Below, one piece after another: positions 1 to 64,000 of a stretch of 64,000 bases of DNA. Numbering within the stretch: the first letter of the stretch is position 1; the number at the start of each line of letters is the position of its first letter. The stretch lies in contig NC_134029.1 in the NCBI RefSeq assembly GCF_964204645.1, positions 529,501 through 593,500 on the forward strand. The letters run 5' to 3'. The stretch comes from Tubulanus polymorphus (Eukaryota > Nemertea > Palaeonemertea > Tubulaniformes > Tubulanidae). A program made the position numbers and the translations under genes. The notes under the pieces were generated by a model that saw nothing but the letters and a program-made list of their open reading frames with translations, had not been told where the DNA came from and did no database searches.

Positions 1-1775
1 TGTTGTGTACCCACTGTCAATCCGCGTTCACTGACAATAATCACAATGCAATCACTCCCGGTCATCAAAACTTACCAGTAATTACAACAATTAACAACAC
101 AAACCTATTACTGGCGATTAGTGGAGTACGTTGTCACAGTCACCAGTGCTTTTAGCTAGATTATGTTAACTCAGCCCGATTCCATCGGGACACTCAGATT
201 TAGCCAAACTACGACCTAGTAAAACAGTTGCATGACATACAGATAAACAAAGACCTCTATAGATCCAGAAATCCATCAGTTACAATACAATACAATACAA
301 TCTTTATTAGCATAGGATGATTTAGAAAAAAACTATGAATGATAAGTTTTTAGGTTTTAGCGAATTGCGTTGTCGTAAGTAAGGATCAGTCGATGCTTGT
401 GCTTGTGCCAGAAAATAATCTTGCAACACTAAACCACGGACTGTCCATGTCTCAACTAAGGAACTGCACCAACAAAGTTTAATGAAGTCCTACAAAGAGG
501 TCAATTAGTAAAGGTCATTAAGATATCAGGACACTAACGTTGGGAATATTTGTCAATCACAAAGTGTTGTGCACATCTTCATCAACAACACATTAGTGCA
601 AATCTATAACTGTTTATAAACACTTAAATTATTACGAGAGATTCTACATTCGCAGTGGGACTATCATTGGGTGTCGGGTACTACTAGTAGTCCATTACGC
701 CTACCTGGGTACGGCTGTTACTACTGAACTGGTTGGATAAATACGTTAATTACTATTTGACAGATGAAAAACCTGTTGACGCAGTAAACAAGTTGACTGT
801 GGTATAGCAGATGTATTGGTTCTAATGACCCTGAACTTGTCTCTTTTATCCACCATCGATCCAGAAGGATATCTAAACCTTCTGGGATTTGTAGCTGTAA
901 CTCGACTCTATACGGTTGCTGATGATATGCGACGAACTGATGTTACTCGTATCATCGCGATGACCGATGACGACACGTAACTTCAGGGAATGATTTCCGC
1001 GTTTTGGGATCATCGAGTACCATGTAATCTTATTGCCACAAGGATATCCGTGTTAAAGAAATACTGATCAACGTCACAGGTCGACTTTTTTCTAATTGTG
1101 GGATTTCATATCATCCTCATGAACTATGAATATGTATGACAAATGATCAGGGAAGTAATAGATCACTTATAGTTCACGTATAAAGTTCAACATGAATAAA
1201 ACCCATTTACGACTATTTAATACTAATTTATCACTTAGTCCTATATTAAAAGCCCCCCGAGGGTCGTCATGTTTTCAATTATATCGTCTAATATTTGATG
1301 TTTAACAATAAACGGTCACACAAAATACGGCGCTGTTTTATATGTTTTATAGAGGCGCCGCTAACCCGGTAAATAATGATTAATAGCAGATCATCGACCG
1401 ACTGATACAGTCCGGAATTAGGCCCAGTTCATCGGATAATCATATTAATCCTGGTTTTACTCTAATTGTCGTGGAGTCAGGTAGTCTTGGTAATAGTTAT
1501 TCGACCTCCATTAGTGAATAACTTTTCGAAACTCGATTTACCTAATGTTAGTTCAGGCACTTTTTGCTATTATGTCTACAGTTAGTATTGAATTATTGTT
1601 ACTACTGCTTTTAAGCGAATTCATCCTTTGGGGGTCGAACAAAAATGGTGTCCATTAACAGCAGCCATCTCTAGTGAATCAGTGATATAGAAAAAACAAA
1701 CATCATACTAAATCACAAACTACATACAATGACATGAGGGTGTATTCATTTCTGAGGGCTGAATAATCTTTCAAA
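1..1775. other. Upstream non-coding region of iGluR-1
   Basis: I see no convincing exon, RNA gene or repeat here. All frames are broken by frequent stops and the sequence is AT-rich. The last few hundred bases should hold the promoter and 5' UTR of iGluR-1, because the first coding exon opens at 1776, but I cannot point to a clear TATA box. Confidence 0.5.
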
Positions 1776-4700
1776 ATGGCGCCGGCTTCTGTGATATGTT
1801 TAATCGTTATGTTATTTCTTTGTTTTACTGGCAGTTTATCGGCTAATGACGCCATCGATGTGGGTAAGTTTTTTTCCCAGCAATGTTTTCAGGTTTCTTG
1901 ATGTGGCGATGAAGGGTTTGGAAAAACTATACGGGAACTCTTAAAACTTCATTCAGTTAATCTAACCACCAGTAAAGAGATACGCCTACTATTGCCTACT
2001 GGTCATCGATTTTTCATATAATTCAAGGAGAAACAAACTTAGCATATAAGGTTTATATCATCTCTACTGGTGAAGTCATAATACTTTGATAAACTTTGTG
2101 ACTGGTAAGAAATCTAACCCTATAAGTCGTCGACTTTTATGTGGATTTATAAGGCACCATTATTGATTGTAATTTGATTAGGTTTGGTTCAGAGAAGCGG
2201 AAGTGATGTCAAGTTCAGCGGTGATCTGATTGGTCAATTCCGATCATTAGTCGAAGAGGGACAAATTGAAAGTGAAAAGATACGTTTAACTCGCGTGGTA
2301 GTTCACATAGACTGGGGCCTCGAGCGACTCTTACAAGGTAAATAGGGCTTAACAAATTTTCTTCAAACCAAGAAAAGCTTGACGTGTCCAAAACATGATC
2401 ATGAACAATCCCATAATTGATGATATCTGAGTTGTTTATCTATCAAAAAATTTCGAGAAAATCTCGTTGAGAAAAACAGCAATGATTGCACCTTATGGTC
2501 TGTAGACTTAGAAAGACTCGCTATATTTAGCCAAAAAAGAACTATGGTGATCTCTACCTGCAAAACACACCTGATGAGATATCTATTATGGATGGAAAAG
2601 GTTTAGGTTTCCACACGATGAGTGTACGTATGTTTTGTAAGGTTTAGTTGTGACGATGATATCCTCTATTCACATGTAACGGGAGAAGGAAATATTGATT
2701 CTATACGTTTCATCACCGATGTAAACATCATCTCTCATAAATATAAAAGCTGAATTTATCAACCTGATTCAGACTCGATGCTGGCAGATATATCAATGAC
2801 CATTGTAACGAAACAGGGACCTCAAAAAACCCGTCATGATGATACATGATTCCCATCCACAGTAAACACACACACAGGACCAAACACAGTCATCAGTCTG
2901 TGTGCAATATTTATACAGAATGCTGTTAGATTTATCTGAAAGGTCCAATCATTATCAGACAAATACAAGTCCTGAAACACCTTCAGTCACTTGCAATATA
3001 AAATCACACCACAAAAAATGAAAAACGAGACCGAAATGTTTCCTATAGTTAACATTAGTTCAGTGAACATTTCGATTAGTACATCGTAACAGTGATATCT
3101 TTGAGGAAACATGTCACACTTTATTCTACAGGATCTTATATATTTTTACAAAACGGACTCAGATTGTTTCATCAATGTTTTAGGCTCCATCACCCTTTCC
3201 ATTACTTATTCATTATCACTAATATTTTCACGTTCCGACCATGTCCTGATAGTCATCTCCAGTCATACCATAAATATAAGCTCAACGAAACATCATGGAT
3301 TCTGTTTTCATTCTTAGTGCTCAGTAATATCGTTACAACACAGACTATCAGTGTTTCTATCAATGGTTTCTATCACGTTCTGGTTAAATATTATGTAGAT
3401 TTCATTTTCAGTTGTGGACGAAATGTTTGAACAAAACATTAGTTTAATCATAAGCGCAGAATCTGAGAAAAACTATCGCTACATCGCGCAAGAGTTACAG
3501 ATACCGTATTTAGTGTTAAGGGAACCAGTTACTGATGACGTCACTCCGTACATGTACACTATGTCTACTGTACATGCACATGTATTAGGAGAAGCCGCTG
3601 TTGATTTTATCCGCATGAGTAAATGGACAGAAATGACTGTTATCTATTCTGGAATAAAAGGTGATTTTACCAACGTTCCCTTTGACTAACTGGGAACTGT
3701 ATTTTAGACTCAGAGATGGTGATTTCTTCTTTAAAGGTCTGCAGATATTCGGTATATTGAGGACACATCTATTCGACTTGGACACCGAATACACGGAATA
3801 TGAATGGTTGATGAATTGGTCTTTGTTTAGAGATCGGTTACTGAAATTTCGGCGACAAAACCGTAGATTATTTGTCGTTATTTGCGAAAACGACAACTTA
3901 GAAATAATTCTAAAACAGGTAATAAATAACAGAACTCATCTGAGCAGAAGTGAAAGAAAATCCATGACTATAGGCTGCAGGAACGGCCCTGGGGCCAGGT
4001 GTTTAAAAGACTCAGACACGTGGCTATAAAAATTGAATTATAACCATTGTATTTAGCCGATTGATAACTTGAAACAATTTTGGAGCAAATGCCTCCTGAA
4101 CCAAAATATGTTGTACACGAAAAAACGTAAAATGATTTAAAACCGAATAAACGATTCTTATGATGATTAAGAAAAATTACCGGTTCAAACATTTGACATG
4201 ATATAGAATATTCGAGAATCTGCTATAGTAAAACTTTTGTAATTACTATCAAAACTTTATTTTTTTAGGCGTTAGAAGTGAGTCTTCTCGGGCATGGTTA
4301 TATTTGGCTTTTCATTTCCGAGGTAAGCGTATATGATAACATCGTCAGTAGAAATAACTCCAGTCTGTTGTTTTGACAAAGCTTCGGAATCCATAAAAAT
4401 GTCAGCGTTTTAAACTAATATTGTTCTTTCGATATCGAAGTAGCAATTCGTATTGCCGTCTAAAAGAACTATTAAAATGTCGTGAAGTGTTTGAGTGATA
4501 TTACGAAAGAACGGATTTCCATTAATCTCTGAGAGTCACTTGACGTGCGTAATGTTACTATTTCACTGAGCGTGAAGTAGTTCTTATGTTGAATGGTAAA
4601 AAAACTGAAAGCACTGTAAAAAGTACTGTTGACCTTGCTTGTGTGCGATTATGAAATCTAGAAAATACCAACGCAGAGAATTCCTTGAAATTCCTATACA

Positions 4701-7700
4701 TATACAGACCCCTCAACATATATAGATGTAATTCCTTCCAGACTGGTTTTCATTATTCTGATTGATTATAGCAACACGATATGCTTAGCTCTTATCCTGA
4801 ATTATAACCCAGGCATAAATCTAAGTTCCCTCCAGACCGAACAGATTTTTCGGATGGATCGTAAAAAATAACAAGAAGCTAAGGTTTTATCGTAGGTCTG
4901 AAACCAGTCTGTATTTTAAGCTAATAATTCGAGGCAGGTTTTAATGATAGAAATTCAAATCGTCCAAGTTCATCATATTGTTAAAATATACCGAACCAGA
5001 TGTTTTCAAGCTCTAACTGTCGACCTATTAGACTTCTAATTTTATATGAAGTAATTAATGCAGGTCTCAATTCGTTGACAACGGCCGGTTGACTCAGTAT
5101 ATAAGAATATATAAGTTGTTTTTGAACACGACTATCATATAACACTAAGAGAAGTTATCGGTTAACAATATCACGAAGGACACAGATTGTTTGCACCCAA
5201 TGAGTTGCAACACTTAATCAACCCTTTAGAAAATATCAATTTCAGGGACCAGGCTGTGGGTTTGTTTAATTTCAGGACCAGGCTGTGGGTATGTCTAATT
5301 TCAGGACCAGGCTGTGGGTATGTTAAATTTCAGGACCAGGCTGTGGGTATGTCTAATTACAGGACCAGGCTGTGGGTATGTTTAATTTCAGGATCAGGCT
5401 GTGGGTATGTCTAATTTCAGGACCAGGCTGTAGGTATGTTTAATTACAGGATCCGGCCGTTAGTAGGTTCGACTTCTCCGAATGGTTAGACACCGAAACA
5501 GAGTTTCTACTATTGACAACTAGTTCTTCCACTGACGATCGGATACCGCCTGATACCGAGAATCAAATCTATCGAGATACTCTGATACTTATCAATGATA
5601 CGATCAGTAATGCGCCGACCGACAGGTGTCGCCACAAGAAATGTAACCAACTGGGCAAGAGAATTCTACATTACATGAAGGCAAGGTTTCGCGCGTCTTA
5701 GAGTTGATCAGAATGAAAAAAAAACATAGTGAAACTGAAAACCGAAAACTGATATAGAAAATTCTCTTTTTGCAGACGTTGAAAAATTCTCCGTCGAAAT
5801 CTGCATCATCTACAAAATTGGTGACGTTCGACACTAGACACAGGCGTGATGACGTCACTCTTCACTTTATTGTTCTAACTAAAGAAGCATACAAAAAGGT
5901 AAACGAAATTGAAATCAAAAGTAAAATCAAAAGGAATATTTTAAATGGGGTTAACAGAGAGGGGATATGTTTAGGGGATAGAGTTTATTTATCATGAATG
6001 AATTAATTTAGGCTAGTTGCACAAAGTATGGTTTAGAAGACAAATTTAAGACCATCTTTGTTCTATATATATTTGTTCTAAAAGAACATTCTCAAAATGT
6101 TAGACCACGTTTAGACTATAATTCACGACTGTACAACTAGGGCCTGCAGGATTAAAGAATTCAGCCCCCAAAAAATTGAACCCGGTTTCGATTCCAATAA
6201 AGTAGTTGATCATTTTTCAGATAGGAATCTGGCGTCAGAACGGAGGGAAGTCAATGAATGAAAGACTCGAGTTACACTCGACATCGCTATTCGGTAAAAG
6301 TCATTTACTTGGAAGTAAGAAAAATCCTCTACGCGGACGAAAACTGAAAATTGTTACTTTACTGGTAAGAGTTACTTCAACATCTTTGACCATGATTGCA
6401 TTCATGAAAACATTTAATCATAATTTACTTAATGCATCTGATTGTAGGAATTCATGTAAACATGTATGAAATAAAACATAGAATCTTTTTAATTGTTTGT
6501 CTAATCGTTTTTGCTTTTTATTAGGAATCACCTTTTGTGATGTTAAAGAAAGGACATGAATTTATGTCTGGTAATGATAAATATGAAGGATATCTGATCG
6601 ATTTGATTCATCGTATCTCCGAGAATGTCGGATTTAAATACGAACTTTACGAAGTGGAGGACGGAAATTTCGGTTCTGTCGATAAAAACGGTACCTGGAA
6701 CGGATTAATGGCGGATGTTATCAAGAAGGTAAGCGAAATACCCGGAAAATGGGGATGTAATTTTGGGAATTATGTAGAGAAAATATTGTGAGAGAACGAT
6801 GGAATACTGTTGATCAACAAGCTGTCCTGGTCACCGCAGCTAAGTGGTCACCACAATGATCAGACAAACTTGCGAACTCGACAGGTCACTACTATGGTCT
6901 AGTGGTGAGCACGCTCAGCTGACATGCTGGAGGTAGCTGGTTCGAGTCCTGCTAGGGCGAACTCTTTTATCAGATCGGAGAATCCGTTTGCCTCCAATCG
7001 TACCCTTTTTTTGTTCACGTGACTTTTTGGAGTCTTCGAAACCTCCTTTCTGTCGAGGTGGTGTGATTCGGATTTTGTGTGGAGCCAACCGGAGATTTCG
7101 GACGGAGACTTCGGAGGTCATAATAGAGTACGCCCCTAGGGTTTCCGGCGATGTAGGTTTAGGTTTAGGAATAGAGATTACTGAGGGTCAGGGTTATGCA
7201 CAGAGGCTTAGGTGAATGTATTACCCAATTAGAGAATGCTTTCACTATCGAAATTTTAGTTTTTGAACAACAATTTTTCTTTTCATTATATTTGCAGAAA
7301 GCTCACATGGCATTAGCCTCTATAACCATCACTCGAGCTCGCGAACAAGCAGTAGACTTCACTAAACCGTTCAAAAGTGTCGACATCAATGTATTAATTC
7401 GTCGTCCCAGACACGAGAGTTCATTCCTACAGTTCCTCGAACCGTTTACTCCGGCAGTTTGGATCCTATTTCTGTGCGCCCTCTCCGGGGCTGCGCTCGT
7501 TCAATTCGCTATCGAGAAATTCACTGTCGATGCCGCACGGCAGGGGGAGCCACCAGTTAGTTTAAAGGATAGTCTATGGATGTATTATGCTAGTATCGTA
7601 AGTCAAGATTCGGGTAAATACCCGCAGGCAAACTCATCACGATCGATGACTTGTACCTGGTGGTTTTTTGGTTTGATGATTATTTCCGCTTACACGGCTA

Positions 7701-10700
7701 ACCTCGTATCGTTCCTAACCGTATCCAAGGCTAAACTAGCCATCGATGACGTCATAGATTTAGCTTCCCAAACCGATATCAAATACGGAAGTGTCCAGAA
7801 CAGTCGCACGGCGGATTTCTTTAGGTTGTCTCCGGATCCTGTATTCCGGGAAATGTGGAAAAGCATGAAAGATAACATGGTTAAAGGTACAAAGGCTGGT
7901 GTAGCGAAAGTGAAGTCACCTAAAGAGAAATACGCCTTTATTTGGGATTCCCAGGTAAAACAAAGCAATCTCTCCTTTCAATGATTTCTAAATAAATCCC
8001 CGTTTCTTCTATGAAAATAAACAAAAGTTCCCAATCGATAACAAAGAAGCTACAATGTAACTCATAACACGTGATGTTTTATTACGAGAAAATGACTAGG
8101 GAGATAACAGTTGAGCAACAGAAGACTCGTGAGGAAACATTCATTGTGAATATTATTGAAAACATAATCTGAATGTACATGTACATGTAATTTACTCGCA
8201 TTTTACAGATTAGACATTTCTAAAACTGAGTAAATTATGTTAGGTTTCTGAGAATTGATTTTCACTTCGCAGTCAACGATGATTTCATCCCTAACAAATG
8301 AAATGTTGAATATATCTCACTTACGAGAGATTTATCAATATCAAAACATACAGGCATCAGTTGCATACTATTCAACACGAATACCTTATTATGAAACAGT
8401 GGTGGATTTAGGGAAGGGGGGTCAGTAGCACCGGGGCACGTGCTGTCCCCTTCTGGATTCGTTATTGATTATTGCCCCAAGATTCCGGTCATATACAGGA
8501 AACTGTGTTCATCTTATTCTACAGGTAAATCTGTATTCAGCGACTCAGAATTGTGAAATGATGGTTGTTGGTCATCCTCTAGACGAGAAAAGATACGGGA
8601 TTCCTGTACCAATTGATGCTGAATACAGGGATGTTTTAACTTTAGCGATACTCGACTTACAATATAAGGGTTTCATCATGGAAACTGAACGCAAGTAAGT
8701 TATACTAAATTCTTTACCGAGTTTGTAGAGTTTGTTCACTGGATCTGTGGAAGATAGGATCACCCTAATTACATACAACAAAACAAACGCTTACACAATA
8801 TACATATTAAACTACAAGTAAACATTGTATTTCATTTGGTAAATATAAATTTAGTAACTTAGTATAAAGTAACCACATTAAACCACTCACTAACAGTAAA
8901 CATACAACAATTCGTGAGGATCAATCTTTACAATAAATGTACTACACACAAAATGTCTATAGTTGCCATGGTTTATTTGTAACTGATACAATTGAAGTTT
9001 ATTTCACTGAATTTCTACAGCGGATTTTCATACAGAAAAATTCACGAATTTCTCGTCCCAGTAAAAGATATATGTAGAAATTAACCGTATAATTAGAAAC
9101 TTGAAACTGATAGAATATTTCAAAGAGAAATTCCCTCAGCTCAATTGAGACTGGTAAAAATACAGTAATTGCGGAAGGAAGTGTAAATGTCGCAAATGCG
9201 AGTGAAACTGTTACGAGCATTATTGTCGTACGTTTTGTTTTTGTAGTTTTCTGATCGGACGAAACTATTTTTGAACCTCTGAATAATTGAATTATTATTA
9301 TAGAATTTGATGTAATAACCAACGATAATGGTAGAAAATATACGTGTACAACATATGTCATGAAAAATATGAATTGTTGAAATATCTCATAGTAACATCC
9401 GATACTATTAGAAAACTTCATAATCACTGCTGCATAAACACCAATTACAAATGCATTTATTACAAAAATAATCCCGATTGTGCAGCGGGCGAATTTCGGT
9501 GTACATATCAAACGAGATGTGAACGGGAAGAGCACAACTGCCGCACGTTCTAGAGATATCGCCACGATTAACCAAGCACTACTAGCACCCATAAAACCCA
9601 TCACAAATTCATAGATTTGACAATTGATCAGTGAATTCATGATGAATATAGGACCAGCGTTTAAATGCAAGAGAATAAACTGTAAAACAGGCATCAGTGT
9701 ATGACTGATACAGAACGCAAAGTCACTGAGAGATAAAACGATCAGATAGTTAGCGTAAGATAAACTGCGGAATCTACGACTTATCATTATCAGGAAAGTA
9801 GCTGAATTGCCAAATGCTCCTAACACGAACAAGATAAGCAGAATGACCATAGATACAGAACGGTAGATTCCAGACCTGTTCTCCACAGACATGAGTAATG
9901 AGTGACTGTTGTACGCGGGACCGATCTGCATCTGAGTAGAATTCATGATCATATGAAAAAATCTGTCTCCTGTTTGGAATTAAATGTGAAAAGAAATCCA
10001 AACATATAATAATCAAGTCATATTCATGGCAGCAGCTAATCGACATTTACTGGAGACGAAATTATTTACAACTTACAACAAGATTTACTCAGATTTGTTA
10101 GATGTTTATTGTGTAAAAATAAATATGTGTCTGAATCATATCTGCAAAGAAATAACTTTGAATTGTAAAATATCGACTGAGTTTGCTGTAAAATCGCGTT
10201 CGTGCAAAGCCGGTATTATCAGAATGTTACAGGTGTTACAGACGCGACAATTTAATCACATAATGATCGCATTTACTCGAAAACTGTCTAATGAATGGTA
10301 TGATTTATTAACAAGTAATTAATTTCCTGGGCCCAGTCTCTCTTACAGAAATCCAATATCTATCTATCTAGATTTTTGGGCCTTGGTTTCCTGAAGTTTC
10401 ATAAGTATTTTATCATATCTCGACAAACTCTCTTAAACACAGCTCCTAAACCTCTCGTTAAACATTACAAATAGCCATCCGATATTCTTTATTTTCTGTA
10501 TTTTCTGTATTTCGGTTTCGACTCATCATTAGTCACTGATACTCGATGATTATTTCATTGAATTTCTACAACAGATTTTCATGCAGAAATATTCACGTAT
10601 TTCTCGTCCCAGTAAAAGATAAATGTAAAAATTAATCACATAATTACTTATTTGCAATTGATAGAATATTTTATAGAGAAATTCCCTCAGCTCAATTGAC

Positions 10701-13700
10701 ATTGGAAGGAATACAGCTAGAGATGAAGGAAGCGTAAATGTCGCAAATGCGAGTGAAACTGTAACAAGCATTATCGTTGTACGTTTTGCTTTTGTAGTTT
10801 TCTTATCGGACGAAACTATTTTTGAACCTCTGAATAACTGAATTATTATTACAGAATTTGACGTTAGAATAAAAGATAAAGGTAGAAAATAACCGTAGAC
10901 AACAACAAAGTTGAAAAACTTAATTTGTTGAAATATTTCATAATAACAGCCAAAATACTGGTCAGAAAAATGAATCATAACAAACGAGGGAACACCTAAA
11001 ATCGAAGCGTGAGTTACGAATATAAACATAATTGTAAATCGGGCGAATCTCGGTGTACATATCAAACGAGATTTGAGAGGGAAGAGAACAACTGCCGCTC
11101 GTTCTAGAGATATCGCTACTAAAAACCAGACGCTGCTCGCGCCCATAGAATTCATAAGAGCTTCATAAATTCGACAAGTGATCAGTGAATTCATCAGGTA
11201 TATTGGATTGATGTTTGCGTACAAGAGAACAAACTGTAAAACAGGCATCAGTGTAAAAGTGATACAAACTAGAAAATCACTGACTGACAAAGCGATCAGA
11301 TAGTTAGCGTAAGATAAACTGCGGAATCTACGACTTATCATTATCAGGAAAGTAGCTGAATTTCCGAAGGCTCCTAACAGGAACAAAATGATCAGAATGA
11401 CCATAGATACAGAACGGTAGATTCCAGACTTGTTCTCCACCGACATGAGAATGATATACACGTACGATCGACCAACAGCCAGCGTCTCGGTTGTAGAATT
11501 CATGATTGAATCAATATTCTGTGTGTTTGTACTGACTCACAACACGCATATTGGAAAGTTATTCTGTAGTTCATGAAATCCGCACATATATTGATGAAGT
11601 CTCATTTGTGAAAGCTGGTTTTTAACCATTGTTAGAAATGACATCTTTTGTTGACCACGAATGGAAAAATCGATTCTCAGATTCAACACAATAAACTCAG
11701 ATTTGTGAATGCAGCTGCTGACGAAATTAAATCATCTTTTTTCAGATAACGTCCTTTTAATAAACATGATCCAATAGAAATAAGTGCTTTAACTGTAGCC
11801 ATTGGTCACCCAGAAATTCTTTGTTCGCACCAGTTTCACAAAAATGCGTTGAAATTTTGTCAGCATTGATTATATAGACGAATTCGGTCACGGTTCCATG
11901 AAATTTCATTACTATTATTCAACATTCCAATTTAGATTATAGTTGACGTTTGTTTCACGGAATTTCTACAACAGATTTTCGTACAGAAATATTCACGAAT
12001 TTCTCGTCCCAGTAAAAGGTATATGTAGAAATTGACGATATGATTACTTAATTCAAATTGAGTGAAAATTTCTATGAGAAATTCTTTCTGCCATGAGGAG
12101 CTTGGTAATAATACAGTTATAGTAGTTGGAAGTGTAAACATTGCAAATGCGAGTGAAACTGTTACGAGCATTATTGTCGTACGTTTTGATTTCGTAGTTT
12201 TCTGATCGGACGAAACTATTTTTGAACCTCTGAATAACTGAATTACTATAACAGAATTTGATAGAATTATGAAAGTTAAAGGTAGAATAAAAACGTATAT
12301 GACATACGTCATAAATAGTATGAACTGATCAAAAATATTGTAGTAACATCCGAAATCATCAGAAAATATCATTATTACTATATGGATGATACCGATAACA
12401 AGAAAATTAATTGTAGAAATTATCACAATAACACATCGAGCGAATGTCGGTGTACATATCAAACGTGATTTGAACGGGAAGAGAACAACTGCCGCACGTT
12501 CTAGAGATATCGCTACTATTAACCACGAACTATTGGCACCAGCAAATGATGTCAGAGATTCGTAAATTCGACAACTGATCAGTGAATTAATCATCAAAAT
12601 ACGACCGGTGTTTAGATGCAAGAGAACAAACTGTAAAACAGGCATTAAACTAAAACTTGTGCAAAACGTCAAATCACTGACTGACAAAACGATCAGATAG
12701 TTAGCGTAAGATAAACTGCGGAATCTACGACTTATCATTATCAGGAAAGATGCCGTATTTCCGAAGGCTCCTAAAAGAAATAAGATAATCAGAATGACCA
12801 TGGATACAGTACGGTAGATTCCAGACTTGCTTTCCAATGACATGAGAACGATGTAACTTTTGTAAGGTCGACCAACAATCGGCATCTGAGTGGAATTCAT
12901 GATTGATTCAGAGTCTAGTGTTCTCACTGACTCTCTCCTCACATATTGGAAAATAATTTGATGCGAAACTAATTCACATCGAATATTCATAAAGTCATAT
13001 TCAGCATTTGTTAGAGATAAAATAAGTTTATTCACCATGAAATTGAAAATCAATTCTCAGTAACTCAACATAATTTCTTCCGATTTGTAAAATGCTTACC
13101 TTGAAAAAACAATTCTAAAGTAAGGGAAATCCGCATTGATATCTATGAATTATTTTTTTTCTTTAAACAGCTCGTTCGTGATGAAATCTATCGCAAACCA
13201 AGAAATGAAAATCAATTCTCAGAAAAACGTACACAATGAATGCAGCTTGTAAATTAAATCATTATCTTCAGATAACGACATCATGAATATTTCATAAACA
13301 GAATCCTATGGTAATCAGTGCTTGAACAGAAGCCACAGGTCACCCAGAAATCTTTGTTAGCGACCTGTGCACGTAAACAGTGATGCATTTAATGTTCAGG
13401 ACAATTGTATCAAACAAATGATGGATGACTATCAAGAATTAGATTTCGTTATAGTATCTGTTAATTCACCAAAAATGTGAGAAAAAAGTCAGTGCAGAAA
13501 ATATGACACGATCATCCTGTACAAATCGATATTGAATACAGGGAAGTTAACTTAAGCGATAGATAGTTCAATCACTGGATCACCTCGTAATCATGACTAC
13601 AAACTTGTCGCACCATCGAGTATCATCAACATTTGCTAATTGAGCTCGTTATGGCCACTGGTCACTCATGACCTTAAGTAACTTAGTGTAGTTACTACAT

Positions 13701-16700
13701 TAAACCACCCACTAACAGTAAACATACAACAATTCGTAAAGATCAATCTTTACGATAAATGTATTACACACAAAATGTCTATCGTTTTCATCGTTTATTT
13801 GTAACCGATACAATTGAAGTTTATTTCACTGAATTTCTACAGATTTTCATGTAAAAAAATTCACGAATTTCTCGTCCTAGTAAAAGATATATATAGAAAT
13901 TAACCACATAATTAGAGGCTTGGAATTGATAGAATATTTCATACAGAATTTCGCTCAGCTCAATTGAGATTGGAAGGAATACAACTAGAGATGAAGGAAG
14001 CGTAAATGTCGCAAATGCGAGTGAAACTGTTACAAGCATTATTGTTGTACGTTTTGCTTTCGTAGTTTTCTGATCGGACGAAACTATTTTTGAACTTCTG
14101 AATAACTGAATTATTATTACAGAATTTGACGTTAGAATAAAAGATAAAGGTAGAAAATAAACGTAGATTACATATATCATAAAATATATGAATTGTTGAA
14201 ATATTTCATAGTAACATCCAAAACTATCAGAAAACATCATAATAATTACTGCATAAATACCAATTACCAATGCATTCATTACAAAAATAATCGCAATGAC
14301 ACTTCGGGCGAATTTCGGTGTACATATCAAACGAGATGTGAACGGGAAGAGAACAACTGCCGCACGTTCTAGAGATATCGCTACTATTAACCACGAACTA
14401 TTTGCACCCATAGAATTTATCACAAATTCGTAGATTTGACAATTGATCAGTGAATTCATCATGAATGTTGGACCGATGTTTAGATGCAAGAGAACAAACT
14501 GTAAAACAGGCATCAGTGTAAAACTGATGGAGAACATAAAATCACTGATAGACAAAGCGATCAGATAGTTAGCGTAAGATAAACTGCGGAATCTGCGACT
14601 TATCATTATCAGGAAAGTAGCTGAATTTCCGAAGGCTCCTAACAGGAACAAAATGATCATAATGGCCAAAGACACATTACGGTGGATGCCAGATTTGTTC
14701 TCAACAGACATAAGTAACAAATAACTGTTGTACGCAGGACCAATCTGCATCTGAGTAGAATTCATGATCACGTGAAAATACAAGTCTCCTGTTTGATATT
14801 AAATGTGAAAAGAACTCCAAACAGTTATTCACAAAGTCGTATTTATGGCAGCAGCTTAAACAACAATAGTTTGAGATGAATTAATGTATCTGAACTGTGC
14901 ACAAAGTGAAAATCTATTCTTAGAAACATGACACAAATTACTCAGTTTGTAGAATTTATTTCGTAAAATATGGATCTACCCAAACACCCAGCTAACGATG
15001 ATTGTACAGCACAGTTGACAGTAGACATTCTTCTGACAGTAGACACCCGTCGGAATTCGTGCTATCTTCACTGACAAATAGGGTCTTGCTATTTGTGGAG
15101 GATATGGCATATACAAGCATGAATATGTAGTCTCGCTATATTTTCTGTTGCAAAAAATATTTTGCAACATGTGAAACATATGCATCAAACCCTGGACTCT
15201 CTTAGAGTCCATAATCAAAGTATTCTTACATGTGAAATCCAAATCAAGAACAAATCGGTTTGGAAAATAAACGAATGCAACTTCATCAGTGTATCTTATC
15301 AGCCCGCTCTAAACAAATGCGCCTCTTGTCATTGATCGGGATTTTCCGTGAGGACATCGCATAATCGAAAAGTTTATAAACTATATTTATTAAATTCTAT
15401 ACTTCTTTATTCTATAGTTATTAAATTCAAGTATAAATATAACAATTAATACTAAACTGCAAAATTAACTTACCTGATTATAACACAAAATGTCCATGAT
15501 TATCTCTTTTCATTTGTATGTTATACTCATATTCAATTAGTATATTTACTCAACAGTTATTTCACTGAATTTCTACAACAGATTTTCGTGTAGAAATATT
15601 CACGAATTTCTCGTCAAAGTAAAATATACATATAAAAGTTGACAACATAGACTGACCGCAGTCCGGTCTAATATAACATCCTAATTCTTTTTGAAGGTGG
15701 TGGGCAGTTGGTGAATGTGGAGACCCTACTAAAGTACAGGCTGATACAGAAATGCGCCCCCTGACGGCGGATACATTAGCAGGGTTGTTTGTTATGTTGG
15801 GAGGAGGAATTATTCTAGCTTTGATCATTTCCGTGATCGAGTACAAAAAAGCACGTGACATCAGAGGAAATGTCGAGGTGGCTTCAGAGAAGGTAAGACA
15901 ACTCCCGATATTCCACCGTCCCATTTACCGCCACCCCCGCCTACCGCCAGGTTTTCTCAATGTACATCTCTATACAAATACATAGTAAAACATCACCGAC
16001 ATACCGCCATACTCTCTATACCGCCAAAATCATTCTGCACCGATGTGGGCCTGCGGTCGGGGGTTGACTGTTTATGTATGAAGGAACTTGGGATTTCTTA
16101 CACGCCATAATTACCAGACATTCGTGACGTCAGTTACGTAATTCAAATCTCCGTAATTGTCTTAAAACTTTTACTGATACAAGTCATAACATCAGTCTCT
16201 GTATTGAATGTGCAAAAATCTATTTCTTTCGAAATCAGAAAAATGGAAACCACAGAACCTAAAGTAACCTCAGTACCCATAGAACCCTCAGTGCCCATAG
16301 AACTCACAGAACCCATATAACCTAATGCATATACAGCCAATGATGAATATATTCACAATCGAATCCTACAAATGTTCATTAGATTCACTTTATTTTTTGT
16401 TTGGGTCTCTGCTAGGATATAAGCATATAGATTTATTTTCCATACGTATATCGGGTTTTCTTTATACACGTAATGGAGTTAGTTGATAGTGTTATCGAAG
16501 TTCTGTAAGATGATACTATCACGACTAAACATCACGATTACCCCCGTTTAATAGTGTTACCAGAAATAACCGAAGAAAATAGTTCCTATAGTTTTAGAAC
16601 CGTATCGTTTTACACACTCTAGTCCCATCTCAAATACAAAACCACTCTAGAAATCAATCATACGTTTATCCTGCTAATGCATTTCTGTTAATAATAAGAG

Positions 16701-17083
16701 TTGTAATGAGTATAAATAAAAGAGGAGTTATGAGTGCTCGCGTTGTTGCTAGAAATTCGATTAGTTCATCAGCTCAATAGTGTCTGAATTCAATAATAGC
16801 GAAAACCTAACGTAAAGGTCATAGATGACGGTCTATATGACGCATGCACCCATGGATTTTAGTCTTCCTGATGTCAAATCCTTAATATCAGGTTTAAAAT
16901 CTTACAATTTAAAAGTTGTAGAAATTATGCATCTTCATATTCTCAGCGATGGTTAAACCTGCTGTATGTATCAGCGATCGTTACAACTATATAAATCCTA
17001 TATATTTACAGAATACAAAGCCACCAGTAACAACTGAAGACCATGAACTCGAGGAAAAATGCAAATTAAAATTTCATGAGTAA
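1776..17083 (+). CDS. iGluR-1: AMPA/kainate-type ionotropic glutamate receptor subunit (13 coding exons, 841 aa)
   Basis: Predicted ligand-gated cation channel subunit of the plasma membrane. Exons: 1776-1863, 2182-2337, 3412-3660, 3737-3918, 4269-4322, 5450-5680, 5776-5898, 6221-6364, 6525-6728, 7298-7954, 8525-8694, 15697-15892, 17012-17083. All phases join without a stop, giving a normal length for the family. Visible in order: signal peptide (MAPASVICLIVMLFLCF), amino-terminal domain, S1 (NGTWNGLMADVIKK; ligand Arg in TRAREQ), M1 about 529-549, pore loop about 567-589, M3 with SAYTANLVSFLTV about 607-619, S2 ending FIWDSQ, and M4 about 779-802. Odd points: Ser at the Q/R site (about residue 579), Asp 694 in place of the AMPA ligand Glu, one GC-AG intron (5681-5775), and a ~7 kb intron 11 containing antisense GPCR genes. 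The exon 11 to 12 join is supported by exact correspondence with iGluR-2 (phase 2, then TGG TGG). Assigning it to AMPA, kainate or another invertebrate subfamily needs a phylogeny. Confidence 0.9.
5236..5467 (+). repeat. ~30 bp tandem repeat carrying splice-acceptor-like motifs, merging into iGluR-1 exon 6
   Basis: About seven copies of a 29-30 bp unit: a TTTAATTTCAG-like acceptor, then GACCAGGCTGTGG, then GTATGT. The final copy runs into the real acceptor and first bases of iGluR-1 exon 6 (TTAATTACAG, exon at 5450, starting GATCCGGCCGT). The array therefore looks like expansion of the intron 5/exon 6 boundary itself. Confidence 0.85.
6012..6141. mobile_element. Possible MITE-like inverted-repeat element in iGluR-1 intron 7
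   Basis: The left end GGCTAGTTGCACAAAG resembles the reverse complement of the right end (CTGTACAACTAGGGCC), and further imperfect pairing is visible inside. There is no coding capacity. I cannot confirm a target-site duplication. Confidence 0.35.
6895..6972 (+). other. tRNA-derived (SINE-like) element in iGluR-1 intron 9
   Basis: An A-box-like stretch (TGGTCTAGTGGTGAGC) is followed about 35 bp later by a B-box (GGTTCGAGTCC) with partly paired T-stem flanks. The acceptor stem does not pair, so it is not a functional tRNA. A similar sequence near 60.6 kb shares the trailing GCGAACTC. Confidence 0.45.
8999..9946 (-). CDS. GPCR-a: class A (rhodopsin-like), peptide-receptor-like GPCR, nested in iGluR-1 intron 11
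   Basis: Intronless seven-helix receptor of 315 aa from the MNSTQMQ start; an in-frame Met lies two codons upstream. Family marks: TM1 GNSATFLIMISRRFRSLSYA, TM2 LSLSDF, the Cys pair (INCQIYEF at TM3, GCYYEIF in ECL2), ERAAVVLFP in place of DRY, and NFYIYLLLGREIREFF in TM7 and helix 8 in place of NPxxY. Two N-glycosylation sites near the N terminus fit surface exposure. It resembles expanded invertebrate FMRFamide/neuropeptide-like receptors; the ligand is unknown. It lies antisense inside an intron of iGluR-1, with AATAAA-like sequence downstream. Its 3' flank is nearly the same as that of GPCR-d. Confidence 0.85.
   Translation of the reverse strand: MNSTQMQIGPAYNSHSLLMSVENRSGIYRSVSMVILLILFVLGAFGNSATFLIMISRRFRSLSYANYLIVLSLSDFAFCISHTLMPVLQFILLHLNAGPIFIMNSLINCQIYEFVMGFMGASSAWLIVAISLERAAVVLFPFTSRLICTPKFARCTIGIIFVINAFVIGVYAAVIMKFSNSIGCYYEIFQQFIFFMTYVVHVYFLPLSLVITSNSIIIIQLFRGSKIVSSDQKTTKTKRTTIMLVTVSLAFATFTLPSAITVFLPVSIELREFLFEIFYQFQVSNYTVNFYIYLLLGREIREFFCMKIRCRNSVK
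10550..11503 (-). CDS. GPCR-b: paralogous class A GPCR nested in iGluR-1 intron 11
   Basis: Intronless, 317 aa, starting MNSTTETLAVG. It has the same architecture as its neighbours: TM1 GNSATFLIMISRR, TM2 LSVSDF, TM3 Cys in ITCRIYEA, ERAAVVLFP, GCYYEIFQQ in ECL2, KTTKAKRTTIMLVTVSLAF leading into TM6, and NFYIYLLLGREIREYF in TM7/helix 8. It diverges most in the extracellular half of TM2-TM5, while ICL1, ICL3-TM6 and the TM7 tail are almost unchanged. That is what one expects if G-protein coupling is conserved and ligand recognition varies. Ligand unknown. Confidence 0.85.
   Translation of the reverse strand: MNSTTETLAVGRSYVYIILMSVENKSGIYRSVSMVILIILFLLGAFGNSATFLIMISRRFRSLSYANYLIALSVSDFLVCITFTLMPVLQFVLLYANINPIYLMNSLITCRIYEALMNSMGASSVWFLVAISLERAAVVLFPLKSRLICTPRFARFTIMFIFVTHASILGVPSFVMIHFSDQYFGCYYEIFQQIKFFNFVVVYGYFLPLSFILTSNSVIIIQLFRGSKIVSSDKKTTKAKRTTIMLVTVSLAFATFTLPSSLAVFLPMSIELREFLYKIFYQLQISNYVINFYIYLLLGREIREYFCMKICCRNSMK
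11932..12900 (-). CDS. GPCR-c: paralogous class A GPCR nested in iGluR-1 intron 11
   Basis: Intronless receptor. The frame is open back to 13053, but alignment with its paralogues places the start at 12900 (MNSTQMPIVG), giving 322 aa; the extra 51 upstream residues are probably 5' UTR. Features: GNTASFLIMISRRFRSLSYA (TM1/ICL1), LSVSDL (TM2), ISCRIYES (TM3 Cys), ERAAVVLFP, GCYYNIFDQ (ECL2), SKRTTIMLVTVSLAFAMFTLP (ICL3/TM6, with one residue left out of order here: K-S-K precedes), and NFYIYLLLGREIREYF. The C-terminal tail is slightly longer than in the others (ends KQTSTII). Function inferred from family only. Confidence 0.82.
   Translation of the reverse strand: MNSTQMPIVGRPYKSYIVLMSLESKSGIYRTVSMVILIILFLLGAFGNTASFLIMISRRFRSLSYANYLIVLSVSDLTFCTSFSLMPVLQFVLLHLNTGRILMINSLISCRIYESLTSFAGANSSWLIVAISLERAAVVLFPFKSRLICTPTFARCVIVIISTINFLVIGIIHIVIMIFSDDFGCYYNIFDQFILFMTYVIYVFILPLTFIILSNSVIVIQLFRGSKIVSSDQKTTKSKRTTIMLVTVSLAFAMFTLPTTITVLLPSSSWQKEFLIEIFTQFELSNHIVNFYIYLLLGREIREYFCTKICCRNSVKQTSTII
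13511..13566 (+). pseudogene. Decayed partial copy of iGluR-1 exon 11
   Basis: The stretch ATCATCCTGTACAAATCGAT, then TATTGAATACAGGGAAGTTA and CTTAAGCGATAGATAG, parallels the iGluR-1 exon 11 segment around 8570-8655 (CCTGTACCAATTGATGCTGA, ATACAGGGATG, TTTAGCGATACTCGAC). It has small deletions and an in-frame stop, and it is non-functional. It lies just 3' of GPCR-d, as exon 11 lies 3' of GPCR-a, so it marks the edge of the duplicated segment. Confidence 0.6.
13821..14765 (-). CDS. GPCR-d: paralogous class A GPCR nested in iGluR-1 intron 11
   Basis: Intronless, 314 aa from MNSTQMQIGPAYN; the frame is open six codons further up to 14783. It is closest to GPCR-a: same N terminus, and similarity continues well outside the ORF (13675-13820 against 8850-9000, and the upstream flank near 14.8 kb against 10.0 kb). 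This indicates a segmental duplication. Motifs match the family: GNSATFLIMISRRFRS, LSISDF, INCQIYEF, ERAAVVLFP, GCYYEIFQQ, NFYIYLLLGREIREFF. It has lost part of the final CCRN motif (KICRNSVK). Putative neuropeptide-type receptor, ligand unknown. Confidence 0.84.
   Translation of the reverse strand: MNSTQMQIGPAYNSYLLLMSVENKSGIHRNVSLAIMIILFLLGAFGNSATFLIMISRRFRSLSYANYLIALSISDFMFSISFTLMPVLQFVLLHLNIGPTFMMNSLINCQIYEFVINSMGANSSWLIVAISLERAAVVLFPFTSRLICTPKFARSVIAIIFVMNALVIGIYAVIIMMFSDSFGCYYEIFQQFIYFMIYVIYVYFLPLSFILTSNSVIIIQLFRSSKIVSSDQKTTKAKRTTIMLVTVSLAFATFTLPSSLVVFLPISIELSEILYEIFYQFQASNYVVNFYIYLLLGREIREFFYMKICRNSVK
15557..15649 (-). pseudogene. 3' remnant of a fifth nested GPCR copy
   Basis: On the minus strand this encodes the TM7-helix 8-tail end of the GPCR family (YVVNFYMYILL, stop, REIREYFYTKICCRNSVK). 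The Gly codon of the usual LLGREIREYF is changed to TGA, and no TM1-TM6 sequence lies upstream. The 3' flank (CACAAAATGTCCATGATTAT) also matches the 3' flanks of GPCR-a and GPCR-d. It sits about 45 bp from iGluR-1 exon 12. Confidence 0.8.
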
Positions 17084-17285
17084 ATGTGCATAGATTATGA
17101 AGCTTAATAATGATGCAGTTTGTTTTTTGTATTACAGTACATTTATGACATAATTAATGATTTTGTCACGATGAAGAATAATGAATTATCTTATATGACA
17201 ACATAGGCCCGTATATAATGTATTGATTTTAATGTTAATGTACTTATTGATGATACATAACTTGCAATGTATTTCAGGTTATTTG

Positions 17286-17291
17286 AATAAA
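17286..17291 (+). terminator. Polyadenylation signal of iGluR-1
   Basis: AATAAA about 200 bp after the TAA stop of iGluR-1 (17081-17083), in an AT-rich 3' UTR. Confidence 0.6.
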
Positions 17292-18229
17292 CTTCATCAT
17301 TCACCTAAGTTTTATTTCAATTATATTCGTTAGAATTATTTCTGTTTTGATGATTCGGAGGATTATATCAAATGAAGTTGATAGGAACAAGAAACAAGAT
17401 TTCAGATTCACAAAACAATGGTATTATAGTTTCATTAGTCGCGCTCTCTCACCTGCCTTGTCATAACAACATTGGTGACACTTTGTGTGTGAAATAGACC
17501 CCCAGAAACAGAGAAGCATGAACTCCGTGGACAGAGAGGGCGGCAAATCCAGACCACAGACTATTTGTACCATACAAATGCTGTAAAAATTCCATCCACT
17601 GCAAACTGCCGATCATAAAATGGACTTTTACAAACGTGTATTGACACAGAGTGGTGTTTACCCAGACTATGCGGGACATCAATAATATCCATTCTCACAT
17701 TATAATATGATGTAATGGATTAAATGTTTATTTTCGATACTGCTGCTGCTGCTGCTGGTGGTGATGCTGTAACCACATCGGTCTTTGAATTATGCCGGAT
17801 GTTCATCAGATTTCTGAATGAATAAGATAATCGAACATTTTATCCAATCATTTATCGTTTAATGTACACAAACTGGCAGGAACTATCGACAAGTGTTTGA
17901 TCTAATCAAACTCCTCCGGTTATAGGTATCTACAGTTTCTACAGAGTTCATCTTCATATTGGCGATTGGTTGTCGGCGAGACCAATTGTATATCCGACCC
18001 CTCGTTTTATCCATTAGCCAGTTTTACAATACGCCCCTGGTAGTTATTTCGAAGCTTCCAGACTTTGCTGGGACGAAACTAAACAAAGCTGTCCCTCTCC
18101 CTTTCCCTTCTTGCATCAGCAATTCAGCCCCAACAAATACCTCGAGTTCTAAAAGATGTTTATGATCAGGCGCTCATTCAAAGGATATTTCCGCTTGAGT
18201 ACAGCAAGATGATGTCGCCATCACCGAGG
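17292..18229. other. Intergenic spacer between iGluR-1 and iGluR-2
   Basis: No credible exon. It contains a short imperfect CTG/GTG repeat at about 17740-17772. Small open frames on both strands lack splice sites or recognisable features. Confidence 0.5.
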
Positions 18230-18410
18230 TTAGATGGCAGCACTGTACGGTAGATGCCGAGCTGTGCCGCCGCGGAGGAGACGGAGCGAGAACTGTCGCC
18301 GCTATCAGAGCAGATTCGAGTCGGTCGCATGATGAATACTGTGTTTACCACGGAGTGTTTCAGAATCTATTGGATATTTATATCTGATTGAAGTAAATAT
18401 CAACCGTGAG
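18230..18410 (+). promoter_or_regulatory. Probable iGluR-2 promoter / 5' UTR exon
   Basis: A locally GC-rich stretch (GCCGCCGCGGAGGAGACGG and neighbours) stands out from the AT-rich background and ends at a strong donor (GAG|GTAAGTGG at 18411). The first coding exon of iGluR-2 has its own acceptor (CATTTCAG) two bases before the ATG at 19302. A 5' UTR intron of about 890 bp is therefore the simplest reading. Confidence 0.45.
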
Positions 18411-18962
18411 GTAAGTGGAATCTTTATTACATTTCTATTCACATAAACACACAATGGAATCATCAAAATAAACTTTTCCTAATATTTTCTGGGCTATATA
18501 CCCGGCCTCTACTTGACCAATACCTGCCCATCTGAAGTTTAACCGAAATTTCCGATAATGCACTTCAAACAACGAAGAACTCTGTAAAATTCGACCGATC
18601 ATCCAAGTACTTCGATTGTTGAATTCTTTCAAAAGTAAACCCCTGTTTCGTTCCTGACAGGTTGAGTCACTGAATCAATCAAATAAAAATCAATCAATCA
18701 TTTACGAATAAATGGGAGAGAAAATCATTCAAAAAAATTCTACGAAAATACAGTTGCTAAACTGGAATATAATAATTCAGTTGTATTGCTTTTTCAGAAG
18801 TGATGCCGTTAATCATATTGACCTAAACATAGATTAATAACGTGTATATATAACTCAGTTGCTAATTAGACAGCTATTTACAGTAATTGTGTCGTTGATG
18901 TTGTTGGGTCAACGGTTCGAATGTGTTTGTCTGCGGCGACGCGTAACGGATTCGAATCATCC

Positions 18963-19129
18963 AGGGGTCAGTTGCTCAATAGTTGGTTGAAGCAGGGAAG
19001 TGTGATGATCACACTTCCCTGGTTGAAGATAACCAGTGGATAGATGCCATATTAACAATGAACTTATAATTGTCACTATGTCAACTATCCACTGGTTAAC
19101 TCTAATCAACCTTTGAGCAACTGGCCCCT
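18963..19129. mobile_element. MITE-like foldback element in the iGluR-2 5' UTR intron
   Basis: Terminal inverted repeats AGGGGTCAGTTGCTCAA and its complement TTGAGCAACTGGCCCCT. Nested inside are a second inverted pair (AACCAGTGGATAG / CTATCCACTGGTT) and a 29 nt palindrome at 18993-19021. No coding capacity. A decayed relative of its right half lies at about 19500-19570. Confidence 0.65.
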
Positions 19130-19301
19130 CCGACTATTGTCTCCTGATCGACACCCGGAGCTACATTGTTTCATAGTCGCCCGTGTGTTAGATGCTTCGT
19201 GCACAGCCACAGATGTTTTTGGTAACACCGTACGTCCATGGTAACACCAATGTTCCTTGTTGACCCACTCAATACAATTCAGCCTATCACTCATTTCAGT
19301 A

Positions 19302-22300
19302 ATGGCCTTTTGTGTTCGAGTCATCGTGTTAGTAGGGGTTATCCTACTATGCTGCCACCTTGTGACAGCATGTACAGTTGTTGTCGGTGAGTAACTGTGA
19401 AAATATATAATTCTTATTTTGTTGCTGCATTGATATCTGATATCTTCAAATTGCCATCAAAAGACCAATAGCCCAAAGGTTGGTTAGTAGATATATCCAT
19501 CGTTAAGAATGGTCTTTTGATTATCAACTATCCACTGATTACCTCTATCGAACCTGTTAAGCAATTGATCCCGTTATCCTGGTACTAAATTCTTCTTAGG
19601 AAAAATTCTACGTTTTTTGTTCATAGGAATTTATCAGTTAGACCATTATGATAATCTGTTGATAAGCACGCGGGAAGCGTTCCACGCGAAAGCGCAACAG
19701 ACGCGAATCGGTTTCGATATGTCGTTTAAATCTTTTCAAGTGAATTCAACGGCAAATTCGTATGAGGAAATGTTCAGACGTAAGTAACGATAAATTTTCA
19801 AACTAAACGGAAACAAAACAAGTTTGTTACGGATTGTTTAAAGGGGAAAGTAAAATGTGTTGCGTAATTTTTCACAGCCCTTTAGATGTTTTTCAGAAAT
19901 AACGGGCCGAAATAACTTATCCATGAGTGAACCTTCAATTCATGCGACATGTCATTCATCGCTTTGAATATTTCACTGTAGTATTGGTATTTTGTTTCTC
20001 AGTTCGTGGTGAGTTCATAGTCAGCGGTGTTACAGTCGTTATTGGACCCTACAACTCGTATCTAGATGGTGCCGCCAGTCATCTCAATATTCCATATATA
20101 GTCACAGATAGCGTGCCTATACAGGCGGAGGGATACGACAATACTATAGTGGCGCTACTTCCATCTCAGAAGCATATGGTACATATGGCTTATGACGTAT
20201 CACACAAATATCACTGGAGTAATATAGCTATTCTTTACGAGCATCCGATTGGTAAGAGCCTTTTCTGTACATTGAATACTGCACAGGCCCATCTTTACAT
20301 CTTTACGTTACGCTAATTAGACAAATCTAATTTGCATAAAAGTCTCTAGTGCAAAGAAGTTGTCGGTTAGATTTAAAATTAGATCGTCTGCTCAATTCTG
20401 TTCAGGGATTCATGAAATCATGAGCATTTCATTATTTATTGTTTTAGGCGTTCCGTTTATTGAGAAATTCGTACAATATACAACAATGCGCGTTTACACG
20501 TGGAAGATGCGTGGCTCCATCTCACGACAAGAATTGAAACGAGATCTGATGGAGCTGCGCACGGAGACGGTCCGTCATATTCTCGTGGCCTGTAGCGTTA
20601 ACCTTACTGAACGCATCTTCCAAGAGGTGATTCAAACTTCATTACGATTAATTAGAGGGCTTATACTGTAAATCTGTTTGATCATATACTGATGAATTGG
20701 ACTGACGTCGCTGGGTCACAGTTGACGGTCATTTGACGTCCAAGATGACGTAGGTCACCTACTGGCGAATAGTGCATCCAATCTAATGAAAACAGAACAC
20801 TTTGCATACCAAATATTTTGAAAAAAATGAATGAAAAATCTAAAATCTTTACATATGTCAATTACAACGCGGGAGGGCGTCCTGGGTGTTGTATCAATGT
20901 GGCTGTTACGTTTTGCTCTTCGGAGAAAAACCGTTTATTCAAAGTGTGAAAATAATGATAATGTTTGGTATTTTAATTCAGGCTCTGAAATTGAGTATGT
21001 TATCCGAGAATTTCCAGTGGTTAATTCCATCAGTAGTGAGTAAATATACGAAATTCCCGCACACTAAAAATAAAATCCGAAATGTTTCCTCGAATAAGCT
21101 GTAATTTATCAGAGTTTCGAATATCTCTTAATACATCATCAGGATTATAGTGTGAAGTATTCCTGAAAATGGCCATTAGGATGTAGGTCAAATATTGAAT
21201 GAATTATTTGCTCGAGGAAACATTTCGTTCTTTTTATTCTTATTGTGCAGGGATTTTCTTTAACCGTCTCAACGCAGTCTCAGAGTGTTTCATTAATGGT
21301 TAAAAAGCTCTTTCAATTTTCAGGACCCACACCACATCGATACGCGGCCATTTGAATACACGGGTGTGAACTTCACAATCGGGCAAATCACCGATGAGAA
21401 GGATTACCAGGCTAAATACAACGCCACCTATATGTTGAAAGCGGCTGCGCAAGATGCAGTTACCATAGTAACCCATGCGACATCTAACTCATTGATACGT
21501 AGTGATACATGCCCGCGGCGTGGCAAGGCATTTTATCGCGAACTCATCGCCGTAAGAAATAGTTCCCAAGTCGATCTTGTCATAAAGTAATGAATAAAGT
21601 AAGATTGTATTGGATTTTGTTTTACAGTTTAGAGGAGTCGGGTCATTGGGACGGTATGAATTCGATAAGGATGGATTACGAACAGACTATACCGTTACAT
21701 TGGATGGACTCACTGATAAGGGACTAAAAAAGGTTTGAATTCTATTTGTAGTGGGTTTAGTGGATTTTTTTAAGGGAAAAGCCAAGAAATATTAAAATGG
21801 TATTTGTTTTTGTAGATAGGTTCGTGGAAACGTGTGAAACAGAATTCGATAGATTTACACCGAGCTATGCTTCAATCTGGACCCAACATTCCATCGAATT
21901 CATATCCACTCGGTAAAGAGACGGTCAGAGCTGTGACGATCATCGTAAGTGCCCCTCGAACCGATCAGATTCACACTCCATTCCTAACAGACTCGTAACA
22001 TAGATATTTCAATTTCACTTCAGGAGCCGCCATTTGTCGATTTCGTTCCCGGATATGAAAATCTGACCGGAAATGCCCGTTTCCAGGGTTATTCTATCGA
22101 TTTATTGAACGAAATTGCGAAACTGTTAAATTTCAAGTATGAGTTGTACTTAGTCGAAGATGGTCAATTCGGCATTAAAACAGCGAGCGGTGAATGGAAC
22201 GGAATCGTTGGCGAATTATTGAAAGGGGTAACAAATAGTATTATATATTTCAATAATCTGCGCGTTCGGTCGAGTATCAGTTGAAATGTTTTCATTTAAA

Positions 22301-24174
22301 GCAAGAGTCAAGAATTGTGAACCTAATATTGATAAATTTGCCAATATTTATCAAAGACTTGCCTTCGATTGAATTAACACAAGCAAACTGTCAGACTAAA
22401 ACTAAGACTAATTAACGATGTTTACATTTTTTAGGTTTAACTGAACAACTGTTTAATTCAGCACATTTTTCTATTTTTGTTTGAACGGCTGAGATGTCAA
22501 TTTCTAGTTCAGAAAATTTTATCAAAGTATCAATTTTTTTCTTCATAGCTTCACAGCTGTTTAATTCGGCATATTTCCCCTCGAATCGTTTCTACATTTT
22601 TGTTTGAATTGCTTAGACGTAAATGTTAAAAAGAAAAGTTGAACATCTTTCCAATGTTTATTTGTTTCTATTTTCAGAACGCGTCTCTGGCCGGGGCTCC
22701 GTTAACTATCAACGTACAGCGAGAAGAAGTTATCGATTTTTCCAAACCATTTAAAACAATCGGAATCAGCATCCTTATCAAACGACCGCAAGACAACGTA
22801 TCATACTTTCAATTCATGCTTCCGTTATCCGTCAACGTTTGGATGTTGATAATCATAGCGTTAGCGTTCGTCAGCGTTATAATGGTTGTCATAGATACGA
22901 TTTATCCGGCTACTGATGGCTCCGTCAGGTTCAATATTAAAGAAAGTTTATGGTTCAATTACGGCGCTTTGGTTCAAGCCGGAACTGAGAATCTACCGCG
23001 AACTATTTCAGGGCGGATGCTGGCGAGCACGTGGTGGTTTTTCTCGCTGATCATTATATCGTCTTATACGGCGAATCTTGCGGCTTTCTTAACCGTGAGT
23101 AAATTCAACACTCCGATCAGTTCTGTAGCCGACCTAGCCGCGCAGACCGAAGTTAAATACGGCACCGTTTGGAACAGTCAAGTTATGTCGTTTTTTGAGA
23201 ACAGTAAAATTGAACATTTCAAACGCATGTGGGCCTACATGTCGACAACGAACCCTCAATCGATGGCGATGACGTCACAGGAAGCGTTCGAGAAAGTGGC
23301 GAACTCTAGCGGCGATTACGCGTTTCTCTGGGATTCCCCAGTCGTGAAATATAAAACCACCCAAGACTGTAGAATGATAGAAGTAGGTCACGCGTTCGAT
23401 TCGAAAGGCTACGGTATAGGGGTACCTCCTGGTGCCCCCTATCGGGATTCGTTAACGATGGCTATACTGCATCTCAACGAGAAGGGAGTTCTTCAAAGAC
23501 TCGATGAGAAGTAAGCACAATGCCTTAGAATTTCGTAGACTTCCGTTATGCAAATTAGCTAATTTGAATATTTGATTGACAGGTGGTGGCGTGATACGAA
23601 ATGTGCAGATGAGAATAACAAGTCGGCGACAACTCAACACACAGCTTTATCGTTGAATATGGTGGCTGGAGTTTTCTTCTTTTTACTCGGAGGAACTGCT
23701 TTATCCGTAGCCGTAGGAGTTATGGAATGGCTAATGAACCGTAGGCGAAAGGTATGAATCGCTCTTCTCCTCTTCCTTCCATCTCCCTATTAGACGGGAG
23801 TGGATTATAGTATATCTCATACGATAATGCTTGATGTACTTTGCACAGAGTGATGGTCGTTTCTTGTAACGAATACGAATATTTATTACACTCCAACCAT
23901 TCCCATGGTATATGGAGGAAAAACAGTATTTACAATTATTTACATAAACAGTAGATAACGTTATCAATGCATAAGCGCCTTCTGGCGGTCAAAGTCTGAA
24001 TCAGAATACTCGTTGAACCCGATTGTTGTATATTTTCAGCGCAATGATCCGAAAAATGAGATGAAGAGAATGAGTAGCACAACAAACCACGAAGAACCAG
24101 TTCTTCTTCGCGACCCGTTTACTGCCATTAAAAACCACGCAACGCTGAACGATAATAAAAATGTTCATATCTAA
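19302..24174 (+). CDS. iGluR-2: AMPA/kainate-type ionotropic glutamate receptor subunit (12 coding exons, 840 aa)
   Basis: Exons: 19302-19386, 19627-19779, 20003-20251, 20448-20626, 20982-21035, 21324-21551, 21628-21732, 21816-21944, 22024-22227, 22678-23510, 23583-23751, 24040-24174. Phases are consistent throughout. Domains: signal peptide (MAFCVRVIVLVGVILLCC), amino-terminal domain, S1 (GYSIDLLNEIAKLL, SGEWNGIVGELLKG), APLTINVQREEVIDF with ligand Arg about 477, M1, pore GALVQAG with Gln at the Q/R site (about 562), M3 SSYTANLAAFLTV identical to the vertebrate consensus, S2, KWW plus Cys, M4, and a basic cytoplasmic tail ending NKNVHI. The pocket has Val (about 631) and Asp (about 681, FLWDS), as in GluN1, instead of the AMPA Thr and Glu; this suggests glycine or another amino acid as agonist (inference). 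It is the tandem paralogue of iGluR-1 but keeps the S2 region in one exon that iGluR-1 splits in two. Confidence 0.92.
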
Positions 24175-24309
24175 AAACACCGAACTCTTCGGCATCACCG
24201 TGTTACACTGTGTCGCCATCTCTCGGTAGAATTTAACATTTTATGCATATTAATTCGTCATTGATTTTGTTTTTTCTTTTTATATTTTGTGCTATTTTAA
24301 TAGTCGATG

Positions 24310-24315
24310 AATAAA
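24310..24315 (+). terminator. Polyadenylation signal of iGluR-2
   Basis: AATAAA about 135 bp after the TAA stop at 24172-24174. Confidence 0.6.
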
Positions 24316-25179
24316 TTCTTGTTTGTTTTAAAGAAAAAGAAGCAAATTGTTTAGTCGCCGTAATCGATCTTTAGATTCACTACAGTTTGGAAGACACTTG
24401 AAAATAGAATAAGAAAAATATAGAAAAAAATAATAATAAAACAAATAAGAAATTTATAGAATAAACGAATATTGAAATATTTCACTGATCTCGACCGATA
24501 TTTGTATTCACTGATTTTATCTCATTATTAAAATGATTAGGCACGAATTGCTGTTATATTGATTGACAGATAGCGGTTATTAAAGTCAAGTGGCAATAGA
24601 CACAAATATTAAGATATATATCAGTTCTATATCTAACTCATTCGTAAACGTATAATTTTGTTCTCGCTAGGAATATATCATCGATTTCACAAACAGTAAG
24701 ATAAGATTTAGAACCAATTTCTACTTAAGAGAATTGTAAGTATCTAATTCCGATGAAAATAATTTCCAAATAAAATAAATCGATTGATAGGTGTTTTATT
24801 TGAATTTGAATTGATATGCCGATCGTAGATAATTTCCCGATCATGGACGATTACATCATTGTGTCAGATCACACACAATCCAGCATGAGGCAAAATGCTC
24901 GCAACATTTTTTGCCAAAAAGTAATTCCTTGATCGATTTAAAATAAACTGAATTAATGAAGTGAGAATGAAAATAGATTTTGCTAGAGTTTGTATGAAAT
25001 CTTGTTCGTTTTACCATGGACTGCTAAAACGTTTTAGAGTCCATGGTTCTTCAGCCATTCTGATAACTAACCGCCAGTCTCAAACATTTCAAGACAACTC
25101 GTTGAATCAATGTCACGACTGTTAAACATGATGCAGGTTGGTTTCAAACAGTGACTAATGACGTGTGCGTTATTTTTAG
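24316..25179. other. Intergenic, no gene seen
   Basis: AT-rich, with stops in all frames. A short inverted repeat (CCATGGACTGCTAAAACG / CGTTTTAGAGTCCATGG, 25015-25045) is visible. The region ends with an acceptor-like TTATTTTTAG immediately before the ATG at 25180. Confidence 0.4.
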
Positions 25180-25842
25180 ATGCAGTCATCCAGGTCAAAC
25201 GATCCTTATTCGTCGGTATCGAAAGTCAATCAACGAATACAACGAAACTTCGAACGAACGCAGCAATTACTCGAAACAAAACGACTCGAACGTGAACATA
25301 AACTAGCCAGACAACGAGAGATGTTCATTACTAAATACACGTGTCCTTTTCCTAATAGCGATCTGTGTAAATGTCCTATACACAACATTCCGAAAAGAAG
25401 AACGTATTCAAATCGATCCGTCGATGAACTCTCATCTGCCCGGAAGTTGGCGTATAAACTTCCGGTTGTGAATGGTATCAAAATGGCCGATGTTGACAGA
25501 AAATTTGAAAGCGGTCAAAACCGCAGCAGCAGCAGCATCAGCAGCAGCGAGAGGCTGAAAACACTGGACTTGCACGAGTCAAATTCATCCCTGCGTGATC
25601 TCAATGAGGGTTCTCAGAAACCGTCTACTGGTACCTCGACTGTCGTTAATATTCTGGGTCCATGTAGGCGGCGCTCTAGTAGCATGTACGTTCCTCATAT
25701 GTTTATCATGGAAGAAGAAAATGAAGATTTCTCCGATATTAAGAATGAAAAGATGGACATAGAAATTTATAACAAAACGAAGCCACGAAGAAGAAGATAT
25801 TCATTCGACGTAACGACAAGGCCTTTCAACAGTGAAATATAA
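25180..25842 (+). CDS. Basic, Ser/Arg-rich protein of unknown family (220 aa)
   Basis: I do not recognise this protein. The N-terminal third is helical and charged, with likely coiled coil around residues 15-50 (ERTQQLLETKRLEREHKLAR), then a Cys-containing stretch (KYTCPFPNSDLCKCPIH). A Ser run (residues about 115-127) is encoded by AGC repeats. The C terminus is basic (KPRRRRYSFDVTTRPF), with RRxS-type sites that could be kinase targets. An acceptor-like TTTTTAG sits directly before the ATG, so this may be the last exon of a longer gene or follow a 5' UTR intron. AATAAA lies at 26116-26121. No signal peptide or membrane segment; probably intracellular. Confidence 0.6.
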   Translation: MQSSRSNDPYSSVSKVNQRIQRNFERTQQLLETKRLEREHKLARQREMFITKYTCPFPNSDLCKCPIHNIPKRRTYSNRSVDELSSARKLAYKLPVVNGIKMADVDRKFESGQNRSSSSISSSERLKTLDLHESNSSLRDLNEGSQKPSTGTSTVVNILGPCRRRSSSMYVPHMFIMEEENEDFSDIKNEKMDIEIYNKTKPRRRRYSFDVTTRPFNSEI

Positions 25843-26386
25843 CAATTCAAGAAAAAACATAGAATTTATTGGAATTATCGGATTGATTTGAGAATCTGGT
25901 ATTCTGTAGTTAAAAAGATGATACAAATATATCTAAACCAATATCATGACCCACTAGGTTTTTTGGAAAACGAACTTTGTGTTATATTTTCAGTTTTTAT
26001 GTTTGATTCAGTAGATTTTATAATATATATTTCATCATGGGTTGAATACTTTGTATTCACAATTCTGAACTTCAATTCAGTTATATTCTATACAATATGC
26101 GTTTCAGAAAATCTGAATAAATTGTGTAATATGAGAAAATGTATCTTTGCTTTGTTCAAACAATGAATTTCGAGTAAAATTCGACTTCATTTAATGTATC
26201 CGTGAGTGCAATAGTTTTACCAACTAAAAGCAGTCAGTGCAAACAACATTGGTCGATTCTATATGTTGATTAGTTTAACAAACTCTCTGATGAATGCTGA
26301 ATAGCTGTCGCTATTAAGATGTCATTCATTACTAACCGTGTAGATATCGTTTGCCAGAATGTGACGAAACACTGATTGAATCAAAC

Positions 26387-27340
26387 ATGAATTCTACCAC
26401 TGAGAAACCCGCTCTCTACTTTAACTCTTCTGGTCTGATGTCACTGAATGAGAGATCTGTTGTCCACCGTACTGTGTTACTGGTCATTTTGACGACCCTG
26501 TTCTTGTTAGGAGCCTTCGGAAATTCAGCTACTTTCCTGATAATGATAAGTCGTAGATTCCGCAGTTTATCTTACGCTAACTATCTGATCGCTTTGTCAG
26601 TCAGTGATTTTGTGCTTTGTCTCAATTATTCATTTATACCTTTTTTACAGTTTGTTTTCTTGCATCTAAAAACCGGTCGTATTGTGATAAATTCACTTTT
26701 AAGTTGTCAAATCTACGAATTTGTCGTCGTTTCGATGAGTGGTTGTAGTTCGTGGTTAATAGTAGCGATAACTCTAGAACGTGTGGCAGTTGTTCTCTTC
26801 CCGTTCACATCTCGTTTGATATGTACACCGAGATTCACCCGGTTGGTCATTATGTTTATCTTCATAATCAACGCACTAGCATTAGGTGTTTACCAAGGAC
26901 AAGCAGTTAAATTTTCAGAAAAGTTTTCCGGATGTTACTACGAGATATTTGACCAATCGATATACTGGACAGTCTACGCTGTCTTTGCTTTACTTCTTCC
27001 TTTGACTTTTATTCTAACATCAAATTCTGTTATAGTTTTTCAGTTATCTAGAAGTTCGAAAATAGTTTCGTCCGATCAGAAAACTACAAAATCAAAACGT
27101 ACAACAAAAATGCTTGTAACAGTTTCACTCGCGTTTGCGATATTCTCAATTCCAAACTGTATGTTTGTATTCGTACCAATTCCCGCGCATCAAAAAGAGG
27201 TTGTATTAGACATTTTGAGTCAAATCGTAATGTGTAACAACTCAATTAATTTTTACATATATCTTTTACTGGGACGAGAAATTCGTGAATATTTTTGCAT
27301 GAAAATCTGCTGTAGAAATTCTCTTCCAGGACATGGCTGA
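26387..27340 (+). CDS. GPCR-e: class A GPCR, same family as the nested receptors
   Basis: Intronless receptor of 317 aa. The frame is open from 26351, but the start MNSTTEKPALYF at 26387 matches the paralogues in sequence and total length. Motifs: GNSATFLIMISRRFRSLSYA, LSVSDF, LSCQIYEF (TM3 Cys), ITLERVAVVLFP (DRY replaced by ERV), GCYYEIFDQ (ECL2 Cys), SKRTTKMLVTVSLAF (TM6 entry), NFYIYLLLGREIREYF (TM7/helix 8). It lies outside the iGluR genes and on the opposite strand to GPCR-a to -d. Its extracellular half has diverged and its C terminus ends SLPGHG. Putative peptide-type receptor; ligand unknown. Confidence 0.85.
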   Translation: MNSTTEKPALYFNSSGLMSLNERSVVHRTVLLVILTTLFLLGAFGNSATFLIMISRRFRSLSYANYLIALSVSDFVLCLNYSFIPFLQFVFLHLKTGRIVINSLLSCQIYEFVVVSMSGCSSWLIVAITLERVAVVLFPFTSRLICTPRFTRLVIMFIFIINALALGVYQGQAVKFSEKFSGCYYEIFDQSIYWTVYAVFALLLPLTFILTSNSVIVFQLSRSSKIVSSDQKTTKSKRTTKMLVTVSLAFAIFSIPNCMFVFVPIPAHQKEVVLDILSQIVMCNNSINFYIYLLLGREIREYFCMKICCRNSLPGHG

Positions 27341-27413
27341 TGGAAGCGTTACATTTTTACACGTGATGGTGTAGCTGTTATACTAATTCTTTAACTCATA
27401 AGACTTCATAACT

Positions 27414-28163
27414 ATCTGATCGCTTTATCAGTGCATTGCAAATTATCAGACCTGGCTGCACAAGTTTTAGTTTAATGCCTGTTTTACAGTTTATTTCGTT
27501 ATAGATGATCCAATATACCTGATGGATTCACTCATAAGTTGCCAAATCTATGAATTTACATTGGGATGCGTATCGTCAAATGGTTCGTGGTTAATAGTAG
27601 CGATATCTCTAGAACGTGCGGCAGTTGTTCTCTTCCCGTTCACATCTCGTTTGATATGTACGCCGAAATTCGCTCGATTCACCATTGTAATCATTTTTGT
27701 AATGAATGCACTTGTAATAGGCATTCACCAAGCCGATATAATGGAGTTTTCTGATAGTTTTGGATGTTACTATGAAATGTTTAGTCAATTCGTACTTTTT
27801 GCCAAATATGTTGGCCATGTTTTTCTCATGCCTTTAACTGTAATTTTTACAACAAATTCTATGATAACTATTCAGATATTCAAAGGTTCAGAAATAGTTT
27901 CGTCCGATCAGAAAAGTACAAAAGCAAAACGTACAACAATAATGCTTGTAACAGTTTCACTCGCATTTGCAATGTTTACACTACCATCCACTATTTCTTC
28001 ATTTCGACCAGTGACCGCGAAACAGAGGGAATATCTTTTCGATATATTGAGTCAAATTTTATTGTGTAATTATGTTGTCAATTTTTACATTTATCTTTTA
28101 CTGGGACGAGAAATTCGTGAATATTTCTGCATGAAAATCTGTTTTAGAAATTCAATTATCTGA
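27414..28163 (+). pseudogene. GPCR-f: 5'-degenerate GPCR copy
   Basis: An intact frame covers TM3 to the tail (27522-28163, 213 aa: ISCQIYEF, ERAAVVLFP, GCYYEMFSQ, TMLVTVSLAF-like TM6, NFYIYLLLGREIREYF). Upstream, a recognisable TM2 piece (AACTATCTGATCGCTTTATC at about 27411) is followed by frame-breaking changes and stops, and TM1 is missing. A seven-helix protein cannot be made from it. The long conserved frame suggests the damage is recent. A truncated five-helix product from the internal Met at 27522 is possible but unlikely to signal. Confidence 0.75.
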
Positions 28164-28427
28164 CAATTGATTTCAATTTTGATTCTACAGTGAATTAGAC
28201 GAAACTTCAAAGAATATACATTTAACTAAGTTCACTTAATGAACACGGACAATGTCCAACTCCCTTTACTTGATGACCACCAGCGACCATTACAAGCCGA
28301 ATCAGAAAATAACAATAACTCCAGACGAAATATAGAATTTCAGACGGCATCTGTATGTAATATGGGCATTACGAGAGGTCCATATGATAATTAGTTTACA
28401 GGTGTCGGATCCGTCTGTCAATTGACT

Positions 28428-28912
28428 TGATGCTGGATAGAGGATGTACAATGGGGGTCCCGGGTTCGAACCCAGTAATTACTGATACTGATTCAGAGTG
28501 GTCCTGATGCTGAATAGAGGATGTACAGGGGTGTCCCGGGTTCGAGAACCAGTAATTACTGATGCTGATTCAGAGTGGTACTGATGCTGGATAGAGGATG
28601 TACAGGGGTGTCGCGGGTTCGAACCCAGTAATTACTGACACTGATTCAGAGCAGTCCTGATGCTGAATAGAGGATGTACAGGGGTGTCCCGGGTTCGAAC
28701 CCAGTTATTACTGATACTATTCAGAGCAGTCCTGATGCTGAATAGAGGATGTACATGGGGTGTCCCGGGTTCGAACTCAGTAATTACTGATACTGATTCA
28801 GAGTGGTACTGATGCTGAATGGAGGATAAACAAGGGTGTCCCGGGTTCGAACTCAATAATTACTGATACTGATTCTGAATGGTCATGATGCTGAATAGAA
28901 GATATACAGAGT
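28428..28912 (+). repeat. ~76 bp tandem repeat (about 6.3 copies) with a B-box-like motif in each unit
   Basis: Units begin GATGCTGRATAGAGGATGTAC, contain GGGTGTCCCGGGTTCGAACC and end CAGTAATTACTGATACTGATTCAGAG. The GGTTCGAACCC core matches the Pol III B-box consensus, so the unit may derive from a tRNA-like element. AGTAATTACT is a small palindrome in every unit. It lies between GPCR-f and the GPCR-g fragment. Confidence 0.85.
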
Positions 28913-29308
28913 TATCGATTTATTGATTAAATTGTCGCATCTGTGCACCAGTTATAACAATGCAATTTTACAACCAGATTATTCAAAGTTATTTGTGTGC
29001 AGAATATGTCAATGTATATGTAACGCAGTTGAATTTCACTTTGCGTTCAACAATGAATAATTTCATATCTTACAAATGATGAACATATGTCATATATAAG
29101 ACTTCATTAGTATCTGTGAGGTTTTCTTTCACGTGTTTAAATTTACCAACCATATGAGCAAAAGATATAGTCAACGCAAACTGTCAGAAACCTGGATCAC
29201 TGGTCAATTATGTTGTTGAATAGATACAAACTCTATGATGTGAGACTTCATTACTTACCGTGTATATATCATTTGCCAGTATGCGACAAAACATTGATTG
29301 AACTAAAC

Positions 29309-29440
29309 ATGAATTCTACTCAGATGCAGATTACCACTCTCTACTTTAACTATACCGGTCTGATGTCATTGAATGAAAGATCTGTTGTCTACCGCACTGC
29401 GTTACTGGTCATTCTGTCTATCTTTTTCCTGTTAGGAAGG
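29309..29440 (+). pseudogene. GPCR-g: 5' fragment of a GPCR, cut off inside TM1
   Basis: Encodes the family N terminus (MNSTQMQITTLYF, LMSLNERSVVYRTALL) up to FLLG in TM1. There, paralogues continue GAFGNSATF, but this copy switches to unrelated sequence (GAAGGTCAAGACTATGAACG). The breakpoint falls where the GPCR code itself looks like a splice acceptor (CTATCTTTTTCCTGTTAG). Confidence 0.75.
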
Positions 29441-29596
29441 TCAAGACTATGAACGGAACTACGCTTCCTCCTCAGCTGATCTCGTTTCACACCCAAGTCA
29501 TAGAAGATATTCAATAGACCCGAATCGACTACACCACAGGAATTGAGAGAGTTAGCCCTGACAAATAATGACTAAAAACTAGAAAAATCACCACAA

Positions 29597-29602
29597 TTTA
29601 TT
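29597..29602 (-). terminator. Polyadenylation signal of the minus-strand secreted-protein gene
   Basis: AATAAA on the minus strand (TTTATT on the plus strand), about 45 bp after the predicted TAA at 29647-29649. Confidence 0.5.
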
Positions 29603-29646
29603 TTGATCAATATGATTAATTTTATTGATCACGTGATCTTCACAAT

Positions 29647-31598
29647 TTAGAACATTGGATGGTCTGTTCCCGTAACACAAGCACCTGTAAAATAGAAACA
29701 AATGAATCTGTAATCGAAAATACAATAGAAATTTATTAGACACCGAATATTGTTTAGTTACTGGCTGTACCTTCAGCTGTGCCCGTAAATCCACTAATAG
29801 CAGCCATTTTTAATTTTATAATTCGTTTATTCGTATCGAATATTACACGGAAATGTCCCATTCTGCTCATTATACCGTATTGACCAGTACTTAATCCATC
29901 TATCATCATTACTGGTGAATAAGGGCGTTCCCTGAATATTTCTCTCGGTTCAGCTGTTTCTATTAAATCAGACAGTGATATCCTCGATAAATGTCTCTGA
30001 TTCTAAAAATAAATACATATGCAATACTTAACCGAACGTGAATAAAGAGGGGCGGAGGAGAGGGGAGGGATGGAGGAGATGGGTGGCGCGGAGGAGAGGG
30101 ATGGAGGAGAGGGATGGATGAGAGGGGAGGAGGAGAGGGGAGGGATGGAGGAGATGGGCGGCGCGGAGGAGAGGGATGGAGGAGAGGGATGGATGAGAGG
30201 GGAGGAGGAGAGGGGAGGGGAAGGGCGGAGGAGAGGGGAGAGAGAGGGGCGGAGGAGAGGGGAGGGATGGAGGAGATGGGTGGCGCGGAGGAGAGGGATG
30301 GAGGAGAGGGATGGATGAGAGGGGAGGAGGAGAGGGGAGGGATGGAGGAGATGGGCGGCGCGGAGGAGAGGGATGGAGGAGAGGGATGGATGAGAGGGGA
30401 GGAGGAGAGGGGAGGGGAAGCGCGGAGGAGAGGGATGGAGGAGAGGGGAGAGAGAGGGATGGATGAGAGGGGAGGAGGAGAGGGGAGGGATGGAGGAGAT
30501 GGGCGGCGCGGAGGAGAGGGATGGAGGAGAGGGATGGAGGAGAGGGGAGGAGGAGAGGGGAGGGGAAGGGCGGAGGAGAGGGATGGAGGAGAGGGGAGAG
30601 AGAGGGATGGATGAGAGGGGAGGAGGAGAGGGGAGGGATGGAGGAGATGGGCGGCGCGGAGGAGAGGGATGGAGGGGAGGGATGGAGGAGATGGATGGCG
30701 CGGAGGAGAGGGATGGAGGAGAGGGATGGATGAGAGGGGAGGAGGAGAGGGGAGGGGAAGGGCGGAGGAGAGGGGAGAGAGAGGGGTGGAGGAGAGGGGA
30801 GGGGAGAAGGGTGGAGGAGAGGGGAGGAGGAGAGGGGAGGAGGAGAGGGGAGGGGAAGGGCGGAGGAGAGGGGAGGGGAGAAGGGCGGAGGAGAGGGGAG
30901 AGAGAGGGGTGGAGGAGAGGGGAGGGGAGAAGGGCGGAGGGGAGGGGAGGGGGTTGAGGCGGCGTAGATATTTATAGCTTTACTTACGAATTTAACTTCG
31001 CCATCGTTGTGAATGATATAATACCAAGCATGGCGAATACCATCGTAGGATGATGGTGGATATACTACTATATAAACTGCATCAACTTGAGGATTTCCCG
31101 TTTCTGAGTTTATATTAAAGCGACCAAAAATAGTCACCTGCCATCTCAATCCGGGTACGCTTTCACCTCGTAAATCATAGAAATAAGTGAAGTCGGTATC
31201 ATTAGATGTGTATAGTATCTGTTTGCCAGATCCGGTTGCACTTTTCACTGAACAGTAACTGTATGGAGCTGTAAATATAATTAAACCACACTGTTATATA
31301 GAAATAAATCTCTCCCAATCCTCTCAACCTTTCCTCATTCCCTCCCTCCTCTCCTCTCCCCCTCTTCACTCTCCTCTCCTCCTGACATATACATGATAAA
31401 AGTTGAACTACTTACTGTTAGCAGGAACCTCCAACTCATACGTCTGCGATGAAGAATGGATCATTAGGAATACGGTCAATAATACTAACAAGCATCTCCT
31501 ATTGTAATATTAGAATAATAATAATAATAATCATGTTCAATTTGAAATGTTATCATTATTTAATCTATATCCATCACTTACCCGACAAGGAACGACAT
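29647..31598 (-). CDS. Secreted protein of unknown family (5 exons, 216 aa)
   Basis: Exons in transcript order: 31598-31582, 31498-31416, 31268-30988, 30002-29771, 29684-29647. Every junction is GT-AG and in phase. The start region gives a clean signal peptide (MSFLVGRCLLVLLTVFLMIH) split by the first intron, which supports the model. The mature protein has only two cysteines (one near the N terminus in PYSYCSVK, one near the C terminus in GACVTG), a Tyr/Trp-rich central part (FTYFYDLRGESVPGLRWQ, GIRHAWYYIIHNDGEVKF) and no membrane segment. I do not recognise the fold. Intron 3 holds the large polypyrimidine minisatellite. The last splice is less certain, because exon 4 could read on to a TAA five codons later. 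Confidence 0.6.
30046..30955. repeat. ~900 bp polypurine minisatellite (GGGAGGAGAGGG-type) inside an intron
   Basis: Almost uninterrupted purines on the plus strand, built from nested repeats such as GGGATGGAGGAGATGGGCGG and GAGAGGGGAGGAGGAGAGGG. The minus strand, which is the transcribed sense of the host gene, is the matching C/T-rich tract. Long open frames on both strands are by-products of the composition. Confidence 0.95.
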
Positions 31599-31782
31599 GT
31601 TTGTAATCTCGATCTACAATCATTTGAATTGTCTGAAAGTTATTTACTTATTTATACATTCATGAATTCAATGCTTCCAGCTGTTACCCGAGAGAGTGTT
31701 GTCATCATTGACGCGATATAATATTGTTTATTTACTGTAAATAATTATTGCATCCTGATTAACGAATAATAACAGTATGACA

Positions 31783-31826
<44 letters not shown>

Positions 31827-31829
31827 TGT
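31783..31829. repeat. CTG trinucleotide repeat
   Basis: About 13 CTG units followed by interrupted TTGCTG, in non-coding sequence upstream of the minus-strand secreted-protein gene. Confidence 0.9.
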
Positions 31830-31863
31830 TAATAGTAACAGGTTTGATCATCGATGAACATTG

Positions 31864-32119
31864 TTATATCACGTGATACATGACATTAAGGACAATTTCG
31901 ATACAAAACGGTGAAAACTGTTCTCGTTCTTAGAAATTCCAAAGAATAAAGTGTTTTCCTAGCAATTTAATTGAAATTCTTAATATACAAACTGTTAGAC
32001 ACAGGATATAAATATTGACTCGCCCTTACCACCCGTCGGCTAGGGATCAGTTATTGGTCGCCGATCTTACTGTCAACCTGCAGCCGTATTCATTAAACCT
32101 TACTAACTATAGTTTCTTA
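31864..32119. repeat. Left copy of a ~260 bp direct repeat flanking the LINE region
   Basis: Runs from TTATATCACGTGATACATGA to CTAACTATAGTTTCTT and matches 35217-35486 almost base for base. The right copy has a short insertion near its middle (GATCGCTGTGTCCTATAGAT). Confidence 0.9.
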
Positions 32120-32472
32120 TGTGGGGGAGGGGGGGGGGGGGGTTGAGGCGGCTATTGCAACAACGGATCAGCGGGATCGATTCGATCTGTGAAATAATTA
32201 TTAACAGTAAATAAACAATAAGATCAAGCATCAATAGTTGCGCTGATACCGGTGACAACAGCTGCAATTCGACCAATACATATCATATGGTTTATGTTTG
32301 GATCCCGGGTTCGAGCACAACATCACAGCGGTATTAGTTCCCAGAAAATATTCCTCAAATTATTTAAAAAATTCGAAATAGCACCAAAAACGGTACCGTA
32401 ACTATAGCCCCAATGCTAAGGGGGGGTCCCCAACTCTAACCCTAAAGGCTGGCTTATGTCGACAAGCAACGC

Positions 32473-32635
32473 GACGCCTACTGACTCCTACCGACTCCTA
32501 CCGACTCCTACCGACTCCTACCGACGCCTACCGACTCCTACCGACGCCTACCGACTCCTACCGACTCCTACCGACGCCTACCGACTCCTACCGACTCCTA
32601 CCGACTCCTACCGACGCCTACCGACTCCTATCGTT
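32473..32635. repeat. 10 bp tandem repeat (GACTCCTACC / GACGCCTACC)
   Basis: About sixteen decamers alternating GACTCCTACC and GACGCCTACC, ending exactly where LINE endonuclease sequence begins. It is translated in the same frame as the LINE remnant (repeats of Thr-Asp-Ser-Tyr-Arg and Leu-Leu-Pro-Thr-Pro). Confidence 0.85.
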
Positions 32636-35216
32636 CGTCCGACACGCATTACCCGCGACACGGCTACGCTCATTGACAACGTATACGTTGATAGTAATAT
32701 GAAAGGAGGTGTGAGTTCTGCCATCCTACTGGCTGATTTGTCAGATCATCTTCCGTGTTTAGTTAGCATCAATACGGGTGCATCAACTAATTTTAAAGAT
32801 AAACATAACGTAAAAAGTAGAAAATTGGACAATAAAAATGTGTATTATATAAAACGTGCCCTATTTGCAACTGATTGGTCAGTCTTAGACCAGCTGGATG
32901 TCAATAGTAGTTACAATTATTTCCATAAGAAATTATCTGATATCATAGATTATTATGCACCGATCATCTCACTACCTACACGCAATAAAAGTATAATAGA
33001 GCCTTGGATGACACGAGGCCTCATCAACTGCTCCCGCAGATGTAATAAGTTGTATAAAAGTATTATCGGACTTGATAAAAACCACCCGAACTACGTTGAA
33101 TATAAAAAATATCGTAACGACTATAATTCTGCTAAAAGAGCAGCAAAGGAAAGATTCTACAGTGAAAAATTAACTAATTTTAGAAATAACGGTAGAAAAC
33201 TTTGGTCCACTATGAAAGATCTTCTCGGAAAAACAAATAATAAAGATTGCATTCCTGATATCTTTAATATATTGGTAAATTAAGTAATAACAAGCAAGAC
33301 ATTAGTAATGGTTTTTGTAAATTCTTCAGTTCTGTACGTCATGAGTTATCAAAAAAACTTCCAAAACCAAGAACAGATTTCAAAGATTATATGCCTGATA
33401 TGTATAGCAGTAACTTGTTTTTATTTCCGACGGATGAAAGTGAAGTTGAAAAAATAATTTCTAATTTTGATCCCAAACCGTCCGCGGGTCACGATAATAT
33501 TAGTAGTATTCTTTTAAAGCACATCGGTAACATAATTGCAAAACCTCTTGTTACAATTTTTAATAAATCAATAGAAACTGGAATCTTCCCGGATGCATTT
33601 AAAATAGCCAGTGTTACACCTATCTATAAAAGAGACGATAAAAGGAGCTTTAAAAACTATCGACCGATATCACTATTGCCAACCATCTCTAAAATTCTTG
33701 AAAAGATAATACACAAGCGATTATATGGCTATTTGGTTAAGTACTCTATCTTATATAAAAGTCAATATGGTTTCAGAACTGGCCATGCTACCAGCCATGC
33801 TAGCATGGAACTAATAGGAAATATAATAAAATCATTTGAATCTAACTGTTTTACACTAGCCGCATTTATTGATTTGAGTAAAGCATTCGATTGCCTAAAT
33901 ATTGAATATCTAATTCATAAATTATATGTATATGGTATAAGAGGAAATGTTTTGTCATGGTTTAAAAGTTACCTAGAAAAGCGCTCAATGTATGTTAACT
34001 TCTCCAGTATTCAATCTGAAATATCACACATTAACTACGGTATACCTCAAGGTTCCGTATTAGGACCATTACTGTTTTAGTATACATTAACGATATGCAC
34101 ATGTGTCTGAAAAAATGTAAACCTATCTTATTCGCCGACGACACGACCGTATATATTAGTGGAAGCTCAATTGATTATCTGATACAAACCATTGAAAATG
34201 ACTTGAATATACTACAAGATTGGTTTACTGCTAATAATTTAACTGTTAACATTTCTAAAACAAAAGTAATTCTTTTTAAACCAAATAGAATTAAAAATAT
34301 TAAGAATCAAGATTATACGATAAAAGTAGACAACAAGGAACTTAATTTAGTATCATCAACATGCTTCCTTGGATTACATTTAGACGAGTTTCTTGATTTC
34401 AATTTACACATTAGTAAAATCTGCACCAAAATAGCTAGTCAAATTTATTTAATTAACTCTGTTAAACATTTAGTACCTACATATTGTTTAAGACAACTTT
34501 ATTTCAGTTATATCCATTGCCATTTTACGTACTCACTGATCTCATGGGGCCCTCTTATCTTAAAAAAAACCTGTCCAGATTAGAAAAATTACAGAAAAAA
34601 GCCGTTCGAATTATTTCTAAATCAGCATACAATAGCCCCACAGATCCAATCTTTCGCAAATTAAAAATTCTAAAATTCCAAGATATGATCCAGTTAGAAA
34701 TACTTAGACACGCATATCAGCTTATCAACAATGAACTACCAGCACCGATCATAGACTTATTTCAAAAGAATTCGGTATATCATCAGTACAATACTCGTCA
34801 GCACAATCATCCCCGAAACGCTCACCATAAGAAAAGCATTTATAATAAAGTTTCCTCAATTTAATTCCAATAATGTGGCAAAACTCCAATAACAACCTTA
34901 AATCAAAAAAAATCACTAAATTCCCTCAAACAATCATTTAAAAGCAATGAACTCTTAAAATACTGAATTTCAAACAATCATTTATCTGAGCCATGTTTAC
35001 TGTACTGGTATGTTGTGTGTGAATCTGTGAATGTCTGCATGCTTGTGAAGAATGATTGTGTGTACAGTGGGTGCCCAGATCTACAAGCATTTGCTTCACT
35101 GGGTTCCTTCATTTGATATTGGCACATTTTATACTTATTTATATTTATGTATGGATATCATGTTATAAATTGTTTCAATTTCTTTGAAAAATAAAGATTA
35201 TTATTGTTTATTATTA
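32636..35216 (+). mobile_element. 5'-truncated, inactivated non-LTR retrotransposon (LINE, CR1/Jockey-like)
   Basis: Starts inside the apurinic endonuclease (RPTRIT, SDHLP motif). It continues through a linker into reverse transcriptase (YRPISLLPTISKILEKI, QYGFR, AFIDLSKAFD, GIPQGSVLGP, FADDTTVYI catalytic box) and the C-terminal region. It ends in an AATAAAGATTATTATTG / TTATTATTAT tail. Breaks: a stop and frame change after 33283, an in-frame TAG at about 34078 after GPLLF, and a frame change near 34560-34580. No N-terminal ORF1 or complete endonuclease is present, so it cannot move by itself. Family assignment is by motif order only. Confidence 0.88.
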
Positions 35217-35486
35217 TTATATCACGTGGTACATGACATTAAGGACAATTTCGATACAAAACGGTGAAAACTGTTCTCGTTCTTAGAAATTCCAAAGAAT
35301 AAAGTGTTTTCCTAGCAATTTAATTGAAATTCTTAATATACAAACTGTTAGACACAGGATCGCTGTGTCCTATAGATAGATATTGACTCGCCCTTACCAC
35401 CTGTCGGCTAGGGATCAGTTATTGGTCGCCGATCTTACTGTCAACCTGCAGCCGTATTCATTAAAACTTACTAACTATAGTTTCTT
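35217..35486. repeat. Right copy of the ~260 bp direct repeat
   Basis: Matches 31864-32119. It starts directly after the LINE 3' tail (TTATTATTATATCACGTGG). Much longer than any normal LINE target-site duplication. Confidence 0.9.
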
Positions 35487-35537
35487 GCTCTAAATTAACA
35501 ACCCACTAAGTTAGAAAACATTTGTGAATATGGCTAC

Positions 35538-35551
35538 TGAGCGCTCTCACG

Positions 35552-35601
<50 letters not shown>

Positions 35602-35620
35602 GCTGCTGAGCGCTCTCACG

Positions 35621-35694
<74 letters not shown>

Positions 35695-35720
35695 GCTGCT
35701 GAGCGCTCTCACGACTGCTC
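35538..35720. repeat. Compound CTG array: two CTG runs between three copies of GAGCGCTCTCACGACTGCT
   Basis: CTG runs at 35553-35600 (about 16 units) and 35622-35693 (about 24 units). They are separated and bounded by identical GAGCGCTCTCACGACTGC blocks, each containing the palindrome GAGCGCTC. The poly-Cys and poly-Ala open frames are not credible proteins. Confidence 0.92.
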
Positions 35721-36010
35721 AGACCATGAACACTGAAACGAGATTTTCAAATTTTCAAAACTCAAATTATATACTATTTTGCTATAGAACATTTCATCTT
35801 CGGTTGATTTATTGTGGGATTTCTCTCGTATGGTCTCAAGTTGCTGGATTAGCTATGGAGCAAATCTGGACTTAGGACAAGAAATATCCAAACAAATAGG
35901 CAAGCAACTTCATATGCTGTTTATATATATGAGTGGGCGGTGGTTGTGGTTTATACTGAGACACTCGAGGTTATGTATCGTATATCGTGTTTCTGTTTAT
36001 TCACCGTCAG

Positions 36011-36804
36011 ATTGTTCAAACTTATCGCCGAACATCTGTCCGGTTAGACCCAGTACAGTAAGCGCCAGGGCCCAATCACACTCATCGTGCTGTAAAACAG
36101 TTTACAATACCATCGAATTAGAGATTATAGAGAATTTAGCGAAACAGGTAAGAAAATGAATTTAAGACATAAAATTAATTATTAATCTACGTCTTTAAAG
36201 TAAAGAAATTGATAATCGATCAATAAAAGGTTTTAAACATTTTAAGTGGCACCTATTGGTTCATTGAAAAGTGAAATTACGCTCAGTTCGACAGTTTTTG
36301 TTCGATCAAACTTGAATCACAACTGTTGAAACTGTAGAAAATGTGAACTGTTAAAACTGTGTCGAGTCAAGTTACGTTAAGTTATTTCTAACATGATTGA
36401 ATCTATATGAAGGTTATTCGGTACTAATCGAGAGTTTTAACAAATAGACTGAGTGTGTATTTTGACAGATGTAACAAACTGAAACAGTTCGTCCTCGCGC
36501 AAAAACGTGTCTGTCATAAAAACACCGAATTCCGTTCAAATGAAATCCGAGCGAATATTTCCAATCAGTTTCTTTTTTGAGATCGATTCTTCTATCGTTT
36601 TTAATTATGAGAAACCACGTTGTTATTTTTAGCTGTAGTGATGAATCCCCTACTGCCAGAGTAGGCTCCACCAGAGAACCGCCGAGAACAGAAAGAAAGA
36701 ACGAACACTGCATTCGAGAAGCTTTTGATTGTGTTTTTGTTGGTGGTGTCTATATGAGTGATAAATCTTATATCCAGAACCGGGTTAAATGTTCAATTCT
36801 ATGA
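36011..36804 (+). CDS. Candidate Cys-rich exons of an unrecognised gene (incomplete model)
   Basis: Two exon-like blocks. The first, 36011-36147, has acceptor CACCGTCAG and donor CAG|GTAAGA, contains CSNLSPNICPVRPS and SSCCKTVYNTIELEI, and ends in phase 0. The second, 36633-36804, has acceptor TTATTTTTAG, contains CSDESPTARV, EHCIREAFDCVFVGGVYM and NRVKC, then TGA, and requires phase 2. AATAAA follows at 36859-36864. The phases do not match, so at least one exon (perhaps near 36470-36570, where CNKLKQFVLAQKRVC can be read) or a different junction is missing. The cysteine spacing suggests a small secreted disulphide-rich protein. Family not recognised. Confidence 0.35.
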
Positions 36805-37295
36805 TTGTGAATAACAATTGATTCAATTCACGTTTCAAATGATGACATGTCGTATTCGAATAAACGATCATTCGAATGACGGATTGTCTTTAATGATCGA
36901 AAGTCGCTAACTGCCCTGTCAGCGCTGTGTGGTCGTTTGAGTTGTTATTCGTTCTCAAGAAATGGTGCACGGCTTATAATCGTGACTTGAAGGTAAAAAA
37001 ATTATCATTTTACTCATCTAGATACGAAATTAATTACATTCTCATCATGTTTTCGATGAGGAATAATAGACGTTGATTTCGGACGATCGGAGTATAATTA
37101 GATTAAATTTTGAAACCCTCAACAAATCCTTAAAATCGTTGGATTGTCATGAGCTTTTGTGATCGTATGAAACATTTTTTCAATATGCGTGTTTTACAAA
37201 TCTAAATAGCTATTCCTAATCTATATCTGGTGATGAGTTGTCTTTTTATGGAAAAACCACCATTTTTCATTTGCAGATGAAGCATAACTAAAACT

Positions 37296-40200
37296 ATGAA
37301 TCACTATCATCAGAAAGAAGCGACGATGTTCTATTTGGTTATAACGTTATTGCTGATTCCGTCAGTAAATCCAGGTAAATTCAATCTTATCTAATCGTGC
37401 TATAACAATGATTACTGTGGGTGTTTCGGTACATTCATTCAGACCTCACATCAAGGATCGACGTATATTTCTAGTTTGTTTATATCGTGGTGAATCCTGG
37501 GTTTATGAAACGGAGAATTTTCTCGGAATAGTGAAACATCTCCAGCACCAATCCTCAGTTCCCTGTAACAGTTCGCAGCCTACACACTTTACACTCATTT
37601 GTATAACTTATTTTTTTTTGTCGTTTTAAAAACACGACGCAGGTGTTCCGCACGTTATAAACTACTAGGTCTGAGTTTATACTGCTTCTCGCTTTCCTTC
37701 TTGCTCTAGTTATACATTTTATTCATTCGTCAAAAAGTCATTTTATTTCCCACCTACCACTGTCGCTTACCTTTTAAACTTTCTATAACTGTTTCGAATT
37801 TGCCCTAATTCCATAAAATGAACGTGTGAATTTCAAATATTTACAGGAATTAACGCGTGTGAACGCTTGACTGGTGTCTGAATGTTTGTTCGGCTTAAAC
37901 AAACTTTTGGTGTCTATTTCGGATCGCAAATTGAGAATTTTCCAATCATAAATCATATATAAACCTCTATCTCATCTCCGCGGGTCCAGCAGCCGTGATT
38001 AACTCGTCAGAGACCATATAAATCCATAAAGATAAATGTAATGCTCATTTCAGCGTGTACCGACACAACTTCAAATTGTCAATTTTGGGCCGACAGCGGA
38101 GAATGTGATAAAAATCCGGCGTGGATGGTTGAAAATTGTCCAGTAGCTTGCAAGTCGTCTTGTAAATGCCCAGGTATTTTTGGGTATGAAAGTTGATAGT
38201 TTCAAAGATCGTAATAAATACGTAATTGAATTGAATTCTGTAGGTTATAAAGTTGAAAATATCGAAGTGAATGAACTCAGTTTCGTATTCTATTTCAGCT
38301 CATTCCTATTCGGGAAGTAACCAGGATACACGTTGCGCTTGTCAATCTTACGCCCAGGATGAATATTGTGAGGAAAAGTACCCGGATTGGATGGATAAAA
38401 ACTGTCAGTCAGCATGCGCTTATAGAAATAGTACGTTTGATTTGATCTTAGACCTAGTTCTACACTTCCGTGGGTTCGATCTACCTTGAACTCAAGTCCA
38501 TAGTTGAGTGGGTTTGTTATGACTCTGGCCCCAGTTCCACAGTTTTGCACGGGTTTAATCTCACTTTAGATTTCAAGTTCCGTGAACTATATTTTAAGTA
38601 TCTTTTTGGAATTTCAGATATAAACTGTGGTGACCCGCCTGTTATACGTTACGCCGTCGTTACTAATCTTGGGAACAGCAGATGGTTGGCTAAGGCGACG
38701 TACGCATGCGCCCCCTACGCGTCAACAGATCAAGACCAATCAGTAGATAATGGCTTACGAATTTGTTCGCGAGTACCGAATTCAGGAGTCTGGGTCAGTG
38801 ATGCTGACGATCCTATCTGCGTTTGTAAGTACGATATATAATTCTACATGAAAATCACAAGACACGACGTCCTGTTGACTATTTATATAAAAATCCCACA
38901 ATATAAAAATTCAACTACTAAAATCTGTTTTTCTGATGTTTCGATAAAATTCTCCTTTTAATCTTCAGATATCTATTCAAATATGACTCACTCTAGAAAC
39001 TATCGTCGCAAAAGATTTCATCTTAAATCTTTGAAACTTGTACATAGTGGGATTTGATTTCATGATCTATTCGTCCGAGTACGGGCTATTTTACTACTTA
39101 CAAATGGTTTTTTACGCCTTTCAAGCAGTTTAATCAAACAGATATTGTCTATGTTTTCGACAGTAAAGAATTGTACGGGTTCGCCTACTGACGAGGCGTT
39201 TTCTACGTGGAACGCAACGCCCCCTAGACAAGCCGATAATACTTATATATACGATACACTGATAACCTATACATGTAAAACGGGTTATGAGGTGAAATCT
39301 GGAGATACAACTCGTAAATGTTTCGCCAATACAACATTTACCGGTTTCTCAGACTGGACACCGATCGTCTGCGGAAGTAAGTTCAGTTATTCTACATCGG
39401 TTTGAGGTCCTTCTCTAACGCTCAATATTGTAACCTACGGCCATCGAAAATAATCATGTAATTCTATTGTAAATTTGCTTTCTAATCCGATAACTATATT
39501 GTTCAAACGAGTGAAATAAGTTAAGCTTGCAGTTTTAATTTGTAATAACGCATTCATTGCTAACGCAGAGGTATCGTGCGGGAATCCAGCAACACCTATC
39601 GACGGTTCTGTAAACTATAAGTCAACGCTCTACGATGATAAGGCTACGTTTTCCTGCATTTCCGGTTACGAAGTGATCGGCCCGAGCTTCGCGATTTGCC
39701 AAGCGAACAAAATGTGGAGCAGCAATACGACATGCAAAAGTACGTGCGACCCTTATGAAGTGTATTTTACCGTTTTCTGATTAGCTGAAGTTAATTTATG
39801 CAAAACCCGATAATTCTATCCAGGAAAGGACTGCGGAAATTTGAATGTTACCGATGGCAACGTGTCGTATGCCAATGACACGTCATTCGGATCATATGCA
39901 CACGTTGTCTGCGACCGTGGTCACGTGGTCCGCGATGATTCGACCAGCCGTTGTTTGGAGACTGGACAATGGTCAGTGAGGCCTTATTGTCAACGTAAGT
40001 TAAAACATAAGTGTTGAGTGACCGTGTTAAAAAAAAGGTTTCAGAACAGTAAAACTGGTAGCAGTGTGAAGGGTAGAAATCACGAGTTATTTATGTAAAG
40101 AGCAGCTTCGTCAGGTTGAACCGTAAATTCTTTGATTTATTACAGGTAAATCTTGAACCAGATGAAGCTGTTTTATGCGCTAGTAACAAAAACTTTTAAT

Positions 40201-43044
40201 TTCCAAATCAATTTAACCTACACGACAGTACAACCTGTTTGCACTTCGAAGGAATCGTGGCGCAATGATTGATTATACCTATAACTTACGTCATTTGATT
40301 GACAGGTGAATGTCCCCGAGCGAACAGCTCTCACAAACAGGTGTTGACATTCAACTTTGAAAAGAACATTGTGTCTTTTAAAATTCATTTCTTTTTCTTA
40401 TCGTTACGAATGATATCATATGTATATTGTATGTAAGTAGCTGAGAGTGGCTAATTCTAAGTCAGACTAGAAACCAGAAACACGCTGACAATTTATGTGT
40501 TCGAATGAAAGCCGCTTTTATTCACCGAGTTTTTCTTCGTTTCAGGTAAAAACTGTTCAACGCCGCAAACAAACAGTAACGGATATTTTGAATACAACAA
40601 CACGCTTTACGGCGACAGCGCGAAGTTAGTTTGCAATGAGGGGTTCCACACGGGACAGAGTGCACCTGTCGCGTGTCTGGAGACAGCTGCGTGGGACACG
40701 TTTACAGAATGCACCAGTAAGCATCAGCCTGATAAACATTATATTAGACATTTTAGATTTATAGTTTACTCCGCATCCACAACAACTGGTAGAACTAAGT
40801 CCAGGGCCAGGTTTCACGAAAAAGTTAACCTCAAATTTTTGGTGTAATTGCCATTGGTTACTTCATGTTTTCAATGAGGGCAACAATTCAAACTTAACCG
40901 TTTTTAGACTTAAACTTTTTCGTGAAACTGGACCCAGGGCCTAAATCGATACACATCTCACTTTCATGAATTCAATTTTTCTCAGTCCATCAAAAAGAAA
41001 ATTTGAAAAGACCTAACAAATATTCCTTTATTTTCATTCCGCACAGAAATAGAATGTCCCGAACTGGTGATAACTGATGGTATTTTGAACGTTACCACGA
41101 CGACGGTCGGGGATACAGTCAGCATCACTTGTCGCTATGGTTACAACCTCATCGGTCCAAATCATATAACATGTTTGGATACGGGCACGTGGTCGGCGCG
41201 TACCACCTGCAAACGTGAGTTTCAATTGAATCAAATCTAATTCTTATTTCTGTAATGAGCTAGAAATCAATCATTTCTACGATGTGTATTTCAGGGGTTG
41301 CATGCGGTGTACCGGAGCAAATTGAACACGGTTATGTGGAATATACCGGGGACCATTTGGATAGTATCGCCCAATATTCCTGCCTTCCCGGTTTTCTGAT
41401 GTCGGGTCCGAGTCAAAGCGAATGCCAATCGAACAACGAGTGGACAGTTCACCCCACTTGCCACAGTAAGTGTAGCCATCGCGTTTTACTTCATTTCTTC
41501 AGTCTCAAATAACTATAATAGAAAATATTTCTACATCTTAAGTTACCTAGAATATCTAGGTCAATATTGTGCGATTTCTACTTTCACAGAATTTCTTCTT
41601 TCAAATATCACATTTCTTTCTCATTTATTGATATTTCGGCGTCACTGTTTGCAGACTATGATGACCAGCTCACGAGGTATCGCGCGCAATCGAAATAACA
41701 TTCTCAATATCGCTTTTCCAATTCACCTTTAACTATACACAATCACCCGTTTCTAATGTAACGCATTTATCCACTTCACTGCAAGAGTATTTCATATTCC
41801 ACCTATTGACGTCACAGTTTAGTATGGTTTGAAATTATACCTAACATTTAAATTGGCACTTATCTAATAAGCTTATAACGACCAATTGTTATTATGTTAT
41901 AATTTCAATCCAAGATAAAGATTATTATCATCACCATAATCAATATCTATGTTAATCTACAAATGAATTACCCAATTTAGAATCACAGCTTTGAAGCAGA
42001 ATCTAAATTAATTCTATCTGACAATACTTCATTAAGTCGTTACGTTCTTCACGTCCATCACGATAGAATTGCAAATAGTGGAAGTGTTAAGATTAATCCG
42101 AATTCTCCGTTTTTGCTCTCAGAGAAGAATTGCGGACAGCCACCGACTGTCGATTACTCTACAGTAAAAACAACAGGAAGTTTATTCGGAGATACAGCTA
42201 CGTATACTTGTAATACTGGTTACACATTGAGCGGTAGTCCTAGTATAACGTGTGAATCCACTGGAGCGTGGACCTCTCCACATCCTATTTGCAACGGTAA
42301 ATATACCTAAAAAATAATTACGTAAAATTCATCTGGTAAAATCGAGCTAAAGGAAGTGTGTAAATTTTTAGGTAGAGATTGCGGACTTCCTCCTAAAGTA
42401 GCGAACAGTAACGCTTCCTACTCGTCGACGATACATACCAGTCAGGTTAAATATGAATGTGTCTCCGGATACAAAATGGACGATAATGATCAATTGACTT
42501 GTACTAATGGTAAATGGGATGGAGTTATTCCTTTCTGTAGCTGTAAGTGAATTTCCCTCCTCTTTATCGTATGATTGACTGAATGACCGATTGACCGATT
42601 GACTGATTGACCGATTGACTAATTGACTGATTTACTGGTTGACTGATTGACTGATTGTGTACCATATAAACCAACATCATCTGCCGGGAACAGAACAATG
42701 TTTCAACATTTGAGTCAATAATTGTTTAAAAACTGTGGAACCCTCATATTCCGTGTTAATACGTCATCATAATATCAATAATGATAATAATTTATTTTTC
42801 ATTTAAGTACATTACAAAATAAGGTTATTTTCACAATTCGGAATAAACTCGGAGTCATCGTGAACTGAGATATTTCTTGTGTTGATCTATTTCAGTATTG
42901 GGTACAGCGAAATTGTGGTTATATCTGGGAGTTCCTTTAGCGATGATCGCGTTTGGAGTCGCCGGAGTTTTTACATTCATTTACTGCAGATTCAGACAAC
43001 GAAAACAAATCATCGAAAAATTGAAAAACTACAACGGATTCTAG
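37296..43044 (+). CDS. ShKT/sushi membrane protein A (13 coding exons, 698 aa)
   Basis: Type I single-pass surface protein. Coding exons: 37296-37374, 38054-38173, 38299-38430, 38618-38824, 39164-39376, 39569-39739, 39824-39994, 40546-40716, 41047-41214, 41295-41465, 42123-42296, 42372-42542, 42896-43044. A 5' UTR exon probably ends at 36992 (donor GTAAAA) and joins at 37277. Order: signal peptide (FYLVITLLLIPSVNPG), two ShKT-like six-Cys modules (CTDTTSNCQFW through CKSSC; CACQSYAQDEYC through CAYRN), and nine sushi/CCP modules of about 57-71 aa each with the four-Cys, Trp pattern. A transmembrane helix (LWLYLGVPLAMIAFGVAGVF) and a basic 20-residue tail follow. All internal introns are phase 1, the classic layout for exon-shuffled modules. 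Sushi proteins commonly act in adhesion or complement-like recognition; the specific role here is unknown. Confidence 0.88.
40804..40938. mobile_element. MITE-like inverted-repeat element in an intron of gene A
   Basis: Ends pair as imperfect terminal inverted repeats (AGGTTTCACGAAAAAGTTAA at the left, AAACTTTTTCGTGAAACTGG at the right), about 135 bp overall, non-coding. A partial relative lies at 46716-46765. Confidence 0.65.
42575..42655. repeat. Short tandem repeat (GATTGACT / GATTGACC, 8 bp)
   Basis: About ten imperfect octamers in the last intron of sushi gene A. Confidence 0.8.
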
Positions 43045-43166
43045 AGAACTATTTAATCCACATCTTTTATCGAAATAACGACGGCAAGAAATGGCGTCAT
43101 AAACGGTGAAATAAGCAGTAAAAATAGTGAAATTAACAGTCAAGTGAATAGTGTATTAAATTACGG

Positions 43167-43182
43167 AATAAAATGGAATAAA
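43167..43182 (+). terminator. Polyadenylation signals of sushi gene A
   Basis: Two AATAAA hexamers (43167-43172 and 43177-43182) about 125 bp after the stop at 43042-43044. Confidence 0.6.
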
Positions 43183-44129
43183 AATCCCAAAATTTGGTAG
43201 TCATCTAGAAACTAGGTAATTTTACCTGTAAATCCTATCACCAGAGACTATGACAATGAAGATGTTATTTCATCAATTTTCTGAATTTTCTTTTGAATTA
43301 TATTCTCAGTTTGTATAAAGATATCTGAAATATGTAGATTGCTTAAAAAAGATCTTATGTTTTATACTAAAAAAAATTAAAAACTTCCAGATATCTCACG
43401 ATATGTAATTCTGCAAATCAAACCTATGAACCGGTAATTCATTCGATGATAATTTATGATTTAATGATGAATAAAATGATATTATTTTTATACTATATAT
43501 TTTCTAATGTCCTCTCTCTGCGTCTCTCTGCGTGGATAGATTCAACCACCAGTTTTTGGGGGACGGCTCCGGTGACGACAGGTATTCACAAACCAGCTCT
43601 GTATAGTCAGTTTGAACTTTATGTATACAGTTTTCACAGCCATTCTATCGACCTTTTGATTCTATGAAGGAGAAAAAACCTTTTTTCACAATAACAGTGA
43701 ATACGCCGCTAGAACCTACGTACTTCAAAAGACTGGATATGAAATAGAACACACGCGTAATATCGCTACATTTTTCACGGTTATTTATCGAGTACTGAAT
43801 CTATACATCAAACACAAATATGGTAAGCAAAACTGGTAAACCGGACCCAGGCTCATATTGTTGATAAGTTTGACTCTGATTTAAACTCTACAGCTTCACT
43901 TCACCGAACTGTCGAACTGGGTTTTTATTGATTTTAAAGGTCGCGATGAATTCAATGAACAGTTTGAATTTGTATCTAAAAGTTTAGGATTCTCATTTCA
44001 AATGAATATCATTTTTGTTTTGATTTGTATGATTAATTGATGAATACATTTCTCTCAATAGATGATAGTGTAACTGATGATATTTTGTAGTTACTGCTCA
44101 GTAAAATCCTTGCTTTGAAAGCGGAACTG
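43183..44129. other. Spacer between the two sushi genes
   Basis: No gene supported. A short open frame at 43446-43667 has no family resemblance. The final part should contain the promoter/5' UTR of gene B, with an acceptor-like TTACTGCTCAG just before 44104. Confidence 0.4.
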
Positions 44130-46437
44130 ATGTTAGTCGTCATACTGCGCATTTTACCCGGTTATTTACAAGGTATCAGATACACATGTATCAATGATAT
44201 TCTATGTATCGATATTTACGACTTATACTGAAATATTTGTCATGTTTTCAGCGTGTACTGATTCTTCAGGCAGCTGTAATTATTGGGCAAGTATTGGTGA
44301 ATGTGATATCAATGTGAATTGGATGCCCAAAAACTGTCCGGTATCGTGTAAATCGTCTTGTAATTGTGCTGGTATGTGGAAATTCAATAGAGGCCTGACG
44401 CAACTGACTCCCAGGTTCAATCTAAAGCTTCACTTAATCGGGTACTGGGGATAAGTTATCCTTATCCGGCAGGGATTCTTACCCGATGATATGTCTCGTT
44501 GCCGTCAGGTTCGAATCCCTGCCGAGGGAGGATGTGCTATCGGTATACAGCAATATTAGTTACCACTTCCCTTAATGATTATTCTTAGTAATTGAGAAAT
44601 CCTGCTTTATTTGTTTCCTGATCATTTCCTGATCTAAACCACAGACAAGTTTATATTCACCGGACAAGTATATATTCGTTTTTTTTAGCGGACGCTTTTC
44701 CCGGTAAAAATGCGGACACGAACTGTAACTGTCAGGGCTGGGTGAAAAATAGGAACTGCGTGAATCAAGCGGCTTTCATGGATACAAATTGTCAAACATC
44801 CTGTGCATACAGAAATAGTGAGTTCCCTGTACACATCTTGTGAGCTTCATTTTTCCTAATCTTCAGACCATAGAACTCAGTTCAATGCCTCAGACCAATG
44901 GTGGTTACTGGACCGTGTTTTATCGGTGCCCCTTAGCACTTATGTGTATATCTCCGTGGCGTAACGTATGCGTGACATTGGTCTACTGGTTAGCGCGCTT
45001 GCTTTCCAAGTACGAAACTCGGGTTCGAATCCCGGTGGCTTCCCTGAATTACACTGTTCTTCCTCTTTACCTTGATGACAGCTGCTCTATTTTTTTCATT
45101 TTTCTTACAAAACTATAATAGGTGTAAACTGTGGTACACCGCCAGATGTTGCGCACACTGTTGTCACGAATTTAGATTCGAGTAAGTGGTTGGGAACGAT
45201 TACATACGCTTGCGCCCCCTATGCGACCGCAGCGTCCAATGACCCTTTAGCAGACGGAGAGAGAATCTGTTCGCGGATACCGAACTCAGCCGTATGGCTC
45301 AAGATAAAGAAACACTTTGATCCAGTTTGCAACGGTAAATATAACAAATTCAAATATATCTTTTTTCGTACACCTTTTATAACTATCAAATTCTACTAAA
45401 TGTAATAAAATCTTTACCGTTAAACAGTAAAGAATTGTACGGGTTCGCCGTCTGATGAAGCGTTTTCTACGTGGAACGCAACGCCCCCTAGACAAGCCGA
45501 TAATACTTATATATACGATACACTGATAACCTATACATGTAAAACGGGTTATGAGGTGAAATCTGGAGATACAACTCGTAAATGTTTCGCCAATACAACA
45601 TTTACCGGTTTCTCAGACTGGACACCGATCGTCTGCGGAAGTAAGTTTTAATCATTCCGAAAAAACGTCTCGCAAACAAAGAATAAAAAAGCTCGTTTAA
45701 AGTTTTGTAATTTTGCTCTCAGAGAAGAATTGCGGACAGCCACCGACTGTCGATTACTCAACAGTAAAAACTACAGGAAGTTTATTCGGAGATACAGCTA
45801 CGTATACTTGTAATACTGGTTACACATTGAGCGGTAGTCCTAGTATAACGTGTGAATCCACTGGAGCGTGGAATACTGCACATCCAGTCTGTACAGGTAT
45901 ACCTTTACATGGTCGCTTTTTTCGAAAACAGTTTCTCAAACGGGTTCAAACATAAGCATAAACAATTAGGAACACATAAACTGTAATCTCTCAACTTTTA
46001 ATCAAATTACTTTTGTTTTTCCGTATCTAATCAGGAAAAGATTGCGGCGCTCCTCCAGTTGTCGCGAATGGTAATGCTTCCTATTCATCGACTCTTCACA
46101 GCAGCCAAGCGAAATATACGTGTCTGACAAACTACGTAATAGGGGCTGATAATATAGTTACATGTGACAATGGTAAATGGTCTGGAACTACTCCAGTTTG
46201 CACAAGTAAGTTCATCATTTAACTGATTGTTTTCGTGAAATTACGATTTCGTATATAAACCCTACTTTATTTCTTTATTTTCTAGTGGTTGGAACATCTA
46301 AACTGGGATTATACGTAGGATTACCGATAGTACTACTCGTATTGGGAGCCGTAGGGCTGTTCGCCTTTATATATTCTAGATATTCATCGCAAAAGAAAAT
46401 TGTAGAAAAACTGCGAGGTTTCGACAGATTTTACTAG
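44130..46437 (+). CDS. ShKT/sushi membrane protein B (8 coding exons, 404 aa)
   Basis: Tandem paralogue of gene A. Exons: 44130-44172, 44252-44371, 44689-44817, 45122-45334, 45428-45640, 45723-45896, 46035-46205, 46286-46437, all joined in phase 1. It encodes a very short hydrophobic leader (MLVVILRILPGYLQG), two ShKT-like modules (CTDSSGSCNYW through CKSSC; NCNCQGWVKNRNC through CAYRN), four sushi modules, a transmembrane helix (LGLYVGLPIVLLVLGAVGLF) and a basic tail ending FDRFY. It lacks five of gene A's nine sushi exons. The leader is weak and barely half a usual signal peptide, so the true first exon may lie upstream. Sushi exons 2 and 3 are nearly identical to those of gene A, unlike the rest. 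Confidence 0.85.
44965..45047 (+). other. tRNA-like sequence (pseudo-tRNA or SINE) in an intron of gene B
   Basis: Contains an A-box-like TGGTCTACTGGTTAGCGC, a loop reading TTTCCAA, and a well-paired T-arm CGGGTTCGAATCCCG. The acceptor stem does not pair and the anticodon stem has a mismatch, so a working tRNA is unlikely. Another B-box-like GGTTCGAATCCCTGCC lies at about 44510. Confidence 0.45.
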
Positions 46438-46594
46438 AACTGTTATGAAACATGGGATTAATACACGGGCCCATACAGTTTCATTGACTGAGAAATTACC
46501 CCAAGGGATAAACCCTAAACTTGTGCCCGGTTACTGTGTGTTTTAAATTAAAGGTTTACCAGTTGAACCAAATTGTGTAAAAACTGATTGGTTA

Positions 46595-46600
46595 AATAAA
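46595..46600 (+). terminator. Polyadenylation signal of sushi gene B
   Basis: AATAAA about 160 bp after the TAG at 46435-46437; a second AATAAA follows at about 46608. Confidence 0.6.
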
Positions 46601-46715
46601 GTTTCCAATAAATCGTTTCAGCTGAAACATTTTTGCTGAATTTCGTCGTTGACTCTTTTAAACATTTATGATGTGTTGAATGATTTAAAATGAATGGTGG
46701 AATAAAACATACGTA

Positions 46716-46765
46716 CAGGACAACAATTCAAACCTAACTGGTGTAAGCTTTTTCATCAAACTGGA
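46716..46765. mobile_element. Partial copy of the 40.8 kb MITE-like family
   Basis: GGACAACAATTCAAACCTAA and AGCTTTTTCATCAAACTGGA parallel the right half of 40804-40938 (GGGCAACAATTCAAACTTAA and ACTTTTTCGTGAAACTGGAC). Confidence 0.5.
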
Positions 46766-47028
46766 ATATCATGAGTTTTCAACGACTTTTCAACGTTCCG
46801 AACTTTTCAATCGGTTATTAGTGCACAGTATCTACAATATTCGAATCAGATAGAAAAGGTCAACTTCTTTTTATAAATCTAAAACTGGTTTCCTTTAAGA
46901 GCCTCTCAGCCTTCAGTAAACTGACAACGACTTGGTGAATTCAGCTCAGGTGGAGATCATTAATTGACTCAATTATTCGGCAAGGCTCACAATGATATTC
47001 TAAGTACCTTTTTAAATCCTGTTCGCTG

Positions 47029-50000
47029 ATGGACAAAAAGCCAATAGCCGAAGAGGACGACACACCTGAGGAGGGGGAGACCGAATCAGAGCCGGAATCG
47101 ACGTCAACTCAACCAGTAGCACCGGACGTATCAACGCAGTAAGTTTGTATTTTAGCGTAACGAGTCATTCGTCAACGTCGTGGCCATGGTTACATCGGCA
47201 CCGTCTTTTACAAAAAGAATCTTAATGTTTGCAACTTTAATGAATTCACCGAGGCTGGGTGTTTGAGAGAGGTCCGACGGTTGGAATTTAATTTAACTAG
47301 GATTGGAATTTAATCTAAAACAGGTAACGTTTTTCAAATGTTGTTCCGTTCTAAAATCGAGAAGTTCTGGAAGCATCGGCGGTTTTTTTTTATTCAACAT
47401 AGATTAGTGTATTGGAAATACCAATATATAAGCGAAACCTTTCATCAGATATCATACCTAGGAAAACTCGTATTATTGCAAAATACCATTTTAAAACTGA
47501 TAATATAAGATTCACAATAAGAAAGATCAATGTTTCACTGAGGTAGTAGTTTACTAGTATAACCTAAAACTAATCTTCAGGAATGCGTTAAATAAATATT
47601 TGTTGGGCTCAAGGAAATATTTAGGACTCTTCTTTCTTTCTTAATGCGGGATTTTATACTGGGTGCCAAAGTGTTTCATGCATAGTTGATTTATTATTAA
47701 AACCTCGTTGACATGAAGTTCCATCTCCACAATCATCCTCCTTGTTGGTTTCCGTAACTACAATCACATTGACACTGTATCAAAAACCTATCTACTCAAA
47801 TATGTATATATCAATCTGTGATAGTAAGATCAATATAAATTTAAGTGATTTTAGTGTCGAATACATTCCCGTAAGTTGTGATCGTCTTGGTAAACTCTTT
47901 CAAGCGTTAATCAAAGGTCTATGTTATCGAAACAGCTACGGAACTTTAGTAGAAGTTGTAGTAGCTGTACCTTAAAACGTATAGAATAGTATAAAATCGG
48001 TATAAAATGAATAGGATCTGGACTCCGAGATACGGACGAAGAGTTGAGAATGAGGAGTTTACTATATCTATCAGTAGCAGGTTGGTGTAGAGTAGATCAG
48101 ACGCATTATAAAACGCCCGAATGAGGAAGGTTTTATTGAATCAAACATTAAACTTCAGTTCAACTGATCGCACGAATTCACCTTCTAAATTTTCCCATGA
48201 TTTCATTCAACTAAAAGTTCAATTCAGTATGTGTATAATTCTTTCGCGTGGAAGCTTTTTATTTCTTTAGAGCAGTTAAAATGAAATATATATATATTTA
48301 CTTCTGTTTATATTCTATTTCTGTTATCAAGTTTATTACGGGGTTCTTTTAGTTTTCGAGAACTGGCTTAACCTTACAGACCTTGAAAATTCGGCTATGA
48401 CAATATCACCCTAACAACAAATAGATAATACAGTTCATCACAGCAATATATCAGAGTCAATTCAATTGTTTCACTCTGGCCTTCAACAATTCGACTTTCA
48501 ATCTTATTTTTGTGAACTATGACGAGGAGACATCAAAGCCATAGATCCGTGGCTGAGAGAAAATGAAATCATTTTTCATATCTAAATGACGATTAACCCT
48601 CTTAAATAGTATATAAAACAAAGAGAAACGAATGATATTGAATATTTAAGTGACACGATTCTGATTTCTAGACACGGATGACTAATAGTTGTGTGTGAAA
48701 TAATAGCTCATATTTGGCAGGTTCTAATATAAACTATATTCATGTAAATGAAGTTTGTGGGAAAAGTGTATTAAAACAAATATTGAAAGTCACGTAATTC
48801 AAACTTCGATAGATTCACACACATACAAGATCTATTGCACATCAGAGAACAGTTCAAAGAGATTTCAGACTACTTTTAGACTTATACAAGTCACCAGTTT
48901 GTGACTTAAGCCCTGTTCCTGATAGGAGGAGTATATTAGAACTCTAGACTTGGAAAGCATCGGAATACTTCACACATTCCGGGTTTGTATTTTAGTTTTT
49001 AACTTTTTTTAGTATCCGGGTCTATTGTTTTAAGTTAAGATTTGACTCCAGGATGAAATCATTGTGTTGGCGAAAAAGTGGCATTAATCTGTATACGTAT
49101 CCTAGTTCTATTTGTCGACTGGTTTCTTTAGAGACCCGGGGTTGACCGTCGACTCCCACTTTTCACAAAAAGATGCTTTGAAAAATACCTTGATATATTT
49201 TTCCGTGAATAACTGCATTTATTATTCATAATTCTCATCAAATTCTTCTTACTAATGAATTCCAACTCAGTAATTTTAAAGGCACAGACTCCAATAGTTC
49301 GGATGTCTCTTTCAAACTAGACCCCTGGTGTTATCCTACATATATTACGTATACTAGCTTTAAGTGTGTGTATATTTCCAGGGAGGCGGCGTTTGGTCCC
49401 GATGACGAAACTTCGGGTCAGCCCGGAAGTCTATGGGCCAATCTTTACGATGATACAGAAGGTGAAGGTCACGGTGGCGCAACGATCGAAAACGAAAGCA
49501 ACCACAATACGAAAGAATCGACGAAACGAAAAGAGAAATCAGTTTCGAAACAATTCGCCCAAAAACGTCAATCAATGGCTCAGATATTGAAGGTAACTCC
49601 GCCCCCTACGAGGGACAGTGTTCCTAGACTGGTGGTTGATGACTACAGCGAAGGGTCCCGATACTATAACACGGGTTACGCGCCTGCGACATCCAGGGAA
49701 GTAGTTCCAGTCGTGCCAGTAGAATATAGTAACACAGGACCCGATCCCACTCCATCAAACAGTAGCTGGCGAACGCGAACTGGTGCTACAACTGTAGTCG
49801 CAGTTACCACATTTTCAAACCAGCATAACCCAGCGCCCCCTGTCATCGGGAACGGTAGAATAACCCCGGTGAAATCGGTGGCGCCTCCTAGTTATAAAAA
49901 ACCTCGCATTTATAATGGAGACACGTTGACCATCGACGAGGATGAAATTGAGTTCATTCTCAGTGAACATGGTGAGAATGAATTACGTGCTCGATTTAAA

Positions 50001-50753
50001 CGTAAATTATCGATGATTCTAGGAGCTTTGTGTTTGTGTATCGGTGTGATGATGGTCGCTGCTGCTCTTGTATTCTCATCTCACGTTTACTACACGGCTT
50101 CAGTCGTTATTGGCGTCATTTCAGGGTTAATATTCATGGCGACAGGTGGCGTATGCATCGCCGTTGCGGTTTACGTGTTTAACGTTAAGATTGTGTACGC
50201 GGCGCTAGGGTGCGCTGTTTTCTCGTTTATCGCTGCGTTTTTAGTTATTTTCATCAATTTCGGTGAAATGTTTGACGTGATTGGAGTTTACGGTTCCCTG
50301 TTACCCGATCATAATAACAGCACTCAAACCGGAGCTCGCGGTGTTTCATTATTCGCTGGTTTTGCGGGTTCTATCGTATCGATCGTACTTATCGCTTTTA
50401 CCTGTATAGGTTTGAACTGTTGGGAAGAGGCTGATATCGTTTCAGCCGCTAAAGAAGGTAAACTGCAGTTCAGAGACGGACGCCGGCCTCGCCTAGACGG
50501 GCTCAGTATGAGAGAGTACGGCTGGCGGACGCGCTCCAAGCGTAAACATATTCCACATCCGGTCGGCGTCAGATCTCTGCGACCCCTAGCGTCGTCTTCG
50601 GGAAGTAACGATAGCGGCCTCGATCTGGTGGATAGGGGTAGGACGCCGATGAGGCCGCCGGGTTCGAGACGCAGTTATATGAATGTTGTTAGGGATAATA
50701 ACACGCGTCAGGCTGATTCAATGTTTCATATGCATAGTAACCGTAGATACTAA
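47029..50753 (+). CDS. Four-helix membrane protein with long acidic/disordered N terminus (2 coding exons, 493 aa)
   Basis: Exon 1, 47029-47138, is acidic (MDKKPIAEEDDTPEEGETES). Exon 2, 49382-50753, joins in phase 2 (CA|G). Residues about 1-245 are polar, low complexity and probably disordered. Four hydrophobic helices follow at about 246-268, 275-302, 306-329 and 358-382, with an N-glycosylation sequon (NNST) in the loop between helices 3 and 4. After helix 4 come GLNCWEEAD and a basic Ser/Arg/Gly-rich cytoplasmic tail. The topology resembles tetraspan families (claudin/MARVEL/TMEM type), but the claudin W-GLW-C-C signature is absent and I do not recognise the family. The 2.2 kb intron contains nothing I can identify. 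Confidence 0.72.
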
Positions 50754-51323
50754 ACAGGGACCGAGTAGGGATATAGTTTACCGAGGGTTTGATCTTAGAA
50801 ACTGTGAGAATAAACCATGATGATTTTGAGATTGCCCCCGAAGTTATATCTGGTCTCAGGCAATATCAAAAATATGGCTGAATCTACTTAATTAGTAACA
50901 GTGTAACCTCGTTACAACGAACGTCGGTGCACCAGCAAATCTGTTCGTTATAACCGATAGTTAGTTCGTTATGTACGGTATGAAATTATGAAAAAAAATT
51001 TTATTTGGTGCGAAATTCTAAGCTTGTAATAACAGATAAATCGTTACATCAGAGTTTGTGATAACGTGGTTCAACTGTGACGTATATGTGCTGTCAACCC
51101 ACACCGTCCCTTACCCCCACCCCTCTCTTCCTCGAATCAGCTCCCCTCATGCTTTACACCAAAATCTCATCTGTGGTTCTATATATGTAGACATGGATAT
51201 GTAGATTATATATGCTTCAATAGCGCTGTATGTTTGATCATGGTTGAATACAGTTCCATATTTGATTGCACAATTGTTATAAGAATATTATTCATACTCA
51301 ATGTTTCTGAAAGTTATTATTGA

Positions 51324-51329
51324 AATAAA
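51324..51329 (+). terminator. Polyadenylation signal of the four-helix protein gene
   Basis: AATAAA about 570 bp after the TAA at 50751-50753, the first strong signal in the AT-rich 3' region. Confidence 0.45.
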
Positions 51330-52017
51330 TATTATTTGTTATCACGTCAGTCGAGTATTTTCTGGTACATTTTTCCGCCGTAAATTATGGGGAATATTTC
51401 GTAGTGAAATCATTAATCAAATTCAGTACTCGAAGATTTTCGACACGTATTTCTAAACGTCGAGCATTCATTCATATGTAGAGAATTCATGCATACTTAA
51501 TCAATGTCATTGAAACAGGTCAATTCAAATAGAAACCAATTTCTTTAAGTCTGGAATTAAAAGCGGCTTTTATCCGGTGCCTAAGCAGTACACAACTATT
51601 CAAATCCGTCGTTTTTTTCTATTGATATTATCAGATTGTTATTATTATAAATACGGCCTCCTACTGCGACATCCAAAAACTGTAGTAAAAAACTTGATTT
51701 TTTCCTTCTGTCAGTAACCTGTCGGTAACCTGTCAGTAACCTGTCGGACGGGCGCCGGTCACACGCTGATTATATCATACCATAATGAGATATTTAAAAA
51801 TATTGTTTTCATCGTGTTATCTAAACATGAATCTCATGCAGCTAGTTACTTTAACCGATTCTATGAGTTACAATTAAAGATTATTTAATCGAGGGGTTTG
51901 GGTGATTCCCTGCGGTGTGAAATCTGGAAACACAGCTCCCAGAAAGCGATTATTATAATATGTAACAGTTTTGTAAATGTCCCGCATTCTTTAGACTCCT
52001 CTCACCTTGTACAAAAT

Positions 52018-52176
52018 GACAGTTTGACATCAGACATTTTGATATGCCTCCCGTAGAAAACTGACTGCTTGAAAAAAAATGGAATTTCTATATGACTTTC
52101 TATATATAAATTCATTTTTTCCAAGCAGACAGTTTCCTGCTGGAGGCATATCAAAAATGTCTGATGTCAAACTGTC
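52018..52176. mobile_element. Near-perfect foldback palindrome (MITE-like), 159 bp
   Basis: The left arm 52018-52080 (GACAGTTTGACATCAGACAT then GATATGCCTCC and CTGACTGCTTG) is the reverse complement of the right arm 52112-52176 (CAAGCAGACAG, GGAGGCATATC, ATGTCTGATGTCAAACTGTC) with only a few differences. A ~31 bp AT-rich loop separates them. No coding capacity. Confidence 0.8.
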
Positions 52177-52280
52177 TTTTTGCGAGTGGAAGCTAAAGAA
52201 ACGGACTGAACTTTCAGACACGAACGGTGGTTTTTTTATCAGGCGGCGTCTTTTTAGCATCGCCAGAATGCGGTAGAGTG

Positions 52281-52580
52281 ATAGATCTAGGGGTCTGGGG
52301 GTAGATCTAGGGGTCTGGGGTAGATCTAGTGGTCTGGTGGTAGATCTAGGGGTCTGGGGGTAGATCTAGTGGTCTGGGGGTAGATCTAGGGGTAGATCTA
52401 GGGGTCTGGGGGTAGATCTAGGGGTCTGGGGGTAGATCTAGGGTCTGGGGGTAGATCTAGGGGTCTGGGGGTAGATCTAGGGGTCTGGGGGAGATCTAGG
52501 GGTCTGGGGGTAGATCTAGTGGTCTGGGGGTAGATCTAGGGGTCTGGGGATAGATCTAGGGGTCTGGGGATAGATCTAGG
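52281..52580. repeat. ~20 bp minisatellite (TAGATCTAGGGGTCTGGGGG)
   Basis: About 15 copies of TAGATCTAGGGGTCTGGGGG with small length changes and a G/T variant. AGATCT is a palindrome in each unit, and the G-runs are candidates for G-quadruplexes. Confidence 0.93.
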
Positions 52581-52811
52581 TCGTGACACCGAGTGGGGCA
52601 CTAACTGCTTGTGGCTTTTAGAGTAACTGCGTCATTGGAGGAATGTCCTTCTCGTTCTGTTGAAACCCGCATTATTATTTACCTAGCTCGCTGAAAACTA
52701 CCATTCGCACATTAAATAAAAAAACTTAAAACGATGAACACTCTTTCCATGTTTCAAAACTTTTTTCTTATAAAATATCCAACGAATTTCTGCATAAAAT
52801 AAAGAATTAAT

Positions 52812-53200
52812 TTAGACAGTCTTCTGGATGTGGATAATGATCGATACGGTATCGTCAATATTTAGAGCAGCTGTACTTGTTCCGGCTGGCTGAAATAAAC
52901 AGAATCAAAATCAGTAAAAACAAGGACGACGAAATGGTTCTAGATACTAAATATGCGCGGAAATCAGTGACGTCACCAACACGACGTAAGTGTGGTCATT
53001 AAGTATATGACGTCATCAGCGTACGAGATGTGTCAGATCTAATCTCATTTATATTGATTATATTTGATAGTGGACATTTCTTAGGATTCAAATTGCGTTA
53101 AGACGTTGGAACTGAGTGAAGCTTTACGAAGTGACGAAACCTACCAAGTATAACAGGTTATTGGACAACAGGCATTCATTTACAGATCCCTCAGAGTCAG

Positions 53201-53253
<53 letters not shown>

Positions 53254-54554
53254 TGGGGGTAGAATTCTTTAAACCATTTCATCACATCCGTAGAGATCAC
53301 TGAAATTATATCAAAATCATCTAGTTCTAGGTTCCTAATCCACGAAAATATCAGAAAATTTCCTGAATATCGGATTCAGATAATTCAGCGTCTGAATTTG
53401 GGATGGATATCTGAATCCGATCTGATGCGGCGCTCGTAGAGAAACCTGGCAATATTTGTTTTCTTTGATGACATGAATATTGAATTAGTGTCAGTCTGAA
53501 GTTGTGTTAATGACACCGACTTGACTCAGAAAATGGCAGCAGCATCAGGCAGTAGCTCCTACTGAGTGAGAAATCGGTCATGCATAACAAATACTGATCA
53601 GGAGAACAATGTTGAAATCTAAGCAATAAAACACTAGTTTGAAAGCTATGAAGTTCCTCTTTAACTCAATTTGTTTTTGAGCATAGACGATAAATCGGAT
53701 TAGATTCGTTGCGATAGTTCTTGAATTTCCGTACTAGCAACAATGAAAATTTTAAACAAGATTCAAGTTATATAATTGGATGATAATTTTGCAATATAAA
53801 GCTAATTTGATTTCAGCGACGGGTACAGCTAGATATCGGTGGAGCTATAGTTCCACGTGGAAGAACTGCGGTGGATGTGGACCGATGTACCTTGTTTATT
53901 GGTTGTTGTGAAAACTCGTTGTCGTCCGTGTATGAACAGGTGTAACGTCGGGACATCAAACTTCACCCACGACTTCCAACTACCGCGACCTCCAATCGAT
54001 AAACCAGTTCCTTTCTAAACGTAGAATAAATAGATACTTATTGATTATTCGAATCTTTCTTTTGAATTTGGGATTTATTTTTGTCGAGAATGAGCCACAT
54101 AGAATTCTATTTCCTTAAGTCGCAGCCCATGAAGTAGACTAGGCCTATATAAGATTTAAAAACCCACAATATTGATGATTAACAATGAGAAATGTGTAAC
54201 ACTGATGTTCCGGAGAGAATGCTTCTAACTCATCTTCACATTTATTTGAAATGAATGCACAGAGTGTAGTATGCATCGCGATTGATAAGACACTCGTCTT
54301 ATGACGATAGTGTAAGGAGAATTTTGACTTTTCTTTGGAGAAATTTTTCGATATTATTGTGGGATTCTCTTTATATCGGAGTATATACATCTCTGAAGCC
54401 GTCAGTCTAACAGATTTCCCTTGTTACAATCGTCAATATTGTAGGATTTCTGTGTATACATATTAAATAGCATACTTGTACACGGAATGCTTGAATGCGA
54501 TTTTGAATCTCGGAGAGAATTTTGTCATCGTTGAAATCATCAATGGATAAATGC
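52812..54554 (-). CDS. 3' part of an unrecognised gene with a polyglutamine tract (at least 4 exons)
   Basis: Exons in transcript order: 54554-54476 (HLSIDDFNDDKILSEIQNRI), 54014-53891 (GLSIGGRGSWKSWVKFDVPT then LHLFIHGRQRVFTTTNKQ), 53299-53184 (ISTDVMKWFKEFYP, about 18 Gln, SDSEGS), 52889-52812 (PAGTSTAALNIDDTVSII and on to QKTV, stop). All three junctions are GT-AG with matching phases (0, 1, 0), which is strong support for four short exons. The first exon begins in phase 2, so upstream exons exist; I did not find them. No transmembrane segment is visible. Family not recognised. The Gln tract is the antisense of a CTG array. Confidence 0.55.
53202..53256. repeat. CTG repeat, coding on the minus strand as polyglutamine
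   Basis: An almost pure run of CTG ending TTGCTG, read in sense on the minus strand as about 18 CAG/CAA codons within the 53184-53299 exon. Confidence 0.9.
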
Positions 54555-54559
54555 CTGTA

Positions 54560-57500
54560 AATATACGATAAACTGAATACATTCAACTTTATTTTATCGG
54601 AACTTTGTAGAAAATATGAAAGAAATTTGAAATGTTTTGAGTAAACGGCTTTGGTTGGTTTGGTACTGAATCATAGATAGTAGCGTGCATTTGAATAAAA
54701 GTCTATTTACATTCCAGACACTAGGACTGAAATTCATTTCATCATCTATCAACATCGATGAAATATTAGTTCATCAAAATTCATTTCACATTCAAACAAT
54801 TTCATCGAATCAATTGAAGTCGAGTTGTTTATGATATTTTGACAACGCAATCGATAACGATGAGAATGACGATAAAAGTGCTTCAGATTTATCGATGCCG
54901 CTGATATTTCAAAAGCGGTATATTCCTCTCATTGTTAACGCGAGGCGCGTTGGATGCGCGCGCATACACCGGTCGCAGATGGAAACAGGCAACAAGATAA
55001 AGAACTTTAATCTCGTTCGCTGCCATCAATAAACAGGACAGAGTAAGTAAAATAGATTGCGTTTATTGGTAGTTAAAGTGCAGCAAACCCGGATCACCAC
55101 GACTTTCTATCAGCATCATCAGTATTGATGGATGAGGCTAGTGGTAAAAATAGACTTCAGTCTCAAAGTCCATCGGAATAATCGTGACAATCGAAAGTAG
55201 TCGAAGATTTTGGTAGATTGGTTACTGAACCCAAAAATAGCTTATACTGGTCTAAAGCCTGGGCAGTGCAACTGGTCACAGGGACGTGGCTGAAGAGAAA
55301 TAAAAACCTAACTTATCGGATGCCCACCCGGTGTTTGAAGCAATGCGTTGCATGACAAAGCCTCATTACATCTATCTCTCCCAGACATATTAACGCTTCT
55401 CCGCTGTATCTGTATAGAGACAAAACAGCTTCTCGAAGAACGAGAAAAACGTCGACAAAGCCTTTAATCCGACTCTGATAACTGTAAACACTCTAAACAT
55501 ATATACACGATGGCGACAGTATGAATACGTGCTTGTTGGCACAGACACCCGATATACACGTGCTGGTATATCAGTATCGTATATTTATGATATAATTCAT
55601 CACACGTTTTGTGTTAATAAAATTGCTTTTATCTGATCTGGAGATGATTCATCAGTTTTAACGGGTATTACACAGACTGATGTGGTGTTTCATGCGGTAC
55701 CTGGAGGATGATGGTGGTAAACTCGATACTGCGCACGCGCCGACATCGAACAACTGCTGCTAACTCAGTCGGGACTGGGGAATCAAACAGTCGCAGCTTC
55801 TTATACGCTTTTAATCCATAAAACAGTTTTATTCCAAATCGTTGACTTGAACACGTCATTAAAGTTGTCCCCGGCCCGTCACCAGACTGTTTACATTTTT
55901 ACCGTCAACTACTGCCTCGTTATATAACGTTGACGGCAAATACGCGAACTAACCCGATAGGGCATATGCCTGACTATGGCACGCGAGTAGATGACTTAGT
56001 TCATAGATCTGCCGCTGTTATGCGTAGGCGCAGCACTTGACGGTCGAGATTTGCCACAGATCGACATCCCTACTCTGGCGCGCGAGTAACAAAGATTATT
56101 TTTCAATTTCATGCCATGCGTTTATCACCATTTCGTTTCAAACGAACAGTTCCAACAATGCTTAAGCTTTATAAAAGATGAATCTGCTTTTAAAAAAGAG
56201 CCCCGAGCCAATCTGTTTCGTAGGGATAACTCACATGCCAGAGGAGGAATTCATAATCAAATATGTTCGAATCCCATAAATTACTGAGACCTAAAATCAA
56301 TATCGAATCGACAGTTATTTTACAAGTTAGGATCGACGTAACGCTTTTGATTCTGGGAAATGCCTACGAAATAAGACTGATGTCCCCTCCAGACCTGCCC
56401 TTCCCGATCCGTAGTCTACGACAGATTTCCGCACACAATGACCGCACATTCCAATAGACAAGCCGATGAAACGTCTAGAAGATGTGCACTTGACTCGACG
56501 GCAAAGAAATGAAGATTCTTGTTGATATCTTTAGCTATTTATATGAAAGTCCATCGATCACAAACAAACACATTGTAAGATCGATGGAACATTTCTGGCC
56601 TAAGCCGTCGTGATTAATCTATATGCTAAACCTATTGTCACCGGTGAATTGCACCAGACTTATCCCCGTCCAGACCTGCGCAAAATACCAACCAGTGAGC
56701 GACTGACGCCGGGCGCGATGATGACGAGGCGAGAGTTTGATTACATGCAACAACGCGCAATCATTTAGAAATAGTAAATGAACGCATCAATCTTTGAATT
56801 AGTCATTAGAGAGAGAGAGAGACAGTGTCAACACGCGGTTATATACTGATTCATTAGAGAGAAAGAGAGACAGTGTCAACACGCGGTTATAAATATACTG
56901 ATTCTATGGTTTAGAAATTACTGGTCGTTTGGTGGTTCATCAATCAAAAATAACTAACTCTATTCGGAACGAGTCGCGGGCCTCTGTTATATTGACATTC
57001 AATATTGTTTATATAAATGCCAACATTTCGGTTATTGCTGTAATCAGAAAATCGCTGCTCCCCGTGGACTATTTGATGGCTGTTGAGGCTAGCGCAGCAA
57101 CAAAAACTGTTCTCATCACATCGAAAGCTTGCTTTTTGCCATTCTCATTATCGAAAACAGCTCTCTCGATTATGCGTCGATCTCCATATGCGTAGAATGT
57201 CAATATATTTCTAAACGGTGAAGTATATAACCAGACGAGAATTATAGAGACATCATTTCTAAAAGCGGACCGACCACTGCGTAAATTGGTACTCAACTCT
57301 CTCCTGTGCCATTAACCGAGTCGGGCGGACAGCTAAACAATAATAACAGCACCATCGCCAGTAGAGTGAGAGAGATTGCTGCTGATATATAAGAGTGCTT
57401 GTCGTAAGTTCTAGCTGTAAGCAGAATCCGCTGTAAGATGATAGGTTACCCCAGACCTCTCCGATCTCTCTCTCCACAAGTTCCTCAACATTGTATAAAC

Positions 57501-57842
57501 ACTATCGAGAGAGGGTTTGTGGTAAACGTGCGCCTTAGTCGTGTTTGTCGTCATCATTAGGAACATCTCTGGTTACATTTAACACGGAGAGTAATCACTG
57601 GAGAATTGCGACTCCGAATCTCATTCAGCGGGAGAGTCATCGAGTTTCTATGTGCGGCTTTATGTGATTAGTTTTATCCGCTGCTTGATGCAAGGACAAA
57701 TGTAATATTCACTCCTTCCTGCGACCACAAATACACGCAGGTGTTTTACAAGGCCGGGATGAGAGAGCGTTATAATGACAATCTGGGGTCAGTCGCACAG
57801 TCATAGTTTAGACTTAAGATCATCATAGTTCTATAAAAAAGT
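54560..57842. other. Gene-poor region
   Basis: No gene model can be supported, although upstream exons of the minus-strand polyglutamine gene may lie here. A minus-strand frame near 55052-54917 starts with a signal-like MAANEIKVLYLVACFHL but its splice phase does not fit. Duplicated GAGAGA/CACGCGGTTAT blocks are at 56805-56900. Confidence 0.4.
56805..56905. repeat. Two-copy tandem repeat (GAGAGA tract plus CAGTGTCAACACGCGGTTAT)
   Basis: Two ~46 bp copies: a GAGAGA tract, then CAGTGTCAACACGCGGTTAT, then ATACTGATTC. Confidence 0.8.
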
Positions 57843-57935
57843 GTTTTGGTACTGAGTGTTTGGTACTGAGTGTTTGATACTGAGTGATTGATACTGAGTG
57901 TTTGATACTGAGTGTTTGATACTGAGTGTTTGCGT
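57843..57935. repeat. 15 bp tandem repeat (TACTGAGTGTTTGAT type)
   Basis: Six imperfect copies of GATACTGAGTGTTTG. Confidence 0.85.
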
Positions 57936-59378
57936 GTCGTGTGAATAACAAAATCCAGTAAATGACAATCTGTTTCTATCCCTATATCATGTATAAACAC
58001 GCATACAGCTAAAGTAGATTAAGTTGAAGGTCGCTCGTGCGCGTGACGTCGTATATCGCAAGACGATTGTTCCGACCGAGGGAATAATTCCAGGCAAATA
58101 CAAACACAGATAGATTGATGTAGTTTTATAGCGCGATGAGAAAACTAAATAGCCCAGAAATCATAAATATTTCATACCGATGCGACCTACGTGACTTGAA
58201 TATTACCCCTGATGGTGCTGTGTAACAGTTCATCATGTACGGATTTAATGATGATTATTATTCATGATCGCAGTCTGCGAATTATCAGCAATTCACGCCA
58301 GTTTTATATGTCATACTTTCCCCTTTATTTCGGACTAGATGCTATCAACAAATCCCCCAGGACTGGATCTAGGGTCCAATTTCAATCGCTTCGCCAAAGT
58401 TAAATGACACTTTTTTCAAAAAAAGGTACATTAAAGGAGTAGAGCAGAATGTCGGTAAAACGTCCAAAGTTTCCAGGTGAAATAATTGTTCATTTTGCCG
58501 CATAAAACATTTCTAAAGTTTTAAAGGGGTTTTTAATTTTTCAAACCCTTCAAGGAATTTCAGAATGCATCACACACGAGGCACCTGGATCCACTACAAT
58601 CGCGTCAGTTCTACGAATTACACGAACAAATACTCAGTGATCATTATCGAGGATTTTTATTCCGTTTGAAGCTGGAATTGAGACGCAATCTTATCCTGAC
58701 TGAGTGGCTACCAATTATAATCGTTCAAAAAAATGTCACCGGTAAAAATTGCTCATGTCTCAGCTACAACTGGTATTATATTTCACTTTCTATCGGTTGC
58801 CATGGTACAAACCGGTTTATCACAGTCTAGAACGCTCCTTCAAAGAGCCGACGATTCCGAGTATAATTGATTCCAGCTCGACTCGTGTCGAACCCGGATT
58901 ATTTGAGATTTAGATGAACTTCAATTTCAATTTCTATTTATACTTGATTAAGCTGAAAGCATTATATATCAGAATTTTAGAATTGCACTCGGATCGTGAT
59001 TATGTTATATCATTTAAGGGATATCTGATTCCATTCTTAATTTTACCTACGATTATAGCGTAATAAGGGCAGGGAGATGTAGAGGGTATTTTCCCGGGGT
59101 CTGTAGTTCTGCCTTAACCGATTGAAGTTGCCTTGTTTCTTAAGAAAGGGATCTTAAAAACCTGCAAGTTCTGAAAATCGATGGGAAATTACATCTGTTT
59201 GGATGCATTACTTCAAAAATCTTCTTCAACTAAAGGGGGATCGACTAACGGCTTTTCTTTTCTTTCGTATCCCTACCTAACAGCGCTCCTGGATCCATCT
59301 AGCATTTTTTCAAATCACATCTAGTAGCGAATGGTTGGAATTTAAGTAATTTCATCGATCGAAAAACCTGCATCTAAC
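57936..59378. other. Non-coding region, no gene seen
   Basis: No exon with supporting splice sites and no repeat of note. Confidence 0.4.
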
Positions 59379-59605
59379 AACGCGTTGTTTGGTGTACCCC
59401 GGAGCAATCCCTCACAGCGCGTTGTTTGGTGTACCCCGGAGCAATCCCTCACAGCGCGTTGTTTGGTGAACCTCGGAGCAATCCCTCACAACACGTTGTT
59501 TGGTGTACCCTGGAGCAATCCCTCACAACACGTTGTTTGGTTTACCCCGGAGCAATCCCTCAAACGCGGTGTTTGGTGTACCCCGGAGCACTCCTTCACC
59601 TGCCG
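59379..59605. repeat. ~38 bp minisatellite (six copies)
   Basis: Units of CGCGTTGTTTGGTGTACCCC followed by GGAGCAATCCCTCACAG, diverging slightly (GAACCTCGG, TTTACCCCGG). The open frames in it are by-products of the repeat. Confidence 0.9.
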
Positions 59606-59939
59606 CAGCTGAAGTTAACCTAGCGTGTCTTAGACGGCATAGCGTACAAGTCAGCTCATGATAATCAAAACCAATAGCGAAAAGCAATTTATTATCCCGC
59701 TGAGCCTGCTGGGGTTATTGATATTTCTATAATTCTGCTCATATTCCCATTTATTTTTTCTGCTGGATTCTTGCCCTTGTTCTCGCCGAGTTTATTGCTT
59801 AATGACATCGAACAGGCAATGAATTATTTGTGTAACGATTTTCAGCTTTCGATGTTGACGACGACGAAATTTGAAATTGCGCTAAAAAGCGATAAATCGC
59901 GTTTAATGTTCGATTTTTAAATGAGCATTTGACAACAAC

Positions 59940-60012
59940 ATAAACCATTCACAGAACCATTTACAGAACCACACTCAGAACCATTCACACAACCATTCAC
60001 AGAACCATACAC
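59940..60012. repeat. 11-12 bp tandem repeat (AACCATTCACAG)
   Basis: Six imperfect copies of AACCATTCACAG. Confidence 0.8.
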
Positions 60013-61309
60013 GGATCCATGCCGTCGTTGAGCGCATTAAAGATACTTTAGTTTACTATGAGATATTGACACAAGCTACGGTTTAATATCTTAAGTGTAT
60101 TTTCGTATGAGCTTATTCGCTTTAAGCGCTGATTGTCGTCGCTTCTTCCTACGCGCTATCTGCGTGATTTAATTCAATCAACAGCTAAACATCGTTTCTC
60201 ATGTTGTTTAATTCACTTCAATCGCAAATCTGATGTTTTATGTACTTCAAGTATTTGCATATTGTTTCTATACGTATTGATACAGTAAGAATGGAAATAC
60301 TGCTCTAAATCTCGGTGGGGGGGGGGGGGTGTCTGTGATGTTATGTTAGTGGGGATGTTTGTGTCTCAATGGTTGCGGCGGGGGAGGGGGGATATCAATT
60401 ATTCTTTCACGGTCCACCGAGTCAAAACAGGCATTAGTCGTGCCTTGATCCGAGAGACGAATTGATAATTGAGCCGCGCAACCGGAAGTAATGGTTATAT
60501 TGCGTCCATCTACCGGAAATTGATGGGATTTAATCTAATTTCCACCTGAACCGACGAAACGACGTATACAAGCAGGGGATCACTCGCTCATATGTCAATT
60601 AGCAGCCGAGAGCTAGTAGGTTCGAGCCCCAGCGAACTCAGCAGATTCCGGAGTAATTCGGTAGAGATTCCGGAGTAATTCTGGCGCGTTCGTTTCGACC
60701 GGAATACGCTCTACCTATTATGGATTCTGTAAACAGAAGCGACCGGTAGAGATTTCGTAATCCGGAATTGATATTCCTTAAACCGGATACGTTCAATCGA
60801 AATCAATCTTAGATTGACTGGCCTCTGGGTCCTATCGTTCTTTAAATTCGATGACAGCTTCTGCAAACGACTGCCGTTTCAAGCATACACATATACAAAA
60901 CATGTCGTTTTTAAATTAGTTGCCATGTGAATGCTGCCGATAACTGCAATACGTCTAATAAAACGAATACTCTTACGAGCCGGAAGTAGAATTTCCGGAT
61001 GTATCTTCGTTAACGGAAATGAATTTCAGACTCTCTTTACTCTCCACCTACGTAACAGTGGTCACGTGATAATAAATAATACGGCGCCGGGAAAAATCTC
61101 ATTAATATTTCGTTATTTCGACTCTTCTAGAAGTTACAGTTTCACTAGGCTCCCGAGCACCCACCAAATATACATGAAATTCATTTTTTGATTCATCAAT
61201 TGGAATAGCTCTTATCAATAATTGAATTATTCAAGATAAAAATTCAATCGATATTTAAATGAAAATTTAGAAGACAACTCGAGTGACCACTAGCGACACC
61301 GGCGGATAC
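60013..61309. other. Non-coding region with G-tract and a tRNA-derived element
   Basis: A G run (13 or more) lies at about 60317-60331. At 60575-60650 a sequence with a B-box (GGTTCGAGCCCC) and trailing GCGAACTC resembles the SINE-like element near 6.9 kb. Duplicated GATTCCGGAGTAATTC follows. No gene supported. Confidence 0.45.
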
Positions 61310-61313
61310 TCGC

Positions 61314-62121
61314 CTGCCATAAGTGGAATCCTCGATTGCCGCAGTAGTGTTGGGTTTCAGGTTCAGCTGTTAGATAAGTAGTACATGCATCAGGGATGTA
61401 TGTTTCAGACCTAACCGCAGCCAGATCCGTTTTACTCGCTATTTCCTGAGTAATTCTAAATATTTGCGTCATATCTCGCAGCGCAATCCGAGAATGTACT
61501 ATACTAGCCTCCCCCGCGCACATTAAAATGAAGTTTACCTAATTTCTAGAATACTTACATTGGGTTTTTACTTATCAGCAGTTGTTGAATGAATGTAGCA
61601 ACTGATTGGGTTAGGCCATCCTGGTTTACTCCCACTATCTGACCGTATTTCTGTGTTAAACTATACGGCCCGCTGTAGTCGTATATGCCGCCGCCCAGTA
61701 CGTCTAGGGCACTTTCTGAAACCAGAGTTGATCTTGGTTCAACGTTCAAAAAATCTTGCAGCTTCAAACTGTCGATAGTGCACGTGCCCTCACTCGAAAA
61801 CAGATCATGTTTATCGGCAATTCGCCATTTTGTTTCAACGTTTAGGGTACGATGTTCGGCACTAGGGGGCGATACACTGCGGGAGAAGAATAGTTCGGAT
61901 ATAGCGGCGATTGCGAATAGCACGGCGCCGCATGATAAACAGGTTCTCGTGTAAAACCCGGAGAAATATTCCGATAATAATTTCTCGTTTTCGGTGGCGC
62001 TCGAATCGCGTCTCTCAGAGGCTAAAGATGTAGATGACGAACGTCGAAACTTTCCCGGATAAATGTCTTTTTCCGACTTTCGACTCCGTAACATTTGAAA
62101 TCTGCTGGCTGTACACGGCAT
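61314..62121 (-). CDS. Single-pass membrane protein of unknown family, 5' part (at least 2 exons)
   Basis: Exon 1 is 62121-61559, starting MPCTASRFQM. A 55 bp intron (donor GTAAGT at 61558, acceptor GGCTAG ending at 61504) joins it in phase 2 to exon 2, 61503 to about 61314, giving NP-I-IVHSRIALRDMTQIFRI and a Cys-containing stretch (DACTTYL, YCGNRGFHLW). The N terminus is Ser/Arg-rich and probably cytosolic. A hydrophobic helix lies at about residues 59-80 (LSCGAVLFAIAAISELFF), and the large C-terminal part would be extracellular, i.e. type II topology. The end of exon 2 is unclear: CAG|GCGAGT would be a GC donor, and later exons were not found. Family not recognised. Confidence 0.5.
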
Positions 62122-62639
62122 TCTGGCGGCACGAAATGTCAGTTGTTAATAAAGAAACATAGCAACGATAAATCCGTCTGTTTCGGTATGAAATCCTCCG
62201 ATATACGCCGCAGTATACAGAACCAGTAATCTGCAAGTCGAGCCTCCGTCGGTTGCGATCCTCGAATCCTGAACAACTGCGCTAATCTAGAACTATCATT
62301 CCGGCTCAGCAGTGAGCGACATCTGGAAAAATTCTGAAACTGCCTGAACCAAGTTATATATATATCATTAATATATAACGATATTGATACAATCAGTCCA
62401 CACACACACTGTTGACCAAGATCGTCTATTATTTATATGTATATATCTATATTCACACTGTATAATCAAACATCGCACACATTGTACAGCGACGGGTGAT
62501 AATCATAACATACAATATCAGAAACTATTAATTGAATTTCATCATATTAAAATTCTGAAACTAGTTGAACAGTTATTCATTTAGTCAATTTGGAGTCAAA
62601 TGTTAATTACATTGATATCGTATTGGATATTGTATTGGG

Positions 62640-62800
62640 AACGAATCGAGATTGAATGATATATCAAGATTGAATGATATTTTAGAATGAATGATATTTA
62701 AGAATGAATGTTATGTCGAGAATGAATGTTATATCGAGAATGAATGATATATCGAGAACGAATGATATATCGAGAATGAATGATATATCGAGAACGGATA
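62640..62800. repeat. ~15 bp tandem repeat (GAATGATATATCGA)
   Basis: About nine imperfect copies of GAATGATATATCGA/GAATGATATTTA. Confidence 0.85.
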
Positions 62801-63030
62801 TATTTGCTCGTAAGATTTTCTTCATTCAATGGAACCTGACTTTCATCCATTACACCCCCTCCCAGCCTAACGAAAATATGGGAAATTTATTTCATCTTGA
62901 TGACCAGTTAATAGTGTCCTGATTTCAAACTATCCATTGCATTTTCCGAGTACGGAGCGCATTCATTCAAAACAGTTAAACCAGCCCCCTCAGTAAGAAA
63001 AAACCTGCATGCACTATTTACCTTTAATCA

Positions 63031-63366
63031 GTGCTTCGTGCTTTATTTGCCCTGTTCTTCTTTGGTTTGATTGTCCAGTGCGGATGTGACGTCAGATCAG
63101 GCGGAAGAGACTGCGAACGAGTACGCGTGATGAGGGGACGCGTAAAAACAATCTGCGAACCGGTGACTGTGAATTCCAGCAGTCAATTAATGACAACAGC
63201 CAAGAAGAGAGAGAGAGACAGAGACAGAGAGACCACACGGCAGCTGCGCGGCGTACTGCAGCTCGACAGAGTCACGTCTAATAATAGATTTATCCCCGGG
63301 GGTAGCAGAACATTTTCAAATCGAAGTATTACTAGTAGGTGCCTCGCGCTGTGTGTTTTGTCGTAA
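63031..63366 (+). CDS. Possible signal-peptide exon of an unrecognised secreted protein
   Basis: After an acceptor-like CTTTAATCAG the sequence reads TG CTT CGT GCT, so an upstream exon ending in A would create the start ATG across the splice. The product would begin with a good signal peptide (LRALFALFFFGLIVQCGCDV) followed by CERVRVMRGRVKTICEPVTV. After that the frame becomes low complexity (KKRERDRDRETT, from GAGACAGAGA), so the exon may end earlier. There is no in-frame ATG inside the block before the hydrophobic segment. Weak model. Confidence 0.3.
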   Translation: MLRALFALFFFGLIVQCGCDVRSGGRDCERVRVMRGRVKTICEPVTVNSSSQLMTTAKKRERDRDRETTRQLRGVLQLDRVTSNNRFIPGGSRTFSNRSITSRCLALCVLS

Positions 63367-63731
63367 GGGAATCTCTGAAGTTAATCGTCGATCGTTGAGA
63401 TGAAAAAGACGGATGAAAATGTTGCCGCGCGCGTTTGATATTATTGACCTCCACTCAACCTAGCAGTCCGGCGTTCCGGTGATGAAAATTGATTGATGTC
63501 GAGTGGAGAAATGGTGATGGAAACGCACAGGACCCGTTTCACGTGTGTTCCCTCTAAGAGTCAAGTCATTTCGCTTTCATTACTGGACCAAACAGTCAAC
63601 TCTTAACATAAAACAGTGGATCTGTAGATCATAGATTTCAAAACATAACACGACAAACTTTAATTCTTATTGTTTCAAATTTCAAACTTATTGAGAACGT
63701 CATTCAATACTTCTGAATGATAACCGTAAAC

Positions 63732-64000
63732 GTGTGTCGCGACCCGTGTGCCACCCGTGTGCGACCCGTGTGCGACCCGTGTGCGACCCGTGTGCGACCC
63801 GTGTGCCACCCGTGTACGACCCGTGTACGACCCGTGTACGACCCGTGTGCCACCCGTGTGCGACCCGTGTGCGACCCGTGTGCCACCCGTGTGCGACCCG
63901 TGTACGACCCGTGTACGACCCGTGTGCCACCCGTGTGCGACCCGTGTGCGACCCGTGTGCGACCCGTGTGCGACCCGTGTGCCACCCGTGTGCCACCCGT
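63732..64000. repeat. 11 bp minisatellite (GTGTGCGACCC), running off the window
   Basis: At least 24 copies of CCCGTGTGCGA with variants CCCGTGTGCCA and CCCGTGTACGA in a non-random order, continuing to the last base. The open frames across it are repeat by-products. Confidence 0.95.

Follow-up and report, generated by a model that had tools for sequence, protein, structure and literature searches.

Four antisense GPCR genes nested in one intron of a Tubulanus polymorphus ionotropic glutamate receptor gene, with probable duplication of a host exon

GPCR genes lying antisense within introns are already known (RB1/P2RY5 and MED12L/P2RY12-14), and those nested in MED12L run opposite to their host. 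P2RY5 (LPAR6), in intron 17 of human RB1, is described as an intronic GPCR with one coding exon in reversed orientation, but it is the lone GPCR there, in an intron that spans 72 kb of a tumour-suppressor gene (PMC2361346). P2RY12, P2RY13, P2RY14 and GPR171 lie together inside an intron of one isoform of human MED12L, again a GPCR cluster in one host; there the host is a mediator subunit, and the portion of that report used here does not mention copies of host exons (PMC7754106). Compared with RB1/P2RY5, the iGluR-1 gene described here, itself a receptor gene, holds four GPCRs and a fragment in 7 kb, and a host exon appears to have been copied along with them. To our knowledge, insect odorant receptors are not GPCRs. 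Their tandem arrays in ants, crossed by an antisense lncRNA, offer a possible model for coupling, but the antisense RNA is reported to start at bidirectional receptor promoters and not at a host gene (PMC12393541). The candidate chemoreceptors (AcCR) of Aplysia, possible counterparts of the nested genes W1-W4, are also lineage-specific, mostly single-exon, clustered rhodopsin-like GPCRs; the part of that account drawn on here makes no mention of nesting in a host (PMC2700072). Among titles and abstract openings in the open-access literature, we found nothing describing GPCR genes nested within an iGluR gene. What is distinctive here is that a neighbouring host exon was apparently copied with the nested genes, and that decayed and perfect copies would record the growth of the cluster.

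The window analysed is a 64,000-nucleotide stretch of contig NC_134029.1 (positions 529,501 to 593,500). The spliced gene model of iGluR-1 (Table 1) reads through with a single stop, at its end, and its junctions are GT-AG except for a GC donor after exon 6. A ligand-binding domain, pore segments M1-M3 and M4 are found in the one protein, on which basis we class it as kainate/AMPA-type. Its top match among PDB sequences is the kainate receptor GluK3 (E = 2.8e-93, best stretch residues 302-799), and the product of exons 10-12 matches Pfam Lig_chan at 4.9e-29. The original prediction held that exon 11, ending at 8694, continues at 15697 through a phase-2 junction that yields KWW, a Cys and M4, and that no other continuation does so. 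Both points are borne out: the acceptor at 15696/15697 (TTCTTTTTGAAG/G TGG TGG) brings the frame back through KWW, Cys and M4, and a tblastn search of 8695-17500 with two M4 queries (E up to 10) found no alternative M4 exon. The queries match the 15697 exon at 4.6e-42 and 1.0e-12, and the one other match covers 6 residues (E = 3.3). At the level of the gene model, the nesting is thereby confirmed. As also foreseen, the same phase-2 KWW junction occurs in the tandem paralogue iGluR-2, with an intron of only 72 bp; it recurs in a third tandem gene, iGluR-0, just upstream of the window, where the intron is 315 bp. Such short homologous introns at a conserved junction suggest that the array entered iGluR-1.

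Table 1. Positions of iGluR-1, its nested GPCR genes and related features in the window
Feature	Position	Strand	Remarks
iGluR-1 host gene	1776..17083	+	13 exons, 841 aa; kainate/AMPA-type ionotropic glutamate receptor; spliced gene model
iGluR-1 exon 11	8525..8694	+	phase 0 in, phase 2 out; donor CGC AA/GTAAGT
iGluR-1 intron 11	8695..15696	+	7002 bp; houses GPCR array; donor GTAAGT, acceptor TTTTTGAAG
GPCR W1	8999..9952	-	317 aa, single coding exon; 7tm_1 1.5e-15
GPCR W2	10550..11503	-	317 aa, single coding exon; 7tm_1 3.1e-19
GPCR W3	11932..12900	-	322 aa from ATG, single coding exon; 7tm_1 5.9e-16
Decayed partial exon 11 copy	13496..13561	+	same strand as exon 11; 3' side of GPCR W4
GPCR W4	13821..14783	-	320 aa, single coding exon; 7tm_1 1.8e-16
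Fifth GPCR, truncated 3' end	15560..15655	-	tblastn best match 15560-15649
iGluR-1 exon 12	15697..15892	+	KWW, Cys, M4
iGluR-1 exon 13	17012..17083	+	C-terminal tail and stop
iGluR-2 homologous intron	23511..23582	+	72 bp, too small for a GPCR

Intron 11 carries the four intact, intronless, antisense GPCR genes that had been predicted, now backed by open reading frames and Pfam 7tm_1 matches, plus a truncated fifth near the acceptor. All four are single-exon class A genes lying wholly inside the one host intron, and they cover positions 8-258 or 8-260 of the 260-position profile, the seven-helix span. The coordinates of W3 are counted from its ATG; the listed ORF opens earlier, at a TTG. The fifth-gene fragment is 80% identical over 30 aa (tblastn E = 2.3e-10), and its coding match stops 41-47 bp short of exon 12. 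DRY and NPxxY are the class A motif names; we did not find either in the intronic GPCRs, whose alignment has LERA, with the Arg kept, and NFYIY. In Aplysia, subfamily b of AcCR spans 319-364 aa and the Arg at the end of TM3 is highly conserved, the only residue of the motif that the account stresses (PMC2700072). An AlphaFold model of W2, built on a 6-row alignment, has a mean pLDDT of 36.5, too low for a seven-helix fold to be read from it. The dN/dS of W1 against ten relatives is 0.20-0.47, and 55 pairs among 11 GPCR genes give 0.20-0.52. In W1 and W4, AATAAA occurs overlapping and just past the stop; in W2 it lies about 57 bp past the stop, and W3 has none within 200 bp of its stop. We predict that the intronic GPCRs are chemoreceptor-like, on the circumstantial grounds that the family is large, single-exon and clustered. 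A separate ECL2/TM5 cassette was considered as well: at residues 161-215, amino-acid differences stand at 44% versus 20% of pairs and synonymous differences at 29% versus 17%. The synonymous contrast was reached by 1 of 2000 random column sets and by 15 of 317 sliding windows, so that the cassette is at most suggestive.

The family is indeed large, with 249 exact motif matches in the genome against 0 for a reversed-pattern control; the match is free of internal stops in 121 of the 125 scored members, which are part of 1956 rough candidates. Among 100 listed places of the 249 matches, neighbours within 10 kb share a strand in 45 of 48 cases. Since the family sits in same-strand arrays, the shared strand of the intronic GPCRs is one event and not four, a point missed by the original prediction. 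Some 64 kb upstream there is a related array, inverted, whose copies differ from the intronic ones by at least 12% at the DNA level. In a tree of 28 members, W1, W2 and W4 fall with the upstream genes U1-U3 in one clade (94/96) and W1 stands beside U1 (94/88), supports that narrowly miss the program's 95/80 star; W3 lies outside. Lig_chan exon matches number 76 and form 52 groups at 8 kb; only the three of the iGluR trio on C5 have a GPCR within 100 kb, in a scan that used the 125 scored members and may therefore miss further hosts.

Exon 11 also appears to have been copied along with the GPCRs, a feature overlooked in the original prediction. The decayed copy beside W4 has a local alignment score of 59, where 1000 shuffled 1-kb tiles reach 35 at most, and a genome DNA search recovers it too (E = 2.5e-5; its spacer, 5.2e-17). 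No relic was found beside W2 or W3. About 64 kb upstream, beside the GPCRs there, lies an ectopic exon 11 that is identical at 170 of 170 positions, with its AG and GT sites kept. A 361-bp query from the ectopic unit, made up of 112 bp of exon 11 and of spacer, was searched against the genome and gave 5 matches in 3 places, all on C5. Apart from the ectopic unit itself, these are exon 11 proper together with the flank of W1, and the relic and its spacer, with the order preserved. Pairwise alignment matches the spacer well and puts the exon part of the relic in a different register; its collinear order is drawn from the local alignment scan and the genome search. A unit of exon 11, spacer and GPCR is thus present beside W4, with the exon decayed, and upstream, inverted, with the exon identical. 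Six iGluR-1 exon segments (exons 6, 9, 10 in two parts, 11 and 12) were scanned across the window and C5:467501-484000, and only exon 11 has extra copies; for the others nothing near the array scored above 33 save the true exon 10 homologue in iGluR-2 (42). At the ectopic site a tblastn match to iGluR-1 residues 675-715 (58%) extends 22 residues before exon 11, and we read this extension as chance because, with exon 11 itself identical, only about 5 of the 22 agree and the exon 10 DNA scan is blank there.

We favour, with a probability of roughly 75%, a history that begins with the entry of an intronless, chemoreceptor-like GPCR gene into the short pre-M4 intron of iGluR-1 on the opposite strand; the gene then multiplied in place, with duplications that also took host exon 11. 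The sequence-based elements are the nesting, the repeated unit and GPCR dN/dS well below 1; the array probably expanded through duplications that extended over exon 11, and the order of events is what we infer from these. Each nested GPCR would be driven by its own promoter, and the full 7-kb intron would be removed from the iGluR-1 transcript as an ordinary intron. The nesting would be chiefly a side effect of the spread of a very large gene family, and its antisense orientation would explain why it is tolerated at this locus. Not all copies need share one insertion: W2 and W3 have no relic, and W3 lacks AATAAA within 200 bp of its stop and lies outside the clade. Because exon 11 is identical upstream while U3 and W1 differ at a dS of 0.28, one simple duplication does not account for both, and a later gene conversion or second event is needed besides.

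A compatible alternative concerns timing, and we lean slightly towards it: beyond any transport with an old array duplication, a recent, separate event placed exon 11 beside U3. That event would be a gene conversion in which inverted GPCR repeats took part, or else a short duplication of recent date. The roughly 36 synonymous sites of the ectopic exon 11 are unchanged, and W1 shows a dS of 0.28-0.35 against U1, U2 and U3. With one shared rate, the chance of no change is 7.9e-5 at a dS of 0.276 and 7.0e-6 at 0.352 (simple Jukes-Cantor). Compared in windows of 30 codons, W1 and U3 are 97-98% identical at the two ends of the gene and 59% identical in its middle. However, constraint on synonymous sites may also have kept the ectopic exon unchanged, and the relic beside W4 shows that exon 11 and this type of GPCR have long been linked; any recent event therefore probably worked on a unit already in place.

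It follows from the gene model, as had been predicted, that every full-length iGluR-1 transcript crosses the four GPCRs in antisense. This geometry would permit coupling, in which iGluR-1 transcription silences the GPCRs, GPCR transcription truncates iGluR-1, or both, with expression mutually exclusive in each cell. An in-frame stop at the donor (AAG TAA) means that a retained intron would end the receptor just after exon 11, without M4. Antisense RNA reportedly appears to suppress upstream odorant receptors in ants (PMC12393541), and interference is reported for nested genes of Drosophila (PMC8467205). Against this, the polyadenylation signal AATAAA shows no excess in the host direction, where 10 copies stand against 10.8 expected by chance; ATTAAA occurs 10 times on the plus strand and 3 times on the minus strand. 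In mammals, nested pairs reportedly show no added divergence in expression, and the opposite strand is usual in simple nested pairs, with 220 of 296 in human and 193 of 248 in mouse (PMC8467205, section 3.2). Coupling is weakened as the default because the shared GPCR orientation is a single event and opposite-strand nesting is common. We consider it improbable, and slightly more so a form in which iGluR-1 acts as an antisense selector: in neurons, transcription of the channel gene through intron 11 would shut off the four GPCRs, and active GPCR transcription would cut the channel short ahead of M4.

It is very unlikely that exon 12 belongs to another gene or that iGluR-1 is non-functional: in the gene model, which predicts the 8694/15697 junction, the 13 exons give one open 841-aa reading with splice sites at all junctions, KWW and M4 agree with two paralogues in position and phase, and 8695-17500 yielded no second M4 exon. 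An assembly artefact that misplaced the array into intron 11 is less credible still, for although a related inverted array lies some 64 kb off, the window is free of N, the two sets of copies have diverged as noted above, and the decayed exon 11 within the intron binds the array to its host.

The copies of exon 11 would record how a nested array grew, through duplications that included part of the host and not just through separate insertions. If the duplication reading is right, the host must have gone on using one exon 11 and ignored a second in the same gene. Were the selector reading true, the choice of one receptor type or the other would be built into a single locus. Reports from flies and mammals differ on whether host transcription silences nested genes (PMC8467205), and this locus is a natural test of such silencing for nested receptors.

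We modeled the host gene, the ionotropic glutamate receptor iGluR-1, as 13 exons at 1776-17083, which when spliced read through 841 residues to a single terminal stop. Its introns are GT-AG, the exception being a GC donor after exon 6. In this model the phase-2 end of exon 11, at 8694, is joined to 15697, the start of the exon carrying KWW, a Cys and M4; the phase fits and the frame stays open, as the original prediction held. Among solved structures, GluK3, a kainate receptor, is the closest by sequence (E 2.8e-93; residues 302-799 form the best stretch); its alignment with iGluR-1 continues across the KWW junction into M4. An alternative M4 exon near 8694 was one of the rivals raised with that prediction. 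Using two usable M4 queries in tblastn, we found no second M4 exon in 8695-17500: the search returned the 15697 exon and otherwise one 6-residue match (E 3.3). The downstream tandem paralogue, iGluR-2, indeed has the same junction in the same phase with an intron of 72 bp, and so does the upstream one, iGluR-0, with 315 bp. Because the paralogue introns are of this size and some more distant iGluRs match uninterrupted over the junction (for example, C1:3678797-3679027 and C7:3169063-3169359), the 7,002-bp intron 11 is most simply read as an expanded short intron.

Two other features of the host were observed. Immediately before exon 6, a 29-bp unit is repeated 7.3 times (5238-5451); a CAG resembling an acceptor and a GTATGT resembling a donor occur in the units, and the array reaches the real exon 6 acceptor, as if a splice site had been multiplied. 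In the ligand-binding domains, iGluR-0, -1 and -2 have WD (FLWDL, FIWDS and FLWDS) where GluK3 has MES, which we take to be the position of the ligand-contact Glu; their ligand may therefore be other than glutamate.

Inside intron 11, four intact GPCR genes had been proposed to lie opposite to the host, and this was borne out. W1 to W4 are single minus-strand ORFs of 317, 317, 322 and 320 aa, and each has a Pfam 7tm_1 match spanning almost the entire profile; W1, W3 and W4 are 74%, 68% and 76% identical to W2. Across 55 pairs from 11 family members, dN/dS is 0.20-0.52, which fits genes under constraint. AATAAA overlaps the stop codon of W1 and W4 and recurs shortly 3′ of it; W2 has one, ~57 bp past its stop, and none was found within 200 bp of the W3 stop. 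Differences among the seven local copies peak at residues 161-215 (W2 numbering), presumably extracellular loop 2 and TM5. Synonymous divergence is also raised there, which hints that the gene ends outside these residues were converted. Further along the window, at 32456-34583, three ORFs resemble, by eye, pieces of LINE-type reverse transcriptase.

Features in and around the window (C5:529501-593500); bare positions are window coordinates
Feature	Position	Strand	Remarks	Found by
GPCR W1	8999-9952	-	intron 11	
GPCR W2	10550-11503	-	intron 11	
GPCR W3	11932-12900	-	intron 11	
GPCR W4	13821-14783	-	intron 11	
Fifth GPCR copy, 3′ fragment only	15560-15655		ends 41-47 bp before exon 12	tblastn
Further intact GPCR copy	26351-27340	+	outside intron 11	ORF list/tblastn
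5′-truncated GPCR copy	27522-28163	+	downstream of iGluR-2	
GPCR fragment	29273-29437	+	downstream of iGluR-2	
iGluR-0, third tandem iGluR	C5:526392-528318		just upstream of window; same KWW junction	
Ectopic exon 11, exact copy	C5:473889-474058	-	170/170 bases identical; AG and GT intact	
Decayed third exon 11 copy (relic)	13496-13561		3′ side of W4; score 59 vs maximum 35 in 1000 shuffled tiles	exon 11 + flanks aligned to whole window

We then consider the family across the genome (268 Mb, 77 contigs). Querying the genome with W2 gave 1956 rough candidates, of which 125 were scored, all at E <1e-117; the match is stop-free in 121 of these 125. The exact pattern FRSLSYANY occurs 249 times, the reversed control pattern 0 times. 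Among the first 100 of these 249 places listed, which cover C1 to C3, 45 of 48 neighbors within 10 kb share a strand. One-strand tandem arrays are thus the norm among the listed places, and the antisense state of W1 to W4 counts as one event. A dense cluster at C2:6.8-8.2 Mb holds 62 of the same 100. In mammals, too, opposite-strand nesting is the usual arrangement: PMC8467205 gives 74.3% for 296 simple pairs in human and 77.8% for 248 in mouse.

Exons 11 and 12 used as queries revealed a second exon 11 on the minus strand at C5:473885-474058. It adjoins three further GPCRs, U1 to U3, and is oriented relative to them as exon 11 of iGluR-1 is to the nested GPCRs; the neighboring sequence yielded no copy of exons 9, 10 or 12. 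The ectopic exon is bordered on either side by similar GGTCACTGG...GTGACCG stretches; C5:464001-467500 is N. When 361 bp of this ectopic unit were compared with genome DNA, five matches fell in three places, all on C5: the unit itself, the genuine exon 11 together with W1 flanking sequence, and the relic, which precedes its spacer in the conserved order. Three is a lower bound, since such DNA searches can miss weak matches. A separate alignment also matches the spacer and GPCR flank but places the relic's exon part in a different register. Of six iGluR-1 exon segments tested, only exon 11 has such extra copies.

The simplest account of the array would be that a GPCR inserted into intron 11 and that a unit of exon 11, spacer and GPCR was then duplicated. 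In the W4 unit the redundant exon would have decayed within the intron; another outcome would be the inverted U array ~64 kb upstream. A tree of 28 members (8 local, 20 taken from the best matches elsewhere) agrees with this account, grouping W1, W2 and W4 with U1 to U3 at support 94/96, slightly short of the 95/80 at which the program awards a star; W3 falls outside this group. Exon 11 and its ectopic copy differ by 0 synonymous changes over ~36 sites, whereas W1 and U3 have a dS of 0.28 and are 97-98% identical at both ends but 59% in the middle. A single duplication would therefore be insufficient; what is needed in addition is either a small second duplication or a recent conversion event between the two inverted arrays.

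GPCR genes within an intron, and clusters of them, are already known: RB1 intron 17 is described as containing P2RY5, with one coding exon in reverse orientation (PMC2361346), and an intron of a MED12L isoform as containing P2RY12, P2RY13, P2RY14 and GPR171 (PMC7754106). Compared with these cases, here the host is itself a receptor, the density reaches four GPCRs plus a fragment per 7 kb, and a host exon has been copied too.

Position, orientation, intact frames and dN/dS of the nested GPCRs are established from sequence. We infer that they are independent genes and that the host splices them out with its intron. Coupling of iGluR-1 and the GPCRs by antisense transcription is possible, the geometry being the one supporting signal here; antisense transcription reported in ant odorant-receptor arrays (PMC12393541, preprint) offers a parallel, and interference effects are reported for human nested genes (PMC3192792). 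In the host direction, AATAAA is at chance level, with no excess. Reading through the exon 11 donor meets an immediate stop (AAG TAA). Premature ends within intron 11 would therefore, as a prediction rather than an observation, yield a channel without M4.
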